From NCBI RefSeq assembly GCF_001558695.1, contig NZ_LNTU01000012.1, positions 434,001 through 498,000 on the forward strand: a stretch of DNA of 64,000 nucleotides, written 5' to 3'. The notes under the pieces were generated by a model that did not search any database, was not told the origin of the DNA, and saw only the letters and a program-made list of their open reading frames with translations. This document shows positions 1 through 64,000 of this stretch, piece by piece (position 1 is the stretch's first letter; every line of letters starts with the position of its first letter). The position numbers were made by a program, and so were the translations under genes. Source of the stretch: Paramesorhizobium deserti (GTDB lineage Bacteria > Pseudomonadota > Alphaproteobacteria > Rhizobiales > Rhizobiaceae).

Positions 1-747
1 GAAGCCGAAATGGATCGGGTCAAGAACCGGATCCGCGATAAACGATATCCCCGCGGCCTGCGCCGCATCGATGGCGCATCCAAGCGAATCGAGGTCGCCC
101 GGATTTGCCGGGATCAGGATCGGTATGGCGCCGTGATCATAGGCAAGGCCGATCGTTTCCTCGGTGAGGCTCAGGAGAAAATCCGCCCCTGTCCTGGCCC
201 CGATTTCGAGCTCCTCGACATTGGCGGAATCGACACTCACCGCCAGGCCGTGCGCCTTCAGCGCCTTGACGGCATCGGCCAGATGCGGGAACGGCGTTTC
301 CGGCAGGCAGCCGAGATCGATCACATCAGCGCCGGCGGCAGCGAGTTGTGAAGCCTGTTCGACGATCGCGTCGACGCTCATCATCGAAGCATCGACGATC
401 TCCGCGAAGATGCGCAGCTCGTGCTGGGAGAGATCTACGGGCTTTCCCTGCCGCCCTAGATAGACGGGCAGATCGGCCAGTTCGTCCGGGCCGCGCTCGA
501 ACGGCACGCCGAAAAAGCCGCTCAAGCGTTCGAGATTGCCCCTGAAGCGGCCTGGCAGCACGACCCGGTCGGCCGCCACGGGCTGTTTCAGGCGGCGGAC
601 GATGATCTCCTCCGTCATCAGTGCCGCGACCTTCACGCCGATATCGACAATCTCATGGGAAAAGGATGTCTGCCCCAGATCGGCGAGCACCCGCTGCAGC
701 CGCGCATGGGCGAGATGTCCCGTCAGGAAGAGGAGCCGCTCAGCCAT
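1..747 (-). CDS. Dihydropteroate synthase-like protein of the H4MPT gene set (partial)
   Basis: The first 249 codons are present and the C-terminus runs off the left edge. The N-terminal ~110 residues form a separate domain beginning MAERLLFLTGHLAHARL. From about residue 115 there is a TIM-barrel pterin-binding domain with the DHPS-like stretches GADVIDLGCLP and VSVDSANVEEL. Such DHPS-related proteins sit in the tetrahydromethanopterin biosynthesis clusters of methylotrophs. The exact step is not settled, so a role in building the pterin cofactor is inferred from context. The ATG overlaps the end of the flavoprotein gene by 8 nt, so the two are probably translationally coupled. Confidence 0.75.
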   Translation of the reverse strand, partial: MAERLLFLTGHLAHARLQRVLADLGQTSFSHEIVDIGVKVAALMTEEIIVRRLKQPVAADRVVLPGRFRGNLERLSGFFGVPFERGPDELADLPVYLGRQGKPVDLSQHELRIFAEIVDASMMSVDAIVEQASQLAAAGADVIDLGCLPETPFPHLADAVKALKAHGLAVSVDSANVEELEIGARTGADFLLSLTEETIGLAYDHGAIPILIPANPGDLDSLGCAIDAAQAAGISFIADPVLDPIHFGF

Positions 748-1291
748 CGCCCGAAAGCTCCTTCTTCCGCCGCTCCACCGCTTCCTGCAACTCCGCCAGA
801 GATTCCACGACGTGGGTCCGCTCGAATTCCTTGAGGCGTGCCGTATTCTGGAGATCGATCGGCCTGGGATAGACTTTGACCAGCCCGCTGGGCGCCATGG
901 TTTCAAGCTCCGGCGCCGTATCGCAAGCAAAGACGATGGAGGGCACCAGGCATTTGCCCGCCTGGGCATAGACATTGGTGGCGAGCGTATCGGAGATGCC
1001 GACGACGCATTTCGCCACCGTGTTCGACGTGGCGGGGGCAATGACCACCGTGTGATAGATGCCGTGATAGAAGCCGCCGACCGGCACGGCGCTCGCCGTC
1101 TTGTCGTGCAGAACGCGCATGGTATCGGGAAAATCGAGCTTCAGCTTGTACATGCGCAGCACTTCATTGGCCGCCTTCGAAACGAAGATGTCGCAATGCT
1201 CAAGCGTGCGGATCAGTTCGAAACTTTCGACGAAGAAATGGCCCGAGCCGGTCAGAACCCACGCCCAGCGCGGCGTCTGCAATTTTGTCAT
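740..1291 (-). CDS. Flavoprotein, dihydromethanopterin reductase (DmrB)-like
   Basis: A 183-residue FMN-binding protein of the flavoprotein/archaeoflavoprotein family. It opens with WAWVLTGSGHF, a nucleotide-binding turn, and has a central VVIAPATSNTVAKCVVGISD motif typical of the family. DmrB-type enzymes carry out the last reduction, dihydromethanopterin to tetrahydromethanopterin, in bacteria and archaea. Placement among methylofuran and methanopterin genes supports that role. The start codon overlaps the upstream kinase stop as ATGA, and the 3' end overlaps the DHPS-like gene. The substrate is inferred from context and could be another pterin or furan intermediate. Confidence 0.7.
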   Translation of the reverse strand: MTKLQTPRWAWVLTGSGHFFVESFELIRTLEHCDIFVSKAANEVLRMYKLKLDFPDTMRVLHDKTASAVPVGGFYHGIYHTVVIAPATSNTVAKCVVGISDTLATNVYAQAGKCLVPSIVFACDTAPELETMAPSGLVKVYPRPIDLQNTARLKEFERTHVVESLAELQEAVERRKKELSGDG

Positions 1292-1929
1292 TGCCCGAAT
1301 ATCCCCTCATCGGCCATTTCGTTGTGCATGATTACCCCCGGAATATCCGCCAGAGGCAAATTCCCGGCGATATTGCCAAGCGTCTGCGGCCCCGCGATGT
1401 GGAGAACAATCTCAGACCGCAGCATTTCAGGCAGCAGCGGGTCGACAATGCCCGATCTGACAAGGCCGGCAAGGTTGATATGCTGTAGAAAACCATTGGT
1501 CTGCTTGATGAGAAGCAGCCGCTCCGCACCCCATTTCCCGCAGAACCAGGCGGCAAGCGAATCCGAGGTGACGTCCCATGAACGGGGAATGTCGGGTGCA
1601 TCCCATGTCATCTGGGACGGCAGCCAGACGGGGATGCCGCCCACCTTCAGCGTGTGCCGGATCGCCGGCCAGGAACGGCACGGGCGCAGCCGCTGATGGC
1701 GCTCGGCGATCACAAGACCGAACTGGTCCATGGCGAGGATCGCCATGTCGTGGGCTGCATCGTCCGTATAGGCCAGAGGGTCCTGCAAGGCGCGCACCTT
1801 ATCGGCAAAAGGCCCACCGCCCGGCACGATGACCAGCGGGAACCGTGCCATTGCAAGAACATCCACCCACCGCTGCAGTTCTTCATGCCCAGCCGTGCTT
1901 CCTCCCAGCTTCACGACCGCAGCCTTCAT
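1288..1929 (-). CDS. Amino acid kinase family protein, MfnE-like
   Basis: 213 residues with an amino acid kinase fold: the N-terminal MKAAVVKLGGS lysine-glycine loop, a VIVPGGGPFADKVR phosphate-binding turn and a late DVTSDSLAAW segment. In archaea MfnE, an amino-acid-kinase family enzyme, phosphorylates (5-(aminomethyl)furan-3-yl)methyl phosphate during methanofuran synthesis. The gene directly follows, with ATGA overlap, a gene containing the MfnB domain that makes the furan precursor. The MfnE assignment therefore rests on family plus context. No other function is evident. Confidence 0.7.
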   Translation of the reverse strand: MKAAVVKLGGSTAGHEELQRWVDVLAMARFPLVIVPGGGPFADKVRALQDPLAYTDDAAHDMAILAMDQFGLVIAERHQRLRPCRSWPAIRHTLKVGGIPVWLPSQMTWDAPDIPRSWDVTSDSLAAWFCGKWGAERLLLIKQTNGFLQHINLAGLVRSGIVDPLLPEMLRSEIVLHIAGPQTLGNIAGNLPLADIPGVIMHNEMADEGIFGQ

Positions 1930-3116
1930 GACCGGATACCTTTTCTGCCTCCATGGGCATCTATCGTTCCGGGGTTTGTAGAACTGCGCGGCTTCGATGC
2001 GCTCTGCGTCTCCCGCTTGCGCTCGATCTCGACGCCGACGCCGCCCGGCCCCAGTTCCAGCTTTTCGGCACGCACCACCACACGGGTGACGCGGGGATGC
2101 TCCAGCACGAAGGCGGCCACCTGCTCCGCCAGCGTTTCGGCCAACTCGATATGGCCGCGCGCGACGATGGTCCTGATTCCGTCCATGATCAGGTCGTAAG
2201 AAACAACGTGGCGCATATCCTCGGGGTTTGGCGTCACGCGCAGGACATCGGCGGTCACGTCGAAACGCACCTTCTGCGCCTTGCCATGCTCGAAACTATA
2301 GGCGCCGATCTGGACCGGCAGGACGAAGTCGCGCACGAAGATCTTGTCGGTACCGAGCTTGGAATCTTCCGGATTGGGGAAATATCCCCTCGCCGCCAGC
2401 AGCTTGTAATCGATGCGTGAGGCACCGGTATCTGGCATCTCCTCCTCCGGGATGAGCGCCCTGATCCTGACCGTCGCCGCCTCGTCGATTTCCGCATTTC
2501 GCTTCTGGTTTTCGCATAATGCGCCGCGAAACCCTAGAAAATCGGGCGAAAAAACCAGCAGTCTCGGTATATCCGGCGCCTCCAGCGAGCCAGCCACGCC
2601 CGATATCAGCGATTGGTCGTGCGCGGCCTTGACGAAATCGCCTATCCGGCCGGGGGCGAGATGATCGAGGAGCCGCCCACGCGACTTGTCAGCCGTATCG
2701 ATCATGACGCCATGGAAGCTGGCCGCGGCGAAGGCCGCAGGCAGATCGTCGGGATAGGCATGGTCGGCAAAGAGAACGGCGATCAATTTCTTGTGTTCGG
2801 CAAGTCCGGCCAGCGCCTCGATGCACTGAGCCAGACGATCCGACGGGAAAAAGCCGATCTTGATATAGTCAACGCCTGTCGCGGCGATCGCCTCGACCTG
2901 ACGCTCAATGGTTTCCGGCTCCATGGGCAGGTCGCCGCAGGCGGCGCTCACGGGCCTCACACCCGCAACGAAATCAACCACTTCCCTGATCGTTTCAGGC
3001 GCCACCGCGCCAAGCGCCCCGTTTTCGGGATCCTTCAGATCGATGATGTCGGCCCCACCTTTCAGGACGATTTCCGCTTCCCGGCGGTCGCGAACGCTTG
3101 CCAGCATCTTCGTCAT
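1926..3116 (-). CDS. Fused (5-formylfuran-3-yl)methyl phosphate synthase and dihydroneopterin aldolase (MfnB-FolB)
   Basis: 396 residues with two domains. Residues ~1-230 match MfnB (DUF556), with the active-site region GGADIIDLKDPENGALGA and a later VAGSL segment. MfnB condenses two glyceraldehyde-3-phosphates into the furan precursor of methanofuran/methylofuran. Residues ~255-370 match dihydroneopterin aldolase: IFVRDFVLPVQIGAYSFEHG, then VSYDLIMDGIR and HIELAETLAEQVAAFVL. That enzyme acts early in pterin and methanopterin synthesis. A ~25-residue polar tail ends the protein. The gene heads the minus-strand set and diverges from the ABC binding-protein gene. One polypeptide thus supplies early enzymes for both C1 carriers. 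Both domains look intact. Confidence 0.85.
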   Translation of the reverse strand: MTKMLASVRDRREAEIVLKGGADIIDLKDPENGALGAVAPETIREVVDFVAGVRPVSAACGDLPMEPETIERQVEAIAATGVDYIKIGFFPSDRLAQCIEALAGLAEHKKLIAVLFADHAYPDDLPAAFAAASFHGVMIDTADKSRGRLLDHLAPGRIGDFVKAAHDQSLISGVAGSLEAPDIPRLLVFSPDFLGFRGALCENQKRNAEIDEAATVRIRALIPEEEMPDTGASRIDYKLLAARGYFPNPEDSKLGTDKIFVRDFVLPVQIGAYSFEHGKAQKVRFDVTADVLRVTPNPEDMRHVVSYDLIMDGIRTIVARGHIELAETLAEQVAAFVLEHPRVTRVVVRAEKLELGPGGVGVEIERKRETQSASKPRSSTNPGTIDAHGGRKGIRS

Positions 3117-3260
3117 GACAGCGCCTCCCGGCGCTCATTCCGGGAAAAGATGAGCTTTTGACTTGAGATTGTAGCCAGGTTGTTTAAAACCATAGTGGGC
3201 ACCTTTGATCTGAATGCAACCGCCACCGCATCGGTGACGGCAAGTCTATATGGTATGATC

Positions 3261-4490
3261 ATGAAGAGCGTGGTGCCAAACACTCTTGTGTTTTTATTCG
3301 GCCTTTTTTTCTTCTGCGTCAACGCACCCGAAGTTCAGGCCCAGCAATCTTCGACGGAAAAGGCTGGAAAGCCGACCGTCGATATCAGGATCGGCTATTT
3401 GCGCGCCTATGAGCCGCAACTGGCTCTGTCGGTCCTCGATATTCCGCCGCGCGACGAAGGCGTGGCGGGCGCGGATGTCGCCATCAACGACAACAACACG
3501 ACGGGGCGATTCCTAGGCCAGAGCTTCACGCTCGACGTCAAAGAGACGAAATTCGATGCCGATGTCGTGCCCGCCTTCAAGGAGATGGTGGAGCGTGGAG
3601 ACCGCTTCATCCTGACCGACATATCGGCCGCGCAACTGATGTCGATCGCCGATCTCGCGCGGGACAACGGCGTCCTCATCTTCAATGTCGGCGCCACCGA
3701 TGACAGCCTGCGCGAGGAAAACTGCCGACCCAATATCTTCCATACCGCGCCCACTCGCAGCATGCTGGCTGACGGACTCGCCCAATATCTGGTCTGGAAG
3801 CAATGGCGCAAATGGGTGCTGCTCTACGGCTCGCATGAGCGCGACCAGCTCTATGCCGATGCGATCCGCCGCGCGGCGACACGTTTTGGCGCTGATATCG
3901 TCGAGGAACGTCTTTACGAGGATCGCGGCACCGCGCGGCGCACCGATAGCGGCGTCATCCAGGTGCAGAAGCAGATGCCGGTCTTCACGCAGAACCTGCC
4001 GGAACACGACGTCGTCATCGTGGCCGATGAAAGCGAGGTGTTCGGCAGCTATGTGCCCTATCGCACCTGGACGCCGCGCCCGGTCGCAGGCACTGCCGGC
4101 CTCATCGCATCGAGCTGGCATCCGGCAAGCGAGCAATGGGGCGGATCGCAGATCCAGAACCGCTTCTTCAAGGCGACCAAGCGCCGGATGCTCTCCAAGG
4201 ACATGCAGGCCTGGACGGCCGTGCGCATCCTCGGCGAAGCGGCAACGCGCACCAATGGCGACGATCCCGCCAAGATCGAGGCCTTCATCAAGGCGGACGA
4301 TTTCTCGCTTGCCGCCTTCAAGGGCCAGAAAGTCACCTTCCGCGACTGGAACTGGCAGTTGCGCCAGCCGATTCTGCTTGGCGACGGTCGCGGCGTCATC
4401 TCCACCTCGCCGCAGGAGGGCTTTCTGCATCAGCACAGCGAACTCGACACGCTGGGGATCGACAGGCCGGAGAGAAAATGCAGGATGTAA
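3261..4490 (+). CDS. PQQ/lanthanide-associated ABC transporter substrate-binding protein (LutA-like)
   Basis: 409 residues with an N-terminal signal peptide (MKSVVPNTLVFLFGLFFF, cleavage near VQAQ). The rest resembles branched-chain amino-acid-type periplasmic binding proteins of the 'PQQ-dependent alcohol dehydrogenase system' family. The ATG at 3261 is preferred because it begins a clean signal peptide; frames opening further upstream add a non-signal extension. In Methylorubrum extorquens AM1 the homologous lut cluster (binding protein, ATPase, permease, beta-propeller) is needed for lanthanide uptake and XoxF function. Here the gene leads the same set and lies near xoxF, so lanthanide or lanthanophore binding is the best inference. 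Confidence 0.75.
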   Translation: MKSVVPNTLVFLFGLFFFCVNAPEVQAQQSSTEKAGKPTVDIRIGYLRAYEPQLALSVLDIPPRDEGVAGADVAINDNNTTGRFLGQSFTLDVKETKFDADVVPAFKEMVERGDRFILTDISAAQLMSIADLARDNGVLIFNVGATDDSLREENCRPNIFHTAPTRSMLADGLAQYLVWKQWRKWVLLYGSHERDQLYADAIRRAATRFGADIVEERLYEDRGTARRTDSGVIQVQKQMPVFTQNLPEHDVVIVADESEVFGSYVPYRTWTPRPVAGTAGLIASSWHPASEQWGGSQIQNRFFKATKRRMLSKDMQAWTAVRILGEAATRTNGDDPAKIEAFIKADDFSLAAFKGQKVTFRDWNWQLRQPILLGDGRGVISTSPQEGFLHQHSELDTLGIDRPERKCRM

Positions 4491-4515
4491 GTATCGAATA
4501 AATGGGAGGACATGA

Positions 4516-5490
4516 ATGCGAAGCCACATGAGTATGCTCGCGGTAACGGTGGCACTGCAATTTGCCGCGCAATCCGCTTGGGCCAATATGGTCTATGTCT
4601 CGAACGAAAAGGACAACACGGTCACGATCGTCGATTCCGGGACGATGGAGGTGGTCAAGACCATCGATGTCGGCCAGCGGCCGCGCGGTATCACCATCTC
4701 GCATGACGGAAAATTCCTTTACGTCTGCGCCAGCGACGACGACACGGTCGAAATCATCGATACGGCCACACACGAGATCGTCGGCACGCTGCCGTCCGGC
4801 CCCGATCCCGAGCTCTTCGTGCTCTCACCCGACGGCAAGACGCTCTACGTCGCCAATGAGGACGACAATCTCGTCACCGTCATCAACGTGGAGGGGAAGA
4901 ATGTCATTGCGGAAATCCCCGTCGGCGTCGAGCCGGAGGGCATGGGCATCAGCCCCGATGGCAAGACCATGGTCAACACCTCCGAGACGACAAACATGGC
5001 GCATTTCATCGATACATCGACGCATGAGATCACCAACAATGTGCTGGTGGATTCGCGGCCTCGCTTCGCCGAATTCAAGCCAGACGGATCGGAAGTCTGG
5101 ATTTCGGCGGAGATCGGCGGCACCGTCTCGGTCATCGACAACGAGACGCGCGAGGTGAAGCACAAGATCACCTTCGAAATCCAGGGGCTGCGGTCGGAGG
5201 CGATCCAGCCCGTCGGCGTGCGCATATCCGCCGACAGCAAAAAGGCCTATGTCGCGCTCGGCCCCGCCAACCGCGTGGCGGTGGTTAACGCCGAGACCTA
5301 TGAGGTCGAGAAATATATCCTCGTCGGCCAACGGGTGTGGCAGCTCGCCTTCACGCCGGATGGCAAATCCATCATCAGCACCAACGGTCTGTCGAACGAC
5401 ATCACTTTCATCGACACGGAGACGGACGAACCGGTCAAATCGGTGACGGTCGGGGCGCTGCCCTGGGGTGTCGTAGTGGCGCCGAACTGA
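4516..5490 (+). CDS. PQQ-associated YVTN beta-propeller protein (LutD-like)
   Basis: 324 residues, secreted (signal through about residue 23, AQSAWA), then ~42-residue repeats with motifs such as NTVTIVDSGT, PRGITISHDGKFLYV and PDGKTLYVANEDDN. These form a YVTN-type beta-propeller, probably seven blades. A strong ribosome site (GGGAGGAC) precedes the ATG. Members of this family sit beside PQQ alcohol dehydrogenases and in the lanthanide lut cluster. The biochemical role is unknown; periplasmic scaffolding or metal/cofactor delivery to XoxF is inferred. Confidence 0.85.
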   Translation: MRSHMSMLAVTVALQFAAQSAWANMVYVSNEKDNTVTIVDSGTMEVVKTIDVGQRPRGITISHDGKFLYVCASDDDTVEIIDTATHEIVGTLPSGPDPELFVLSPDGKTLYVANEDDNLVTVINVEGKNVIAEIPVGVEPEGMGISPDGKTMVNTSETTNMAHFIDTSTHEITNNVLVDSRPRFAEFKPDGSEVWISAEIGGTVSVIDNETREVKHKITFEIQGLRSEAIQPVGVRISADSKKAYVALGPANRVAVVNAETYEVEKYILVGQRVWQLAFTPDGKSIISTNGLSNDITFIDTETDEPVKSVTVGALPWGVVVAPN

Positions 5491-5520
5491 TCTTTCTCAA
5501 GCAACAAACGGGAGGAAACC

Positions 5521-6006
5521 ATGCTGAAATTCAGCCTTATCGCCTTTGCCGCACTCATCGGGCTCGCCGTCGCCACGCCGGCCACCTTCGCGCAAGCGGA
5601 TGATGACGACGATGACGATGCACCACAGGCGCAAACGCAGGAGCAACCGAAGGTCACCCGCTCCAGCCAAAACGTTCCCGAACTGATCCTCGGGTCGAAG
5701 GACGACAATTTCGCGGTCAATCAGAAGGATTTCGAACTGATCGCCGGCCAGGGCTACCGCTGGAAAATCACCTCCGCCGCGGGGCTCGAATATAAATTCG
5801 TCACCGATCTCTTCCGCAATGTCTGGATGAACCAGATCGTCATCAACGATCTGGAAGTGCACATGAACGGCGCGCCGGCATGGCTGGAATTCGATTCCGA
5901 AGGCACGATCAACGTGCGGTTCACCACCGTCAGGCCCGGTGAATATACGTGGTCCGTGCCTGATCTGGCGGACAAGGGTATGTCGGGCAAGATCATCATC
6001 AAATAG
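5521..6006 (+). CDS. Exported cupredoxin-like protein with a seven-Asp run
   Basis: 161 residues. Signal peptide to about residue 24-26, then seven consecutive Asp (27-33) at the start of the mature protein, a Gln/Pro linker, and a ~110-residue beta domain. Its end, PGEYTWSVPDLADKGMSGKI, resembles the copper-site loop of cupredoxins. The Cys and His expected in a type I copper site are not there (VPDL stands where a CPL-type loop would be). It may be a metal-free or differently liganded cupredoxin fold. It lies inside the lut-like operon with a GGAGG site before the ATG. Function unknown; periplasmic metal handling is plausible. Confidence 0.7.
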   Translation: MLKFSLIAFAALIGLAVATPATFAQADDDDDDDAPQAQTQEQPKVTRSSQNVPELILGSKDDNFAVNQKDFELIAGQGYRWKITSAAGLEYKFVTDLFRNVWMNQIVINDLEVHMNGAPAWLEFDSEGTINVRFTTVRPGEYTWSVPDLADKGMSGKIIIK

Positions 6007-6074
6007 GCCGATCGGTTTCCAATACCCATGAAGCCGAAACCGCTCTATCCTGATCGCTGCAGGCGCGCTCGTAC

Positions 6075-6194
6075 GAATGCCCCTCACCCCTACCCTCTCC
6101 CCGCAAGCGGGGAGAAGGAGGCACCTACGTTCCCGCCTCATTCTTCTCCCCCGCCTGCGGGGAGAAGATGCCGGCAGGCAGATGAGGGGCATTC
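6075..6194. repeat. RPE/MITE-like element with 12-bp terminal inverted repeats
   Basis: A 120-bp element bounded by GAATGCCCCTCA and its exact inverse TGAGGGGCATTC. Inside are two more hairpins, CTCCCCGCAAGCGGGGAG and CTCCCCCGCCTGCGGGGAG. This layout is typical of small palindromic elements dispersed in rhizobial genomes. No target duplication is obvious. It fills most of the 225-bp gap between the cupredoxin-like gene and the ATPase gene and could fold in the operon mRNA. Confidence 0.8.
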
Positions 6195-6231
6195 ATGAGC
6201 GACAATACTGCTATCGCCCGGAGGCAGCCTG

Positions 6232-7035
6232 ATGAACCTCAATGTTGGACGGAGCATCAAGATGCGGCAGGAAACGCCGCCGGTTCCGGCGCTGGAGCTG
6301 ATCTCCGTCAGCCATACCTACGGCGCGCGAAAGGCGCTTGACGGGGTTTCCTTCACTATTCAGCCCGGGCGCTTCGCCGTGCTGCTCGGATTGAACGGCG
6401 CGGGAAAGACGACGCTGTTCTCGCTCGTCAGCCATCTGTTTGCAACGCGCGGCGGCCAGATACGCATTTTCGGTTACGATATCGGCCGCAAGCCAGGCGA
6501 TGCCCTGCGCCGCCTCGGCATCGTCTTCCAGGCGCGTACGCTCGACCTCGACCTCACCGTGCGCCAGAATCTCTCCTACCACGCCGCCCTGCATGGCATC
6601 GGCCCCCGCGAGACGCGCCGGCGTATTGGAGCTCTCCTGGAATCCATCGACATGAGCGATCGCCTGAACGACAAGGCGCGCAACCTCTCGGGCGGGCAGA
6701 TGCGGCGCGTCGAGATCATCCGCGCGCTCCTGCACCGCCCCTCGCTCCTGCTGCTCGACGAGGCGACCGTCGGTCTCGACGTCAAATCCCGCGCCACCAT
6801 CCTCGCCGATATCCGCAAGCTCGTTGAAGAAGAAGGCATCAGCGTTCTCTGGGCGACGCATCTGATCGACGAGGTAAGCGATGCCGATCAGGTGATCATT
6901 CTCGACAAAGGCAAGCTGATGGCCGATGGCGGCGTCGAGGATGTGGTCGCGGCGACCGGCGCCAGGACGATCAGCGATGCATTCGCCCATCTCATCGGCT
7001 CGCCGCCGCCTCCGCCGCCGGAGGAACAGCCATGA
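6232..7035 (+). CDS. ABC transporter ATP-binding protein, PQQ/lanthanide system (LutE-like)
   Basis: 267 residues. Walker A GLNGAGKTT at 53-61, ABC signature LSGGQMRR, Walker B LLLLDEAT, and a switch His in WATHL. The C-terminus has a proline run (SPPPPPPEE). It matches the ATPase of the 'PQQ-dependent alcohol dehydrogenase system', LutE in M. extorquens. The ATG at 6232 is preceded by GGAGG. It overlaps the permease start by ATGA, so ATPase and membrane subunit are co-translated. Confidence 0.85.
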   Translation: MNLNVGRSIKMRQETPPVPALELISVSHTYGARKALDGVSFTIQPGRFAVLLGLNGAGKTTLFSLVSHLFATRGGQIRIFGYDIGRKPGDALRRLGIVFQARTLDLDLTVRQNLSYHAALHGIGPRETRRRIGALLESIDMSDRLNDKARNLSGGQMRRVEIIRALLHRPSLLLLDEATVGLDVKSRATILADIRKLVEEEGISVLWATHLIDEVSDADQVIILDKGKLMADGGVEDVVAATGARTISDAFAHLIGSPPPPPPEEQP

Positions 7036-7901
7036 CGGATATGGTCCACCCTGCCCCCAATGAAGCCATAGCGGGACGCAGCCGCTTCGGCCTCGCTCAA
7101 TATCTGATCTGCCTGAAGGGTATTCTAGTGCGCGAGGGCCTGCGCTATCTCAACCAGCGGGAGCGCTTTATTTCCTCGCTGGTGCGCCCCCTGCTCTGGC
7201 TCTTCATCTTCGCCGCCGGCTTTCGGCAGGTGCTGGGCGTTTCGATCATCCCGCCCTACCAGACCTATGTGCTTTACGAGGTGTACATCACGCCCGGTCT
7301 CTGCGGCATGATCCTTCTTTTCAGCGGCATGCAGTCATCCCTCTCCATGGTCTATGACCGGGAGATGGGCAATATGCGCACGCTGCTCGTCAGCCCCTTC
7401 CCGCGCTGGTTCCTGCTGGTATCGAAACTGCTCGCCGGCGTCGCCGTCTCGATCATCCAGGTCTATGTGTTTCTCGCCATTGCCTGGTTCTGGGAGGTCA
7501 AGGCGCCACTCATCGGCTATCTCCTCATTTTGCCGGCATTGTTCCTTGCCGGGCTGATGCTCGGCGCGCTCGGCATGTTCCTTTCATCGATGATCAAGCA
7601 GCTGGAGAATTTCGCCGGGATCATGAATTTCGTGATCTTCCCGATGTATTTCGCCTCCTCCGCCCTCTACCCGCTCTGGCGGGTCCAGGAGGCGAGCCCG
7701 CTTCTGCACAAGATCTGCCTGCTCAATCCCTTCACCTATGCGGTCGAACTGATCCGTTTTGCCTTTTACGGCCAGATCGAATGGACATCGCTCGCCGTCG
7801 TCGCAGCCTTTACGCTGGTCTTTCTCGGCGGCGCCATTCTTGCCTATGACCCGTCAAGAGGTCTCATCATCCGCAAACAGGATACGGGAGGAAACAGTTG
7901 A
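7032..7901 (+). CDS. ABC transporter permease, PQQ/lanthanide system (LutF-like)
   Basis: 289 residues of the ABC-2 permease type, with about six hydrophobic segments (for example LLWLFIFAAGF, GLCGMILLFSG, ISIIQVYVFLAIAW-like and LVFLGGAILAY). It pairs with the ATPase just upstream (ATGA overlap). ABC-2 permeases are often exporters, which sits uneasily with the binding protein in the operon, so transport direction cannot be read from sequence. The homologue LutF is required for lanthanide use in M. extorquens. Confidence 0.8.
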   Translation: MTDMVHPAPNEAIAGRSRFGLAQYLICLKGILVREGLRYLNQRERFISSLVRPLLWLFIFAAGFRQVLGVSIIPPYQTYVLYEVYITPGLCGMILLFSGMQSSLSMVYDREMGNMRTLLVSPFPRWFLLVSKLLAGVAVSIIQVYVFLAIAWFWEVKAPLIGYLLILPALFLAGLMLGALGMFLSSMIKQLENFAGIMNFVIFPMYFASSALYPLWRVQEASPLLHKICLLNPFTYAVELIRFAFYGQIEWTSLAVVAAFTLVFLGGAILAYDPSRGLIIRKQDTGGNS

Positions 7902-8533
7902 GACGCTCAACGCTTCTATTTCGCGGGTTCACTGCCCTGCTGCTCGCCGTCGCATCGCCGGCTCCGGTCTTCGCCGCTGCCAATACCGATCCCGATTGGC
8001 CCTGCATCCAGCGCAAGGTCCCGCAGCTTTCGATCGCACAGGTTTGGACCGGGCCCGATTTGCCCGAAAGCGCTGCGGACTGGGACAAGGATCCACAAAT
8101 AACCGGGCTCGTCACCGAGATGGCCGCACGGCGCAACACGATCGAGGAGGCGCAGAAGATGCTGGCGGGTTATGTCGCCAACATTTCCCGGGAAGCGGTC
8201 AACGACAGACTGATGCAGGTTTTCCAGGGCCTGTTCGACAGGCTCAATGCCGAGCGCGGGCAGGTCATGTCGGGGATTTCACGCTATGCGGCCAAGCAGC
8301 GCGATATGGCGGCTGATCTTCGCAAGGAAGCGCAGAAACTCGATACGCTGCGGGCAAAACCCGATGCCGACCAAGCGGAACTGGCCAGGCTCAACGACCG
8401 GGTGACCTGGGAAACCCGCATTTTCGAAGAGCGGACGCAGTCGCTGACCTATATCTGCGAGGTGCCGACGATCATCGAACAACGGCTCTACAAGCTAGCA
8501 CAGCTTATCAGCCAGGCGATGATCAAGGAGTGA
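7898..8533 (+). CDS. Exported coiled-coil protein of the lut-like operon
   Basis: 211 residues starting at TTG, which overlaps the permease stop and has GGAGG about 8 nt upstream. Signal peptide to about residue 27 (ASPAPVFAA), a short segment with one Cys (DPDWPCIQRKVPQLS), then a long mostly helical, charged region (LRKEAQKLDTLRAKPDADQ) likely to form a coiled coil, and a second Cys in TYICEVP. The two cysteines could pair. No enzyme motif is seen. Last gene of the operon; probably an accessory periplasmic protein. Confidence 0.7.
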   Translation: MRRSTLLFRGFTALLLAVASPAPVFAAANTDPDWPCIQRKVPQLSIAQVWTGPDLPESAADWDKDPQITGLVTEMAARRNTIEEAQKMLAGYVANISREAVNDRLMQVFQGLFDRLNAERGQVMSGISRYAAKQRDMAADLRKEAQKLDTLRAKPDADQAELARLNDRVTWETRIFEERTQSLTYICEVPTIIEQRLYKLAQLISQAMIKE

Positions 8534-8580
8534 GGATGGTGCGCTTCTGGTGAATGGAAGCGTTCGGCTGTGGTGCTTCT

Positions 8581-8614
8581 TCACCTCCCTCTGGCTGCCG
8601 GCCAGAGGGAGGTG
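8581..8614. terminator. Hairpin between convergent lut-like and pqq operons
   Basis: CACCTCCCTCTGG pairs perfectly with CCAGAGGGAGGTG around a short loop (14 bp counting the closing C-G). It lies between the end of the plus-strand operon (8533) and the end of pqqE (8640). The strong symmetric stem suits a bidirectional terminator, although no long T-run follows on either strand. Confidence 0.65.
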
Positions 8615-8639
8615 TAAACCAACGGCTCCGAACCGTCAT

Positions 8640-9755
8640 CTAAGACGCAGGCTCCACAACCTTCCCGATCCGCCGATACTGAAAACTATCAGCGCTCCCC
8701 GCTGTCTTCGCCGCTTCTTCGATCAGCGCGCCCATGCGGGCATGTAGGGGCGATTTGATGCAAGCAGGGTCCGTCGCCGCCGCATCGCCGGCGATGGCCA
8801 TCGCCTGGCAACGGCAGCCGCCCCAATCGATCTCCTGCCGCTCGCAACTGCGGCACGGTTCCGCCATCCATCCCGTTCCCCGGAAAGCGTTGAAAGCCGG
8901 GGAATCGCGCCAAATGTCGGCAAGGCTCCAGTCACCGAACTGCTCGAAATGCAGGGATTTGATGGTGTGCGCGGCATGGCAGGGCAAGACCCTTCCATCA
9001 GGCGCCACCATGAAGGCATCGCGCGCCCAGCCGCCCATGCAGGGCTTGGGATAAAGGGCGAAATAGTCCGGCGCGACGAAATCGATCGTCATGATGCCGG
9101 TAAGCCGCTCCTGCGCCTCCTCGACGATCTGCACCTGGCGCTCGACCGATTCCCGGTCGGGCATCAGCGCGTCGCGGTTAAGAAGCGCCCAGCCGGCATA
9201 TTGCACATTGGCGATTTCCAGCCGTTCGGCACCTAGCGACAGCGCCATCTCGATGAAATCCGGCACCTCATGCATGTTGTGGCGATGGATCGGCGCGTTG
9301 ATCGTCAGCGGCAGGCCAGCTTCCCGCACGCGCCTTGCCGTCTCGATCTTTTTCTCATGCGCACCACGGTGATTGCCGATCTTCTCCGTCGTCTCGGGCT
9401 TTGCGCCCTGGAAGCTCAGTTGCACATGGTCGAGCCCTGCCGCGGCGAATGCCTCGATCCGCCCCTCCGCGATGCCGACACCGGCGGTGATCAGATTGGT
9501 GTAGACACCACGTCTGGCCAGACAGGCAATGAGTTCCGCGAGATCACTGCGCAGCGTCGGCTCGCCGCCCGAGAGATGGACCTGCAACACGCCCAGATCC
9601 GCCGCCTCTTCGAAAAGCGCGAGCCAGCCTTGCGTTCCCATCTCCCGGTTGGCTTTCAGAAGCTCGACCGGGTTGGAGCAATAGGCGCACTGCAGCGGGC
9701 AACGATGCGTCAGCTCCGCCAGCATGGCGATGGGTGGTAGAATGGTTTCTGTCAT
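8640..9755 (-). CDS. pqqE: PQQ biosynthesis radical SAM enzyme PqqE
   Basis: 371 residues. The radical SAM triad is C19-x3-C23-x2-C26 in LTHRCPLQCAYCSNP, followed by the GGEP motif (LSGGEPTLR). The C-terminal SPASM-type cysteines include PCHAAH, PCRSCERQ and WGGCRCQ. PqqE makes the C-C bond between Glu and Tyr of PqqA. The ATG at 9755 overlaps the pqqD stop by ATGA and begins the family-typical MTETILPP; a longer reading upstream only duplicates pqqD sequence. Last gene of pqqABCDE. Confidence 0.95.
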   Translation of the reverse strand: MTETILPPIAMLAELTHRCPLQCAYCSNPVELLKANREMGTQGWLALFEEAADLGVLQVHLSGGEPTLRSDLAELIACLARRGVYTNLITAGVGIAEGRIEAFAAAGLDHVQLSFQGAKPETTEKIGNHRGAHEKKIETARRVREAGLPLTINAPIHRHNMHEVPDFIEMALSLGAERLEIANVQYAGWALLNRDALMPDRESVERQVQIVEEAQERLTGIMTIDFVAPDYFALYPKPCMGGWARDAFMVAPDGRVLPCHAAHTIKSLHFEQFGDWSLADIWRDSPAFNAFRGTGWMAEPCRSCERQEIDWGGCRCQAMAIAGDAAATDPACIKSPLHARMGALIEEAAKTAGSADSFQYRRIGKVVEPAS

Positions 9756-10105
9756 TGGTCTCCACGCAAATCCGGACGGAGAACTGCTTCGTCCTTTTCC
9801 TGGACCTGCTCCAGCGTCACCAGAAATCTGTCCGACCATTCCTGCAGGAATGCCGTCACGTCGTCGGCTATGTCAGCTTCATCCGCGCCGTATTCTTCGG
9901 CGAGCGTTGCGATCATTTCCGCAACATCGTGGGTTCCGTCGCAAAGCCGCAGGATGTCGAGGCTGACCTCATTGGGCCAGAATATCCGCTCGGGCGAGAG
10001 AAGCGCCCATGCATCCCGCACCGGATCATATTGCAGCCGCGCATGTCGCCTCAGCTTCGGTCTGGACCGCGACGACACTATAGCACGGGTGCGGACGCCT
10101 TCCAT
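9752..10105 (-). CDS. pqqD: PQQ peptide chaperone PqqD
   Basis: About 117 residues, near the usual ~95 plus a charged C-terminal extension (EQVQEKDEAVLRPD). It has the PqqD features PKLRRHARLQYD, WALLSPERIFWPN and VSLDILRLCDGTHDV. PqqD binds PqqA and presents it to PqqE. The ATG at 10105 overlaps the pqqC stop in TGATG and has a GAGGAGAGG site; a GTG one codon upstream is possible. Confidence 0.92.
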   Translation of the reverse strand: MEGVRTRAIVSSRSRPKLRRHARLQYDPVRDAWALLSPERIFWPNEVSLDILRLCDGTHDVAEMIATLAEEYGADEADIADDVTAFLQEWSDRFLVTLEQVQEKDEAVLRPDLRGDQ

Positions 10106-10860
10106 CACCTCTCCTCTGGATTAAAAGCGCCGGGCGGCACATGGCCCTTGCCGCCATAGGCATAATCGAGCGCATCGAGCATGGCCCAGAGGATATCACA
10201 TTTGAAAACTAGCGCATCGATCACCGCCTGCTGTTTTTCGGGCGTGGTCGCATGTTCCAGCACATAGGCGAGCGCGAAATCGGCGTCGCGCGAGGCCTGG
10301 ACCGGACGCGGCTTGAAATAGGCGAGAATGTCCTCCGTCACATAATCATATTTTGCCAGCATGGCCGGCACGCGCTCGCCGATAATGACGGGCGAGAACA
10401 GCTCCGTCAGCGACGAGGCGACCGCCTCGAGCAGGCTGCGGTTGGTGCAGAAAGAGAGATAGGCGCCGACGGCGAAACGGGTGGCGGGGAGCGCCAGGCG
10501 CTCGCTTTTGACCGCATCGGCGTCAAGGCCGAGCCCTGTCGCCAGCTTCAGCCAGCGGGCGATGCCGCCGCTCCAACCGTCATCGCCGTCATGGTCTTCG
10601 ATGCGCTTGCGCCATTCCGCGCGAAAGGCCGGATCTTCCGCCCGCGCCAGGATCATCGCGTCCTTGCGCGGAATGACCGCCTGGTAGCAATAGCGGTTGA
10701 GCGCCCAGGCCTGCATCTGCGTCCTGGTCAGCGCGCCGCTCACCATCTGATGATGGAGGGGATGGAGATTGTGGTAGCGCGCGGCCCCCACCTCCCGCAG
10801 CACGCCTTCCAACTGTGCTGGTGTCAGCCCATCCCTTGCGGCGCTGGCAAAATCTTTCAA
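10105..10860 (-). CDS. pqqC: Pyrroloquinoline-quinone synthase PqqC
   Basis: 251 residues, the normal PqqC length. Family signatures include ARYHNLHPLHHQM near the N-terminus, NRYCYQAVIPRKDA, DHDGDDGWSGGIARWLKLA and EHATTPEKQQAV. PqqC closes the ring and carries out the final eight-electron oxidation to PQQ without a metal. Translation appears to start at TTG (10860), overlapping the pqqB stop, with GGAG upstream. Confidence 0.95.
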   Translation of the reverse strand: MKDFASAARDGLTPAQLEGVLREVGAARYHNLHPLHHQMVSGALTRTQMQAWALNRYCYQAVIPRKDAMILARAEDPAFRAEWRKRIEDHDGDDGWSGGIARWLKLATGLGLDADAVKSERLALPATRFAVGAYLSFCTNRSLLEAVASSLTELFSPVIIGERVPAMLAKYDYVTEDILAYFKPRPVQASRDADFALAYVLEHATTPEKQQAVIDALVFKCDILWAMLDALDYAYGGKGHVPPGAFNPEER

Positions 10861-11795
10861 AGCCGGATCTCCATTCCGTCATAGCCGACTTCCCATCCCG
10901 CAGCCCTGACCGCGGCATGTTCCGCTGAGGCATCGTCGAGAATGGGATTGGTGTTGTTGATATGGATATAGATGCGCCGCCCGATGGGAAGGTCCCCGAG
11001 CAGCTTCATCGATCCCGCCTCACCTGCGATATGCAGATGCCCCATGCGGGCGCCTGTCTTGGCGCCGACGCCTGCCCGTATCATTTCGTCGTCGTGATAG
11101 ACCGTGCCGTCGAAGAACAGGCAGGCGACGCCTGATATCCGCTCCTTCAGGGCGGTATCGATGCGAGCGCAGCCAGGGATGTAGAACGCCGTTTCAGCGG
11201 TGCTTTCCGACCCGATGCGCAGGCCGATGGTATCGCCCTCCTCAGTGCCGAAACCCTCGGCCGCCTTCGCCTCGTCTTCCAGGAAAAGCGCTACCTTGCC
11301 CGGAACGGCGAAGGTCTCGATGGTGATGCCCGTCGGTTTGCCGCCGGCATCCCGGATATCGGTGCGCTCGCCCAAGGGAAGCCTGCGCCGCTCGACGATG
11401 GAGCGGTCCAGCACGTTGAAAATCGAATTGGTTTCGAGAACCTCCAGCACCCGGTCCGTCGCATAGATCGCGAAGGACTGCCGCTCGCGCAGGCTCAGGA
11501 GGCCGACGATGTGATCGACATCGGCATTGGTGAGCACCACCGCCCGGATCGGCGTCGCGCGCAGCGGGCCATCCGGCCGTGGCTGCAATTGCGGCGTCGC
11601 GGCGATCTGCTGGCGTATATCAGGGGATGCGTTGAACAGCACCCAATCCGTACCATTGGCGCTGGCGGCGAGGCTGGATTGCGTGCGCGGCTGGAAACCC
11701 GGCTGGTCTTCCCTCACCGCCCGGCTCAGACGGTAATTGCAGTTCCACTGGGGAAAGCCGCCACCCGCCGCAGAGCCGATGATCTTCAAATGCAT
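10857..11795 (-). CDS. pqqB: PQQ biosynthesis metal hydrolase PqqB
   Basis: 312 residues starting MHLKIIGSAAGGGFPQWNCN, the diagnostic PqqB opening. The metallo-beta-lactamase fold is shown by VVLTNADVDHIVGLLSLRE (the NADVDH motif typical of PqqB) and HLHIAGEAGSM. PqqB is thought to hydroxylate the Glu-Tyr dipeptide intermediate. The start at 11795 is preferred on family alignment. The gene lies behind the pqqA hairpin. Confidence 0.93.
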   Translation of the reverse strand: MHLKIIGSAAGGGFPQWNCNYRLSRAVREDQPGFQPRTQSSLAASANGTDWVLFNASPDIRQQIAATPQLQPRPDGPLRATPIRAVVLTNADVDHIVGLLSLRERQSFAIYATDRVLEVLETNSIFNVLDRSIVERRRLPLGERTDIRDAGGKPTGITIETFAVPGKVALFLEDEAKAAEGFGTEEGDTIGLRIGSESTAETAFYIPGCARIDTALKERISGVACLFFDGTVYHDDEMIRAGVGAKTGARMGHLHIAGEAGSMKLLGDLPIGRRIYIHINNTNPILDDASAEHAAVRAAGWEVGYDGMEIRL

Positions 11796-11867
11796 TACGT
11801 GCACAACCCCACCCTGCCCGCGGCGCAATGCAGCATTGCGCCCGGCACCAGTTCGATCAAAGGATAT

Positions 11868-11901
11868 ATCCGCTCCGCGCGAATATTCGCGCGGAGCGGA
11901 T
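11868..11901 (-). terminator. Perfect 34-nt palindrome after pqqA
   Basis: A perfectly self-complementary sequence of 34 nt, ATCCGCTCCGCGCGAAT followed by its inverse. It starts 9 nt after the pqqA stop and lies before pqqB. It would form an extremely stable RNA stem. A hairpin here fits the known pattern of much higher pqqA than pqqB-E expression, through partial termination or 3'-end protection. Confidence 0.8.
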
Positions 11902-11909
11902 CGACCATT

Positions 11910-12005
11910 TTACTTCTTTGCCTTCAGTTCTGCGGAAAGATAGCGTGACATTTCCATTCCTGCAGCGACCTGGCACATGGTCGGCTTGGTCCATGTCTTC
12001 TTCAT
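11910..12005 (-). CDS. pqqA: PQQ precursor peptide PqqA
   Basis: A 31-residue peptide, starting MKKTWTKPTMCQVAAGMEMS and ending AELKAKK. It carries the required Glu18-x3-Tyr22 pair (E-M-S-R-Y) that becomes PQQ, and the usual W-x-K-P start. AAGGAGACGAGC precedes the ATG. It lies between the CxxxCW gene and pqqB, in the expected order. The residues between Glu and Tyr are M-S-R, unlike the common V-T-x or I-N-x. Confidence 0.93.
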   Translation of the reverse strand: MKKTWTKPTMCQVAAGMEMSRYLSAELKAKK

Positions 12006-12023
12006 GCTCGTCTCCTTTTCGTT

Positions 12024-12041
12024 AGATCAGATAGCTGATCT
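12024..12041. promoter_or_regulatory. Short palindrome upstream of pqqA
   Basis: AGATCAG-ATAG-CTGATCT, seven-bp perfect arms, lies 18 nt upstream of the pqqA start and just before its ribosome site. It could be an operator or an mRNA stem-loop. No regulator can be named. Confidence 0.45.
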
Positions 12042-12070
12042 TCGTTTATCATACGCTCATCGCGTACGAT

Positions 12071-12625
12071 TCAGAACCCCAAAGGCACGTTTCGTTGCGT
12101 CGGCTGCCCTGCAGCCACCCAGCCATCCGTGCCCAGCGGGTACCAGAGCACTGCGCGATATCCCCATTCCACCGCCCGCTTGGCGGCATTCCAGGACATC
12201 CAGCAGTCTTTCTGGCAATAAAACAATACCAGACGATCCCTGTCCTCACCCAGCCGGGACTTGAGCCCATCGCGAAAATAGGTTTCCATTTCCTTGTTGA
12301 GCACGCCGTAGCCGACATTCGCCAGCCAGATGCTATCAGGGATATCCTGCCTTATCTTTTCCTTCCAAATGGTTCCCGCGGGAAGGTTTTTCGGTTTCGG
12401 ATCATACGGGAGAACGTCGACGAAAAGGGCCTGCTTGTTCTTCCAGAGTTCGATGACCTCCTCGGTCAAAACGACCCTGGCGCCCTTCAAAGTCGCCGGA
12501 ACGGCCGCACGATAATTCTCCATCCGATAATCATCGGGTTCCGGAACGGTTCCGGCAAAAGCCTGCGCCACGGCCCAGAGGACCAGTGCCGAAACGATTG
12601 CTGCACCCCACCGGCTTGCCGGCAT
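12071..12625 (-). CDS. PQQ-associated 'CXXCW' rhodanese-like protein
   Basis: 184 residues with a signal peptide (to about residue 24). The rhodanese-like domain contains DVLPYDPKPKNLPAG and the signature FYCQKDCWMSWNAAKRA; the cysteines are C137 and C141, directly followed by W142. This matches the 'PQQ-dependent catabolism-associated CXXCW motif' family. Proposed roles include periplasmic sulfur or redox chemistry tied to quinoproteins, but none is proven. It lies between xoxJ and pqqA in the same direction. Confidence 0.88.
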   Translation of the reverse strand: MPASRWGAAIVSALVLWAVAQAFAGTVPEPDDYRMENYRAAVPATLKGARVVLTEEVIELWKNKQALFVDVLPYDPKPKNLPAGTIWKEKIRQDIPDSIWLANVGYGVLNKEMETYFRDGLKSRLGEDRDRLVLFYCQKDCWMSWNAAKRAVEWGYRAVLWYPLGTDGWVAAGQPTQRNVPLGF

Positions 12626-12650
12626 CTCCTTCTTCTCCCGGCCTCAACCT

Positions 12651-13511
12651 CTACTGCGTTATCGGCCTGTCCTGCTCGTCTATCAGCGGAACGTGATAAT
12701 CGAGCAATATCCTGTTGATCTCCTTCTGGTTTTCCTTGATGACCCTGTTCAGCGTCCGCTTCCATTCCTGGTCGGAGGGCCTGACGCCCATCGTAATGCG
12801 GAAGGACATCCGGCCCGTCTTTTCCTTCACCAGAGGAATGACGGCGAGATCAGGGTCGATTTCATGCACATAATATCCGCCCATCGGCCCCCACAGGAGT
12901 GCGACATCTATGACGCCTTTCTGAAGATCCTTCAGCATGACCTCGGCCATGGACGGCGTAAGACGCGTATCGACCATCAGCGGATAGGGTTTGACATTGT
13001 GCATATAGCCGGCATTGGCCAGATTGGTGGCCGGCGGCGTGCGCGCGACGACGCCGATCTTCTTCGTCGCCAGCCGGGGGTCCTCGATCGTTTCGACCCC
13101 GTCGAGGCCGCTTCCCTTCTTGTAGATCATGACGTGAGTCGAACGGAAATAGGCGTTGGTGTTCTGGACCAATTCGTCACCCTGCGGATAACCCATGATG
13201 ATGTCGCAGCGCTTGGCCCCCAGCGTATTGCGCACGAAGCCAGTCACGGTTGGAAACCAGGTATAGGAAACGGATTTGCGCCCCGTCTTGGCGGCGACCA
13301 GTTCCGCAAGCTTGTTCTCGAAACCCTGGCCATTCTGGTCTGAGAACGGCATGTTCGACGGATCGGCGCAGACACGCAGGACATCCGGATCCACTAGCTC
13401 GCCGGCGGCTCCGAGCCCAGCGCCCTGCGCAAGGGCGGAGGATGGCGCCAGCGGCGCGACCATGACCAGCGCCGCCATCAATCCCATCCACCTTCTCTTG
13501 CCCTTTGCCAT
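12651..13511 (-). CDS. xoxJ: XoxJ, quinoprotein dehydrogenase-associated periplasmic binding protein
   Basis: 286 residues from the ATG at 13511, with a signal peptide (to about SSALAQG). The binding-protein fold shows LRVCADPSNMPFSDQNGQGF, CDIIMGYPQGDELV and TPSMAEVMLKDLQKG, typical of the XoxJ/MxaJ family. It is thought to assist maturation or activation of the lanthanide methanol dehydrogenase. The order xoxF-xoxG-xoxJ is conserved in methylotrophs. A GTG at 13520 would add three residues. Confidence 0.9.
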   Translation of the reverse strand: MAKGKRRWMGLMAALVMVAPLAPSSALAQGAGLGAAGELVDPDVLRVCADPSNMPFSDQNGQGFENKLAELVAAKTGRKSVSYTWFPTVTGFVRNTLGAKRCDIIMGYPQGDELVQNTNAYFRSTHVMIYKKGSGLDGVETIEDPRLATKKIGVVARTPPATNLANAGYMHNVKPYPLMVDTRLTPSMAEVMLKDLQKGVIDVALLWGPMGGYYVHEIDPDLAVIPLVKEKTGRMSFRITMGVRPSDQEWKRTLNRVIKENQKEINRILLDYHVPLIDEQDRPITQ

Positions 13512-13512
13512 G

Positions 13513-14037
13513 TCATCCACCCATGCAGGAGGCTTCCTGCTCTTTTGCCGTCTCGGGCTTGTCGTCCTTTTTCGCCGGACGGCCGCGCGGCAGGTCGCCG
13601 ACGGCGCGCGCGCGCAGATAGATGTAGATATCGTCTAGATAACAATAGACGTTCTTGTTATCGCCGAAGGACGGCATCACGTTTTCCTTGCCGCTTCCAA
13701 CATTTTGCCGGCCTTCCGCAACAGTCTGAAGAAAATCGGCATAGCTCATCGTCTTGAGCGAATTGGCGAGAGCGGGGGCAAATGTGGAGCCGGCACCATC
13801 GGCGCCATGGCAGACATGGCATTCCGAATTGAAACGGCGATAGCCGCTATAGGTGTACCAATCCACAGTCCCGTCTTCCTTGATATTGAAAGTGGGCGTT
13901 CCATCCTTGTCGAAATATTTGCCGTCTTCATCGGAAACAGCGGCGGCCGTCTCCTTGTCATCGGCATGGGAATTGATCGTACCTGCGAGCAGGCCGAAAA
14001 CGATTGCGACACAAAGTTCTTTCATCCGAACGGGCAT
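13513..14037 (-). CDS. xoxG: XoxG cytochrome c, electron acceptor of XoxF
   Basis: 174 residues with a signal peptide (to about NSHA). One heme site, CHVCH, lies in FNSECHVCHGADGAGS, followed by MPSFGDNKNVYCYLDDIYIYLRAR, typical of the methanol-metabolism cytochrome c family. The distal Met is probably the one in MPSFG. It takes electrons from PQQH2 in XoxF. The C-terminus is charged, with one Cys near the end. It overlaps or abuts xoxJ. Confidence 0.9.
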   Translation of the reverse strand: MPVRMKELCVAIVFGLLAGTINSHADDKETAAAVSDEDGKYFDKDGTPTFNIKEDGTVDWYTYSGYRRFNSECHVCHGADGAGSTFAPALANSLKTMSYADFLQTVAEGRQNVGSGKENVMPSFGDNKNVYCYLDDIYIYLRARAVGDLPRGRPAKKDDKPETAKEQEASCMGG

Positions 14038-14125
14038 TCATGACCTCGCATGCCAAACTCGAAACAACATGCACTCATGCTGCTCCCGCCGTGGCGTTGT
14101 TCATGTTCATGAGGGGTGGACGGCA

Positions 14126-14169
14126 AAGGGAGCCCGGGCCCGGTCATCCGACAGGACCCGGGCTCCCTT
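14126..14169 (-). terminator. Strong hairpin between xoxF and xoxG
   Basis: AAGGGAGCCCGGG pairs with CCCGGGCTCCCTT (13 bp) in the 177-nt gap after xoxF. On the minus strand the stem is followed by only three T's, so it may be a partial terminator or a 3' stabiliser that keeps xoxF mRNA more abundant than xoxG-xoxJ. Confidence 0.65.
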
Positions 14170-14214
14170 ATCAAAGCCTGCAAAGGCAAGGCTCAGCCTT
14201 CCAGCTTCGTTCCC

Positions 14215-16047
14215 TTATTGGTCGGGAACCGTGAAGACGGTCAGCTGGCCGCCAAGTGCGGTATAATCGGACAGGCTCGCATAGCCGCCGACCGCACCCA
14301 GACCTTCCGTGCTCTTAGTCAGACCGGCCGCAAGGCCGATGCCTGCCCAACCACCCACACCCGACAGAACAGCCACATACTGCTTGCCGTCATGCTCGTA
14401 GGTCGTGACATTGCCGATAATGCCGGATGGCGTCTTGAACTTGTAAAGTTCATTGCCGTCCTTATCGATCGCCTTCAGATAGCCTTCCAGCGTACCGTAG
14501 AACACGATATCGCCATCGGTCGCGAGCGCGCCCGACCAGACGGAGAACTGCTCCGGCTTGGACCAGACGATCTCACCCTTGGCCGCATCCCAGGCAATGA
14601 AATTGCCCATGCCGCCATGGCTATCCGGCGCCGGATACATCGACAAGGTCGCGCCGACATAGAGCTGACCCGCCGTATAGCTGACCCGGTATGGCTCGTA
14701 ATCCATGCAGACATGGTTCGTCGGAACATAGAAGAGCTTGGTCTTTGGCGAATAGGCGGCCGGTTGCTGATCTTTCGTGCCGAGCGCCGCCGGGCATACG
14801 CCCGTCGTATTCACGTCTTCGCCATTCTTGTCGGTCGAATATTTGTCGACCACCTGAGGCCGGCCATACTGATCGCTGTTCTTGTCCATGACGACTTCCG
14901 TCGCCCAGTTGACGGCCGGATCATATTTCTTGGCGACCAGAAGCTCGCCCGTGTCACGATCCAGCGTATAGGCAAAGCCGTTGCGGTCGAAATGCACCAG
15001 CACGTCGCGCGGCTGCCCTTCGATCTCGATGCCGTCAGCAAGGATCATCTCGTTGACGCCGTCATAATCCCACTCGTCATGCGGGGTCATCTGGTAGAGC
15101 CACTTCGCCATGCCGGTATCGGCGTCGCGGGCCATGATGGTCATGGACCAGCGATTATCGCCCGGCCGCTGGCTCGGGTTCCACGTCGACGGGTTACCCG
15201 TGCCGTAATAGATCAGGTTCAGCTCCGGATCGTAGGAATACCAGCCCCAGGTCGTTCCGCCGCCGATCTTCCATTGATCGCCTTCCCAGGTCTTGGTGCT
15301 CGAATCAGTGCCGACCGGCTTGCCGAGATGGGTCGTCTTCTCCGGATCGATCAGCATTTCCTCGTCCGACCCCATGGAATAGGCCCGCCAGGCCTGCTTG
15401 CCGTCTGAGACATTGTAAGCGGTCAGATGACCGCGGACGCCGAACTCGCCGCCGGATATGCCGACGATGACCTTGTCCTTGACGACCATGGGCGCGGAGG
15501 TTCCCGATTCACCCGTGCTGCCATCCACCGTGCTGCCGTTCTTCACGGACCAGGCGACTTCGCCGGTCTTGGCATCGAGCGCGACGAGCGTCGTGTCGGC
15601 CTGGTAGAGGAAGATCTTGCCGTCACCATAGGCGACGCCACGATTAACCGTATCGCAGCACATGATCCCGATGACATTTGGATCCTGTTTCGGTTCATAT
15701 TTCCAGAGGATCTTGCCGTCATTGTTCAGATCGAGCGCATAGACCGTGTTCGGAAACGGCGCATGGACATACATGACGTCGCCGATGATCAGCGGACCGC
15801 CTTCATGGCCACGCAGGACGCCGGTCGAGAACGTCCAGGCGACCTGGAGGTTCTTGACGTTGTCCTTGTTGATCTTGTTCAGCTTGGAATAACGGGTGTT
15901 GGCATAATCGCCCGTCGGCATGACCCAGTTTTTAGCATCCGAGGCCATGCTTTGGAGATCGTCATTGGCCACCGCGCCCGCCGCCAGAGAAAGCGACAAG
16001 GCTGTCGTAGCCAATGCAACTGTTATGCAATGCTTGTGTACACGCAT
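14215..16047 (-). CDS. xoxF: Lanthanide-dependent methanol dehydrogenase XoxF
   Basis: 610 residues with signal peptide (to about AGAVA). It is an eight-bladed PQQ quinoprotein. The vicinal disulfide is C130-C131 (IMCCD). Metal/PQQ ligands are E201 (GGEFG), N285 ([10 protein letters not shown]) and catalytic D327. The extra D329 in WDYDGVNE marks the lanthanide type, where calcium MxaF has Ala. It oxidises methanol, and probably formaldehyde, in the periplasm. The start at 16047 follows GGAGGATTTCAA and gives a normal signal peptide; longer readings add unrelated sequence. No mxaF is present in the window. First gene of the xoxFGJ-pqq array. Confidence 0.96.
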
Positions 16048-16501
16048 TTGAAATCCTCCCTTAGATCCTCTCGATGAACCTCGGCGGAATGCCTCCTCAG
16101 CATCCCGATCCATCAGCTCATGCAAATGGGGAAGTATTTCCGGCAGCGTGTCACGACCGAAGCCAAGGCGTGCGGAGGGCACCGTTACCACCCACCCCGC
16201 TTGGCCTGCGAAGACTGTCACCACTCCCTTGACGGTAACGTCCTTGAAGCCGGAAACAAATAAACGATATGAGATTGAAATGCTTTGTGCAAGCATCTTT
16301 ATCAATTAATATATGCTGCATTGCACTGTAATTTTCGCATCGCAACATGCGTTAATCATGGATTAATGTTTGAAATACATTTGTCCGAGCGGACCAAGCT
16401 ATTCAGCCACTGCTGAATTCTTCTTCCAATTGACATATTTTTGTTATGTACCTGAAAAACTGTATTCGGAAGCAGGTAAACCGGCAGGGAGGCCGGGGAT
16501 T
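16048..16501. promoter_or_regulatory. Divergent control region between xoxF and the small Cys protein gene
   Basis: 454 nt without a convincing gene. The half near 16290-16440 is AT-rich, unlike the flanks, and must hold the xoxF promoter and that of the plus-strand gene. Two dyads stand out: CGCAT-N6-ATGCG at 16336-16351 and TTAATC-ATG-GATTAA at 16352-16366, adjacent to each other. They are candidate operators for the lanthanide or methanol switch. No promoter boxes can be assigned with confidence. Confidence 0.5.
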
Positions 16502-16846
16502 ATGACAGGATTTACGAGGATCGTTTTCGCCGCCGCGGCCATGGTAGCCTTTTGTGCACCTGCGAAGGCGGCATCGGATTATCCGACGGAGGTATTGGCC
16601 GAATATGTCTATGGCTGCATGAAAGCCAATGGCGAAAACCGCGACAACCTTCAGCGGTGTTCCTGTTCGATCGACGTGATCGCCTCCGTTCTTCCCTACG
16701 ACCGCTATGTCACCGCGGAGACTTTCAAGGGAATGGGACTCGTTCCCGGAGAAAAGGGCGTTATCTTCCGCCAGAGCGCACCGGCAAAAGCGGCCGTAAC
16801 CGACCTGAAGCGCGCCCAGGCCGAAGCGGATGTCCGCTGTTTTTAG
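16502..16846 (+). CDS. Small exported Cys-containing protein next to xoxF
   Basis: 114 residues with a signal peptide (to about APAKAA). The mature protein of ~90 residues has Cys39, the pair Cys53 and Cys55 in LQRCSCSIDVIASVLPYD, and Cys113 near the end. The start at 16502 is chosen because it begins the signal peptide. It is divergent from xoxF. I cannot assign a function; a periplasmic redox or metal-binding accessory of methanol oxidation is a guess from position and cysteines. Confidence 0.7.
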   Translation: MTGFTRIVFAAAAMVAFCAPAKAASDYPTEVLAEYVYGCMKANGENRDNLQRCSCSIDVIASVLPYDRYVTAETFKGMGLVPGEKGVIFRQSAPAKAAVTDLKRAQAEADVRCF

Positions 16847-16917
16847 AAAACTTTTCGCGCCTGGATAGAAGCGGCGCTTCTTATCTCACCACCGTAGCGA
16901 CTGCAGAATCGTTGAGG

Positions 16918-16951
16918 AATGGATCCTCGGGTTAAGCCCGAGGATGACATT
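16918..16951 (+). repeat. Dispersed palindromic repeat, TCGGG-stem type (forward)
   Basis: AATGGATCCTCGGG-TTAAG-CCCGAGGATGACATT. With the inverted copy at 17010 it forms a doublet in the gap between two convergent genes (16846 and 17100), where it may also act as a terminator. Confidence 0.75.
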
Positions 16952-17009
16952 ACAGGGATGTTTTCCGCTAATCGGCAACGTTGATACTGGGCGCAAACCT
17001 CTCCAGTCC

Positions 17010-17040
17010 GTCATCCTCGGGTCAAGCCCGAGCACCCATT
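17010..17040 (-). repeat. Dispersed palindromic repeat, TCGGG-stem type (inverted)
   Basis: CGTCATCCTCGGG-TCAAG-CCCGAGCACCCATT, the reverse-orientation partner of the copy at 16918. The outer right flank is imperfect (AGCACCCATT instead of AGGATCCATT). Confidence 0.7.
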
Positions 17041-17099
17041 CCGCGCCCTCTCCTCAGCCTCATCGATCCAGAACGGTTCAATGGGTATCGTCAGCAGAA

Positions 17100-17963
17100 T
17101 CAAAGTGCCGATGGTTCCGAAGGCCATTCGTTCTCGAACTTCATGCCTTCGGTATCGACCGCCTCGACCTTTATCTCCTCGCCCTGTTTTGAATCGAATT
17201 CGAATCGGAAATTCGGGTCTTCCGAGATCGAGATACCGCCTTCCATCGTCATGATCAGCCGGTTGCCCTGCGAGATCGTCAGCCCCCGAATGAAATGGGC
17301 GGGGATGTAATAGCGCGTGAGCTGATCCATCTGCAGCCCGGAATTGTTGGGATGGCGGATCATCAGCTGCATTTCGGTCGCCCGGTTCATCGCCTCCGTG
17401 CCCGGCGCATTCGGCGGAAACACCCGTAATTTCATCTTGCCGAGCGAGGCCATCGCCTCGTCCTGGTTCTTCATGGCGGGCGCGGAGCAGCCGCCGGAGG
17501 CCTTGACGAAGGTCTGCGTCATGTGGAGCTTGCCGTCCTCCGTCTCGGCAATCGCCCGAACATAGGAATAGGCGTTAACGCGCAGCCTTGTGGCCAGATG
17601 TGTCACACCGGCATCCGGCCCGAATTTGAAGACGGCAGCAACCGGAGACGGATTTTCGTCGACGATCAGCGTGACGACCTTGATTCGCCCCGCCGCCTTG
17701 CCAGGGTTGAATTTAAGATCGACCGGGACGATCGCGGCGTCTTCGGCGCGTTTCGGTGCGTCGATGGCGATGATGCCGCTCGCGGCCTCTATGCCCCTGT
17801 TGCCAAAGACGTCGGGCTTGAGGCTGCTCCATGTCGCGCTCTCGGGAACACTCGTCTCCTCCGCCTGACCAGGCGATATCGGAAACGCGCCAAGCAGAAC
17901 CGTGAACAAGACCAGACTCAGGCAATCGCGCGCATTGCGCGTTCGATGCGGGTGAGGATTCAT
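17100..17963 (-). CDS. Quinoprotein dehydrogenase-associated SoxYZ-like carrier protein
   Basis: 287 residues with a signal peptide (to about PGQAE). A SoxY-like domain (~45-160) ends in KASGGCSAP, where Cys159 in the GGC motif corresponds to the sulfur-carrying Cys of SoxY. A SoxZ-like domain (~180-285) follows. This fused form belongs to the 'quinoprotein relay' families found beside PQQ dehydrogenases rather than thiosulfate oxidation; no other sox genes are in the window. The start at 17963 begins the signal peptide. It is the last gene of the operon, 82 nt after the metallohydrolase. Confidence 0.85.
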   Translation of the reverse strand: MNPHPHRTRNARDCLSLVLFTVLLGAFPISPGQAEETSVPESATWSSLKPDVFGNRGIEAASGIIAIDAPKRAEDAAIVPVDLKFNPGKAAGRIKVVTLIVDENPSPVAAVFKFGPDAGVTHLATRLRVNAYSYVRAIAETEDGKLHMTQTFVKASGGCSAPAMKNQDEAMASLGKMKLRVFPPNAPGTEAMNRATEMQLMIRHPNNSGLQMDQLTRYYIPAHFIRGLTISQGNRLIMTMEGGISISEDPNFRFEFDSKQGEEIKVEAVDTEGMKFENEWPSEPSAL

Positions 17964-18045
17964 CTTTGCCTCCACCATATGATTGGCGGTGCCCGGCCAA
18001 AAATCATCATACCACCGCCCGTGATGGCCTGGCAAATCAAACCGC

Positions 18046-19011
18046 CTACTCCCATTCGAGCTCCGCAAAGGCGGCGGTGGCGTTGCGGGCATTGTACTCG
18101 TCGAAGAGATGCCAGTTGCCGCGCTCGCTCTGCGCCGCGGTCTTGACGGCATCGGCCAGGGGAACGCCGGCGGCGATCGCCGCGCGGATATCGCGCGTCA
18201 GCGCCTCGAAATAACGCTGCTCCGGTTCGAGCGCACCGGGCCAATCGGCCGGGATCGGACCGTGTCCGGGAATGGCGCGGTTCGCCCTGACGGCTTTCAA
18301 CACGTCCAACTGCTCTATCCAGCCGGTGAGCGACCCGTCCAATGTCGGCAGATGGCGGAGAAAACAGAGGTCGCCGGTAAAAAGAACGCCGGTTTTTTCG
18401 TCGAAAGCCGTCAGGTCATTATCCGTATGGGCCGGTTTCCAGGCCTTCAGCCGAATGGTCCTGCCGCCCAGGTCGAGCATTTCCTCGCCCTCGACCAGCT
18501 TTGTCGGCGGGACGATCCTGATCTCCCGCATCAGCGCCTCGCCCATGCTTTCGCGATAGCTGGAGAGATAGAACTCGCCCCGGCTCACCAGCGCTCGCGG
18601 CAAATTGCGGTGCCCGACGATGACGGCACCCGTATCAGCGAAGGCGGCATTGCCGAAGCAGTGGTCGGGATGCATGTGGGTGTTGATGAGATAACGGATC
18701 GGTTTATCGGTGACGGCGCGGATCGCGGCGATCAGCGCCCTTCCCTCGGCGACGCTGCCGCCGCTGTCGACGACGGCGACAGCCTCCTCGCCAATGATGA
18801 ACCCCACATTGCAGATCTCGCCGCGATTTGCTTTCGTCATCAGCGCGTCCACGCCGGCAAAGGCGAATATTCCGTCGGCGATCTCCTCAACAGGCAAGGC
18901 CTCTTCGGCAGCGAATGCAGGCCGCACCGGAATGCTGATGGGCAAAAGCCCGGCTGCGGCAAGTGCCGTGCCGCACTTCAGGACCGTTCGCCGTGAGGGG
19001 GATTGCGCCAT
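18046..19011 (-). CDS. Quinoprotein relay system zinc metallohydrolase
   Basis: 321 residues with a Tat-like signal (SRRTVLKCG) and cleavage near AFAAEE. Metallo-beta-lactamase fold: H112-M-H114-P-D116-H117, His196 in PAHTDND, TGDLCF and PGHGP complete the dinuclear zinc site. It resembles the SoxH-like hydrolases of the quinoprotein relay set. Its substrate is unknown; a thioester or persulfide on the neighbouring SoxYZ carrier is the obvious candidate. It starts two nt after the ATPase gene ends, so it is in the same operon. Confidence 0.85.
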   Translation of the reverse strand: MAQSPSRRTVLKCGTALAAAGLLPISIPVRPAFAAEEALPVEEIADGIFAFAGVDALMTKANRGEICNVGFIIGEEAVAVVDSGGSVAEGRALIAAIRAVTDKPIRYLINTHMHPDHCFGNAAFADTGAVIVGHRNLPRALVSRGEFYLSSYRESMGEALMREIRIVPPTKLVEGEEMLDLGGRTIRLKAWKPAHTDNDLTAFDEKTGVLFTGDLCFLRHLPTLDGSLTGWIEQLDVLKAVRANRAIPGHGPIPADWPGALEPEQRYFEALTRDIRAAIAAGVPLADAVKTAAQSERGNWHLFDEYNARNATAAFAELEWE

Positions 19012-19013
19012 GG

Positions 19014-19766
19014 CTATATCCGGTCCGGGAATTTCCGGTTGAACGAGCGCAGCAGATCCAGTTTCACCTGATCGCTGCGATATTGGCGCGGCAGCTTGAT
19101 ATCGAACGTTCCGATCACATGGGCCGGCCGCTCCGACAAAACGATAATCCTGTCCGAGAGCATGATCGCCTCGCGCAGATTGTGCGTCACCATCAGCGCC
19201 GTCGTCGGACGCTCCGACCAGACCGCCAGGAGCAGATGCCGCAATTGCTGGGCGGTCGGCTCGTCCAGTGAGACGAAAGGCTCGTCGAGCAGCAGGATAT
19301 CGGGATCAATGGCGATCGCCCGCGCGATCGCGGCCCGGCGGGCAAGACCAAGCGACAATTCCCCGGGATAGAAGTTCCGCATCTCCTTCAGGCCGAGGCT
19401 GCCGAAGAGGCTGTCGAGATTGCGGTCGCGCAAGCCGTGCGGCAGGGCCTGCCGGACATTCTGCTCGACCGTGCGCCAGGGCAGAAGCAGCGGCTCCTGG
19501 AATACCGCGCCGATCCGTCGTCCATTGCCCAGCCCCGGCAACTGGAACGATCCCTCATAATCCGTATCGAGCCCGAGCAGGATGCGCAGCGTGGTCGTCT
19601 TGCCGCAGCCGGACGGCCCGAGAATGCAGGCGAATTCGTTCTCACCCACCTCGAAATGCAAATCGCGCAGCACGTCGAGCGCGTCGCCGCTCGACGCGCG
19701 GAACGATTTCCTCGCAATATCGACCTTAAGCCGCGCGGCGGCGCCAGCGTGTGGATGCATGTTCAA
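19014..19766 (-). CDS. NitT/TauT-type ABC transporter ATP-binding protein
   Basis: 250 residues. Walker A GPSGCGKTT, the Q-loop FQEPLLLPWRTVEQNV characteristic of TauB/SsuB/NrtD, a degenerate ABC signature (LSLGLARRAAIARA in place of LSGGQ), Walker B ILLLDEPF and VTHNLREA. The gene overlaps the permease gene by ~40 nt. The signature deviation (LSLGL) is worth noting, though ATPase residues look intact. Ligand unknown. Confidence 0.85.
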   Translation of the reverse strand: MNMHPHAGAAARLKVDIARKSFRASSGDALDVLRDLHFEVGENEFACILGPSGCGKTTTLRILLGLDTDYEGSFQLPGLGNGRRIGAVFQEPLLLPWRTVEQNVRQALPHGLRDRNLDSLFGSLGLKEMRNFYPGELSLGLARRAAIARAIAIDPDILLLDEPFVSLDEPTAQQLRHLLLAVWSERPTTALMVTHNLREAIMLSDRIIVLSERPAHVIGTFDIKLPRQYRSDQVKLDLLRSFNRKFPDRI

Positions 19767-20532
19767 GGGGCTGTACCACGGTAAATTCGATGAGCAGAAT
19801 CACCGCGACGAAAGCCAGCGTGTAGGCCAGGATCGCCGCGACATCGAAGAGTTGGAAGAACAGATTGATCTGGAAACCGACGCCGTTCGACCGGCCGAGC
19901 AGTTCAACGACGAGGACGATCTTCCAGATCAGCGAAATGCCGGAGCGCGAGGCGGCGGCGAAATAGGGCTGCAATTGCGGCAAAAGGATATGCCGCAGCC
20001 GGTCGAGCGCGCCGAACCGGTAGACGGAGGCCATTTCCGAATAGCGCGGATCGATCGCCCGCGCGCCCTCGCGCATGGTGACGATCACGTTCGGGATCTT
20101 GTTGACCGCCACCGCGCCGATCGCCGCCGCTTCGTTGAGGCCGAACCAGATATAGGCGAGAACGATGACGACAAGGGCCGGGATGTTGAGAAAAAGCGTC
20201 ACCCACGGATTGAAGAATCGATCGAGATTCTGCCGGCTCCCCAGGAGAATGCCGATCACCGAGCCGATGATCATGGCAACGAAGAAAGCGGCAGCGACGC
20301 GCCAGAGCGTGATGCCGAGATGATAGGGCAGATCGCCGCTGGCGGATTCGGCAAGGAAGGTCTGGAAAACGGCAAAAGGCGCCGGGAAGGAGCGGCTCGG
20401 CCACAGACCGGCCGAAACCTGCCAGACGAGGAGAAGGGCGGCAAATGAAGACAGCACCGTGACGACCGGCATCACCTTGCGCTGCTCGGCCGCGCCGCCG
20501 GATGCGGTCTTATCGGAAGACATCAGCGTCAT
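19726..20532 (-). CDS. NitT/TauT-type ABC transporter permease
   Basis: 268 residues, six or so membrane spans (for example VLSSFAALLLVWQVSAGLW, FFVAMIIGSVIGILLGS, LAYTLAFVAVILLIEF). The EAA loop region MREGARAIDPRYSEMAS-RFG resembles taurine/nitrate permeases. The ATG at 20532 overlaps the binding-protein stop as ATGA. Together with the flanking genes it forms a complete importer. Confidence 0.85.
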   Translation of the reverse strand: MTLMSSDKTASGGAAEQRKVMPVVTVLSSFAALLLVWQVSAGLWPSRSFPAPFAVFQTFLAESASGDLPYHLGITLWRVAAAFFVAMIIGSVIGILLGSRQNLDRFFNPWVTLFLNIPALVVIVLAYIWFGLNEAAAIGAVAVNKIPNVIVTMREGARAIDPRYSEMASVYRFGALDRLRHILLPQLQPYFAAASRSGISLIWKIVLVVELLGRSNGVGFQINLFFQLFDVAAILAYTLAFVAVILLIEFTVVQPLEHASTRWRRRAA

Positions 20533-21515
20533 TCGCGCACCCTCCAGAAGGTTCCGGGCGCCAGGGTCTTTCCAGGGCCGACGAGCCGCTCTCCGCCAAG
20601 CCTCATCAGAACCGTATAAAGTCTTGCCGCGTCCTCTTCCTCCTCTTCGACGGTGCGGTTCGGAATGCCCTCGCGATATCGATCCCTCAGGACGTCCAGC
20701 TCGCGTCCCTCCGCCCTTACGACGGGTTCCAGCCGCGGCCATTCCTCGTCCGAACGGTTCAGCAGCGCCTTGGCTTCACCGCTCGCCTTGAGGAAACCTT
20801 CTATCGCCTCGGGATGGCTTCGCGCCCATTTCTCGTGGAAGATATAGCCGATCGCCGAAACATCGCCTGTAGCGCCGAGCGCCCTCGCCGCCTCATTGGC
20901 GCTGACCAGCCGGCGAAAGCCGTCCGCTTCCAGCCGCGCGCAGTAGTGCCAGAAATTCAGCACCGCATCGAGTTCGCCCTGCCGCGCCTTTTCGGCCAGC
21001 AATGGCGGCGCGCCGTAGACGATCTCGTTTTCGTCCGCAAGATCGATCCCGAACCTGTCCCGCGCCAACCCCTGGATGAACAGCCAGCTCTTGTCGAGCG
21101 GGCCGCCGGCGACGCCGATCTTCTTGGCCTTCAGGTCCGTCAGGCTTTTGATCGGTGAGGCAGCGGGAACCATCATGGCGCCGACCGATGTCGAATAGGG
21201 AAAGAAGGTCAGGTCCTCGCCCGCGCTGCGCTGGCGCGACACCCAGAGCCAGTCAGATACCATCACATCGATGTCGCCGGCCATCAGCGCCACATTGGTC
21301 GCATCCTCGCTGGCGAAAAAGCGAATATCGATCTCGACGCCGTTCTTCTCGTCCAAACCGTGCGTCTTGATCGTATCGAGTTCCCAGCTCACCGTGCCGA
21401 ATTTCAAGACACCGACGTGCATCCTTTCCGCGGCTAGGGTTGCGGATGTCAGAATACCGGCCAGCGCAGCGATCACCAGCGTCAACAACAATCGGTATTT
21501 TCGCGAACGAACCAC
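20529..21515 (-). CDS. ABC transporter substrate-binding protein of the quinoprotein relay operon
   Basis: 328 residues with a signal peptide (to about SATLAAE). It has the NrtA/SsuA/TauA fold: VGVLKFGTVSWELDTIKTHGLD, GDIDVMVSDWLW, KKIGVAGGPLDKSW. It starts at GTG, preceded by GGGGAGGAGG. It is linked in one operon to the metallohydrolase and SoxYZ-like carrier, so the ligand may be a sulfur compound or small organic acid used by the relay rather than taurine. Confidence 0.8.
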   Translation of the reverse strand: MVRSRKYRLLLTLVIAALAGILTSATLAAERMHVGVLKFGTVSWELDTIKTHGLDEKNGVEIDIRFFASEDATNVALMAGDIDVMVSDWLWVSRQRSAGEDLTFFPYSTSVGAMMVPAASPIKSLTDLKAKKIGVAGGPLDKSWLFIQGLARDRFGIDLADENEIVYGAPPLLAEKARQGELDAVLNFWHYCARLEADGFRRLVSANEAARALGATGDVSAIGYIFHEKWARSHPEAIEGFLKASGEAKALLNRSDEEWPRLEPVVRAEGRELDVLRDRYREGIPNRTVEEEEEDAARLYTVLMRLGGERLVGPGKTLAPGTFWRVRE

Positions 21516-21545
21516 AGCCTCCTCCCCACCACGTCAAATCATCTC

Positions 21546-21755
21546 TCAAAGCGTCCGCTCTTCGCTGGGATAAGCGCATTTCCAGCGCACGATACGAAGA
21601 TTGGGATGCTCCTGCGCCCATTTGGCGATTTCGGTCGGGGCGGTGTACATGCAGCTGTTGAGGCTGCCGCGGTTTTGGAAATGCAGCCGTTCTTCCCGGC
21701 AGTTCGACGGGTTCGATATCAGGCAGATGGTCAGGACGAGATCGATAATATCCAT
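21546..21755 (-). CDS. Small four-cysteine protein heading the relay operon
   Basis: 69 residues with a hydrophobic start (MDIIDLVLTICLI) and cysteines at 11, 19, 35 and 60, plus tryptophans at 46 and 58 (AKWAQEHPNLRIVRWKCAY). The spacing suggests two disulfides or a metal site. It lies 30 nt before the binding-protein gene in the same direction, with AAGGTG before the ATG. Function unknown. Confidence 0.7.
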   Translation of the reverse strand: MDIIDLVLTICLISNPSNCREERLHFQNRGSLNSCMYTAPTEIAKWAQEHPNLRIVRWKCAYPSEERTL

Positions 21756-22124
21756 GTCGGCACCTTCAATCCGCTGACTTCATCCACATCGCATCAATTG
21801 AGCGGCGATATGGTGGTTGCAGCGTGGGATTTCTCAAGGTGCCCGGATGAGAAACTGTTCTTCAAACCTACGATCACGCGTCAACGACGTCAATCCGGGC
21901 ATTCCCGAATTGTCCCGGCATTCGCGAAACGGTCACGACACACATCTCTGAATAGAAATCCTCCAGGGAACATTGACTTATTGCTCCCAACACGTAACTT
22001 TTCCGGCGATCGACCTCTAGCGGCTGAAAGGCTGCTGCTGGAAGATCCAATATAGCGGCCCCCGGCGCATGGAACCGGCGGCGGCTTCGTCCAGGGCACC
22101 CTTGGCGAAAAATGAGGAGATGCC
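21756..22124. other. Divergent intergenic region before cytochrome c gene
   Basis: 369 nt between the 69-aa gene (minus) and the cytochrome c gene (plus). It should contain both promoters. I see no convincing coding region, terminator or strong dyad in it; near the right end TGAGGAG forms the cytochrome ribosome site. Confidence 0.4.
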
Positions 22125-22511
22125 ATGCGGTATTCAGTCCTTCTGGTCGGTGTATCAGTTGCAATTCTCGGCGCGGCGGGAGCCCGCGCCCAGGAGGGGG
22201 ATGCAACGGCAGGAGCAACGGTTTTCAAGAAATGCACGGCCTGCCATGTCGTGGATTCCGACAAGAACAAGGTCGGCCCATCACTGCAGGGCATTATCGG
22301 CCGGACGGCCGGCACGCATCCCGGCTTCAAATATTCGCCGGCGATGGTGAAGGCGGGAGAAGAAGGCCTCGTCTGGGACGATGCCTCCCTACGTGATTAT
22401 CTGCACAGCCCGAAAGCCAAGGTGAAAGGCACGAAAATGGCCTTTGCCGGGCTGAAGGACGACGCGGACATCACCAATCTCCTTGCCTATCTCAAAGAGA
22501 ACAGCCAATAG
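22125..22511 (+). CDS. Class I cytochrome c (c2/c550 type)
   Basis: 128 residues with a signal peptide (to about GARA). Heme site CTACH in VFKKCTACHVVDSDKNKVGPSLQGIIGR, and the distal Met in GTKMAFAGLKD. This is a classic small soluble cytochrome c2/c550 and probably accepts electrons from XoxG and passes them to the oxidase. A GAGGAG site precedes the ATG. Single gene, closed by a good terminator. Confidence 0.93.
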   Translation: MRYSVLLVGVSVAILGAAGARAQEGDATAGATVFKKCTACHVVDSDKNKVGPSLQGIIGRTAGTHPGFKYSPAMVKAGEEGLVWDDASLRDYLHSPKAKVKGTKMAFAGLKDDADITNLLAYLKENSQ

Positions 22512-22538
22512 GCCATTTAGAAGCCCCAGGCCCCTGAT

Positions 22539-22570
22539 AGCGCCGCGTGTTCCCGACACGCGGCGCTTTT
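22539..22570 (+). terminator. Rho-independent terminator after the cytochrome c gene
   Basis: AGCGCCGCGTGT-TCCCG-ACACGCGGCGCT followed by TTT: a 12-bp GC-rich stem, tight loop and T-run on the plus strand, 27 nt after the stop codon. Confidence 0.85.
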
Positions 22571-22585
22571 AGCATCGATCACGGT

Positions 22586-23143
22586 TCAGACGGGCTCGCG
22601 CCATTTGATCGAGCAGCCGATGGAGGCGATCTGCTCGCGAGGCCCCTCCCCGGTTTCCGCCACCTGCCGCATCGCCTCGAAAAGATCGCGACGCAGGTCG
22701 GTCGCGCCCTCCTCCTTGCGCGAGGCATCGAGGCGGCCACGATACTGCAATTCGTGGTCAGCGTTGAAGCCGAAGAAATCCGGCGTGCAGGCCGCGCCAT
22801 AGGCGCGTGCCACCACCTGGTCTGCATCATGGAGATAAGCGAACGGGAAGGCGTTTTCCCGCGCGAACACCTTCATATTCTCATAGGAATCGGCGGGATA
22901 AGCCCCGGCATCATTGGAATTGATGGCGACGAAGCCAATGCCAAGCTCCTTCAAATCGCGAGCATCGCGGACGATGCGCCCGATCACCGCCTTCACATAG
23001 GGACAGTGATTGCAGATGAAGGCGACGACCAGCCCGCGCGGACCGGCTTCGCCGAGGATGGAATGATGTTTGCCGTCGACGCTGATCAGCGTCGCATCCA
23101 CCGCCTTCCAGCCGAAATCGCAAATCGGCGGCATGGAAGCCAT
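22586..23143 (-). CDS. Redoxin/thioredoxin-family protein at the end of the cbb operon
   Basis: 185 residues, no signal peptide. The thioredoxin-fold CxxC is C44-N-H-C47 in VAFICNHCPYVKA, followed by GFVAINSNDAGAYP and YGAACTPDFFGF; this is the AhpC/TSA-like redoxin family. The ATG at 23143 has AAAGGAGACATGAA upstream and lies 19 nt after the rpe stop, so it is probably co-transcribed with the Calvin genes. Its role there is unknown; thiol redox control or peroxide removal is possible. Confidence 0.8.
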   Translation of the reverse strand: MASMPPICDFGWKAVDATLISVDGKHHSILGEAGPRGLVVAFICNHCPYVKAVIGRIVRDARDLKELGIGFVAINSNDAGAYPADSYENMKVFARENAFPFAYLHDADQVVARAYGAACTPDFFGFNADHELQYRGRLDASRKEEGATDLRRDLFEAMRQVAETGEGPREQIASIGCSIKWREPV

Positions 23144-23162
23144 TTCATGTCTCCTTTCATTA

Positions 23163-23846
23163 TCAGGCCGCCCTGCGCATCGCACTATCGGCGGCATCGC
23201 GTATCGCGGCGATGTTCGCGGCATAGACGGCCTGACCATCGCCCTTGAAGATCGCCGAGCCGGCGACCAGCACATCCGCGCCGGCGGCGGCGACGAGCGG
23301 CGCCGTCTCCGGCGTCACGCCGCCATCGATCTCGATATGGATCGGGCGCGCGCCGATCATCGCCTTGATCCGCCGAACCTTCTCGACAACCGAGGGAATA
23401 AACGCCTGGCCGCCGAAACCCGGATTGACCGTCATCAGGAGGACGAGGTCAAGGCGGTCGAGCACATATTCGATCACATTTTCAGGCGTCGAAGGGTTGA
23501 GCGAGACACCAGCCTTCTTGCCGAGATTGCGGACGGCCTGCAGCGAACGGTCGAGATGCGGGCCCGCTTCGGCATGCACGGTGATGAGATCGCAGCCGGC
23601 CTCCGCAAAGGCTGAGAGATAGGGATCGGCTGGCGTGATCATCAGATGGCAATCGAAGAACGCGTTCGTTCGATTGCGGATCGCCTTGATCACCGGCGGG
23701 CCGAAGGTGATGTTCGGCACGAAATGCCCGTCCATCACGTCGAGATGGATCCAGTCGGCACCGGCTGCAACAACAGCCTCCACCTCCTCGCCCAGCCGGG
23801 AAAAATCTGCCGAAAGTACAGATGGCGCAATAATTGTTCTAGTCAT
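23163..23846 (-). CDS. cbbE: Ribulose-phosphate 3-epimerase (CbbE)
   Basis: 227 residues, standard Rpe length. It has [17 protein letters not shown], the metal-binding [28 protein letters not shown] and [11 protein letters not shown]. It interconverts ribulose-5-P and xylulose-5-P to regenerate RuBP. Its start overlaps the cbbX stop (ATGA). The Calvin-operon position distinguishes it from a housekeeping rpe. Confidence 0.95.
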
Positions 23847-24775
23847 GAAGCCTGCTCCTCCTTCGCCTTGGAAAAAACCCGGCTGACACGCAGGTCCTCC
23901 GCGCCGATCGTGGAGAGCGCCTCGGCATCGACCGGCCCCGGCGCGGTTTCGAACAGCCGGTTCGCCTGCCGCAGTCGCGCCCTGTCGAGCGCGTTGCGGA
24001 TGGAACGGGCATTGGCGAAATGCGGCTGCCGGCGGCGAGTCGCGATATAATCGGCCATCACCGCACGCGCCTTCTCGTCGAAATGATAGTTCTGCTTCGA
24101 CAGCATGATTTCGGCAATCTGCAGGAGCTCGTCATCCGTGTAATCCGGAAAATCGATATGATGGGCGATACGGGAACGAAAACCAGGATTGCTGGTGAAG
24201 AACTTCTCCATCTTGTCAGCGTAACCCGCGAGAATCACGACGAGATCGTCGCGCTGGTTCTCCATCACCTGGAGCAGGATCTCGATCGCCTCCTGGCCAT
24301 AATCGCGCTCGTTCTCCTGACGGTAGAGATAATAGGCCTCGTCGATGAAGAGCACGCCGCCCATCGCTTTCTTGAGGATCTCCTTGGTCTTCGGTGCGGT
24401 ATGGCCGATATATTGGCCGACCAGATCGTCCCGCGTCACTGAGACGAGATGGCCCTTGCGGATATAGCCGAGGCGGTGCAGCAAATCCGCCATGCGCAGT
24501 GCGACGGTCGTCTTGCCGGTTCCGGGATTGCCGCTGAAGCTCATATGCAGCGTCGGCGTCTCATGGGCGAGCCCAAGCCGCCGCCGCGCCCGCTCGACCA
24601 GCAGCAGCGCCGCCGTTTCGCGGATACGCTGCTTGACCGGCTTCAGGCCGATCAGCTCGCGGTCGAGTTCTTCAAGCACGTCCTTGACACCGGACTCGGC
24701 ATATTCCGCCCGCAGATCGATGGCGGCGGGGATATCGCCGCCATCTTCAAGCTCCTTGACTGCAGCCTCAGCCAT
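23843..24775 (-). CDS. cbbX: Red-type RuBisCO activase CbbX
   Basis: 310 residues. AAA+ ATPase with Walker [11 protein letters not shown], Walker [12 protein letters not shown] and sensor region [18 protein letters not shown]. CbbX remodels inhibited form IC/ID RuBisCO by pulling the CbbL C-terminal tail. The start at 24775 gives the standard MAEAAVKEL opening and overlaps cbbS by 8 nt. Confidence 0.95.
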
Positions 24776-25187
24776 AGCGTTCTCCCGCCGGCTTGTCGGC
24801 GGCATAGGGCCGCGTCGTATAGCGGATGACCCGGCCGGCCGCCTCCTGCCGCTGCAGGTGGAAGCCCGGCTCGTTCGCCGGACGGTTGACGATGAAGGAG
24901 AGCTTCACCGACTCCCAGCCATGACTCGCGTCGAAGGCGACGACGCGGATATAGCGGTCGCCATAGACCTTCCGGCACTCCTTCAACTCCATCATCAGCG
25001 CCGCCGCATCCGGATTGTCGAACATCGGATGCCCCCACATTTCCCAGTAGGTGTTGCGGGGATGTGGGTCGTCGGTGAACTCCAGGCTCACCGCCCAGCT
25101 ATTGTCGATGCAATATTGCACCTGTTTGGTGATCTGCTCGTCGGTCAGATCGGGCAGAAACGAGAATGCTCCCTGGGTAATGCGCAT
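24768..25187 (-). CDS. cbbS: RuBisCO small subunit, red type (form IC)
   Basis: 139 residues starting [19 protein letters not shown]. It has the ~30-residue C-terminal extension typical of red-type small subunits ([19 protein letters not shown]). The start at 25187 follows GGAGAGAATCC and comes 10 nt after cbbL; an apparent longer frame is only cbbL sequence in another frame. Confidence 0.95.
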
Positions 25188-25197
25188 GGATTCTCTC

Positions 25198-27770
<2,573 letters not shown>

Positions 27771-27830
27771 GATCCATGCTCCTTTCCCTTAGCGAATTGT
27801 CGTAGTGCCCTGTTTTTGTTTCGTTTCATC

Positions 27831-29843
27831 TCAACCGATCAGTTTTCTTGCGCTCTCGACGACAGCTTCCGGCGTGATGCCGAAATGCCGGTAGAGATCT
27901 GCCGCCGGCGCGCTGGCGCCGAAACCGTTCATGCCTATGAAATCGCCATTCTCGCCGATCCAGCGGTCCCATCCCTGCCGCGCGGCGGCCTCGATGGCGA
28001 TGCGGGGCGCGGCCGCCAGAATGGAGCGGCGATAGGCCGGCGTCTGCCTTTCGAAGAGCTCCCAGCACGGCATGGAGACGACCGCTGCGGCGATACCGTA
28101 CTGGGCGCGCAAGATATCGGCGGCGGCACAGGCGATCTCGACCTCCGAGCCGGTTGCGATCAGCGTCACAGCCCGTGGTCCGGCGGTCTCGCGCAGCACA
28201 TAGGCGCCGCGGCCCGACCGGTTCTCATTGCTGTGCGTCGTGCGCAGCATGGGCAGGTTCTGACGCGACAGGACGAGGACGCTGGGCCGGTCCCTGTTTT
28301 TCAGCGCCAGCTCCCAGCATTCAGCCGTCTCGATGATATCGGCCGGCCGGTAGACATCGATGCCGGGGGTCGCCCGCAGCATAGCCAGATGCTCGATCGG
28401 CTGGTGCGTCGGCCCGTCCTCGCCAAGGCCGATCGAGTCATGCGTCATGACATAGATCACCTGCTGGCCCATGAGGGCCGAGAGGCGGATCGCGCCCCTG
28501 GCATAGTCGGCAAATGCGAGAAACGTGCCGCCATAGGGGATGAAACCGCCATGCAGCGCGATGCCGTTCATCGCCGCCGCCATCGCATGCTCGCGGATGC
28601 CGTAATGGATGTAGCGCCCGTTGAAGCTGCGCGCCGAAATGCTGCCCATATCAGCAGTCAGCGTCAAATTGGAATGGGTGAGATCGGCGGAGCCGCCGAC
28701 GGTAAGCGCCGTCGCCTTGTTGATGACGCCAAGCACCATTTCGGATGCCTTGCGGGTGGCGACCTTGGTCGCCTTTTCCACATGCTCACGGCGGAAAGCG
28801 CTGAGCTCGTCAAAGAGCGTCTCGGGCAATTCCCTGGCAATCGCCGCCTTGAAGACATCAGCATCGGGCGATGCCGCTAGCCGGGCGCACCAATCGCGCC
28901 GTTGGTCCGCGCCGCGTCGGGCGACGTTCCGCCAAGTTTCCACGATGGCTTCGGGCACCTCGAAGGGCGCATGCGGCCATCCGATCGTCGCCCGCGCCGC
29001 CGCGATCTCCGCCTCGCCGAGCGGTGCGCCATGGGTCTTTTCGGTACCCTGCAGATTGGGCGCGCCCTTGCCGATGACCGTCCGGCAGGCGATCAGCGAC
29101 GGCTTGTCCGTTTCCCGCGCCCGCTCAATCGCATCGGCGATCGCCTCGAAATCATGGCCGCCAACCTCCTGGACATCGAAACCCGCCGCCCTGAAGCGGG
29201 CCGGCTGGTTCATCGATGTGGAAAGCGAGGTCGGCCCGTCGATCGAGATGGAATTGTCGTCCCACAGCACGATCAGGCGCGACAGGCCGAGATGACCCGC
29301 CAAGTCGATCGCCTCATGGCTGATGCCCTCCTGCAGGCAACCGTCGCCGGCGATCACATAGGTGAAGTGGTCGACGATATCCCTGCCGAAGCGCTCGCGC
29401 AGCAGCCGTTCGGCAAGCGCCATGCCGACCGCCGTTGCGATCCCCTGCCCCAGCGGGCCCGTCGTCGTCTCGATGCCCTGCGCATGGCCATATTCGGGAT
29501 GCCCGGCCGTCCGCGCGCCGAGCTGGCGGAAACGCTGCAACTCCTCGATTCCCATGTCGGGATAGCCGATCAGATAATGCAGCGCATATTGCAGCATCGA
29601 GCCATGGCCGGCCGAAAGCACGAACCGGTCGCGGTCCGGCCATTGCGGATGCAGGGGGTCGAGCTTGATGAAGCGGTTGAAGAGGACCGCCGCGACATCG
29701 GCCATGCCCATCGGCATGCCGGGGTGCCCGGAATTGGCCTTCTGCACGGCATCCATGGCAAGAGCGCGGATGGCATTGGCCATGTCTGCCTCGCTGGCCA
29801 GCAACGGATCTGTCTCGGTTTGCAGCAGGGCTTGCGTGTTCAT
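27831..29843 (-). CDS. cbbT: Transketolase (CbbT)
   Basis: 670 residues starting [10 protein letters not shown] after GAGGAGAAGACG. TPP-binding motif [22 protein letters not shown]...[21 protein letters not shown] near the N-terminus, and the pyrimidine-domain [15 protein letters not shown]. It performs the two-carbon transfers that regenerate pentoses. Located between cbbP and cbbA. Confidence 0.95.
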
Positions 29844-29853
29844 CGTCTTCTCC

Positions 29854-30726
29854 TCACGAGGCACGGTTCTTGCGCTCGATCAACTGCATGATCAGCGGCG
29901 TCAGGATGAGCTGCATGGCCAGGTCGAGCTTGTTGCCCGGCACGACAATGGAATTGGCCCGCGACATGAAGGAGTCGTGGATCATCGACAGGAGGTAGGG
30001 AAAATCGATACCGCGCGGCCTGGCGAAGCGGATCACCAGCATCGATTCATCCGGCGTTGGTATCCAGCGCGCGATAAAAGGGTTGGAGGTATCGACGATC
30101 GGCACGCGCTGGAAATTGATGTCGGTCAGCGTGAATTGCGGCGTGATGTAGCGCACATAGTCCGGCATGCGCCGCAAGATCACGTCCATGACCGCTTCGG
30201 TCGAATAGCCCCGCGTCGAGCGATCGCGATGGATCTTCTGGATCCATTCGAGATTGATGACTGGAACGACCCCGATCTTCAAATCCGCATGCCGGGCCAG
30301 ATTGACCTTCTCCGTCACCGCGCAGCCATGCAGGCCCTCGTAGAACAGGAGCTGGCTCTGCGGAAATTCCCGCCATTGCGAAAACGAGCCTGGAGGAACT
30401 CCATATTCCCTGGCCTCTTCCTCGTCGTGAACATAAGTGCGGGTTTTTCCCGTACCGCGGCGGCCATATTCCTCGAAGACAGCATCGAGCGTCTCCAGCT
30501 CGTTGGCATCGACATGGAAATGCGTGAAGTTCGGATTGCCGTTCTTCTCCTCCTCGGAGACCTTCTTCTTCATCGCCTCACGGTCATAGCGATGGAACGC
30601 ATCGCCCTCGATAAACGCCGCCTCGATGTGCTCACGCCGGAAAATCTGTTCGAATATCCGCTTGACCGATGTCGTGCCCGCGCCCGACGAGCCGGTGATC
30701 GAAATGATGGGGTGCTTTATCGACAT
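29854..30726 (-). CDS. cbbP: Phosphoribulokinase
   Basis: 290 residues, the proteobacterial class I length. P-loop [14 protein letters not shown] near the N-terminus, [11 protein letters not shown], and YEGLHGCAV. It phosphorylates ribulose-5-P to RuBP and commits carbon to fixation. The bacterial form is usually activated by NADH. It lies 15 nt after cbbF. Confidence 0.96.
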
Positions 30727-30741
30727 GTTGCTCGCTCCCCC

Positions 30742-31791
30742 TTATGCCCTGAACAGGCCGCGATTGCTGAAGAGCGGCGCGCGCTCGCCGATATTGCTCG
30801 GCTCCGTGTGGTACCGCCCGATCCGCTGGACTTCCCGTGCCGAACCGAAGACCAGGGGAACGCGCTGATGCATGTTCTGCGGGATGAGATCGAGGATGGG
30901 GTTGACCGTATCGGTCGCGGCACCACCGGCCTGCTCGATGAGGAAAGCGATCGGATTGGCCTCATAGACGAGCCTGATCCGGCCCGAACCGTAGCCCTTG
31001 CGCTTGTCGCCGGGATAGAGAAACACGCCGCCGCGCACCAGGATCCGGTAGGCCTCGGCCACCAGCGAGGCGATCCAACGCATGTTGAAATCCTTGGCTC
31101 TCGGGCCTTCGGTGCCTTGCATGCAATCGTCGATATAGAGCCTGACCGCCTCGTCCCATTGCCGGTAGTTGGCGGCATTGATAGCGAATTCCTGCGTCCT
31201 CGGCGCAATGGCGATCCCCGAATAGGCCTGAACGAAGGTGCCGAGCCGTGTCGAGAAAACGAAAATGTGGGTGCCGCTGCCGACCGTCAGCACCAGCGCG
31301 AGCTGCGGCCCGTAGATGAAAAAACCGGCCGCGAGCTGACGCCGCCCCTCCTGGAAGAAGGAGGCAACAGGCTCGCCGACCGGTTCTCCAGCCACTGGGA
31401 GGATGGAGAAGATCGTCCCTAGCGAGACATTCGTATCGATATTCGAAGACCCGTCCAAAGGGTCGATGGCGATGGCGAGCGGCGCGCGTGGATCAAGGAC
31501 GACAGGCTGGTCCAGCTCCTCCGAACCGTAGAGTGCAAGCGGCGCATGCCGCATCGCGTCAAGGAACATGTCGTCGGCGAAGACGTCGAGATCCTTCTGG
31601 GCGTCACCATCGGCGTTCCGGCTGTTGTGGCTGCCGTTGAAGGCTCTGCCTAGCGCGCCCTGATTGATCGTATTGCGGATCTTGACGGCGGTCATCGACA
31701 GGTGCCGTATGGTCGAAGCGACCGCTGCCCGCAAACCTTCCGCATCGCCCGCATAAGAAACCAGAAAGGCGTCTAAAGTCGCCGTGGTCAT
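30742..31791 (-). CDS. cbbF: Fructose-1,6-bisphosphatase class I
   Basis: 349 residues. Metal and substrate motifs AIDPLDGSSNIDTN, ALYGSEELDQ and the late KRKGYGSGRIRLVYEANP. It removes phosphate from FBP and probably SBP. It is the first gene of the cbb operon, divergent from cbbR across 120 bp. Confidence 0.95.
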   Translation of the reverse strand: MTTATLDAFLVSYAGDAEGLRAAVASTIRHLSMTAVKIRNTINQGALGRAFNGSHNSRNADGDAQKDLDVFADDMFLDAMRHAPLALYGSEELDQPVVLDPRAPLAIAIDPLDGSSNIDTNVSLGTIFSILPVAGEPVGEPVASFFQEGRRQLAAGFFIYGPQLALVLTVGSGTHIFVFSTRLGTFVQAYSGIAIAPRTQEFAINAANYRQWDEAVRLYIDDCMQGTEGPRAKDFNMRWIASLVAEAYRILVRGGVFLYPGDKRKGYGSGRIRLVYEANPIAFLIEQAGGAATDTVNPILDLIPQNMHQRVPLVFGSAREVQRIGRYHTEPSNIGERAPLFSNRGLFRA

Positions 31792-31861
31792 CTCCGTCCT
31801 CCCCGTGCCCGTCTTCCTCGCCGGGCCTTATGAGGGGATGGAACCAGATGGGGTTCTTTAA

Positions 31862-31893
31862 GTAAAATTTATTATATTTACGTACTCAGTAAA
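31862..31893. promoter_or_regulatory. cbbR-cbbF operator: CbbR-type operator: two overlapping GTAAA/TTTAC dyads
   Basis: GTAAA (31862-31866), TTTAC (31877-31881) and GTAAA (31889-31893) form two dyads that share the middle half-site; the second, TTTAC-N7-GTAAA, fits the LysR-type T-N11-A rule. They lie 70 nt upstream of cbbF and 18 nt upstream of cbbR in an AT-rich patch. This layout would allow CbbR to autorepress and to activate cbbF. Confidence 0.65.
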
Positions 31894-31911
31894 TTTTCCT
31901 AAACTACTGGC

Positions 31912-32871
31912 ATGCGTAATCTGACCTTGAGACAGCTGAGAGCCACCGAAGCCATCCTGCGGCACGGCACCATCGCCGGCGCTGCCAGCGAACTGGGCCT
32001 GACCCCGCCGGCCGTCACGCTTCAGTTGAAACAGGTGGAGGAGGATGCCGGCATCATCTTGTTCGACAGGACGAATGAAGGCCTGAAGCCGACGGCGGCG
32101 GGTCTCGCCTTCGTCGATGCGAGCCAGATGATCCAGGAGAGATTGCGCCTGCTTGACGATGAAATCGACGCGATCAAGGGACTGAGGGTCGGCAGTCTGA
32201 GACTGGGCGTCGTCTCGACGGCAAAATATTTCGCGCCGCGGATGATGGCGACCTTCCGCAAGGACCATCCCGATATCGAGATCAGGCTTGCCATCGGCAA
32301 TCGGGCGGAGACGATCGCAAGCCTCAGGAACCACGAGGTGGACATGGCGCTGATGGGGCGTCCGCCCAAGGACATCCCGCTGCGCTCGGCCGTCTTCGGC
32401 GACCACCCGCTGGTCATGATCGCCGCGCCCGACCATCCGCTGGCGAAATGCCGCGACATCAGCAAGGAACGCATCGCGCAGGAACACTTTCTGGTAAGGG
32501 AGCCGGGTTCAGGCACCCGTATTTCGCTGGAGATATTCCTGAGCGAGCTGCCGGGAAGGCTGGACGATCTCGGAACCGAGATGTCGTCCAACGAAACCAT
32601 CAAGCAGGCGGTCATGGCAGGCCTCGGCATCGCCTTCATCTCCGCCCATACGATCGCGATGGAACTGGAAATGGGGCGACTCGTCATTCTCGACGTCGCC
32701 GGCATGCCGATCCGCCGGCAATGGTTCTCCGTCATCAGGACGGATCGTACCATCTCCCCCGCGATGAAAGCTTTTCAGGAATTCCTGACGGTCAAAGGCG
32801 CGCAGTGTCTACCCTTCTTTGACAGGCTATATCCCGAATCCGCTGCCATGGCATATCATCCGCCGTCATAA
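31912..32871 (+). CDS. cbbR: LysR-type regulator CbbR
   Basis: 319 residues. N-terminal winged HTH: TLRQLRATEAILRHGTIAGAASELGLTPPAVTLQLKQVEEDAG. The effector domain includes LRLGVVSTAKYFAPRMMATF, typical of CbbR. It is expected to activate the divergent cbb operon in response to RuBP or other Calvin intermediates. No frame defects. Confidence 0.93.
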   Translation: MRNLTLRQLRATEAILRHGTIAGAASELGLTPPAVTLQLKQVEEDAGIILFDRTNEGLKPTAAGLAFVDASQMIQERLRLLDDEIDAIKGLRVGSLRLGVVSTAKYFAPRMMATFRKDHPDIEIRLAIGNRAETIASLRNHEVDMALMGRPPKDIPLRSAVFGDHPLVMIAAPDHPLAKCRDISKERIAQEHFLVREPGSGTRISLEIFLSELPGRLDDLGTEMSSNETIKQAVMAGLGIAFISAHTIAMELEMGRLVILDVAGMPIRRQWFSVIRTDRTISPAMKAFQEFLTVKGAQCLPFFDRLYPESAAMAYHPPS

Positions 32872-32956
32872 GGCTTATTGTTTCAGACGGAGCGACAACG
32901 CTCATCCTGCCGGTACAGCCCTATTTCAACCGCAGCGGGGACGGCACCATCGAGTA

Positions 32957-32990
32957 ATGGATCCCAGTGACGAGCACTGGGATGGGTTGG
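32957..32990 (+). repeat. Dispersed palindromic repeat, CAGTG-stem type (forward)
   Basis: AATGGATCCCAGTG-ACGAG-CACTGGGATGGG. It has the same outer frame (AATGGATCC...GGAT) as the TCGGG-stem copies elsewhere, but a different, still perfectly paired, inner stem. Confidence 0.75.
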
Positions 32991-33060
32991 CTGTTGAGGC
33001 TAATCTCCAACGTTTCTGCCCGAAGGGACGGTTGTTGTTGGGGGCGAAAGCACCTCCACC

Positions 33061-33094
33061 CCGTCATCCCAGTGCTCGTCACTGGGATCCATTC
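33061..33094 (-). repeat. Dispersed palindromic repeat, CAGTG-stem type (inverted)
   Basis: CGTCATCCCAGTG-CTCGT-CACTGGGATCCATTCC, the inverted partner of the copy at 32957. Confidence 0.75.
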
Positions 33095-33175
33095 CTCTCC
33101 CGTCCGGCTGTCTCGACAGTGCAGAATGGTGCAGCGTACAGCGATTTTACCAGAATCTCTCCAACGTCGATGCGA

Positions 33176-35620
33176 CTACGCCCTCACCCGCTCGGCCCTC
33201 GGATCATACATCGGCCTCAGCGAAGCCTCTGCCTTCACCCGGTTTCCAGCGATCTCGATCTCATAATCCGACGCCAGCACCTCTTCCGCAATTTCTCCCT
33301 TGCAAGGCACGTAGCCGAGGCCAATTGCGCCGCCGAGATGATGGCCGTAATTGCCCGACGTGATCGTCCCGACGATCCTGCCGTCGCGCACGATCGCTTC
33401 ATTGTGGAAGAGCAGCGGCTCCGGATCGGTCAGGCGGAATTGCACGAGCCGCCGCTCAAGCCCCGTTTCCTTCTTCTTCAGCACCGCGTTGCGACCGATG
33501 AAATCGCCCTTGTCGGTTTTCACCGCAAAGCCCAGACCGGCTTCGAGGACATGATCCTCATCGGTAATATCGTGACCGAAATGCCGGAAAGCCTTCTCGA
33601 TACGGCAGGAGTCGAGCGTGTGCAGGCCGCACAGCTTCAGCCCGATATCGTGTCCCGCGGCCTCGATGGTCTCAAAGACATGCGCCGCCTGGTCGGTGGA
33701 GACATAGAGCTCCCAGCCGAGCTCACCGACATAGGTCACGCGATGCGCCCGCGCCAGTCCCATGCCGATTTCGATCTCACGCACGGTACCGAAAGGATGC
33801 GCCTCGTTGGAAAAATCGTTCGGGCTGATCTTCCGGATCAGCTCGCGGGATTTCGGCCCCATCAGGCAGAGCACGGCTTCCGCCGCCGTCACGTCGGTGA
33901 TGACGACGAATTCATCCCTCAGATGCCGACGCATCCAGGCGAGATCGCGCTGCAGCGTTGCGCCGGGGACGACGGCGAGAAACGCGGTTTCCGACAAGCG
34001 CGTGACGGTCAGGTCGCTCTCGATCCCGCCGCGATAGTTCAGCATCTGCGTGTAGACGATACGCCCCGGCTCGAGATCGATCTGGTTTGCGCAGAGCTTT
34101 TGCAGGAATGAAGCCGCGTCGCGCCCCTCGATGCGGATCTTGCCGAAGGAGGTCATGTCGAACAGGCCGAGGCCGTTGCGCACGGCAAGATGCTCGTCGC
34201 GCTGATTGGCGAACCAGTTCTGCCGCTGCCAGGAATAGCGATATTCGCGCTCCTGCTCCTCTTTCGCGAACCAGTTGGCCCGTTCCCATCCCGCGACTTC
34301 GCCGAACACTGCGCCGCGCGCTTTCAGATGCTCATGCAGCGGCGAGCGGCGGATATTGCGCGAGGTCGCCATCTGCCGGTAGGGAAAATGATCGGCATAG
34401 AGCAGGCCCAGCGTCTCGGAGACGCGCTCCTTGAGATAAAGTCGGTTCTTCTGGAATGGCTGGGCGCGGCGGATATCGACCTCCCAAAGATCGAAAGGCG
34501 CCTCGCCGTCATGAATCCATTGCGCCAGCGCCATGCCGGCGCCGCCGGATGAAACGATGCCGATGGAATTATAGCCGGCCGCGACCCAGTAGCCGCCGAG
34601 CTCAGGCGCTTCGCCGAGATAATAGCGATCGTCAGGCGTAAAACTCTCCGGACCATTGAAGAAGGTGTGGATGCCGGCGGTGGCGAGCATCGGCATACGC
34701 TTGACCGCCATTTCGAGAATGGGCTCGAAATGCTCGAAATCCTCCGGCAACTGGTCGAAGCAGAAATCCTCGGAAATGCCGTTCATGCCCCAGGGCTTGG
34801 CCACCGGCTCGAAGGCGCCGAGCATCATCTTGCCGGCATCCTCCTTGTAGTATGCGCATTCGTCCGGCACCCGCAGCACCGGAAGGCGCGTGAGCCCCTC
34901 GATTGCTTCCGTCACGAGATAGAAATGCTCGCAGGCGTGTAGCGGCACCGCGACACCCGACATGGCGGCCAGATCGCGTGCCCACATGCCCGCGCAGTTG
35001 ACCACGACATCCGTCTCGATCGTGCCTTGCTCCCCGCCTTTCGACCAGGAAACCCCCGTAACACGCCCGTTCTTCTTCAGAACATCCGTCACCTTGACGC
35101 CTTCGGCAATAGTCGCGCCGCGCTGGCGCGCACCTTTCGCCAAGGCCATGGCGATATTGGCGGGGTCGCACTGGCCATCGAGCGGCAGATGCACGGCGCC
35201 GACTACACCATCCACATCAAGATGCGGGTACATCTCGTTGACTTCTTTAGGCGATATCTCCCTGACATCGACATCGAAGGCCCGCGCCAGGGAGGCCTGC
35301 CGATAAATCTCGTGCTTGCGCTCCTCGGTCAGCGCCACGGTGATCGACCCCACCTGCCGCATGCCGGTGGCGACACCGGTTTCAGCTTCCAGCTTGACGT
35401 AGAGATCGGCGGAATATTTGGCGAGCCGCGTCATATTCTGCGAGGCGCGCAGCTGGCCGATCAGCCCCGCCGCGTGCCAGGTGGTGCCTGATGTGAGCTG
35501 CTTGCGCTCCAGAAGGACAATATCCGTCCAGCCGAGCCTGGCGAGATGATAGGCAACGGAACAGCCGGAAACGCCGCCCCCTATGATGACGGCCCTGGCT
35601 TTTGCCGGAATGGAGATCAT
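33176..35620 (-). CDS. FAD-dependent dimethylglycine/sarcosine-type dehydrogenase with GcvT domain (1)
   Basis: 814 residues. N-terminal FAD-binding VIIGGGVSGCSVAYHLARLGW and the flavinylation region TSGTTWHAAGLIGQL; DAO-type oxidase domain to about residue 390; then a C-terminal GcvT-like folate-binding domain (YVGELGWELYV, GNYGHHLGGAIGLGYV). Such enzymes demethylate dimethylglycine or sarcosine and pass the methyl group to tetrahydrofolate. The start at 35620 overlaps the previous paralogue's stop (ATGA). Which of the two methylamines is its substrate cannot be decided from sequence. Confidence 0.85.
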   Translation of the reverse strand: MISIPAKARAVIIGGGVSGCSVAYHLARLGWTDIVLLERKQLTSGTTWHAAGLIGQLRASQNMTRLAKYSADLYVKLEAETGVATGMRQVGSITVALTEERKHEIYRQASLARAFDVDVREISPKEVNEMYPHLDVDGVVGAVHLPLDGQCDPANIAMALAKGARQRGATIAEGVKVTDVLKKNGRVTGVSWSKGGEQGTIETDVVVNCAGMWARDLAAMSGVAVPLHACEHFYLVTEAIEGLTRLPVLRVPDECAYYKEDAGKMMLGAFEPVAKPWGMNGISEDFCFDQLPEDFEHFEPILEMAVKRMPMLATAGIHTFFNGPESFTPDDRYYLGEAPELGGYWVAAGYNSIGIVSSGGAGMALAQWIHDGEAPFDLWEVDIRRAQPFQKNRLYLKERVSETLGLLYADHFPYRQMATSRNIRRSPLHEHLKARGAVFGEVAGWERANWFAKEEQEREYRYSWQRQNWFANQRDEHLAVRNGLGLFDMTSFGKIRIEGRDAASFLQKLCANQIDLEPGRIVYTQMLNYRGGIESDLTVTRLSETAFLAVVPGATLQRDLAWMRRHLRDEFVVITDVTAAEAVLCLMGPKSRELIRKISPNDFSNEAHPFGTVREIEIGMGLARAHRVTYVGELGWELYVSTDQAAHVFETIEAAGHDIGLKLCGLHTLDSCRIEKAFRHFGHDITDEDHVLEAGLGFAVKTDKGDFIGRNAVLKKKETGLERRLVQFRLTDPEPLLFHNEAIVRDGRIVGTITSGNYGHHLGGAIGLGYVPCKGEIAEEVLASDYEIEIAGNRVKAEASLRPMYDPRAERVRA

Positions 35621-38067
35621 GCGCGGATTCTTTCGTTCTTCGGGTCCCACAGCGGCTGATCGGGATGCACCGTCGCCTTGAAACGCTCGCCGAATATCTC
35701 GACCTCGATCTCCATGCCCGGTTCCGCCAGCTCCGTCTTCAGCATGCCGAGCGCGATCGACCTGTCGACCCGGTGCCCCCAGCCGCCCGATGTGGTCTCG
35801 CCGACGATGTCGCCCTCATGCCAGAGCGTCGACATATAAGGCGCGTCGCAATCGCCGGCCTCGACCGTCAGCGTGACGAAACGCTTCGTCACGCCCTGCT
35901 GCTTTTCGCGCTCCAGCGCCGATTTGCCGAGAAAGTCAGGCTTTTCCCATTTGACGAAGCGCTCTAGACCGCTTTGCAGCGGCGTGTAGTCGGTGGAGAG
36001 ATCGCCCTTCCAGGCGCGATAGCCTTTTTCGAGCCTCAGCGAATCGAGCGCGAACATGCCGAAGGGTTTGAGGCCGTATGTCTGCCCCGCCGCCCACACC
36101 GCATCGAAAATATCAGCCGTATCGGCATTGGCGCTGTGGATCTCCCAGCCGAGCTCCCCGGCAAAGGACACCCGCACCAGCCGGCAATCGCGGCCCGCAA
36201 TCCGCGTTGCCTGGTGCGAAAGCCATGGCTTTTCGAGATCGGCATCGCAGATTTCGCGGAAGAGGTCCCGCGCCCGGGGACCGGTGACGATCTGGCATGA
36301 GAACCGGTCGGTGACGTTGCTGATGCTGATCGCGCCGCCTGCCGGCAGGTGTTTCCGCAGCCATTCAAGATCGTGCCATTCGGCGACGCCTGCGGTGGTC
36401 AGGTAAAACAGGTTCTCCTCGACCGCCATGATGGACATCTCAGTGACGACGCGCCCCTTGCCGTCGGCGAAATAGGCAAGGCCGATGCGGCCCGGCTTCG
36501 GCACGATGCCGGTGATCAAGCCATCCAGCCACTCGCGCGCGCCTTCGCCCTCCACCCGGAAACGCGAGAAACCGGGCAGGTCGAGAATGCCAACCGCGTC
36601 GCGCACGGCATGGCACTCCTCGCGGATGCGCTGATACCAGGGGCCGCTGCGGGAAAAGGTCTGCGTCGCCTCTTCCGAGATGTCGTCGCCAAGCTTGGCA
36701 TACCAATTGGCCCGTTCCCAGCCATTATAGGCACCAAACTGCGCACCGAGCGCCGCGATGCGGTCATGAACAGGCGAAAGCTTCCTGTTACGCCCGGTCG
36801 GCCAGGTGTGGCGGGGAAAATGGATGGCATATTCGTGGCCATAGACCTCCATGCCCTTGGCCACGCAGTAATCATGGTCCGCGGCAAAGGCGGTGAAGCG
36901 GCGCGGATCGCAGGACCACATGTCCCATTCGGTCGCCCCTTCCGTCACCCATTCACCGAGCACCTTGCCCGCGCCGCCCGCCTGCGCGATGCCGAAGGTG
37001 AAGACACAGGCCTCGAAGGCGTTGGGGACGCCCGGCATCGGCCCGATCAGCGGATTGCCGTCGGGCGCATAGGGGATCGGCCCGTTGATGACCTTGGAAA
37101 GCCCTGCCGTGCCGAGAACAGGCACACGGGCGATGGCATCGTTCAGATACCATTCGAGACGTTCAAGATCGTCAGGGAAAAGCTGAAAGGAGAAATCCTC
37201 CGGCATCGGATCGTCGGCGGTCGCCCAATGAGCCCGGCAATTGCGCTCATAGGGGCCGAGATTCATGCCGTTCTTTTCCTGCCTGAGATAATAGGAGGAA
37301 TCGACATCGCGCAGCAGCGGCAGCTTGTGCCCCTGTTCCTGTGACCAGGCGGCGATTTCCGGGATGTCCTCGAAGAGGAGGTATTGATGGCTCATCACCA
37401 TCATCGGCACGGTTCGCCCAAACAGACTGCCGATTTCCTGTGCGCGATATCCAGCAGCGTTGACCACATATTCGCAGCGGATTTCGCCCTGCGGCGTGGA
37501 GATCACCCATTCGCCGTTCTCGCGCCGTGCGCCGGTGACGGGACAAAACCGGATGATCCTGGCGCCCAGGTCGCGCGCGCCCTTGGCAAGCGCCTGCGTC
37601 AACTGCGCCGGATCGATATCGCCGTCATTGGGATCATAAAGTGCGCCCATCAGATCATGCGTATCGAGAAATGGATAGTAGCCCTTGATCTCGTCGACAC
37701 CGAGGACGTCGATCTCCATGCCCTGATAACGGCCCATACCCTTGACCCGCTGGAACTCGCGCATCCGCTCCCTGCCATGGGCAAGCCGCAGCGATCCGGT
37801 GACATGATAATTCATGGGGTAGTCCACTTCCGCCGCGAGCCTGCGATAGAGCTCGGCCGAATAGCGCTGCATGTTCATCACCGACCAGGAGGCTGAGAAG
37901 GTCGGCACATTGCCGGCCGCATGCCAGGTGGAGCCGGAGGTCAGCTCGTTCTTCTCAATGAGGACGCAATCCGTCCAGCCGGCCTTGGCAAGGTGATAAA
38001 GCGATGAAACGCCGACTGCCCCGCCACCGATGATGACGACGCGCGCCGACGTTGGAAAATCAGACAT
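35617..38067 (-). CDS. FAD-dependent dimethylglycine/sarcosine-type dehydrogenase with GcvT domain (2)
   Basis: 816 residues, same architecture as its downstream neighbour: VVIIGGGAVGVSSLYHLAKAGW, TSGSTWHAAGNVPTF, DAO domain, and GcvT-like end with SFAGELGWEIHS and TSGGWGHRVDRSIALGML. The two proteins are clear paralogues but diverged, so they probably act on successive substrates, dimethylglycine then sarcosine. They are translationally coupled and lie after a Rieske demethylase, matching glycine betaine to glycine. Confidence 0.85.
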   Translation of the reverse strand: MSDFPTSARVVIIGGGAVGVSSLYHLAKAGWTDCVLIEKNELTSGSTWHAAGNVPTFSASWSVMNMQRYSAELYRRLAAEVDYPMNYHVTGSLRLAHGRERMREFQRVKGMGRYQGMEIDVLGVDEIKGYYPFLDTHDLMGALYDPNDGDIDPAQLTQALAKGARDLGARIIRFCPVTGARRENGEWVISTPQGEIRCEYVVNAAGYRAQEIGSLFGRTVPMMVMSHQYLLFEDIPEIAAWSQEQGHKLPLLRDVDSSYYLRQEKNGMNLGPYERNCRAHWATADDPMPEDFSFQLFPDDLERLEWYLNDAIARVPVLGTAGLSKVINGPIPYAPDGNPLIGPMPGVPNAFEACVFTFGIAQAGGAGKVLGEWVTEGATEWDMWSCDPRRFTAFAADHDYCVAKGMEVYGHEYAIHFPRHTWPTGRNRKLSPVHDRIAALGAQFGAYNGWERANWYAKLGDDISEEATQTFSRSGPWYQRIREECHAVRDAVGILDLPGFSRFRVEGEGAREWLDGLITGIVPKPGRIGLAYFADGKGRVVTEMSIMAVEENLFYLTTAGVAEWHDLEWLRKHLPAGGAISISNVTDRFSCQIVTGPRARDLFREICDADLEKPWLSHQATRIAGRDCRLVRVSFAGELGWEIHSANADTADIFDAVWAAGQTYGLKPFGMFALDSLRLEKGYRAWKGDLSTDYTPLQSGLERFVKWEKPDFLGKSALEREKQQGVTKRFVTLTVEAGDCDAPYMSTLWHEGDIVGETTSGGWGHRVDRSIALGMLKTELAEPGMEIEVEIFGERFKATVHPDQPLWDPKNERIRA

Positions 38068-38152
38068 TCATAGTTCCCCTCATGTTTTCTTTTTTAACTA
38101 GAGCGGTCCAGTTCAAGACGCTGCGAAGCAGCTTTCCGTTTGGAACGTTCCG

Positions 38153-38180
38153 GAATGGGTCCTCGGGTCAAGCCCGGGCC
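38153..38180 (+). repeat. Dispersed palindromic repeat, TCGGG-stem type (degenerate)
   Basis: AATGGGTCCTCGGG-TCAAG-CCCGGGCC in the 120-nt gap before the Rieske gene end. Only the stem core and one flank are kept. Confidence 0.55.
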
Positions 38181-38187
38181 GCTTTAA

Positions 38188-39417
38188 TCACCGGCCGATT
38201 TCATCAAGGTACCATTTTATGTATCGCAGCTCATTGTGCTCCATCGGCGCTATCGGACCCGGCACAAAGTAGTGTGAGCGGACGCCGCGGGCCGTGTGCT
38301 CGATGATGGCCTTGTCCTCGGCGGTGGTGACCTTCCACAGCCAGGTCAGTTTTTCCAGATCATAGTCCCTGCCCTCCTCCGAGTCTCCGCGCACCAGCCA
38401 GACCAGCTCCATCTCGCAGCTATCGACCGTCTTCGGGATGAAGCGGTAGATCATGCCGTGATCGGGGTAACAGACGAGGAAGCTCGTGCCGCCCAAATGA
38501 ATGGAGGTCACCCCGCCATCGAACGCCTGGAACCGGCCCATCAGCGGCGCGACCGGCGAACCGTCCTCGCTGCCGCTCGAAACGCCGTCATAGAGCGCGT
38601 AGCGGAAGGTGTGGATCGCCTCGCGCCCCTCGGCCGAATTCTGCCAATGATCGCCGGTGGCGATATCGATGCCGAGCGCGCAGGTGCGCTGCTCCATTCT
38701 GGCGTTCAGTTCAGCGATCTTTTCAAGCGGCTGTTCCAGCGCATGGGTCTGCGAATATTCCGGATGCGCCGGGCCGCAATGATAGCACTCCACATAATTT
38801 TCGACGGCGAGCTTCCAGTTGGCATCGATCTGATAAGTCTCGCGATGCGCCACCTTCGCCTCGGCCCAGCCATATTGGCCGCAGGTGGTGCGCAGCGACT
38901 GCTCCACGGTCGAGAAATCAAGCGGCTCCTCGGCGAAAGAGATGAAGATCAGCCCTTCCGCCACCCGTACATGCAGCTTTTTCAGGCCATGCGCGCTGCG
39001 GTCGAATTCCTTCGGCATCAGCCGCGCCGCATGCAGCCTGCCGTCATTGGCATAGGTCCAGGCGTGATAGGGGCAAACGAAGAAGCGGGCATTGCCCTTC
39101 TGCTTGGTGCAGACCTCGGCGCCGCGATGCCGGCAGACATTGAGGAAGGCGTGGATCGATCCATCCTCGGTGCGCGAGATGATGATCGCCTCGCTGTCGA
39201 TCTTGAAGAGCTCGAAATCGCCTGCATTGGGAATGATGCTCGCATGGCCGATACAGTGCCAGTGGCGGCGGAACACCCGCTCCATGTCACGGGCATAGAT
39301 ATCGGGATCCGTGTAGAAAACCCGGGCAAGCCCGAGACCCGGACGATGGACGGCGACGAGTTGGTCGATCCTGTCCGGAACCGGTGCGATGTCGGCTAAG
39401 GCCTGTTCCGCTCTCAT
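38188..39417 (-). CDS. Rieske oxygenase, glycine betaine/quaternary amine demethylase-like
   Basis: 409 residues. Rieske cluster C95-x-H97 (VCRHRG) and C115-x2-H118 (CPYHAW); mononuclear iron site in VENYVECYHCGPAHPEY (E210, H213, H218). The family includes glycine betaine monooxygenase GbcA, proline betaine demethylase Stc2 and choline/carnitine oxygenases. With two FAD/GcvT demethylases downstream in the same direction and carnitine genes next door, glycine betaine N-demethylation is the best guess. No ferredoxin reductase partner is encoded nearby. Confidence 0.85.
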   Translation of the reverse strand: MRAEQALADIAPVPDRIDQLVAVHRPGLGLARVFYTDPDIYARDMERVFRRHWHCIGHASIIPNAGDFELFKIDSEAIIISRTEDGSIHAFLNVCRHRGAEVCTKQKGNARFFVCPYHAWTYANDGRLHAARLMPKEFDRSAHGLKKLHVRVAEGLIFISFAEEPLDFSTVEQSLRTTCGQYGWAEAKVAHRETYQIDANWKLAVENYVECYHCGPAHPEYSQTHALEQPLEKIAELNARMEQRTCALGIDIATGDHWQNSAEGREAIHTFRYALYDGVSSGSEDGSPVAPLMGRFQAFDGGVTSIHLGGTSFLVCYPDHGMIYRFIPKTVDSCEMELVWLVRGDSEEGRDYDLEKLTWLWKVTTAEDKAIIEHTARGVRSHYFVPGPIAPMEHNELRYIKWYLDEIGR

Positions 39418-39575
39418 TCTCGCCTCTTGCTGATAGAGTGTGTTCCCGGCCGCTTATCGTTCATCTCCCGCGGCGAAGATGAGAATGATTTCGCATTTTG
39501 CCGCATTCAAGCGATGGTTATTCAACAAGGCATGAATTATTCTCAAGCCTATGTTATCAGCAGGATTTGGCCCCC

Positions 39576-40487
39576 ATGATGTCTAGGCACCGCATACCGC
39601 CGCTCGGCTCGCTGAGGGCCTTCGAGGCATCGGCCCGGCTCCTGAGCTTCCGCCTCGCCGGCGAGGAATTGGGCGTGACGCAATCGGCCATCAGCCATCG
39701 CATCGCCGAACTGGAGAGCATTCTGGGCGTCAAGCTCTTCGAGCGCCTGCCGCGCGGCGTATCGCTGACCGATGCCGGTACGCTGTATTATCCCTATATG
39801 CAGGAGGCCTTCGAAAAAATCGCAAGAGGCACTGCGCTGATCAACAGGATCGGCACATCGGACGATCTGGCGCTCGAGACCTATGCGACATTCGCCATGC
39901 GCTGGCTGATCCCGCGGCTCTCGGATTTCCGACGCATCAATCCCAACCTCGCCATCCGTATAGGCACAAGCCAGCTGGACTGGGAACTCAACATCGACCG
40001 GTCCGATATCGGGATCATCCACACCACGCGCCCGGAACGCCTCAACCTGCACTACCGGCTGCTCATCAAACCAGACATGTTCCCCGTCTGCAGCCCCTCG
40101 ATGGCGGCGCGCATGGGCGGAGAAACCGGCACCTCAGCACTTGCCAAGGTGCCGCGTCTTGCCCTCTACACCGCACCGGAGGACTGGAGCACATGGCTGG
40201 AAGGCACTGGCACTGCCGATTCTGGCCGGTCGATCACCTTGAAATTCGACACCTATCTGGCAGCGCTGCAGGCCGCCCTCGACGGCCACGGCCTCGCTGT
40301 CGCGCCCGATTTTCTCGTTGCGGATGATCTGCGGGCCGGCCGGCTGGTTGCACCTTTTGCCTCAAGAGTTCCCCAGCCCGGCGCATGGTACCTGATCTGC
40401 CGCAAGGAACGCGTCAACGAGACGAGGATCAAGCAGTTCGAGCGGTGGCTGGTCGAGCAGTTTTCAGAGACGGCTATTTCCGCTTGA
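39576..40487 (+). CDS. LysR-type regulator, GcvA-like
   Basis: 303 residues. HTH in LGSLRAFEASARLLSFRLAGEELGVTQSAISHRIAELE, the GcvA subgroup opening. It is divergent from the Rieske gene and probably controls it and the two demethylases. The ATG at 39576 gives the family-normal N-terminus; an upstream TTG is unlikely. The 3' end overlaps the convergent thioesterase gene by 14 nt. TGAGAAT (39480-39486) and ATTCTCA (39539-39545) in the divergent gap may be binding half-sites. Confidence 0.88.
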   Translation: MMSRHRIPPLGSLRAFEASARLLSFRLAGEELGVTQSAISHRIAELESILGVKLFERLPRGVSLTDAGTLYYPYMQEAFEKIARGTALINRIGTSDDLALETYATFAMRWLIPRLSDFRRINPNLAIRIGTSQLDWELNIDRSDIGIIHTTRPERLNLHYRLLIKPDMFPVCSPSMAARMGGETGTSALAKVPRLALYTAPEDWSTWLEGTGTADSGRSITLKFDTYLAALQAALDGHGLAVAPDFLVADDLRAGRLVAPFASRVPQPGAWYLICRKERVNETRIKQFERWLVEQFSETAISA

Positions 40488-40953
40488 TCCCGATCGCCCG
40501 GCCGACGCGCGCCGGCATCGGTAATCTGGAATGCGCCTGCTTGTACAGTTCCAGCCCAGGCAGAATATCCGCCGGGAACGGGCCGACCTTCGGTCCGCTC
40601 ATGTCGACATGCAGCGACAGGACCTCCGCCGTCGCCGCCACCCAGCCATCCCGATGTATGATCTCGTTATAGGTGTGCAGGCGCTTTTCGTCGAAATCGA
40701 TGAGCTGGCTCGTCACAGTCACGGCGTCGTCCAGATGCAATTCCCTGACATAGCAGATGTGGACCTCGGCCGTGTAGATCGTCAGCTTGCGTTCAGCCGC
40801 ATAGGCCGGCCCGAAGCCGAGCTTGGCCAGGAACTCGTCGCCGCCACGATCGAAGATGACGTTGTAATAAGCCATGTTCAGATGGCCGTTATAGTCGATC
40901 CATTCCTTCTCTATGGCGATCGGCGCGGAACGGTACAATTCACCCTCTGGCAT
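40474..40953 (-). CDS. cdhB: Betainyl-CoA thioesterase CdhB-like
   Basis: 159 residues, single hotdog fold with EKEWIDYNGHLNMAYYNVIFD (thioesterase Asp/Asn region) and VRELHLDDAVTVTSQLIDFDEKRLH. In Pseudomonas the third carnitine enzyme, CdhB, hydrolyses betainyl-CoA to glycine betaine. The adjacent cdhR and the divergent cdhC-cdhA support this. It lies 30 nt after cdhR on the same strand. Confidence 0.8.
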   Translation of the reverse strand: MPEGELYRSAPIAIEKEWIDYNGHLNMAYYNVIFDRGGDEFLAKLGFGPAYAAERKLTIYTAEVHICYVRELHLDDAVTVTSQLIDFDEKRLHTYNEIIHRDGWVAATAEVLSLHVDMSGPKVGPFPADILPGLELYKQAHSRLPMPARVGRAIGIKRK

Positions 40954-40983
40954 GCTGTGCTCCTTGTTGGATTTTTCGTTGAA

Positions 40984-41967
40984 CTAGCGATGGGCGGCCC
41001 TGATCGCGCTGGGCGGTCTGCCCTCGAAATGCCTGAACGTGCGCGTGAAGGCGGCAGCGGAGGAAAATCCGGTCCTCGCCGCGATATCGGCGAGCGGTGA
41101 CCGCGTATCGGTGACAAGCCGCCGCGCCACTTTCAGCCGCAGGCGCAGATAATAGCGCCCCGGCCCCTCGCCGACGGCTTTGAGGAAGATCTTTTCGAGA
41201 CTCCGCGCACTGAGCCCGCAACGCTTGGCAATGGCTCCAACGGTGAGCGGCGCATCGATATGGCGTTCCATCAGTCGGATCGCCTCCGCCAGCTTCGGGT
41301 GCACGTCGTCGAGCCGCCCGAGCGAGACCAGCGGCTGCGCATCGCTGGAGGCATGAGCCTCGTCATAGATGAAGACGCTCGCCACATCGAGCGCCACCGA
41401 CATGCCGAAGCGCGAGCGGATCAAGTGCAGCATCAGGTCGAAAGTCGGCGAGGCGCCACCGCTGGTGAAGACCGGCCCGTCGATGACATAGCGGTCTGGC
41501 CGCACGTCAGTATCTGGAAACGCAGCGGTGAATTCCTCCATGTCCTCCCAATGGGTCGTCGCCCGCCGCCCCGAGAGAAGCCCGGCGCGGCCGAGCAGCC
41601 AGGAGCCCGCCTCGATGCCGCCGATCATCCGGTAATTGTGAACGGCACGGCGCAGATTGGCGGTGAAGGTGGTGCGCGCGATATCGGCTGCACCAAAACC
41701 ACCGATAACCAACAGCATGTCGGCTTTTTCTGAAGCATCGAACGAAGCTGAAACGGCGATCGGCAAGCCGCAGGTGGTGATTGCCGGCTGGCCGTCGAGC
41801 GAGACGATCCGCCATTTGAAAAGCGTGCTGCCGGAAACGCGGTTGGCCGCGCGCATCGGATCGATGGTCGAGGCGACGCACATCAATGAGGCGCCCGAGA
41901 AGACCAGCACGGTCACGTCGAGCGCTTTCGGGTCAGGGAGAAAGAGTGGCGATGTTTCGCTATTCAT
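40984..41967 (-). CDS. cdhR: GlxA/AraC-family regulator CdhR-like
   Basis: 327 residues. N-terminal class I amidotransferase-like (DJ-1/PfpI) domain with VLVFSGASLMCVASTIDPMRAAN and IGGIEAGSWLLGRAG; C-terminal AraC HTH pair, LTVGAIAKRCGLSARSLEKIF and SPLADIAARTGFSSAAAFTRTFRHFEG. This is the domain make-up of CdhR, the carnitine-responsive activator in Pseudomonas. The start at 41967 leaves 82 nt to cdhC, the probable target promoter. Confidence 0.85.
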   Translation of the reverse strand: MNSETSPLFLPDPKALDVTVLVFSGASLMCVASTIDPMRAANRVSGSTLFKWRIVSLDGQPAITTCGLPIAVSASFDASEKADMLLVIGGFGAADIARTTFTANLRRAVHNYRMIGGIEAGSWLLGRAGLLSGRRATTHWEDMEEFTAAFPDTDVRPDRYVIDGPVFTSGGASPTFDLMLHLIRSRFGMSVALDVASVFIYDEAHASSDAQPLVSLGRLDDVHPKLAEAIRLMERHIDAPLTVGAIAKRCGLSARSLEKIFLKAVGEGPGRYYLRLRLKVARRLVTDTRSPLADIAARTGFSSAAAFTRTFRHFEGRPPSAIRAAHR

Positions 41968-42049
41968 CAATTTCAATTCGTATATCGCAAAACAGTTTCT
42001 GGCAATCGCGGCATGATCAACGCAACAAAAATCAAAGGGAGAACACGCA

Positions 42050-42955
42050 ATGGGATTGTCCCCCAATCGCGAGGTATTCATCACCTGCGCCGTCACCGGC
42101 GCGGGCGATACGACCGGTCGTTCGGACAAGGTTCCGGTAACGCCGCGCCAGATAGCCGATGAATGTATAGCCGCCGCCAATGCCGGCGCGGCGATCGCGC
42201 ATATCCATGTCCGTGATCCCAAGACCGGCAAGGCGGCGCGCGACGTGGCGCTCTATGCGGAGGTGGTCGAGCATATCAAGGCATCCGGCGTCGACATGGT
42301 CTTGAACCTCACCGCCGGCATGGGCGGTGACCTGACGCTCGGCAATGTGGAAAAGCCCCTGCCGCCCTCGCCCGACGGCACCGATATGGCAGGCGCTACT
42401 GAAAGGCTGGCGCATGTGGCGAAGCTCCTGCCGGAGATCTGCACGCTCGATTGCGGCACGATGAATTTCGGCGAAGGCGATTACGTCATGACCAACACGC
42501 CCGCCATGCTGAAGGCCATGGCGGCGCAGATTAAGGCATTGGGCGTGCGCCCCGAGGTCGAGATTTTCGACACCGGCCATCTGCTCCTCGCCAAATGGCT
42601 CTATGACCAGGGCCTGCTGGATGACCCGGTTATGGTGCAGCTCTGCATGGGCATTCCCTGGGGCGCGCCGGACGATATGGCAACGCTCCTGGCGCTGACC
42701 AACAATCTGCCGTCGAATTGGACGTTCTCCGCCTTTTCCATCGGCCGCAACCAATTGCCCTATGTGGCGATGGCCGTGCTTGCCGGCGGCAATGTCCGTG
42801 TCGGGCTGGAGGACAATCTCTGGCTCGACAAGGGCGTTCTCGCCACCAACGGCCCGCTGGTCGAGCGGGCGGTCAAGATCGCCGAGGGCATGGGCGCGAA
42901 AATCCTTGGACCGGACGAGGTCCGCGCCCGCATGAAACTGACGAAGCGCTGGTGA
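42050..42955 (+). CDS. cdhC: Beta-keto acid cleavage enzyme, 3-dehydrocarnitine:acetyl-CoA transferase (CdhC-like)
   Basis: 301 residues, BKACE family (DUF849). Metal ligands H51 and H53 in [12 protein letters not shown]; also [14 protein letters not shown] and [16 protein letters not shown]. CdhC converts 3-dehydrocarnitine plus acetyl-CoA to betainyl-CoA and acetoacetate. Upstream AAAGGGAGAACACGCA is the ribosome site. First gene of the plus-strand operon, directly before cdhA. Confidence 0.9.
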
Positions 42956-42962
42956 GACCGTC

Positions 42963-44027
42963 ATGACGAGAATTCGCAAGGCCGCGGCGATAGGCGGCGG
43001 GGTCATCGGGGCCGGCTGGGTCGCCCGGCTTCTCCTCAACGGCATCGAGGTCTCGATCTTCGACCCCGATCCGGAAGCGGAGCGCAAGGTCAGCGAGGTG
43101 ATGAAAAACGCCCGCCGCGCTTACAAGGCCATGCTGCCGAACGGGTTACCTAAGGAAGGAAAACTCACCTTCGCCAAAACCATTGCCGAGGCAGTGACAG
43201 GCGCCGATTTCATTCAGGAAAGCGTGCCGGAGCGGCTCGACCTCAAGCACAAGGTGCTGGCCGAAATCGACGCCCATGCGGCGGCGGATGCGATTGTCGG
43301 CTCTTCCACCTCTGGCATCCTCCCGTCCGAGATGCAGACGGCGATGCAGCATCCCGAACGGCTGGTCGTCGGCCATCCCTATAACCCGGTCTATCTCCTG
43401 CCGCTGGTCGAGATCGTCGGCGGCAAGCAGACCTCCGCCGAAGCCGTTGAGAAGGCCCGGGCGCTCTATGCTTCTATCGGCATGAAACCAGTGGTGATCC
43501 GCAAGGAGATCGAGGCCTTCGTCGGCGACCGGCTGCTGGAAGCGGTATGGCGCGAGGCGCTGTGGCTGATCAAGGACGACATCACCACGGTCGAGGAACT
43601 CGATGATATCATGCGCTATTCCTTCGGCATCCGCTGGGCGCAGATGGGCATGTTCCAGGTCTATCGCGTCGCCGGCGGCGAAGCCGGCATGCGCCATTTC
43701 ATGGCCCAGTTCGGCCCCTGCCTCTCCTGGCCGTGGACCAAGCTGATGGACGTGCCGGAACTGACTGACGAGCTGGTGGACAAGATCGCCAGCCAGTCCG
43801 ACGAGCAGGCGCATGGCCTCTCCATCCGCGAACTCGAGCGCATCCGCGACGACAATCTGGTCGCCATCATGGAAGCGCTGTCGCGCCAGAACAGGGGCAA
43901 GGGCTGGGGCGCCGGCGCGCTTTACAAGGACTACACGAAACGCCTGTCGAAACTCGCGCAGAAACCGGCGATCTCGAAAGCGGCCGAAAAGGCCAAGGCC
44001 GGCAAAGCCCGGAAAAAGAAAGGCTGA
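42963..44027 (+). CDS. cdhA: L-carnitine dehydrogenase
   Basis: 354 residues. NAD-binding IGGGVIGAGWVARLLLNGIEVSIFD, catalytic-region SSTSGILPSEMQ and HPYNPVYLLPLVEIVGG, as in 3-hydroxyacyl-CoA dehydrogenase relatives specific for carnitine. It oxidises L-carnitine to 3-dehydrocarnitine. Some rhizobial homologues carry a fused thioesterase domain; here that activity is a separate gene and the protein ends instead in a Lys/Ala-rich tail (AEKAKAGKARKKKG). Seven nt after cdhC. Confidence 0.9.
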   Translation: MTRIRKAAAIGGGVIGAGWVARLLLNGIEVSIFDPDPEAERKVSEVMKNARRAYKAMLPNGLPKEGKLTFAKTIAEAVTGADFIQESVPERLDLKHKVLAEIDAHAAADAIVGSSTSGILPSEMQTAMQHPERLVVGHPYNPVYLLPLVEIVGGKQTSAEAVEKARALYASIGMKPVVIRKEIEAFVGDRLLEAVWREALWLIKDDITTVEELDDIMRYSFGIRWAQMGMFQVYRVAGGEAGMRHFMAQFGPCLSWPWTKLMDVPELTDELVDKIASQSDEQAHGLSIRELERIRDDNLVAIMEALSRQNRGKGWGAGALYKDYTKRLSKLAQKPAISKAAEKAKAGKARKKKG

Positions 44028-44032
44028 CGCCC

Positions 44033-45196
44033 ATGGATTTCGGTCTGACCGAGGAGCAGAGGCTGATCGTCGAGACGACGCAGGCCTTTGTCGAAAACGA
44101 GCTCTACCCGCATGAGGCGGAGGTCGAGCGCACCGGCGTCCTGCGCAGGGAACTGGTCGAGGAGATCAAGCAGAAGGCCATCGAAGCCGGCCTTTACGCC
44201 GCCAACATGCCTGAAACAGTCGGCGGCGCGGGGCTCGATACGGTCTCCTGGCTGCTTTACGAAAAGGAGCTTGGCCGCGCCAATTACGCGCTGCACTGGA
44301 CCTGCGTCGCACGGCCCTCCAACATCCTCCTCGCCGGCACGGACGCGCAGAAGGAAAAATATCTTCATCCCTGCATTCGCGGCGAGAAATCCGATTGCCT
44401 CGCCATGACCGAGCCCGGCGCCGGCTCCGATCTGCGCGGCATGAAGGCGACGGCCGTCCAAAAGGGCGGTGACTGGGTGATCAACGGCACCAAGCATTTC
44501 ATCAGCCATGCGATGGAGGCGGATTTCGTCATCCTTTTCGTCGCTTCCGGCGAGGAAGACACGCCGCGCGGCAAGAAGAAGAAAATCACCGCCTTCTTCG
44601 TCGACAAGGGTCATCCCGGGATGACGATCCGTGAAGGCTATCGCAACGTCTCGCATCGCGGCTATTCCAACGCCATCATCGAGTTCGACGATTGCCGCCT
44701 GCCCAATGAGGCCATTCTCGGAGAAGTGCACAAAGGCTTCGAGGTGGCCAATAGCTGGCTCGGCGCGACGCGCCTGCAAGTAGCCGCCACCTGCCTCGGC
44801 CGGGCCGAACGTGCACTGTCGCATGCCATCGAATATGCCGCGCAGCGCGAGCAATTCGGGCAGAAGATCGGCAAATTCCAGGGGATTTCCTTCAAACTGG
44901 CCGATATGGCGACCGAATTGAAGGCCGCCGACCTTCTGACCTTCGAGGCCGGTTGGAAATTCGACCAGGGCACGGTGACCGATGCCGACATGGCCATGGC
45001 CAAGCTCAAGGCGACGGAAGTCCTCGCCTTTGTCGCCGATGAGGCGATCCAGATCCATGGCGGCATGGGGCTGATGGACGATCTGCCGCTGGAGCGCATC
45101 TGGCGCGACGCCCGCGTCGAACGCATCTGGGAAGGCACGTCGGAAATCCAGCGGCACATCATCTCCCGTGCCCTGCTGCGCCCCTTCGGTGCATGA
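44033..45196 (+). CDS. Acyl-CoA dehydrogenase, probable gamma-butyrobetainyl-CoA dehydrogenase
   Basis: 387 residues of the acyl-CoA dehydrogenase family: FAD-binding MTEPGAGSDLRGMKA, VANSWLGATRLQVAATCLG, AIQIHGGMGLMDDLPLERIWRDARVERIWEGTSEIQ, where the Glu of WEGTSEIQ is in the catalytic-base position. Together with the CoA ligase and CaiD-like hydratase that follow, it fits oxidation of gamma-butyrobetainyl-CoA to crotonobetainyl-CoA. It overlaps the ligase gene as ATGA. Substrate inferred from context. Confidence 0.82.
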   Translation: MDFGLTEEQRLIVETTQAFVENELYPHEAEVERTGVLRRELVEEIKQKAIEAGLYAANMPETVGGAGLDTVSWLLYEKELGRANYALHWTCVARPSNILLAGTDAQKEKYLHPCIRGEKSDCLAMTEPGAGSDLRGMKATAVQKGGDWVINGTKHFISHAMEADFVILFVASGEEDTPRGKKKKITAFFVDKGHPGMTIREGYRNVSHRGYSNAIIEFDDCRLPNEAILGEVHKGFEVANSWLGATRLQVAATCLGRAERALSHAIEYAAQREQFGQKIGKFQGISFKLADMATELKAADLLTFEAGWKFDQGTVTDADMAMAKLKATEVLAFVADEAIQIHGGMGLMDDLPLERIWRDARVERIWEGTSEIQRHIISRALLRPFGA

Positions 45197-47283
45197 CGAG
45201 GCACGGCATGGCCCACAAGCTCGACCGGCTGCTTCGCCCGAAAACCATCGCCGTCTTCGGCGGCCTGCAGGCCGTCGAGGTCATCCGGCAATCGCAGAAA
45301 ATGGGTTTCGCGGGCGAGATCTGGCCCGTGCACCCCAGACACGACGAAGTGCAGGGCCTGAAAGCCTATCGCTCCGTCGCCGACCTACCGGGCAGTCCCG
45401 ACGCGGCCTTCATCGGCGTCAACCGCTTCCTCACGCTCGATATCGTGCGCGACCTGCGTAAGGCCGGCGCGGGTGTCGCCGTCTGCTATGCCTCGGGCTT
45501 CCTGGAAGCCGGCGCCGACGATGCGGATGGCGCAAGGCTGCAGCAGGAATTGATAGCGGCCGCCGGCGACATGCCGATCATCGGGCCTAACTGCTATGGC
45601 CTCGTCAATTATTGTGACGGCGCCCTGCTCTGGCCCGACCAGCATGGCGGGCGACGGCTCGCCCCTGATGAGCGCGGCGTCGCCATCATCACCCAATCCT
45701 CCAACATCGCCATCAACATGACGATGCAGAAACGCGGCCTGCCGATCGCCCATGTGATGACGGCGGGCAATCAGGCGCAGACCGGCCTGCCCGACATGGC
45801 CATCGCCCTGATCGAGGATGAGCGGGTGACGGCGCTCGGCCTCCACATCGAGGCGTTCCAGTCGGCGGCGGGTTTCGAGGCACTGGCAAAGCGCGCGCGC
45901 GAACTGCGAAAGCCCATCGTCGCCATGAAGGTCGGCCGCTCCGCCCAGGCGCGCGCGGCGACCGTCTCGCACACGGCCTCGCTGGCGGGATCGGATGCGG
46001 CATCCGACGCTTTTCTGAAAAGGCTCGGCATCGCCCGCGTGAATTCGATCGCGTCGTTCCTCGAAACGCTGAAGCTTCTCCATGTGCATGGGCCGCTCGA
46101 CGGCAACACGCTCTCCTCCATGAGCTGTTCCGGCGGCGAGGCATCCGTCATGGCCGATGCGGCGGAAGGAAGGGCGGTGGAGTTTCCGCCGCTGACGCCG
46201 GAGCATCGCGCAGAGGTCAAATCGACGCTCGGGCCGCTGGTGGCCGTCGCCAACCCGCTCGACTACCACACCTTCATCTGGAACGACGAGCCGGCGCTGA
46301 GCCGGACATTCACAGCCATGGTTTCCGGCGGCTTCTCGCTTAACTGCCTCGTTATCGATTTTCCGCGCAAGGACCGCTGCTCGGATATCGACTGGTGGAC
46401 GACGGTGCACGGCTTCGAGGCGGCGCTGAAGGCCAACAAGGCCAAGGGCGCAATGATCGCCTCCCTGCCGGAGAACATCCCGGAGGAGTACATTGCGGAG
46501 CTGATGGCACGCGGCATCGCCCCCCTCTGTGGCATCACCGAAGCGTTCGATGCAGCGGAAGCGGCCGCCTTCATCGGCAAGGCCTGGAAGACCCCACTTG
46601 CACCTCCCGTCGCCTGCCCCAGGGCAAAGGCTGGTGCCGACATCGTCGAACTGGACGAAGCGCAGGCGAAAGCCCTTCTACGCCGGCATGGGTTGCCTGT
46701 ACCAGTGGGCAACCGCTGCACTTGTGCCGATGAAGCCGTGGCGGCCGCCGAAAGGCTCGGTTATCCCGTCGCGCTGAAAGCATTGGGCATTGCTCATAAA
46801 TCCGAAATGAATGCCGTGCGTCTTAATCTCAGTGAAGCTGGGGCGGTCAAATCGGCAGCCGATGAACTCACGCATCTCGGATCGGGCCTCTATGTCGAAC
46901 GCATGGTGACTGGAGCCGTCGGCGAGCTGCTGATCGGCATCGTCGACGATCCGCAATTCGGGCCGGTCATGACGTTCGGGACCGGCGGTGTTCTCGTGGA
47001 ACTTTTGCAGGACAGCGTGACCATGCTCCTGCCCGCGAGCCATGACGATATCGAAGCCGCGCTGCGCTCCCTCAGGATGTTTGCGCTACTCGACGGCTAT
47101 CGCGGCCGGCCGAAAGCCGATCTCAAGGCCGCAATCAACGCCATTTACGCCATCGCTACCTTCGCCGTGGATCATGCCGGGCGGATTGCCGAACTGGATA
47201 TCAACCCGCTGCTTGTCTGCGGTGAGGGAAAAGGTGCATGGGTTGCCGATGCCCTGCTCGTCACGAAAGGAGAGCTGAAATGA
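45193..47283 (+). CDS. Acyl-CoA synthetase (NDP-forming type), probable gamma-butyrobetaine:CoA ligase
   Basis: 696 residues. CoA-binding domain (KTIAVFGGLQAVEVIRQ), ligase domain with the phospho-His motif ATVSHTASLAGSD and SSMSCSGGEASVM, then a C-terminal ATP-grasp domain (LRRHGLPVPVGNRC, PVALKALGIAHKSEMNAV, ELDINPLLVC). This is the single-chain alpha-beta arrangement of acetyl-CoA synthetase (ADP-forming) relatives. In this operon it most likely activates gamma-butyrobetaine, crotonobetaine or carnitine. The family is unlike the AMP-forming CaiC. Confidence 0.82.
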   Translation: MTRHGMAHKLDRLLRPKTIAVFGGLQAVEVIRQSQKMGFAGEIWPVHPRHDEVQGLKAYRSVADLPGSPDAAFIGVNRFLTLDIVRDLRKAGAGVAVCYASGFLEAGADDADGARLQQELIAAAGDMPIIGPNCYGLVNYCDGALLWPDQHGGRRLAPDERGVAIITQSSNIAINMTMQKRGLPIAHVMTAGNQAQTGLPDMAIALIEDERVTALGLHIEAFQSAAGFEALAKRARELRKPIVAMKVGRSAQARAATVSHTASLAGSDAASDAFLKRLGIARVNSIASFLETLKLLHVHGPLDGNTLSSMSCSGGEASVMADAAEGRAVEFPPLTPEHRAEVKSTLGPLVAVANPLDYHTFIWNDEPALSRTFTAMVSGGFSLNCLVIDFPRKDRCSDIDWWTTVHGFEAALKANKAKGAMIASLPENIPEEYIAELMARGIAPLCGITEAFDAAEAAAFIGKAWKTPLAPPVACPRAKAGADIVELDEAQAKALLRRHGLPVPVGNRCTCADEAVAAAERLGYPVALKALGIAHKSEMNAVRLNLSEAGAVKSAADELTHLGSGLYVERMVTGAVGELLIGIVDDPQFGPVMTFGTGGVLVELLQDSVTMLLPASHDDIEAALRSLRMFALLDGYRGRPKADLKAAINAIYAIATFAVDHAGRIAELDINPLLVCGEGKGAWVADALLVTKGELK

Positions 47284-48062
47284 GCGACGTGATCAGGACG
47301 CGCCGCGAAGGCGGCATTCTCGAGGTCACGCTGGACCGGCCCAAGGCCAATGCCATCGATCTCAAGACGAGCCGGCTGATGGGCGAGACCTTCCAGGCCT
47401 TCCGTGACGATCCGGATTTGCGCGTCGCCATCGTCCAGACGGCGGGCGACAAGTTCTTCTGCGCCGGATGGGATTTGAAGGCCGCGGCAGGCGGCGATGC
47501 GGTCGATGGCGATTATGGCGTTGGCGGCTTCGGCGGATTGCAGGAATTGCGTGATCTCAACAAGCCGGTGATCGCCGCGGTCAACGGCATGGCCGTCGGC
47601 GGCGGTTTCGAGCTCGCCCTCTCCTGCGATCTAATCTATGCCGCCGACCATTCCAGCTTCGCCCTGCCGGAGATCCGCGCGGGAACGCTGGCCGACGCTG
47701 CAACGGTGAAGCTGCCCAAGCGCATCCCATATCACGTCGCCATGGATTTGCTCCTGACCGGCCGCTGGATGGATGCCGCCGAGGCGCATCGCTGGGGGCT
47801 CGTCAACGAGACCCTGCCGAAGGAGAGACTGATGGAGCGCGTCTGGGAAATCGCCCGCCTGCTCGAGAGCGGCCCACCGCTGGTCTTCGCCGCTATCAAG
47901 GAGGTGGCGCGGGAGGCGGAGAACATGAGCTTCCAGCAGGCCATGAACATGATCACCAAGCGCAAGTTCCGCACGGTGGACACCCTCTACGCCTCGGAGG
48001 ATGGGCAGGAGGGTTTCAGGGCTTTCGCCGAGAAGCGCGATCCCGTATGGAAAGGCAGATGA
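47280..48062 (+). CDS. caiD: Crotonobetainyl-CoA hydratase, CaiD-like
   Basis: 260 residues, almost the length of E. coli CaiD, with strong resemblance along the chain: LEVTLDRPKANAIDLKTS, FFCAGWDLKAAA, KPVIAAVNGMAVGGGFELAL and the identical ending AFAEKRDPVWKGR. It hydrates crotonobetainyl-CoA to L-carnitinyl-CoA. The loop that in CaiD reads VPDSGGVLRL is shorter and lacks the Gly pair here (LADAATVKL), so activity details may differ. The ATG at 47280 overlaps the ligase stop. Confidence 0.88.
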   Translation: MSDVIRTRREGGILEVTLDRPKANAIDLKTSRLMGETFQAFRDDPDLRVAIVQTAGDKFFCAGWDLKAAAGGDAVDGDYGVGGFGGLQELRDLNKPVIAAVNGMAVGGGFELALSCDLIYAADHSSFALPEIRAGTLADAATVKLPKRIPYHVAMDLLLTGRWMDAAEAHRWGLVNETLPKERLMERVWEIARLLESGPPLVFAAIKEVAREAENMSFQQAMNMITKRKFRTVDTLYASEDGQEGFRAFAEKRDPVWKGR

Positions 48063-49009
48063 ACACCGACTATTCCGTGCTGATCGACAAACAGACTTGG
48101 ACGTTCATCGAGCGCACCAATGATTTCTACCCGCCCGATGCGGTCGACCTGACGATCGAAGAGCAGCGCGACGTGTATGTCAGCATGTGCCGGGCATTTC
48201 ACGCCGGCTATCCCGCGGGCATTTCTTCCGCCGATACGTCCATTGAAACCGATGCGCATCGGATTCCCATCAGGGTCTATCTGAAGAAAGGCAGCGAGCC
48301 CAAGGCTATCTGTCTCTATTTCCATGGCGGCGGTTTTGTCGTCGGAGGCCTCGACAGCCATGACGACGTCTGCGCTGAACTGTGCGAGGCGACCGGCTTT
48401 CACGTCATGTCGGTCGATTACCGGCTGGCGCCGGAACACGCGCATCCCGCTGCCTTCGAGGATTGCCTTTTCGTGTTCGAGCATATCGCGGAAGCATCCG
48501 ATCTGCCGATCGTTCTCTGCGGCGACAGCGCCGGCGGCAATCTCGCCGCTGCCATCGCGCATCATCTGCGCGGCCACGAACACGCTCCAATCGGTCAGGT
48601 CCTCATCTATCCCGCGCTGGGCGGCAAGGCGGACGAAGGCTCCTATCTCATCCACGCGCGAGCGCCGATGCTCACCACCCGCGACGTGCACTATTATGCC
48701 GAGGTCAGAAGCGGCGACCGAGACTGGTCGCGCGATCCGCGTTTCGCGCCGCTCTCGGACAGCGATTTTTCGGCGCTTCCCGCAACGATCGTCATATCGG
48801 CCGAATGCGATCCGCTTTCCGATGACGGACGGTGCTATTGCGAGCGGATCATGGCCGCCGGCGGCAAGGCATCCTGGCGGAACGAGCCGGGCCTCGTGCA
48901 CGGCTATCTCCGCGCCCGCCACAGCGTGGGACGCGCCGGCGCAAGCTTCCGCCGCATCTGCAAGGCGGTTCAGGCGCTTGGACTGAACGGCTGGCCTGTT
49001 TCCTTATAA
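48059..49009 (+). CDS. Alpha/beta hydrolase, hormone-sensitive lipase type
   Basis: 316 residues. Oxyanion motif YFHGGGFVVGG, nucleophile elbow GDSAGGNLAAA, catalytic Asp region SAECDPLSDDG and His in PGLVHGYLRAR. Start overlaps the caiD-like stop (ATGA). The pathway lacks an obvious step releasing carnitine from carnitinyl-CoA or from O-acylcarnitine, and this enzyme is the candidate. That is inference; the family is broad. Confidence 0.75.
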   Translation: MNTDYSVLIDKQTWTFIERTNDFYPPDAVDLTIEEQRDVYVSMCRAFHAGYPAGISSADTSIETDAHRIPIRVYLKKGSEPKAICLYFHGGGFVVGGLDSHDDVCAELCEATGFHVMSVDYRLAPEHAHPAAFEDCLFVFEHIAEASDLPIVLCGDSAGGNLAAAIAHHLRGHEHAPIGQVLIYPALGGKADEGSYLIHARAPMLTTRDVHYYAEVRSGDRDWSRDPRFAPLSDSDFSALPATIVISAECDPLSDDGRCYCERIMAAGGKASWRNEPGLVHGYLRARHSVGRAGASFRRICKAVQALGLNGWPVSL

Positions 49010-49128
49010 GCAAGTCCAAAGTCGGGTAATGTCTCAGTTTGACATTCGACCCGCTGCCGCCATTGCAGCAAGACGATGCGCGGTCGCTTTGAACCCGCAC
49101 GGCGAAAGCTGTGCCTGGAGACGAAACG

Positions 49129-49560
49129 ATGGAGACCAGCGTAAGGAAATTCTTTGAGCGATACGCATCCCTTTTCAACCAATCCCTCGGTGGCAACATG
49201 GATATGGATGAGGTGGCATCGCTGTATGCCTCCGATTTCATAGCGGCCTCGCCTGCCGGGGTCATGAGTGGCAAGAACGACGATCAACTGAAGCAGGCCA
49301 TGGTGCAAGGCTATGCGCGCTATCGGGCGATGGGGACCAAGGAGATGCGGATACGCAATGTCGGCGTCTCCCCGATAGACGAACATCATTGCGTGGCCAA
49401 TGTTGCCTGGACGGCAATTTATGCCCGCAAGGGTCAGCCCGACATAGCGATAGATTTCGACGTTCACTACTTCGTTCAGACGTTGGACGGGGAGCCGAAG
49501 GTCTTCGGCTGGGTATCGGGCGACGAGCAGGCGCTTCTAAGGAAGCACGGCATCATCTAG
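49129..49560 (+). CDS. NTF2/SnoaL-like small protein
   Basis: 143 residues from the ATG at 49129. The pattern of one helix cluster (VRKFFERYASLFNQSLGGNMDMDEVASLYA) then strands (DIAIDFDVHYFVQTLDGEPKVFGWVSGDEQALLRKHG) fits the NTF2/SnoaL-like fold, used by isomerases, hydrolases and stress proteins. It lies 119 nt after the hydrolase. No specific function can be assigned. Confidence 0.65.
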   Translation: METSVRKFFERYASLFNQSLGGNMDMDEVASLYASDFIAASPAGVMSGKNDDQLKQAMVQGYARYRAMGTKEMRIRNVGVSPIDEHHCVANVAWTAIYARKGQPDIAIDFDVHYFVQTLDGEPKVFGWVSGDEQALLRKHGII

Positions 49561-49585
49561 AACCGTGAAGCACCGACGTTTCCAT

Positions 49586-50413
49586 CTACCCCAGTTTCGA
49601 CGGGATGAGACCTTCCAGGCGGCGGAAGAGGAAGACAATGACGCCGGTGATGACGAGATAGCCCGCCGCAAGCAGCAAAAGCGGTTCATAGGTAATGAAG
49701 GTATCTTGCCGGACGCGCGAGGCCACCGCATAGAGATCGACCACCGTGATGGTGGCGACGAGCGGCGTCGCCTTCAATTGCAGCACCGCCTCGCCCGCCA
49801 GGGTTGGCAAGGCGCGGTGGATCGCCTGCGGCAGCCAGATGCGGCGGAAAATGGTGAAACGCCGCATGCCGAAGGCGCGCGCCGCCTCCAGCTGCCCCTT
49901 CGGCACGCCGGCAAAGGCGCCCCGCATCACTTCGCCCTCATATCCGGCATAGGAAAGCGTCAGCGCCAGCACGGCATAGGGCCACGCCTGGCGCAGATAG
50001 GGCCAGAGTTCGGAGCCCCGGATCCAGGGATATTGCGGAAACAGCGAACCGAGCCCGTAATAGAGCAGCCAGAGCTGCAACAGGAGCGGCGTGCCACGAA
50101 TGACGGTGCAGAAGATGCGCGCCGGCACAGCGACGATCTTCGGCCCCGCCGCCTGCGCCAGGCCGAGCGGCACCGCCAACAGGAAGCCGAGGATGCATGT
50201 CACCACGAGGATCCAGATCGTGCGCCACAGGCCCTGCAGGATCAGGTCGTAATAATCGGGCAACCAGTCCCATCGCAGGAAATAGATCGCGGCGGCGACG
50301 AGACCGAGACCGATCAGCGCCAGCACGATGCGGTGCGGCGCCAGACGGCGGGTTTGCGTGGCGCCGTTCTTTTCCGGCGTGATGCGGAAAGTCTGAACCG
50401 CCGTTTCGGCCAT
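49586..50413 (-). CDS. Polar amino-acid ABC transporter permease (HisM/ArtM type)
   Basis: 275 residues with about five membrane spans. The family EAA loop is RAFGMRRFTIFRRIWLPQAI; it starts with a charged cytoplasmic region. It forms an importer with the preceding permease, binding protein and ATPase. The ATG at 50413 is preferred; two nt separate it from the previous stop. Ligand probably arginine or a related basic amino acid because of the divergent aruHI genes. Confidence 0.85.
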   Translation of the reverse strand: MAETAVQTFRITPEKNGATQTRRLAPHRIVLALIGLGLVAAAIYFLRWDWLPDYYDLILQGLWRTIWILVVTCILGFLLAVPLGLAQAAGPKIVAVPARIFCTVIRGTPLLLQLWLLYYGLGSLFPQYPWIRGSELWPYLRQAWPYAVLALTLSYAGYEGEVMRGAFAGVPKGQLEAARAFGMRRFTIFRRIWLPQAIHRALPTLAGEAVLQLKATPLVATITVVDLYAVASRVRQDTFITYEPLLLLAAGYLVITGVIVFLFRRLEGLIPSKLG

Positions 50414-50415
50414 TC

Positions 50416-51126
50416 TCACGCCTCCTTCACCGAAGGCATGCCGCGCCGCGCCCATCGCTCCACCCGGCCTATGATCGCGCTGGATGTGAGGGTCACCAAG
50501 AGATAGAGCAAGCCCGCCGCCATATAGAACAGGAAATAGGCCTTGGTCGCGCCTGCCGCCTGCCTTGTCTCGAGCGTCAGTTCGCTGAAGCCGACGACGG
50601 CGAGGAGCGCCGTGTCCTTGGTCGCGATCAGCCAGAGATTGGCGAGCCCCGGCAAAGCATGAGGAAGCATGGCGGGCAAGGTGATGCGCCGCATCATCAC
50701 ACCGGGCGACATGCCGAAGGCGCGCGCGGCCTCGATCTCCCCCTGCGGGATTGACTTGATCGCGCCGCGCAGCACCTCCGTCGCATAGGCGCCCTGCACG
50801 AAGCCGAGCACGACGATGCCCGCGACAAGGCCGCTTATGTCGATCCGCGCATAGCCCATGGCTTCGAGGATGTGATTGATGAGATCGGTTCCCGCATAAT
50901 AGATGATCAGGATCAGCACGAGCTCGGGAACGGCGCGCACGATGGTGGTGTAGATCGCCGTTATGTCGCGGATAACAGGCCCGCCATAGAGCTTGCCATA
51001 GGCGCCGAACGTGCCGATCACCAGCCCAAGACTGAACGCGCCGAAGGCGATCTGCAGGGAATGGGCCAGCCCGCGCAGGAGATTGCCGCCCCAGCCGGGC
51101 GGCACCGGGGATAGGAGCTCCAGCAT
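50416..51126 (-). CDS. Polar amino-acid ABC transporter permease (HisQ type)
   Basis: 236 residues. Family features: LLRGLAHSLQIAFGAFSLGLVIG near the N-terminus and the EAA loop GEIEAARAFGMSPGVMMRRITLPAML. It pairs with the HisM-type permease downstream. Confidence 0.85.
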   Translation of the reverse strand: MLELLSPVPPGWGGNLLRGLAHSLQIAFGAFSLGLVIGTFGAYGKLYGGPVIRDITAIYTTIVRAVPELVLILIIYYAGTDLINHILEAMGYARIDISGLVAGIVVLGFVQGAYATEVLRGAIKSIPQGEIEAARAFGMSPGVMMRRITLPAMLPHALPGLANLWLIATKDTALLAVVGFSELTLETRQAAGATKAYFLFYMAAGLLYLLVTLTSSAIIGRVERWARRGMPSVKEA

Positions 51127-51132
51127 GCGGCC

Positions 51133-51927
51133 TCAGCCGCCATAGATGTCGAAGTTGAAATATTCCTTCGATATCGCGTCATATTTGCCGTTCTCGCGGA
51201 TGCCCTTGATGGCGGTGTTGATCTTTTCCTTCAGCTCGGTATCGTCCTTGCGAAGGCCGACGCCGACACCCGGCCCGAGGACCTCGATATCATCCGCCAC
51301 CTTCCCCTTGATCTCGCAGCAGGCCTTGCCGGTATCCGAGGCGGCAAAGGTTTCCATGGCGATCGAATCCGCCTGCGTCGCGTCGATGCGCCCGGCGGCA
51401 AGGTCCTGATTGGCTTCGTCCTGGGTCTGGTATTCCTTGATCTCGGCCGCCGTATCGGCGAAATGCTTCTTCGCATAGACCTGATGAACGGTCGAAACCT
51501 GCACGCCGAGCACCTTGCCCTTCATGCCCTCCGGCGTCGCATCCATTTCCACATCCCTGGAGCCGAGCACCACCGTCGGCGTGTTGTAATATTTGTCGGA
51601 GAAATCGATCGTCTTCTTGCGGTCCTCGGTGATCGACATGGACGCCGTGATCATGTCGATCTTCTTCGTCAGGAGCGCCGGGATGATGCCGTCCCAGGCG
51701 ACCGGCGTGATGACGCAATCGAGCTTCGCCTCCTCGCATATCGCCATGGCCATTTCCACCTCCCAGCCCTGCCATTTGCCCGACGCATCGGGGGAGGCGA
51801 ATGGCGGATAGGGTTCAGCGGCGATGCCGACCTTGATCGTTTCGGCGCCCGCGGCTCCCATTGCGGCCACGATCAGCGTACCGGCGGTTACGGCTGTTTT
51901 CAGAAAAGCCTTCATTTTCATCTCCAT
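51133..51927 (-). CDS. Basic amino-acid (arginine/ornithine/octopine type) binding protein
   Basis: 264 residues with a signal peptide (to about AAGAET). The bacterial solute-binding family 3 fold: VGIAAEPYPPFASPDASGKWQGWEVEMA, DGIIPALLTKKIDMITASMSITEDRKKTIDFS and an internal CCEIKG pair. It is closest in style to arginine/ornithine or octopine/nopaline binding proteins. ATGs at 51921 or 51915 are equally possible starts. Confidence 0.85.
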   Translation of the reverse strand: MEMKMKAFLKTAVTAGTLIVAAMGAAGAETIKVGIAAEPYPPFASPDASGKWQGWEVEMAMAICEEAKLDCVITPVAWDGIIPALLTKKIDMITASMSITEDRKKTIDFSDKYYNTPTVVLGSRDVEMDATPEGMKGKVLGVQVSTVHQVYAKKHFADTAAEIKEYQTQDEANQDLAAGRIDATQADSIAMETFAASDTGKACCEIKGKVADDIEVLGPGVGVGLRKDDTELKEKINTAIKGIRENGKYDAISKEYFNFDIYGG

Positions 51928-51963
51928 TTCCCTTCGTTCCCCTCGGGTTTTTCCCGGTTTTTT

Positions 51964-52785
51964 TCACGAAACGGTGCGAATAAACTGCTTCAAACGGTTG
52001 GATTTCGGCGCGCCGAACAGCGTTTCCGGTGGCCCCTCTTCCTCGATGACGCCGTTGTGCAGGTAGATCACATGGCTCGCCACCTCGCGGGCGAACTTCA
52101 TCTCATGGGTGACGAGCAGCATCGTCCGCCCTTCTTTCGCGAGGTCGGCAATGACCTTGAGCACTTCGCCGACTAGCTCGGGATCGAGCGCTGACGTGGG
52201 TTCGTCGAAGAGCATGACACGCGGCCGGATAGCGAGCGCCCGGGCGATCGCGCCGCGCTGCTGCTGCCCGCCGGAGAGATAGGCCGGATAGACATCCCGC
52301 TTTTCCGAAAGCCCCACCCGCTCCAGCAATTGCTCACCGAGGGCGACGGCCTCGTCGCGCTTCATGCCCAGCACATGGATCGGCACCTCGACGACGTTCT
52401 GGAGAAGCGTCATGTGATGCCAGAGATTGAAATTCTGGAAAACCATGCCGAGGCGGCTGCGGATGCGCTCGATCTGGCGCCGGTCGGCCGGATATTGCCC
52501 GCCCTCGCCATCGCTCACCATCCGCACGTTCTCGCCATTGATGCGGATGACGCCGCTCGTCGGATTTTCGAGGAAGTTGATGCAGCGCAGGAACGTGGAT
52601 TTCCCCGAACCGCTGCCGCCAATCAGGGCAACGACATCGCCGTCCCGCGCGGTCAGGGAAACGCCCTTGAGGACTTCGAGCTCGCCGAACCGCTTGTGCA
52701 GGTTCCAGATATGGATGGCTTCGGCCCGTTCCGCCGTTGCCGGATGGGGAGGTTTCGCAATGACTGCCGCTTGGGGCGCCGTCAT
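51964..52785 (-). CDS. Polar amino-acid ABC transporter ATP-binding protein (HisP type)
   Basis: 273 residues. Walker A GGSGSGKSTFLRCINFLE, signature LSGGQQQRGAIARALA, Walker B VMLFDEPTSALDPE, switch VTHEMKFAREV. The N-terminal ~28 residues are a polar extension. First gene of the importer operon and divergent from the TetR gene across an operator palindrome. Confidence 0.9.
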   Translation of the reverse strand: MTAPQAAVIAKPPHPATAERAEAIHIWNLHKRFGELEVLKGVSLTARDGDVVALIGGSGSGKSTFLRCINFLENPTSGVIRINGENVRMVSDGEGGQYPADRRQIERIRSRLGMVFQNFNLWHHMTLLQNVVEVPIHVLGMKRDEAVALGEQLLERVGLSEKRDVYPAYLSGGQQQRGAIARALAIRPRVMLFDEPTSALDPELVGEVLKVIADLAKEGRTMLLVTHEMKFAREVASHVIYLHNGVIEEEGPPETLFGAPKSNRLKQFIRTVS

Positions 52786-52897
52786 TCCACGCCATCCATA
52801 TGTAACGGTTGCGCATGTCTGATCATGACGTCACTCGATCCGCCTCTTTTCTCATCATGGGTCTTGGCTGCCCAATTTAGCTTCATCACAACACTTG

Positions 52898-52929
52898 CGC
52901 TGTATTTATGCAAGCGTATAAATACAGCG
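52898..52929. promoter_or_regulatory. Operator palindrome between the ABC importer and the TetR-aru operon
   Basis: CGCTGTATTTAT-N8-ATAAATACAGCG, perfect 12-bp arms. It lies 113 nt from the ATPase gene start and 33 nt from the TetR start, in the only AT-rich part of the divergent gap. The size and position suit a TetR/BetI-type repressor that controls both directions. Confidence 0.75.
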
Positions 52930-52961
52930 TACCGTAATTTTTTCGGGTGAGCACACGCGGC

Positions 52962-53618
52962 ATGACCGAGCAGACCGCCACACGCAAGAGCTTCCGCCGG
53001 GAGGGCGAGGACAAGCGGCGCGAGGATTTGATCGCCGCGACGCTTGCATGCGTCGCCGAGCGCGGGCTTGCCGGGGCGACGGTGCGCGAGATCGCCCTGC
53101 GCGCCGATGTGACGCCCGGCCTTATCCGCTATTATTTTCCCACGAAGGACGATCTCATCGGCGCCGCCTATCGCGCCGTGATGGACCGCATGACGGTTCA
53201 GGCGGGCGCAGCCCTGGAGAACGCCCCCGACGATGCACGCGCGCGGCTTTCGGCATTCGTCACCGCCAATCTCGGCCAGCCCATCATGGACCCGAACAAT
53301 CTCTCGCTCTGGGCGGGTTTCATCGCCCTCGTCCACGCCGATCCCATCATGGCGGCCGCGCATCGCGACGGCTATCTGGGCTTTCGCGACGAACTGGAAA
53401 TCCTCATTCGCGAGGCGCTGCTTGCCGCCGGCAGACCGGCCGAACCGCATCACACCCGCCGCCATGCCATCGCCATCAACGCGATCATCGACGGCCTGTG
53501 GCTGGAAGGCTGCCTTGCCGGCGATATGTTCGCCGAAGGCGAATTGGCGGAAACCGGCGTTTCTGCCATAGAAGCGGTTCTTGGAATCTCACTGCAAATC
53601 GAAGGAGGCGCGGTATGA
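52962..53618 (+). CDS. TetR-family regulator, BetI-like
   Basis: 218 residues from ATG 52962; a GTG at 52947 would add five. HTH in LIAATLACVAERGLAGATVREIALRADVTPGLIRYYFPTKDDLI. The C-terminal domain resembles BetI (LSLWAGFIALVHADPIMAAAHRDGYLGFRDELE). Despite the resemblance, the co-transcribed genes are arginine catabolic, so the ligand is more likely a guanidino or keto acid than choline. It overlaps aruH. Confidence 0.85.
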   Translation: MTEQTATRKSFRREGEDKRREDLIAATLACVAERGLAGATVREIALRADVTPGLIRYYFPTKDDLIGAAYRAVMDRMTVQAGAALENAPDDARARLSAFVTANLGQPIMDPNNLSLWAGFIALVHADPIMAAAHRDGYLGFRDELEILIREALLAAGRPAEPHHTRRHAIAINAIIDGLWLEGCLAGDMFAEGELAETGVSAIEAVLGISLQIEGGAV

Positions 53619-54805
53619 TGCGCTATGCGTCCGTTACCGGCCGGCTGGCCGGGCTGGGCTCGGAGAAATGGGCCGTCCACACCCGCGCACGCCAGATGCG
53701 GAAAGCCGGAACGGAGATCATCGAACTGACGATCGGCGAGCCCGATATTCCGACGCCGCAGGACATGATCGATGTGGCCGACAAGGCGATGCGCGCCGGC
53801 CGAACCGGCTATTCCAACGGGCGCGGCGAGCCCGGCGTCCTTGCAGCGCTCGCCGCCAAATATGGCGAGCGGACCGGCCGGCCGATCACGTCCGAGAACG
53901 TCCTGTGTTTTCCCGGAACGCAGACGGCCCTGTCGGTCGTCATGCTGGGCCTCGCGGAAGATGGTGACGAGGTCATCACCGGCGATCCCCTTTATGCCAC
54001 CTATGACGGCGTGATCCGCGCCACCGGCGCCACACGCGTATCCGTGCCGCTGCACCCGGAAAAAGGCTTCCGCATGCAGGCCGCCGATCTCGAAAAGGTC
54101 ATCACGCCGAAAGCGCGCGTCCTGCTGCTCAACACCCCGCATAATCCGACCGGCGCCATGCTCAACGAAAGGGAACTGGCTGAGATCGGCGAGGTCTGCC
54201 GCAAACACAATCTCTGGATCGTCTCGGACGAGGTCTACGAGCTTCTGGTCTTCGACGGCAAGTTCACCTCCCCGCTCGACCTTCCTGATCTGGCCGAGCG
54301 CACGGTGGTCGTCTCCTCGATCTCCAAATCCCACGCCGCGCCAGGTTTCCGCAGCGGCTGGTGCGTGGGTCCGAAAGAATTCACGCAGCGGCTGCTGCCG
54401 CTTTCGGAATCCATGCTGTTCGGCGTGCAGCCCTTCATCGCAGACATGACGGCCTACGCCCTCGGCCGGCCATCTGCGGTCGCCGCCGCCATGCGGGAGA
54501 ATTATCTGCGTCGGGCGGAGCGCATTTCCGAGCGGCTGGACGGCGTGGCAGGCATCGTCAGCAAGGTGCCGCAGGCGGGTATGTTCATTCTCGCCGATAT
54601 CCGTTCGACGGGCTTGAGCGGCGACGAATTCGCCATGCGGCTGCTCGAAGAGGAGCATGTCGCGGTGATGCCGGGCGAATCCTTCGGCGACAATCTGTCG
54701 GGCTATCTACGTCTCAGCCTGAGTGTCGCCGACGACAAGATCGATGCGGCCTGCGCCGGCATCATCCGCCTCGCATCCCGTCTCCAGCCACGGAAATACG
54801 CATGA
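53615..54805 (+). CDS. aruH: Arginine:pyruvate transaminase AruH-like
   Basis: 396 residues, class I PLP aminotransferase: YSNGRGEPGVLAALAAKY, NTPHNPTGAMLNERELAEI, DEVYELLVF and the PLP lysine in SSISKSHAAPGFRSGWCVG. Paired with aruI directly downstream (ATGA overlap), it would convert arginine to 2-ketoarginine. The start at 53615 has GAAGGAGGCGCGGT upstream and overlaps the TetR stop. Confidence 0.88.
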   Translation: MMRYASVTGRLAGLGSEKWAVHTRARQMRKAGTEIIELTIGEPDIPTPQDMIDVADKAMRAGRTGYSNGRGEPGVLAALAAKYGERTGRPITSENVLCFPGTQTALSVVMLGLAEDGDEVITGDPLYATYDGVIRATGATRVSVPLHPEKGFRMQAADLEKVITPKARVLLLNTPHNPTGAMLNERELAEIGEVCRKHNLWIVSDEVYELLVFDGKFTSPLDLPDLAERTVVVSSISKSHAAPGFRSGWCVGPKEFTQRLLPLSESMLFGVQPFIADMTAYALGRPSAVAAAMRENYLRRAERISERLDGVAGIVSKVPQAGMFILADIRSTGLSGDEFAMRLLEEEHVAVMPGESFGDNLSGYLRLSLSVADDKIDAACAGIIRLASRLQPRKYA

Positions 54806-56388
54806 CCACGACAGGCGAATCCCTCGTCCATCTGCTCGAGGCCTATGATGTCGATACCGTTTTCGGCATCCCCGGCGTCCATACGATCGAGCTTTACCGC
54901 GGCCTAGCCGCCTCGAAGATCCGGCATGTGACGCCGCGCCATGAGCAGGGCGCGGGCTTCATGGCCGATGGCTATGCCCGCGCCACGGGAAAGCCGGGCA
55001 TCGCCTTCGTCATCACCGGACCAGGCATCGCCAACACCATCACGGCCATGGGCCAGGCGCGCGCCGATTCCGTTCCGATGCTGGTCATCTCGGGCGTCAA
55101 TGAACGCGATACGCTCGGCAGGGGCATGGGCCACCTGCACGAATTGCCGGACCAGCGCGCCATGCTGCGGACGGTCGCCATGTTCTCGCACCGGATCGAG
55201 ATGGCGGAGGAATTGCCGGCGGTTCTGGCGCGGGCGTTCGCCCTCTTCGCCTCCAGCCGGCCGGGGCCGGTGCATATCGAGATCCCGATCGACGTGATGG
55301 GCGAGCCGCTTGCCGATGCACGCCGCTTGCCGGATACCGCATCGCCTCCCCGGCTATCGGCGGAAACACTGGAGGAACTGACGCAGCTCTGTCTTACGGC
55401 CGAACGGCCAGTCATCCTGATCGGCGGCGGCGCAAAGGGTGCCGCTGCGGATCTGAAGGATCTTGCCGAAAAGCTCGATGCGCCCGTGGTGGCGACGACC
55501 AATGCGCGCGGCATCCTGCACGCGCATCCCCTGCTCGTGCCGGCCAGCCCCAGCCTTCAACCGGTGCGCAGGCTGCTTGGCGAAAGCGATCTGGTGATCG
55601 CGATCGGCACCGAGATGGGGCCGACCGACTACGACATGTATGGCGATGGCCGTTTTCCCGAATTGCAGCGGCTCGTCCGCATCGACATCGATGCGGATCA
55701 GCTCGCCCGCCATGCTGCCTTTCTGCCTATCCAGGCATCGGCAAAAGAAGCGGTGGCCGCGCTTGCCGCCCGGCTTCCTGAACGGCGCAACGCCGGCTCC
55801 GGCTCGGAGCGCGCCCGGACGGCGAGAGAAGCCGCATGGGCGGCAATCGGACCGAGAACGCAAAGCCATGTGCGCTTTCTCGACATGCTGCGCGACACGC
55901 TGCCAAATGCATTGGTCGTCGGCGATTCCACCCAGGCCATTTATTCCGGCAATCTCTATTATGATCATGACCGCCCCGGCGGCTGGTTCAATGCCGCCAC
56001 TGGTTTCGGCGCACTGGGCTTCGGCCCGCCCGCTGCGATCGGCGCGGCGCTCGGTGCGCCGCACGGCCCCACCATCTGCATCGCCGGCGATGGCGGCTTT
56101 CAGTTCGTGCTGGGGGAACTCGGCGCGGCGATGGATGAGAAAGCGCCCGTCATCTTCATCGTCTGGAACAATCGCGGCTATCAGGAGATCGAGCGCGCCA
56201 TGCACGATGCCGCCGTTGATCCCGTTGGCGTGCGCCCGACGCCGCCCAACTATCTCAAGATCGCCGAAGCCTATGGTGTCCCGGCCGAGCGTCTGGCAAA
56301 GCTCGATGAACTCCCCGCCGCCCTCCTGCGGGCAAGGGCAAACGGCAAGCCCTATCTCATTGAAATCGATGAGGAACTGGTCGGTTGA
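54802..56388 (+). CDS. aruI: 2-ketoarginine (5-guanidino-2-oxopentanoate) decarboxylase AruI-like
   Basis: 528 residues. ThDP enzyme: N-terminal VDTVFGIPGVHTIELYRGL with RHEQGAGFMADGYARATGKPG, and the C-terminal ThDP motif GDGGFQFVLGELGAAMDEKAPVIFIVWNN. It decarboxylates 2-ketoarginine to 4-guanidinobutanal in the arginine transaminase pathway. Acetolactate synthase relatives look similar, but the upstream aminotransferase makes AruI the better call. Confidence 0.87.
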   Translation: MTTTGESLVHLLEAYDVDTVFGIPGVHTIELYRGLAASKIRHVTPRHEQGAGFMADGYARATGKPGIAFVITGPGIANTITAMGQARADSVPMLVISGVNERDTLGRGMGHLHELPDQRAMLRTVAMFSHRIEMAEELPAVLARAFALFASSRPGPVHIEIPIDVMGEPLADARRLPDTASPPRLSAETLEELTQLCLTAERPVILIGGGAKGAAADLKDLAEKLDAPVVATTNARGILHAHPLLVPASPSLQPVRRLLGESDLVIAIGTEMGPTDYDMYGDGRFPELQRLVRIDIDADQLARHAAFLPIQASAKEAVAALAARLPERRNAGSGSERARTAREAAWAAIGPRTQSHVRFLDMLRDTLPNALVVGDSTQAIYSGNLYYDHDRPGGWFNAATGFGALGFGPPAAIGAALGAPHGPTICIAGDGGFQFVLGELGAAMDEKAPVIFIVWNNRGYQEIERAMHDAAVDPVGVRPTPPNYLKIAEAYGVPAERLAKLDELPAALLRARANGKPYLIEIDEELVG

Positions 56389-56616
56389 TGGTTGGGGTTT
56401 CCGTTTTGACGGAATCGGGTTGCTTTAGATAGCAATGGCTTTGATGTCCGACCGCTGGTGGAGCGGCGATGCTCTGGAATGGATCCTCGGGTTAAGCCCG
56501 AGGATCCATTCCTGAACGGTCAAAACGGAAAACCGCTTCGCAAGGTTTGGCATCATGCTCAAGACAGCCCAGAGGGGGCACTGTCCCGCCGGCGTTTCCA
56601 TCAAAAGTGAACGGCT
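56389..56616. other. Intergenic region, aruI to tgt (convergent)
   Basis: 228 nt. It holds one perfect copy of the dispersed palindrome (56478-56510), which probably doubles as terminator for the convergent aruI and tgt transcripts. No further gene seen. Confidence 0.5.
56478..56510. repeat. Dispersed palindromic repeat, TCGGG-stem type (perfect)
   Basis: AATGGATCCTCGGG-TTAAG-CCCGAGGATCCATT, 14-bp perfect arms. Both outer ends here carry the AATGGATCC version, unlike the other copies, which have GGATGAC on one side. Confidence 0.8.
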
Positions 56617-57750
56617 CTACAACACCGGAAGATCGCCCCGCGCCCAGTTTTCCTGGGTCACACCGGCAAAATCCTGGAATTTTCCGGCCTCTATGGCGTC
56701 GCGGCATCCCTGCATCAGGCTTTGATAATAGGCGAGATTGTTCCAGGTGAGCAGCATGGCGCCCAGAAACTCGCCCGATTTCACCAGATGGTGCAGATAG
56801 GCGCGGCTATAGTCGCGGGCGGCGGGGCAGTTCGATTCCTCATCCAGAGGCCGGTGATCCTCGGCGTGGCGAGCGTTGCGCAAATTGATCTTGCCATGGC
56901 GGGTGAAGGCAAGGCCATGACGGCCGGCGCGAGTCGGCATGACGCAATCAAACATGTCGACGCCCCGCGCCACGGATTTCAATATATCGTCCGGCGTGCC
57001 GACGCCCATGAGATAGCGCGGCTTTTCGGTCGGCAGGATCGGGCAGACCACCTCCAGCATGTCGAGCATGATTTCCTGTGGTTCGCCCACGGCCAGACCG
57101 CCGATCGAATAGCCCTTCAAGCCCATCGCCTTCAGCGCTTCCGCCGAACGCGCGCGCAGGCGGGCATTGTCGCCGCCCTGCACGATGCCGTACATCGCCT
57201 TGCCCGGTTGATCGCCGAAGGCCGCCTTGCAGCGCTCGGCCCAGCGCAGTGAGAGCTCCATCGCCCGCTCGATATCGCGCTCCTCAGACGGCAGGGCGAC
57301 GCATTCGTCGAGCTGCATCTGGATATCCGAATCGAGAAGGCCCTGGATTTCGATGGAACGCTCAGGCGTCATCTCATAGGCGCGCCCGTCGATATGCGAC
57401 TGGAAGGTCACGCCGTTTTCATTGAGCTTGCGCAGCTGCGCCAGCGACATGACCTGGAAACCGCCGGAATCGGTCAGGATCGGGCCCGGCCAGCGGGCGA
57501 ACTCGTGCAAGCCGCCGAGCTTTGCCACGCGCTCCGCCCCTGGCCGCAGCATCAGGTGATAGGTGTTGCCGAGGATGATGTCGGAGCCGAGGTCGCGCAC
57601 CTGGTCCATATACATCGCCTTGACGGTGCCGCCGGTGCCGACCGGCATGAAGGCGGGCGTGCGGACGGTACCGCGAGGCATGGTGATCTCACCGCGCCTT
57701 GCCGCGCCGTCGGTGGCCAGAACTTTGAATTGGAAATTCGTGCTCGTCAT
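56617..57750 (-). CDS. tgt: Queuine tRNA-ribosyltransferase with altered zinc site
   Basis: 377 residues. Substrate motifs intact: D94 in [27 protein letters not shown], and nucleophile D268 in [17 protein letters not shown]. The C-terminal zinc site, normally C-x-C-x2-C plus His 26 residues on, reads S306-N-C308-P-A-A311 with N337 ([10 protein letters not shown]): three of four ligands are replaced. It exchanges preQ1 for G34 in tRNAs for Asp, Asn, His and Tyr. It overlaps queA. Confidence 0.92.
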
Positions 57751-58823
57751 GATGGTGCGCGCAATAGCAGACTTGCGTCGCCATAGGAATAGAAGCGATA
57801 GTCTTCGCGGATCGCGTGTTCATAGGCAGCACGCATGGTATCCATGCCGCTGAAGGCCGAGACGAGCATGAACAGCGTCGAGCGCGGGAGATGGAAATTG
57901 GTCATCAGCAGGTCCACCGCGCGGAAGCGATAACCTGGTGTGATGAAGATATCGGTCGCGCCCGACCAGGGCTGGATCACGCCATTCTCGTCCGCCGCGC
58001 TTTCCAGAAGACGCAGCGAGGTCGTGCCGACACAGACGATGCGTCCGCCGCGTTCCCGCACGCGGTTGAGCGCTTGTGCCGTCTCCTCGGAAACATGGCC
58101 GATCTCGGCATGCATCTTGTGCTCGCTCGTATCGTCGGCCTTGACCGGCAGGAACGTTCCGGCACCCACATGCAGGGTGACGAAATGCTCCTCGATGCCC
58201 CGCTGTTTCAGCGTTTCGAGTAGCGAAGGGGTGAAGTGCAGGCCGGCGGTGGGCGCGGCGACAGCGCCCTCCTCGCGGGCATAGACGGTCTGGTAGTCGG
58301 TCCTGTCACGCTGGTCATCGGGGCGTTTCGAGGCGATATAGGGGGGTAGAGGGATGTGCCCCGCCGCCGCAACCGCCTCATCCAGCATGGCGCCGCTCAA
58401 ATCGAAGACGAGCAACGCCTCGCCGGCCTCGCCCTTCTCGGCAACGGTTGCGTCGAGCGTGCCCAGGAAGCAGCTCGATCCGCCATGGCCGAAGCGGATG
58501 CGCTCCCCCTCCTTCACCCGTTTTCCCGGCCGCAGGAACGCCTTCCAGCGATCCGGCCCAACGCGCATGTGCAAGGTGGCGCTGATCTGCGCGACCGTAC
58601 CGTCGCGTTCGCGGATGCCCTCCAACTGCGCCGGGATGACCTTCGTATCGTTGAAAACGAGCGCGTCGCCGGGCTGCAGAAGATCAGGCAGATTATCGAC
58701 ACGCCGGTCGGCGAATGGCGAACCGGGCTGGACGACCAGAAGCCGCGCATGGTCGCGCGGCTCCATGGGACGGAGCGCGATCCGCTCTTCCGGAAGATCG
58801 AAATCGAAGAGGTCTACGCGCAT
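57747..58823 (-). CDS. queA: S-adenosylmethionine:tRNA ribosyltransferase-isomerase QueA
   Basis: 358 residues starting [19 protein letters not shown]. Family motifs [51 protein letters not shown] and [17 protein letters not shown]. It forms epoxyqueuosine from preQ1-tRNA. Its last 4 nt overlap tgt (ATGA), a standard queA-tgt pair. Confidence 0.96.
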
Positions 58824-58838
58824 TTTCTTCCTATCGTC

Positions 58839-58861
58839 ATCCTCGGGCTCGCCCCGAGGAT
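58839..58861 (-). repeat. Dispersed palindromic repeat, TCGGG-stem type (inverted), upstream of queA
   Basis: ATCCTCGGG-CTCGC-CCCGAGGAT within CGTCATCC...GGATCCACC, 16 nt before the queA start codon. A stem so close to the start could affect queA translation or mark its promoter boundary. Confidence 0.7.
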
Positions 58862-58989
58862 CCACCGCAAAGGAGCGAAAACGACACTATTGCCCACGAC
58901 GCGATCATAATCACCAGTGTGGAGTATTGATCGTTTCCGCTCGCTGGAACGCGCCGAGCGGTGGGAAGGTCAGTGCCGCTTTGCCGTGG

Positions 58990-59012
58990 ATCCTCGGGGC
59001 GAGCCCGAGGAT
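58990..59012 (+). repeat. Dispersed palindromic repeat, TCGGG-stem type (forward), downstream of ppi
   Basis: ATCCTCGGG-GCGAG-CCCGAGGAT followed by GACGAC. It is the inverted partner of the copy at 58839, in the 244-nt gap between queA and a cyclophilin gene. Confidence 0.7.
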
Positions 59013-59067
59013 GACGACAGGAGAGGTAGCAATACAGCCTAACCCGGAGCGCTCCCAGCCTTTCCAG

Positions 59068-59580
59068 TTAAGCCGCGATATCCGCGGCAACGCGCGCCGA
59101 GACGATCGAATCGGGGTCGCGCACCGGCTCGCCCTTCTTGATGTTGTCGACATTCTCCATGCCTTCGATCACCTGGCCCCAGACGGAATATTGCCGGTCA
59201 AGCCACGGCGCATCGGCAAAGCAGATGAAGAACTGCGAATTGGCCGAATTCGGGTTCTGGCTGCGCGCCATCGAGCAGGTGCCGCGCTTGTGGTTCACAT
59301 TGGAGAATTCCGCCTTCAAGTCCGGCTTCTCGGAACCGCCCATGCCGGCGCGGGCCGGATTGAAGCTTTCGCCGCCCGATTTGCCATACTGCACGTCGCC
59401 GGTCTGCGCCATGAAGCCGTCGATGACGCGGTGGAAGACGACGCCGTCATACGCGTTCTCGCGGGCCAGCTCCTTGATGCGGGCGACATGGGCGGGAGCG
59501 AGATCGGGATAGAGTTCGATGACGACCTTGCCCTTGGTGGTCTCCAGGACGAGCGTGTTTTCGGGGTCTTTGTAAGCCAT
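59068..59580 (-). CDS. ppiB: Cytoplasmic peptidyl-prolyl isomerase (cyclophilin B type)
   Basis: 170 residues without signal peptide. Cyclophilin core: VVFHRVIDGFMAQTGDVQYG, MARSQNPNSANSQFFICFADAPWLD and YSVWGQVIEGMENVDNIKKGEPV. Tandem with an exported homologue. It catalyses proline isomerisation during folding. Confidence 0.94.
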   Translation of the reverse strand: MAYKDPENTLVLETTKGKVVIELYPDLAPAHVARIKELARENAYDGVVFHRVIDGFMAQTGDVQYGKSGGESFNPARAGMGGSEKPDLKAEFSNVNHKRGTCSMARSQNPNSANSQFFICFADAPWLDRQYSVWGQVIEGMENVDNIKKGEPVRDPDSIVSARVAADIAA

Positions 59581-59609
59581 CTCGGGCCTCCTTCTCGTTG
59601 GTACGGGTT

Positions 59610-60200
59610 TTATTTCTTGTCGGCCTGAATGGTGGCCTTGACGATCTCGTCGGGACCGGTGACCGAGCCGTTGCTGGCCTGATCGCCCTTCTTGATCTTG
59701 TCGACGACATCCATGCCGCTGACGACCTGACCGACCACGGTATACTGGCCGTTCAGGAACGCGCCGTCGCCGAACATGATGAAGAACTGCGAATTGGCGG
59801 AATTCGGATTGGCCGAACGGGCCATGCCGACGGTGCCGCGAACGAAGGGTTCCTTCGAGAACTCGGCGGGCAGGTCCGGCTTGCTCGATCCGCCGGTGCC
59901 GACGCGTGACGCATCGAAGCCCTTCGCAGAATTGCCGTACTGGACATCGCCGGTCTGCGCCATGAAGCCATCGATGACGCGGTGGAAGGCGACATGATCA
60001 TAGGCGCCCTCGCGCACCAGTTCCTTGATCTGCGCGACATGCTTGGGCGCGAGGTCCGGGCGCAGCGCGATCACCACATCGCCGTCCTTCAAGGTCAGGA
60101 CCAGCGTGTTCTCCGGATCGGCGGCGCGGGCGGAAAGGGACGCCATCAGCGAAAACGCGAAAAAAGCGGCAACGGCGACAGCCGTACGGAACATAGACAT
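59610..60200 (-). CDS. ppiA: Periplasmic peptidyl-prolyl isomerase (cyclophilin A type)
   Basis: 196 residues with signal peptide (to about SLSARAAD). Same core as its neighbour: VAFHRVIDGFMAQTGDVQYGNS, MARSANPNSANSQFFIMFGDGAFLN and YTVVGQVVSGMDVVDKIKKGD. A tandem duplicate with one copy exported. Confidence 0.94.
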   Translation of the reverse strand: MSMFRTAVAVAAFFAFSLMASLSARAADPENTLVLTLKDGDVVIALRPDLAPKHVAQIKELVREGAYDHVAFHRVIDGFMAQTGDVQYGNSAKGFDASRVGTGGSSKPDLPAEFSKEPFVRGTVGMARSANPNSANSQFFIMFGDGAFLNGQYTVVGQVVSGMDVVDKIKKGDQASNGSVTGPDEIVKATIQADKK

Positions 60201-60214
60201 GGAAGGTTCTCCAC

Positions 60215-60709
60215 TCAGGATTTGAATTTGGATTTCAGCGCCTCGGCAACGACAGCCGGAACGAAAGGACTGGTGTCGCCGCCCATCGACGCGATCTGGC
60301 GAACCAGCGTGGCGGTGATAGTGCGCACGGCCGGGTCCGCCGGCAGGAACACCGTCTGCAGCTCCGGCGCCATGGTGCCGTTCATGCCGGCCATCTGCAT
60401 CTCGTAATCGAGATCCGTTCCGTCGCGCAAGCCGCGAACCATGAGCGAGGCGCCATTTTCCCTCGCCGCATCGATGACGAGCCTGTCGAACGACGCCACG
60501 CTGATGCGCTTCGCATCGGCGCCGAAGATCGTCTTGCCGACCTTGCCGATCAGCTCGACGCGCTCCTCGAAGGAAAACAGCGGCTTCTTGCCGGGATGAA
60601 TGCCGATGGCCACGACGACTTCATCCGCAAGGCGCAGCGCCCCTTTCAGAACGTCGATATGGCCGTTGGTCACGGGATCGAAGGATCCGGCATAGAGAGC
60701 GATAGTCAT
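60215..60709 (-). CDS. coaD: Pantetheine-phosphate adenylyltransferase
   Basis: 164 residues, standard length. Nucleotidyl-transfer motif [16 protein letters not shown] (T/N-x-G-H) and the late region [37 protein letters not shown]. It makes dephospho-CoA. Located between ppiA and gyrA as in other rhizobiales. Confidence 0.96.
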
Positions 60710-60903
60710 ATGTCTGCCGTAACGTGTTTGAAGGAGGGTTTCAATGGTAAGTAGCGGCGCCGCAATTCATGGGACAGATTTTATGAACTCAAGATGAACG
60801 GCGGCTTCAGGAGGAATTCAGCGCGCATCCAACAGTATGCAGAAACGACGCAACCTTTTCGGCGCTCAGGCGTAGTTACTTGCGAAAGCGAAAGGACGTA
60901 CCG

Positions 60904-61050
60904 ATGCTGATCTTTCTTCTCGCGCTGTCCATGATGATCGCCATGGCGGTTTCAGCCGTCATTCTGCTGGTAGAGGAAAACGCCACACGGCAGAGGATTG
61001 CGGAGCCGGTCTTCAACATCAACAGCGTGCGCCACCTGCCCCACCGCTGA
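60904..61050 (+). CDS. Small membrane protein (48 aa)
   Basis: 48 residues, plus strand between coaD and gyrA, opposite to both. One hydrophobic span (LIFLLALSMMIAMAVSAVIL) then a polar tail (RIAEPVFNINSVRHLPHR). A weak purine-rich stretch (AAAGGACGTACCG) precedes the ATG. Unknown; the intact frame, upstream ribosome-site-like sequence and membrane span support it. Confidence 0.45.
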   Translation: MLIFLLALSMMIAMAVSAVILLVEENATRQRIAEPVFNINSVRHLPHR

Positions 61051-61122
61051 CACAAGTTTCAAGCCTGACCTCCAGCAAGGCTGAAAGGCGGTGCCGTCGT
61101 GCACCGCCTTTTCATTTTCCGA

Positions 61123-63918
<2,796 letters not shown>

Positions 63919-64000
63919 TGTTCAAAGGTCTTTCATGCGAGAATCGATGTTGCCCTTATAGCGGAAAACGCCTGGAAACACCAATTTCCGAGTGTTTTAA

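Follow-up and report, generated by a model that had tools for sequence, protein, structure and literature searches.

The six-gene operon at 17100–21755 of the window (the whole 64,000-nucleotide stretch of DNA that was analysed) is best read as serving the surrounding XoxF island by capturing PQQ and supporting the quinoprotein, with an optional cassette behind an importer that does not supply the carrier encoded downstream of it; we put the probability of this reading at roughly three in four. The importer itself is, judged from sequence, most likely a PQQ importer, because the binding protein is homologous to PqqT, PqqT is nested inside the family of this protein and the lysine of the PQQ site is kept. 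The binding protein would hold PQQ in the periplasm, as shown for PqqT and suggested here by homology, whereupon permease and ATPase could move it across the inner membrane and regain PQQ that the quinoprotein has lost or that neighbours supply. The SoxH-like hydrolase, the SoxYZ-like carrier and a CXXCW protein may jointly carry out a periplasmic step of sulfur or thiol chemistry on XoxF or its cofactor, as suggested by their all-or-none inheritance and their motifs, and the importer would not feed the carrier.

Operon layout and the XoxF island

The first-pass annotation had described six genes running in one direction with short gaps or overlaps and including a complete importer. Gene calling in the window recovered this arrangement on the minus strand (Table 1), binding protein, permease and ATPase were all found, and the family names given earlier agree with the profile results (NMT1, BPD_transp_1, ABC_tran, TIGR04559 and TIGR04557). 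Read from the sequence, the intergenic distances in gene order are 30 bp, –4, about –35 (counted from the likely ATG of the ATPase at 19760), 2 and 82; the permease ATG at 20532 overlaps the stop of the binding protein by 4 bp, the listed frame to 20742 being over-long. The six genes probably form one transcript, and the arrangement is more than chance, since length and cysteines of the 69-aa frame are kept in relatives and the full six-gene set recurs in loci of other genomes. Within the island, the true start of xoxF lies downstream of the listed one, and the Phyllobacterium gene at the same place is annotated as XoxF5. The small cysteine protein between operon and xoxF matched no Pfam or NCBIfam family.

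Table 1. Features of the XoxF island and the operon (window coordinates).
Feature	Position	Strand	Evidence or remark
Ped/Lut-type ABC system	3180..7901	+	TIGR03863, 03866, 03864, 03861
PQQ synthesis genes pqqB, pqqC, pqqE	8640..11828	-	–
CXXCW protein, third relay-cassette member	12071..12625	-	TIGR03865, 212.3 bits
MoxJ/XoxJ-type periplasmic protein	12651..13520	-	TIGR03871
c-type cytochrome	13513..14037	-	TIGR03874
XoxF5-type PQQ methanol dehydrogenase	14215..16305	-	TIGR03075, 762.5 bits; CCDT pair
Small, conserved Cys-containing protein that looks exported	16502..16846	+	matched in 69/80 loci
Fused SoxYZ-like carrier, Cys159 in SGGC arm	17100..17963	-	TIGR04557, 287.7 bits (cut-off 140); PF13501 + PF08770
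SoxH-like metallo-beta-lactamase-fold hydrolase, probable Tat signal, HMHPDH motif	18046..19011	-	TIGR04559, 409.9 bits (cut-off 280)
ABC importer ATPase, signature LSLGLARR	19014..19766	-	PF00005 (ABC_tran); motif reading
ABC importer permease, NitT/TauT type	19726..20532	-	PF00528 (BPD_transp_1); start read from sequence
PqqT-type PQQ-binding periplasmic protein (by homology)	20529..21515	-	Pfam NMT1, 41 bits; PDB 9b1u/9b1v/9ooz; tree; K142
69-aa protein, four invariant Cys	21546..21755	-	conservation; co-occurs with XoxF5

The PqqT-type importer

In Methylobacterium extorquens AM1, PqqT binds PQQ in the periplasm, with a Kd of 50 nM according to the available part of PMC12124388. The best PDB matches of the binding protein are the PqqT crystals with PQQ bound (9b1u, 9b1v and 9ooz; E 1.8e-75, 42–43% identity), and these structures also take Foldseek ranks 1–3 (TM 0.83–0.85). 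When set against other NMT1-type binding proteins, both sequence and fold are nearer to PqqT, the fold comparison giving E 8e-38 versus 7e-17 for SsuA, TauA and Thi5. In the family tree, which was midpoint-rooted and includes two outgroup rows on very long branches, a fork with 88/88 support sets the family apart, and PqqT lies inside it, joined at 100/100 with a sequence (L214) from a genome whose importer directly precedes xoxF (L241). The lysine aligned with chain K115 of PqqT, i.e., the published K142 by our own numbering (offset 27), is kept in 133/133 locus sequences (127/127 distinct) and the Y161 position holds F or Y in 126/127 distinct sequences, one class locus below 180 bits having been dropped. 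Two tryptophans, W89 and W91, are near-constant in the family and absent from PqqT; as identity to PqqT is only 42–43%, the ligand may also be one other than PQQ. In four annotated plasmid regions that we inspected, the binding protein is labelled only “ABC transporter substrate-binding protein”.

A different division of labour, with the PqqT-type protein mainly a periplasmic PQQ buffer loading XoxF and a small or regulatory part left to permease and ATPase, appears unlikely. In its favour, the periplasm is where PQQ is required, and according to the accessible text of PMC12124388 PqqT prevents loss of PQQ and aids its capture. Against a mere buffer, the permease was matched in 80/80 and the ATPase in 78/80 of the best importer loci, both misses running into contig ends, and Walker A, Walker B and H-loop are conserved. 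The signature LS[LV]GLARR was found in 92/92 distinct close relatives above 180 bits; class loci hold both LSGG-like and LSLG-like forms, and L083–L087 have LS[LV]GQQRR, so that the non-standard form is lineage-specific and was rejected as a family hallmark.

What speaks against PQQ import is that quinoproteins act in the periplasm, which leaves a cytoplasmic need for PQQ unexplained. A scheme of repair and salvage is quite unlikely. In it, hydrolase, carrier and CXXCW protein would remove sulfur nucleophiles in the periplasm, either from damaged PQQ or from the cysteine pair of XoxF, and PQQ, whether freed or still adducted, would go back to the cytoplasm through the PqqT importer; if true, cofactor quality control would have a dedicated transporter.

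A lanthanide–PQQ complex or a lanthanophore, instead of free PQQ, is a very improbable cargo, as the equivalent of K142, which in the PqqT structure paper reportedly takes the position held by the metal in the dehydrogenase, is kept here. Such a cargo would fit PDB 9b1v, which holds PqqT with PQQ and Gd3+, and the link to Ped/Lut, which in M. extorquens transports lanthanides (PMC7391723, in part); the available portion of PMC12828617 reports that PQQ chelates lanthanides, but also that wild-type PqqT binds La3+ only at 6 uM. The importer also lies beside non-XoxF5 quinoproteins (L084–L087), whose metal may or may not be a lanthanide.

The first-pass proposal that the importer brings in a sulfur or thioester substrate, which the SoxYZ-like carrier binds and the hydrolase processes, agrees with operon order, with frequent co-occurrence and with a binding-protein fold from the large group that also includes SsuA and TauA, and has become highly improbable: the curated cut-offs for aliphatic sulfonate (SsuA; 48.3 vs 163.5 bits) and taurine (TauA; 32.9 vs 304.25 bits) are missed, PqqT is far closer in fold and sequence, the importer often occurs without the carrier, and carrier and hydrolase look periplasmic (Tat match for the hydrolase, carrier signal by eye), whereas an importer delivers to the cytoplasm. 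Sulfur or sulfonate import as such is unlikely on the same grounds.

The 69-aa protein and the relay cassette

Relatives of the 69-aa protein from the 80 importer loci are exactly 69 aa long in 68/70 cases and keep four cysteines in 69/69 distinct sequences. The predicted fold is beta-beta-alpha-beta, a signal peptide is not apparent by eye, and no named family was found in Pfam (best E 0.091), NCBIfam or PDB folds (best Foldseek E 0.79). XoxF5 is encoded in 19/20 genomes with the 69-aa protein, which in turn is found in 19/21 XoxF5 genomes and in 66/68 importer loci with xoxF; its occurrence follows that of XoxF5 (phi 0.91) more closely than that of the importer (phi 0.79), so that the tie to XoxF5 is at least as strong as that to the importer. 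A role as importer subunit is less likely given this tracking and one genome (G100) with the gene beside xoxF and no importer; yet another genome (G016) with gene and importer lacks XoxF5, and in 8/20 of its genomes the gene lies at least 33 kb from xoxF or on another contig, which leaves room for such a role.

True SoxYZ carries sulfur intermediates. The fused carrier scored below the profiles of the true thiosulfate carrier (TIGR04488, 65.9 vs 125; TIGR04490, 64 vs 76), whereas it belongs to TIGR04557 by score, by its GGC arm and by the quinoprotein nearby (xoxF at 14215). The hydrolase shows the HxHxDH motif expected of TIGR04559, read as THMHPDH in 50/52 cases, and its TAT_signal score is 21.1 bits, under the cut-off of 22.7. 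The earlier statement that thiosulfate genes are absent holds for the window genes given family names (family search to 27 kb, genes only called beyond) and fails for the genome, which encodes SoxX, SoxA and an AACIE-type SoxY outside the window.

Among the 68 importer loci with xoxF, the relay trio of SoxYZ, SoxH and CXXCW is complete in 35 and absent in 32, with only CXXCW missing in one, i.e., all-or-none in 67/68. A service of the trio to the adjacent cysteine pair of the dehydrogenase was also considered; CCDT is present in 67/67 XoxF sequences read (one more unread), 35 of them having the trio nearby and 32 lacking it, and the cysteine pair by itself is thus no predictor of the trio. In L088, L089, L092 and L096, carrier and hydrolase are found without the importer within the 15–17 kb fetched. 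They are also present in P. putida (PP_2677 and PP_2678), where their link to PQQ dehydrogenases is already described in the part of PMC12997753 available.

Co-occurrence across Alphaproteobacteria

Importer loci (the best 80, 68 of them with xoxF) were selected by the importer itself. The expected co-occurrence of importer and small protein with carrier and hydrolase stood in part: importer and carrier are often together (38/80 importer loci), and the importer lacks carrier and hydrolase in 32/68 loci with xoxF, the small protein being present in 30 of those 32. Two genomes with importer and XoxF5 (G045 and G070) gave no fused SoxYZ match anywhere. Of 289 alphaproteobacterial genomes, 30 encode the importer; fused SoxYZ is found in only 14 of these (absent from 16/30), and the Ped/Lut quinoprotein ABC system in 29 (E 1e-80; p 8e-31), or in 23 when matches must exceed the curated cut-off (G129 has the importer without the Ped/Lut binding protein). 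In the 26 importer genomes of the family, fused SoxYZ (phi 0.76), XoxF5 and PqqC (phi 0.58) each occur in 19 and Ped/Lut in 22. The suggested tie to xoxF is borne out. Fused SoxYZ accompanies the importer as well as XoxF5 or Ped/Lut do, and PqqC less well, which speaks against the PQQ reading.

PqqC is absent from seven of these 26 genomes, the same seven without PqqE over cut-off, and a quinoprotein was found in six of them; such genomes would need PQQ from outside. One genome (G016) has the importer without XoxF5 or PqqC. In the DNA fetched around 29 class loci, genes for pqq, a quinoprotein or Ped/Lut are close to the importer in 18, and no PQQ-related neighbour was found in 11 (three on pieces <10 kb); in L074 the importer adjoins BioY, ECF and betaine-type ABC genes instead.

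Comparison with known systems

The operon, once regarded as the best candidate for a new system, thus joins a PqqT-type importer and the 69-aa protein to an optional, probably sulfur-handling relay cassette (TIGR04557/TIGR04559); the families are already known and the outcome is a clearer annotation. Among the literature matches listed, we recognised none naming the permease and ATPase of PqqT in such an operon, and the available parts of PMC12423496, PMC12826043 and PMC13088180 contain nothing on a PqqT-type importer. Two things merged by gene order are now separated, PQQ import and a relay trio gained or lost as a unit, and under the PqqT-type name PQQ uptake can be put to the test in rhizobia and other Alphaproteobacteria, among them the seven genomes without PqqC and PqqE.

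With the NitT/TauT importers SsuABC and TauABC the operon shares the importer type, its binding protein being far under the SsuA and TauA cut-offs and nearer to PqqT. True SoxY and SoxZ have homologous domains and the arm cysteine, whereas the carrier here is fused, falls below TIGR04488 and TIGR04490 and has the arm SGGCSAP. The Ped/Lut system (PedA1A2BC, LutABEF) occurs in the same islands and genomes, this window included, but has its own binding-protein family (TIGR03863) and a DrrB-like permease. The quinoprotein relay families TIGR04557/TIGR04559, including P. putida PP_2677 and PP_2678 with PP_2666, have in common scores over cut-off, a PQQ dehydrogenase alongside and a CXXCW or rhodanese-like partner; here, they are joined to a PqqT-type importer and are all-or-none in rhizobial xoxF loci. 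PqqT of M. extorquens AM1, finally, shares fold, sequence identity, the PQQ-site lysine and a quinoprotein setting, while the two near-constant tryptophans are found here only, PQQ binding is assigned by homology, and the gene stands in one operon with SoxH, SoxYZ and the 69-aa protein.

Operon layout and likeness of the binding protein to PqqT

The six-gene operon is probably (about three in four, by our estimate) a PQQ-capture unit: a PqqT-type importer together with the 69-aa protein, to which a quinoprotein relay pair is optionally joined. Read from the sequence, the gaps between its successive genes are 30, –4, about –35, 2 and 82 bp. The surroundings comprise xoxF with its cytochrome, genes for a MoxJ-type protein and for the TIGR03865 (CXXCW) protein, pqqBCE and the Ped/Lut ABC system. 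An identical gene order is found on a Phyllobacterium zundukense plasmid, where XoxF5, pqqABCDE and Calvin genes are annotated.

Features of the window and of two further loci
Feature	Position	Strand	Family match
Methanofuran-pathway-like gene and two adjoining genes	740-3116	-	
Small Cys protein	16502-16846	+	
Six-gene operon	17100-21755	-	
Importer binding protein		-	NMT1
Importer permease		-	BPD_transp_1
Importer ATPase	19014-19766	-	ABC_tran
Metallohydrolase		-	TIGR04559
Fused SoxYZ carrier		-	TIGR04557
Transport genes preceding the importer, locus L074 (genome G042)	5835-14893	one strand	
sox genes, locus L102 (G000:C40:168000-186000)	about 6867-10162		

When a profile from 20 relatives was searched against the PDB, it retrieved 9b1u, 9b1v and 9ooz with E-values near 1e-105; the window's binding protein by itself retrieved these entries at 1.8e-75. 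Foldseek with its predicted model (mean pLDDT 92.7) ranked PqqT with PQQ, PqqT with PQQ and Gd3+, and PqqT Y161W with PQQ on top (TM 0.83–0.85, E about 1e-37), followed by SsuA, Thi5 and TauA, roughly twenty orders of magnitude weaker. In a 51-row tree, PqqT was nested within the binding-protein family (fork 95/94) and paired with locus L214 (100/100); the fork setting off the family reached 88/88, with only two usable outgroup rows, both on very long branches (L060 and L062, which gave no match, and L230 were left out). Counted along the pairwise alignment, window K142 corresponds to K115 of the PqqT chain and F188 to Y161. The available text of PMC12828617 lists K142D as a PqqT variant, and its lysine is taken to be K115 under full-length numbering. 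Leaving out L253 (<180 bits), lysine occupies position 142 in 133/133 locus sequences (127/127 distinct), and position 188 holds F in 105, Y in 21 and L in one of the distinct sequences. For PqqT, a Kd of 50 nM for PQQ is given in the available part of PMC12124388.

The ATPase carries LS[LV]GLARR instead of the LSGGQ signature in all 92 distinct close relatives (>180 bits), and both LSGG-like and LSLG-like signatures occur in the wider class loci. At locus L074, a set of CbiQ-like, ECF ATPase and BioY genes plus a betaine-type ABC system precedes the importer; L076 and L078–L082 have similar candidate ATPase matches upstream of it.

The 69-aa protein and the composition of importer loci

Loci were found via the binding protein, so that importer presence follows from selection. 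Among the best-ranked 80 of at least 572 confirmed loci, the permease was matched in 80, the ATPase in 78, the 69-aa protein in 72, XoxF in 70, and SoxYZ, SoxH and the CXXCW protein in 38 each. Restricted to 68 loci with XoxF and MoxJ in the fetched DNA (12 were dropped, several at contig ends), the 69-aa gene was present in 66, all three cassette members in 35 and none in 32, one locus lacking only CXXCW. In these importer loci, SoxYZ, SoxH and CXXCW are inherited or missing as one unit, and the XoxF Cys pair by itself does not predict them. Absence near a locus does not equal absence from the genome, as SoxYZ lies on other contigs in G035 and G067; genome-wide searches for fused SoxYZ in G045 and G070 gave no match.

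The 69-aa frame is a real gene, though without a named family, because its relatives keep the length (68/70 from importer loci have exactly 69 aa) and the four Cys (69/69 distinct). A beta-beta-alpha-beta fold is predicted (mean pLDDT 83.9), for which the PDB returned no match. The protein tracks XoxF5, including in G100 (L231), a genome without an importer match. In eight of its 20 genomes, the gene is far from xoxF or on a different contig, with scores of 87–96 bits versus 129–139, and weaker paralogues occur in several genomes.

Between operon and xoxF lies a small, apparently exported Cys protein matching no Pfam or NCBIfam family; it was matched in 69 of the same best 80 loci and also near xoxF at importer-less loci. 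Ahead of the Ped/Lut system, one gene resembles (5-formylfuran-3-yl)methyl phosphate synthase of the methanofuran pathway, under curated cut-offs; its two adjoining genes had no match.

PQQ supply and co-occurrence across genomes

In the Rhizobiaceae-level set of 101 genomes, with score cuts set by us, the importer occurs in 26 (E <1e-70; next match 7e-12), XoxF5 in 21 (≥76% identity), fused SoxYZ in 21 (>200 bits; 22 above the curated cut-off), the 69-aa protein in 20 (E <1e-20), PqqC in 29 and the Ped/Lut binding protein in 27 (>400 bits, not counting fragments in G086 and G087; 26 above the curated cut-off). The importer shares 22 genomes with Ped/Lut and 19 each with XoxF5, SoxYZ and PqqC; the 69-aa protein and XoxF5 share 19. 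Within this family, the importer's association with the carrier is consequently as close as that with XoxF5. This slightly weakens the PQQ-importer reading and slightly raises that of the first-pass annotation, by which the importer brings a sulfur or thioester substrate to the SoxYZ-like carrier for processing by the hydrolase, an explanation we regard as very improbable. Across 289 alphaproteobacterial genomes (E cuts 1e-50, 1e-80 and 1e-45), the importer was found in 30, Ped/Lut in 38 (29 above the curated cut-off) and SoxYZ in 22; the importer overlaps with Ped/Lut in 29 (23 above cut-off) and with SoxYZ in 14. Fisher values assume independent genomes, and those compared here are not independent.

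PqqC is missing from seven of the 26 importer genomes in the family, two of them incomplete (76% and 93%). Among 11 chosen genomes, PqqE above cut-off was missing from the same seven and present in four PqqC-positive controls. Six of these seven importer genomes yielded a quinoprotein, and none passed in G016. This genome (L064; 99% complete) carries importer, 69-aa gene, SoxH and SoxYZ, with none of XoxF5, PqqC and PqqE above the cut-offs used, and the set is possibly a relic. In other lineages the importer adjoins pqq genes (L236, L243, L248, L256); 18 of 29 class loci have a PQQ-related neighbour within the fetched DNA and 11 have none.

Sulfur genes and described relay cassettes

Elsewhere in the genome that contains the window, locus L102 encodes a flavoprotein with a weak sulfide quinone reductase match, SoxX, a SoxY with an AACIE arm and SoxA, and a SoxZ-like match lies in between.

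The SoxYZ/SoxH/CXXCW trio is described in P. putida (PP_2666, PP_2677, PP_2678), where disruption without rare earths had minimal effects and where disulfide formation, cofactor stabilisation or shielding of PQQ from sulfur nucleophiles were proposed as roles (PMC12997753, available part). For Hyphomicrobium, SoxH and a fused SoxYZ are reported in the vicinity of a PQQ enzyme, along with an associated transport system (PMC11582611, available part). The available parts of both papers name no PqqT-type importer. The PqqT-type importer, the 69-aa protein and the relay pair are parts of known kinds; the connection drawn between them is new.
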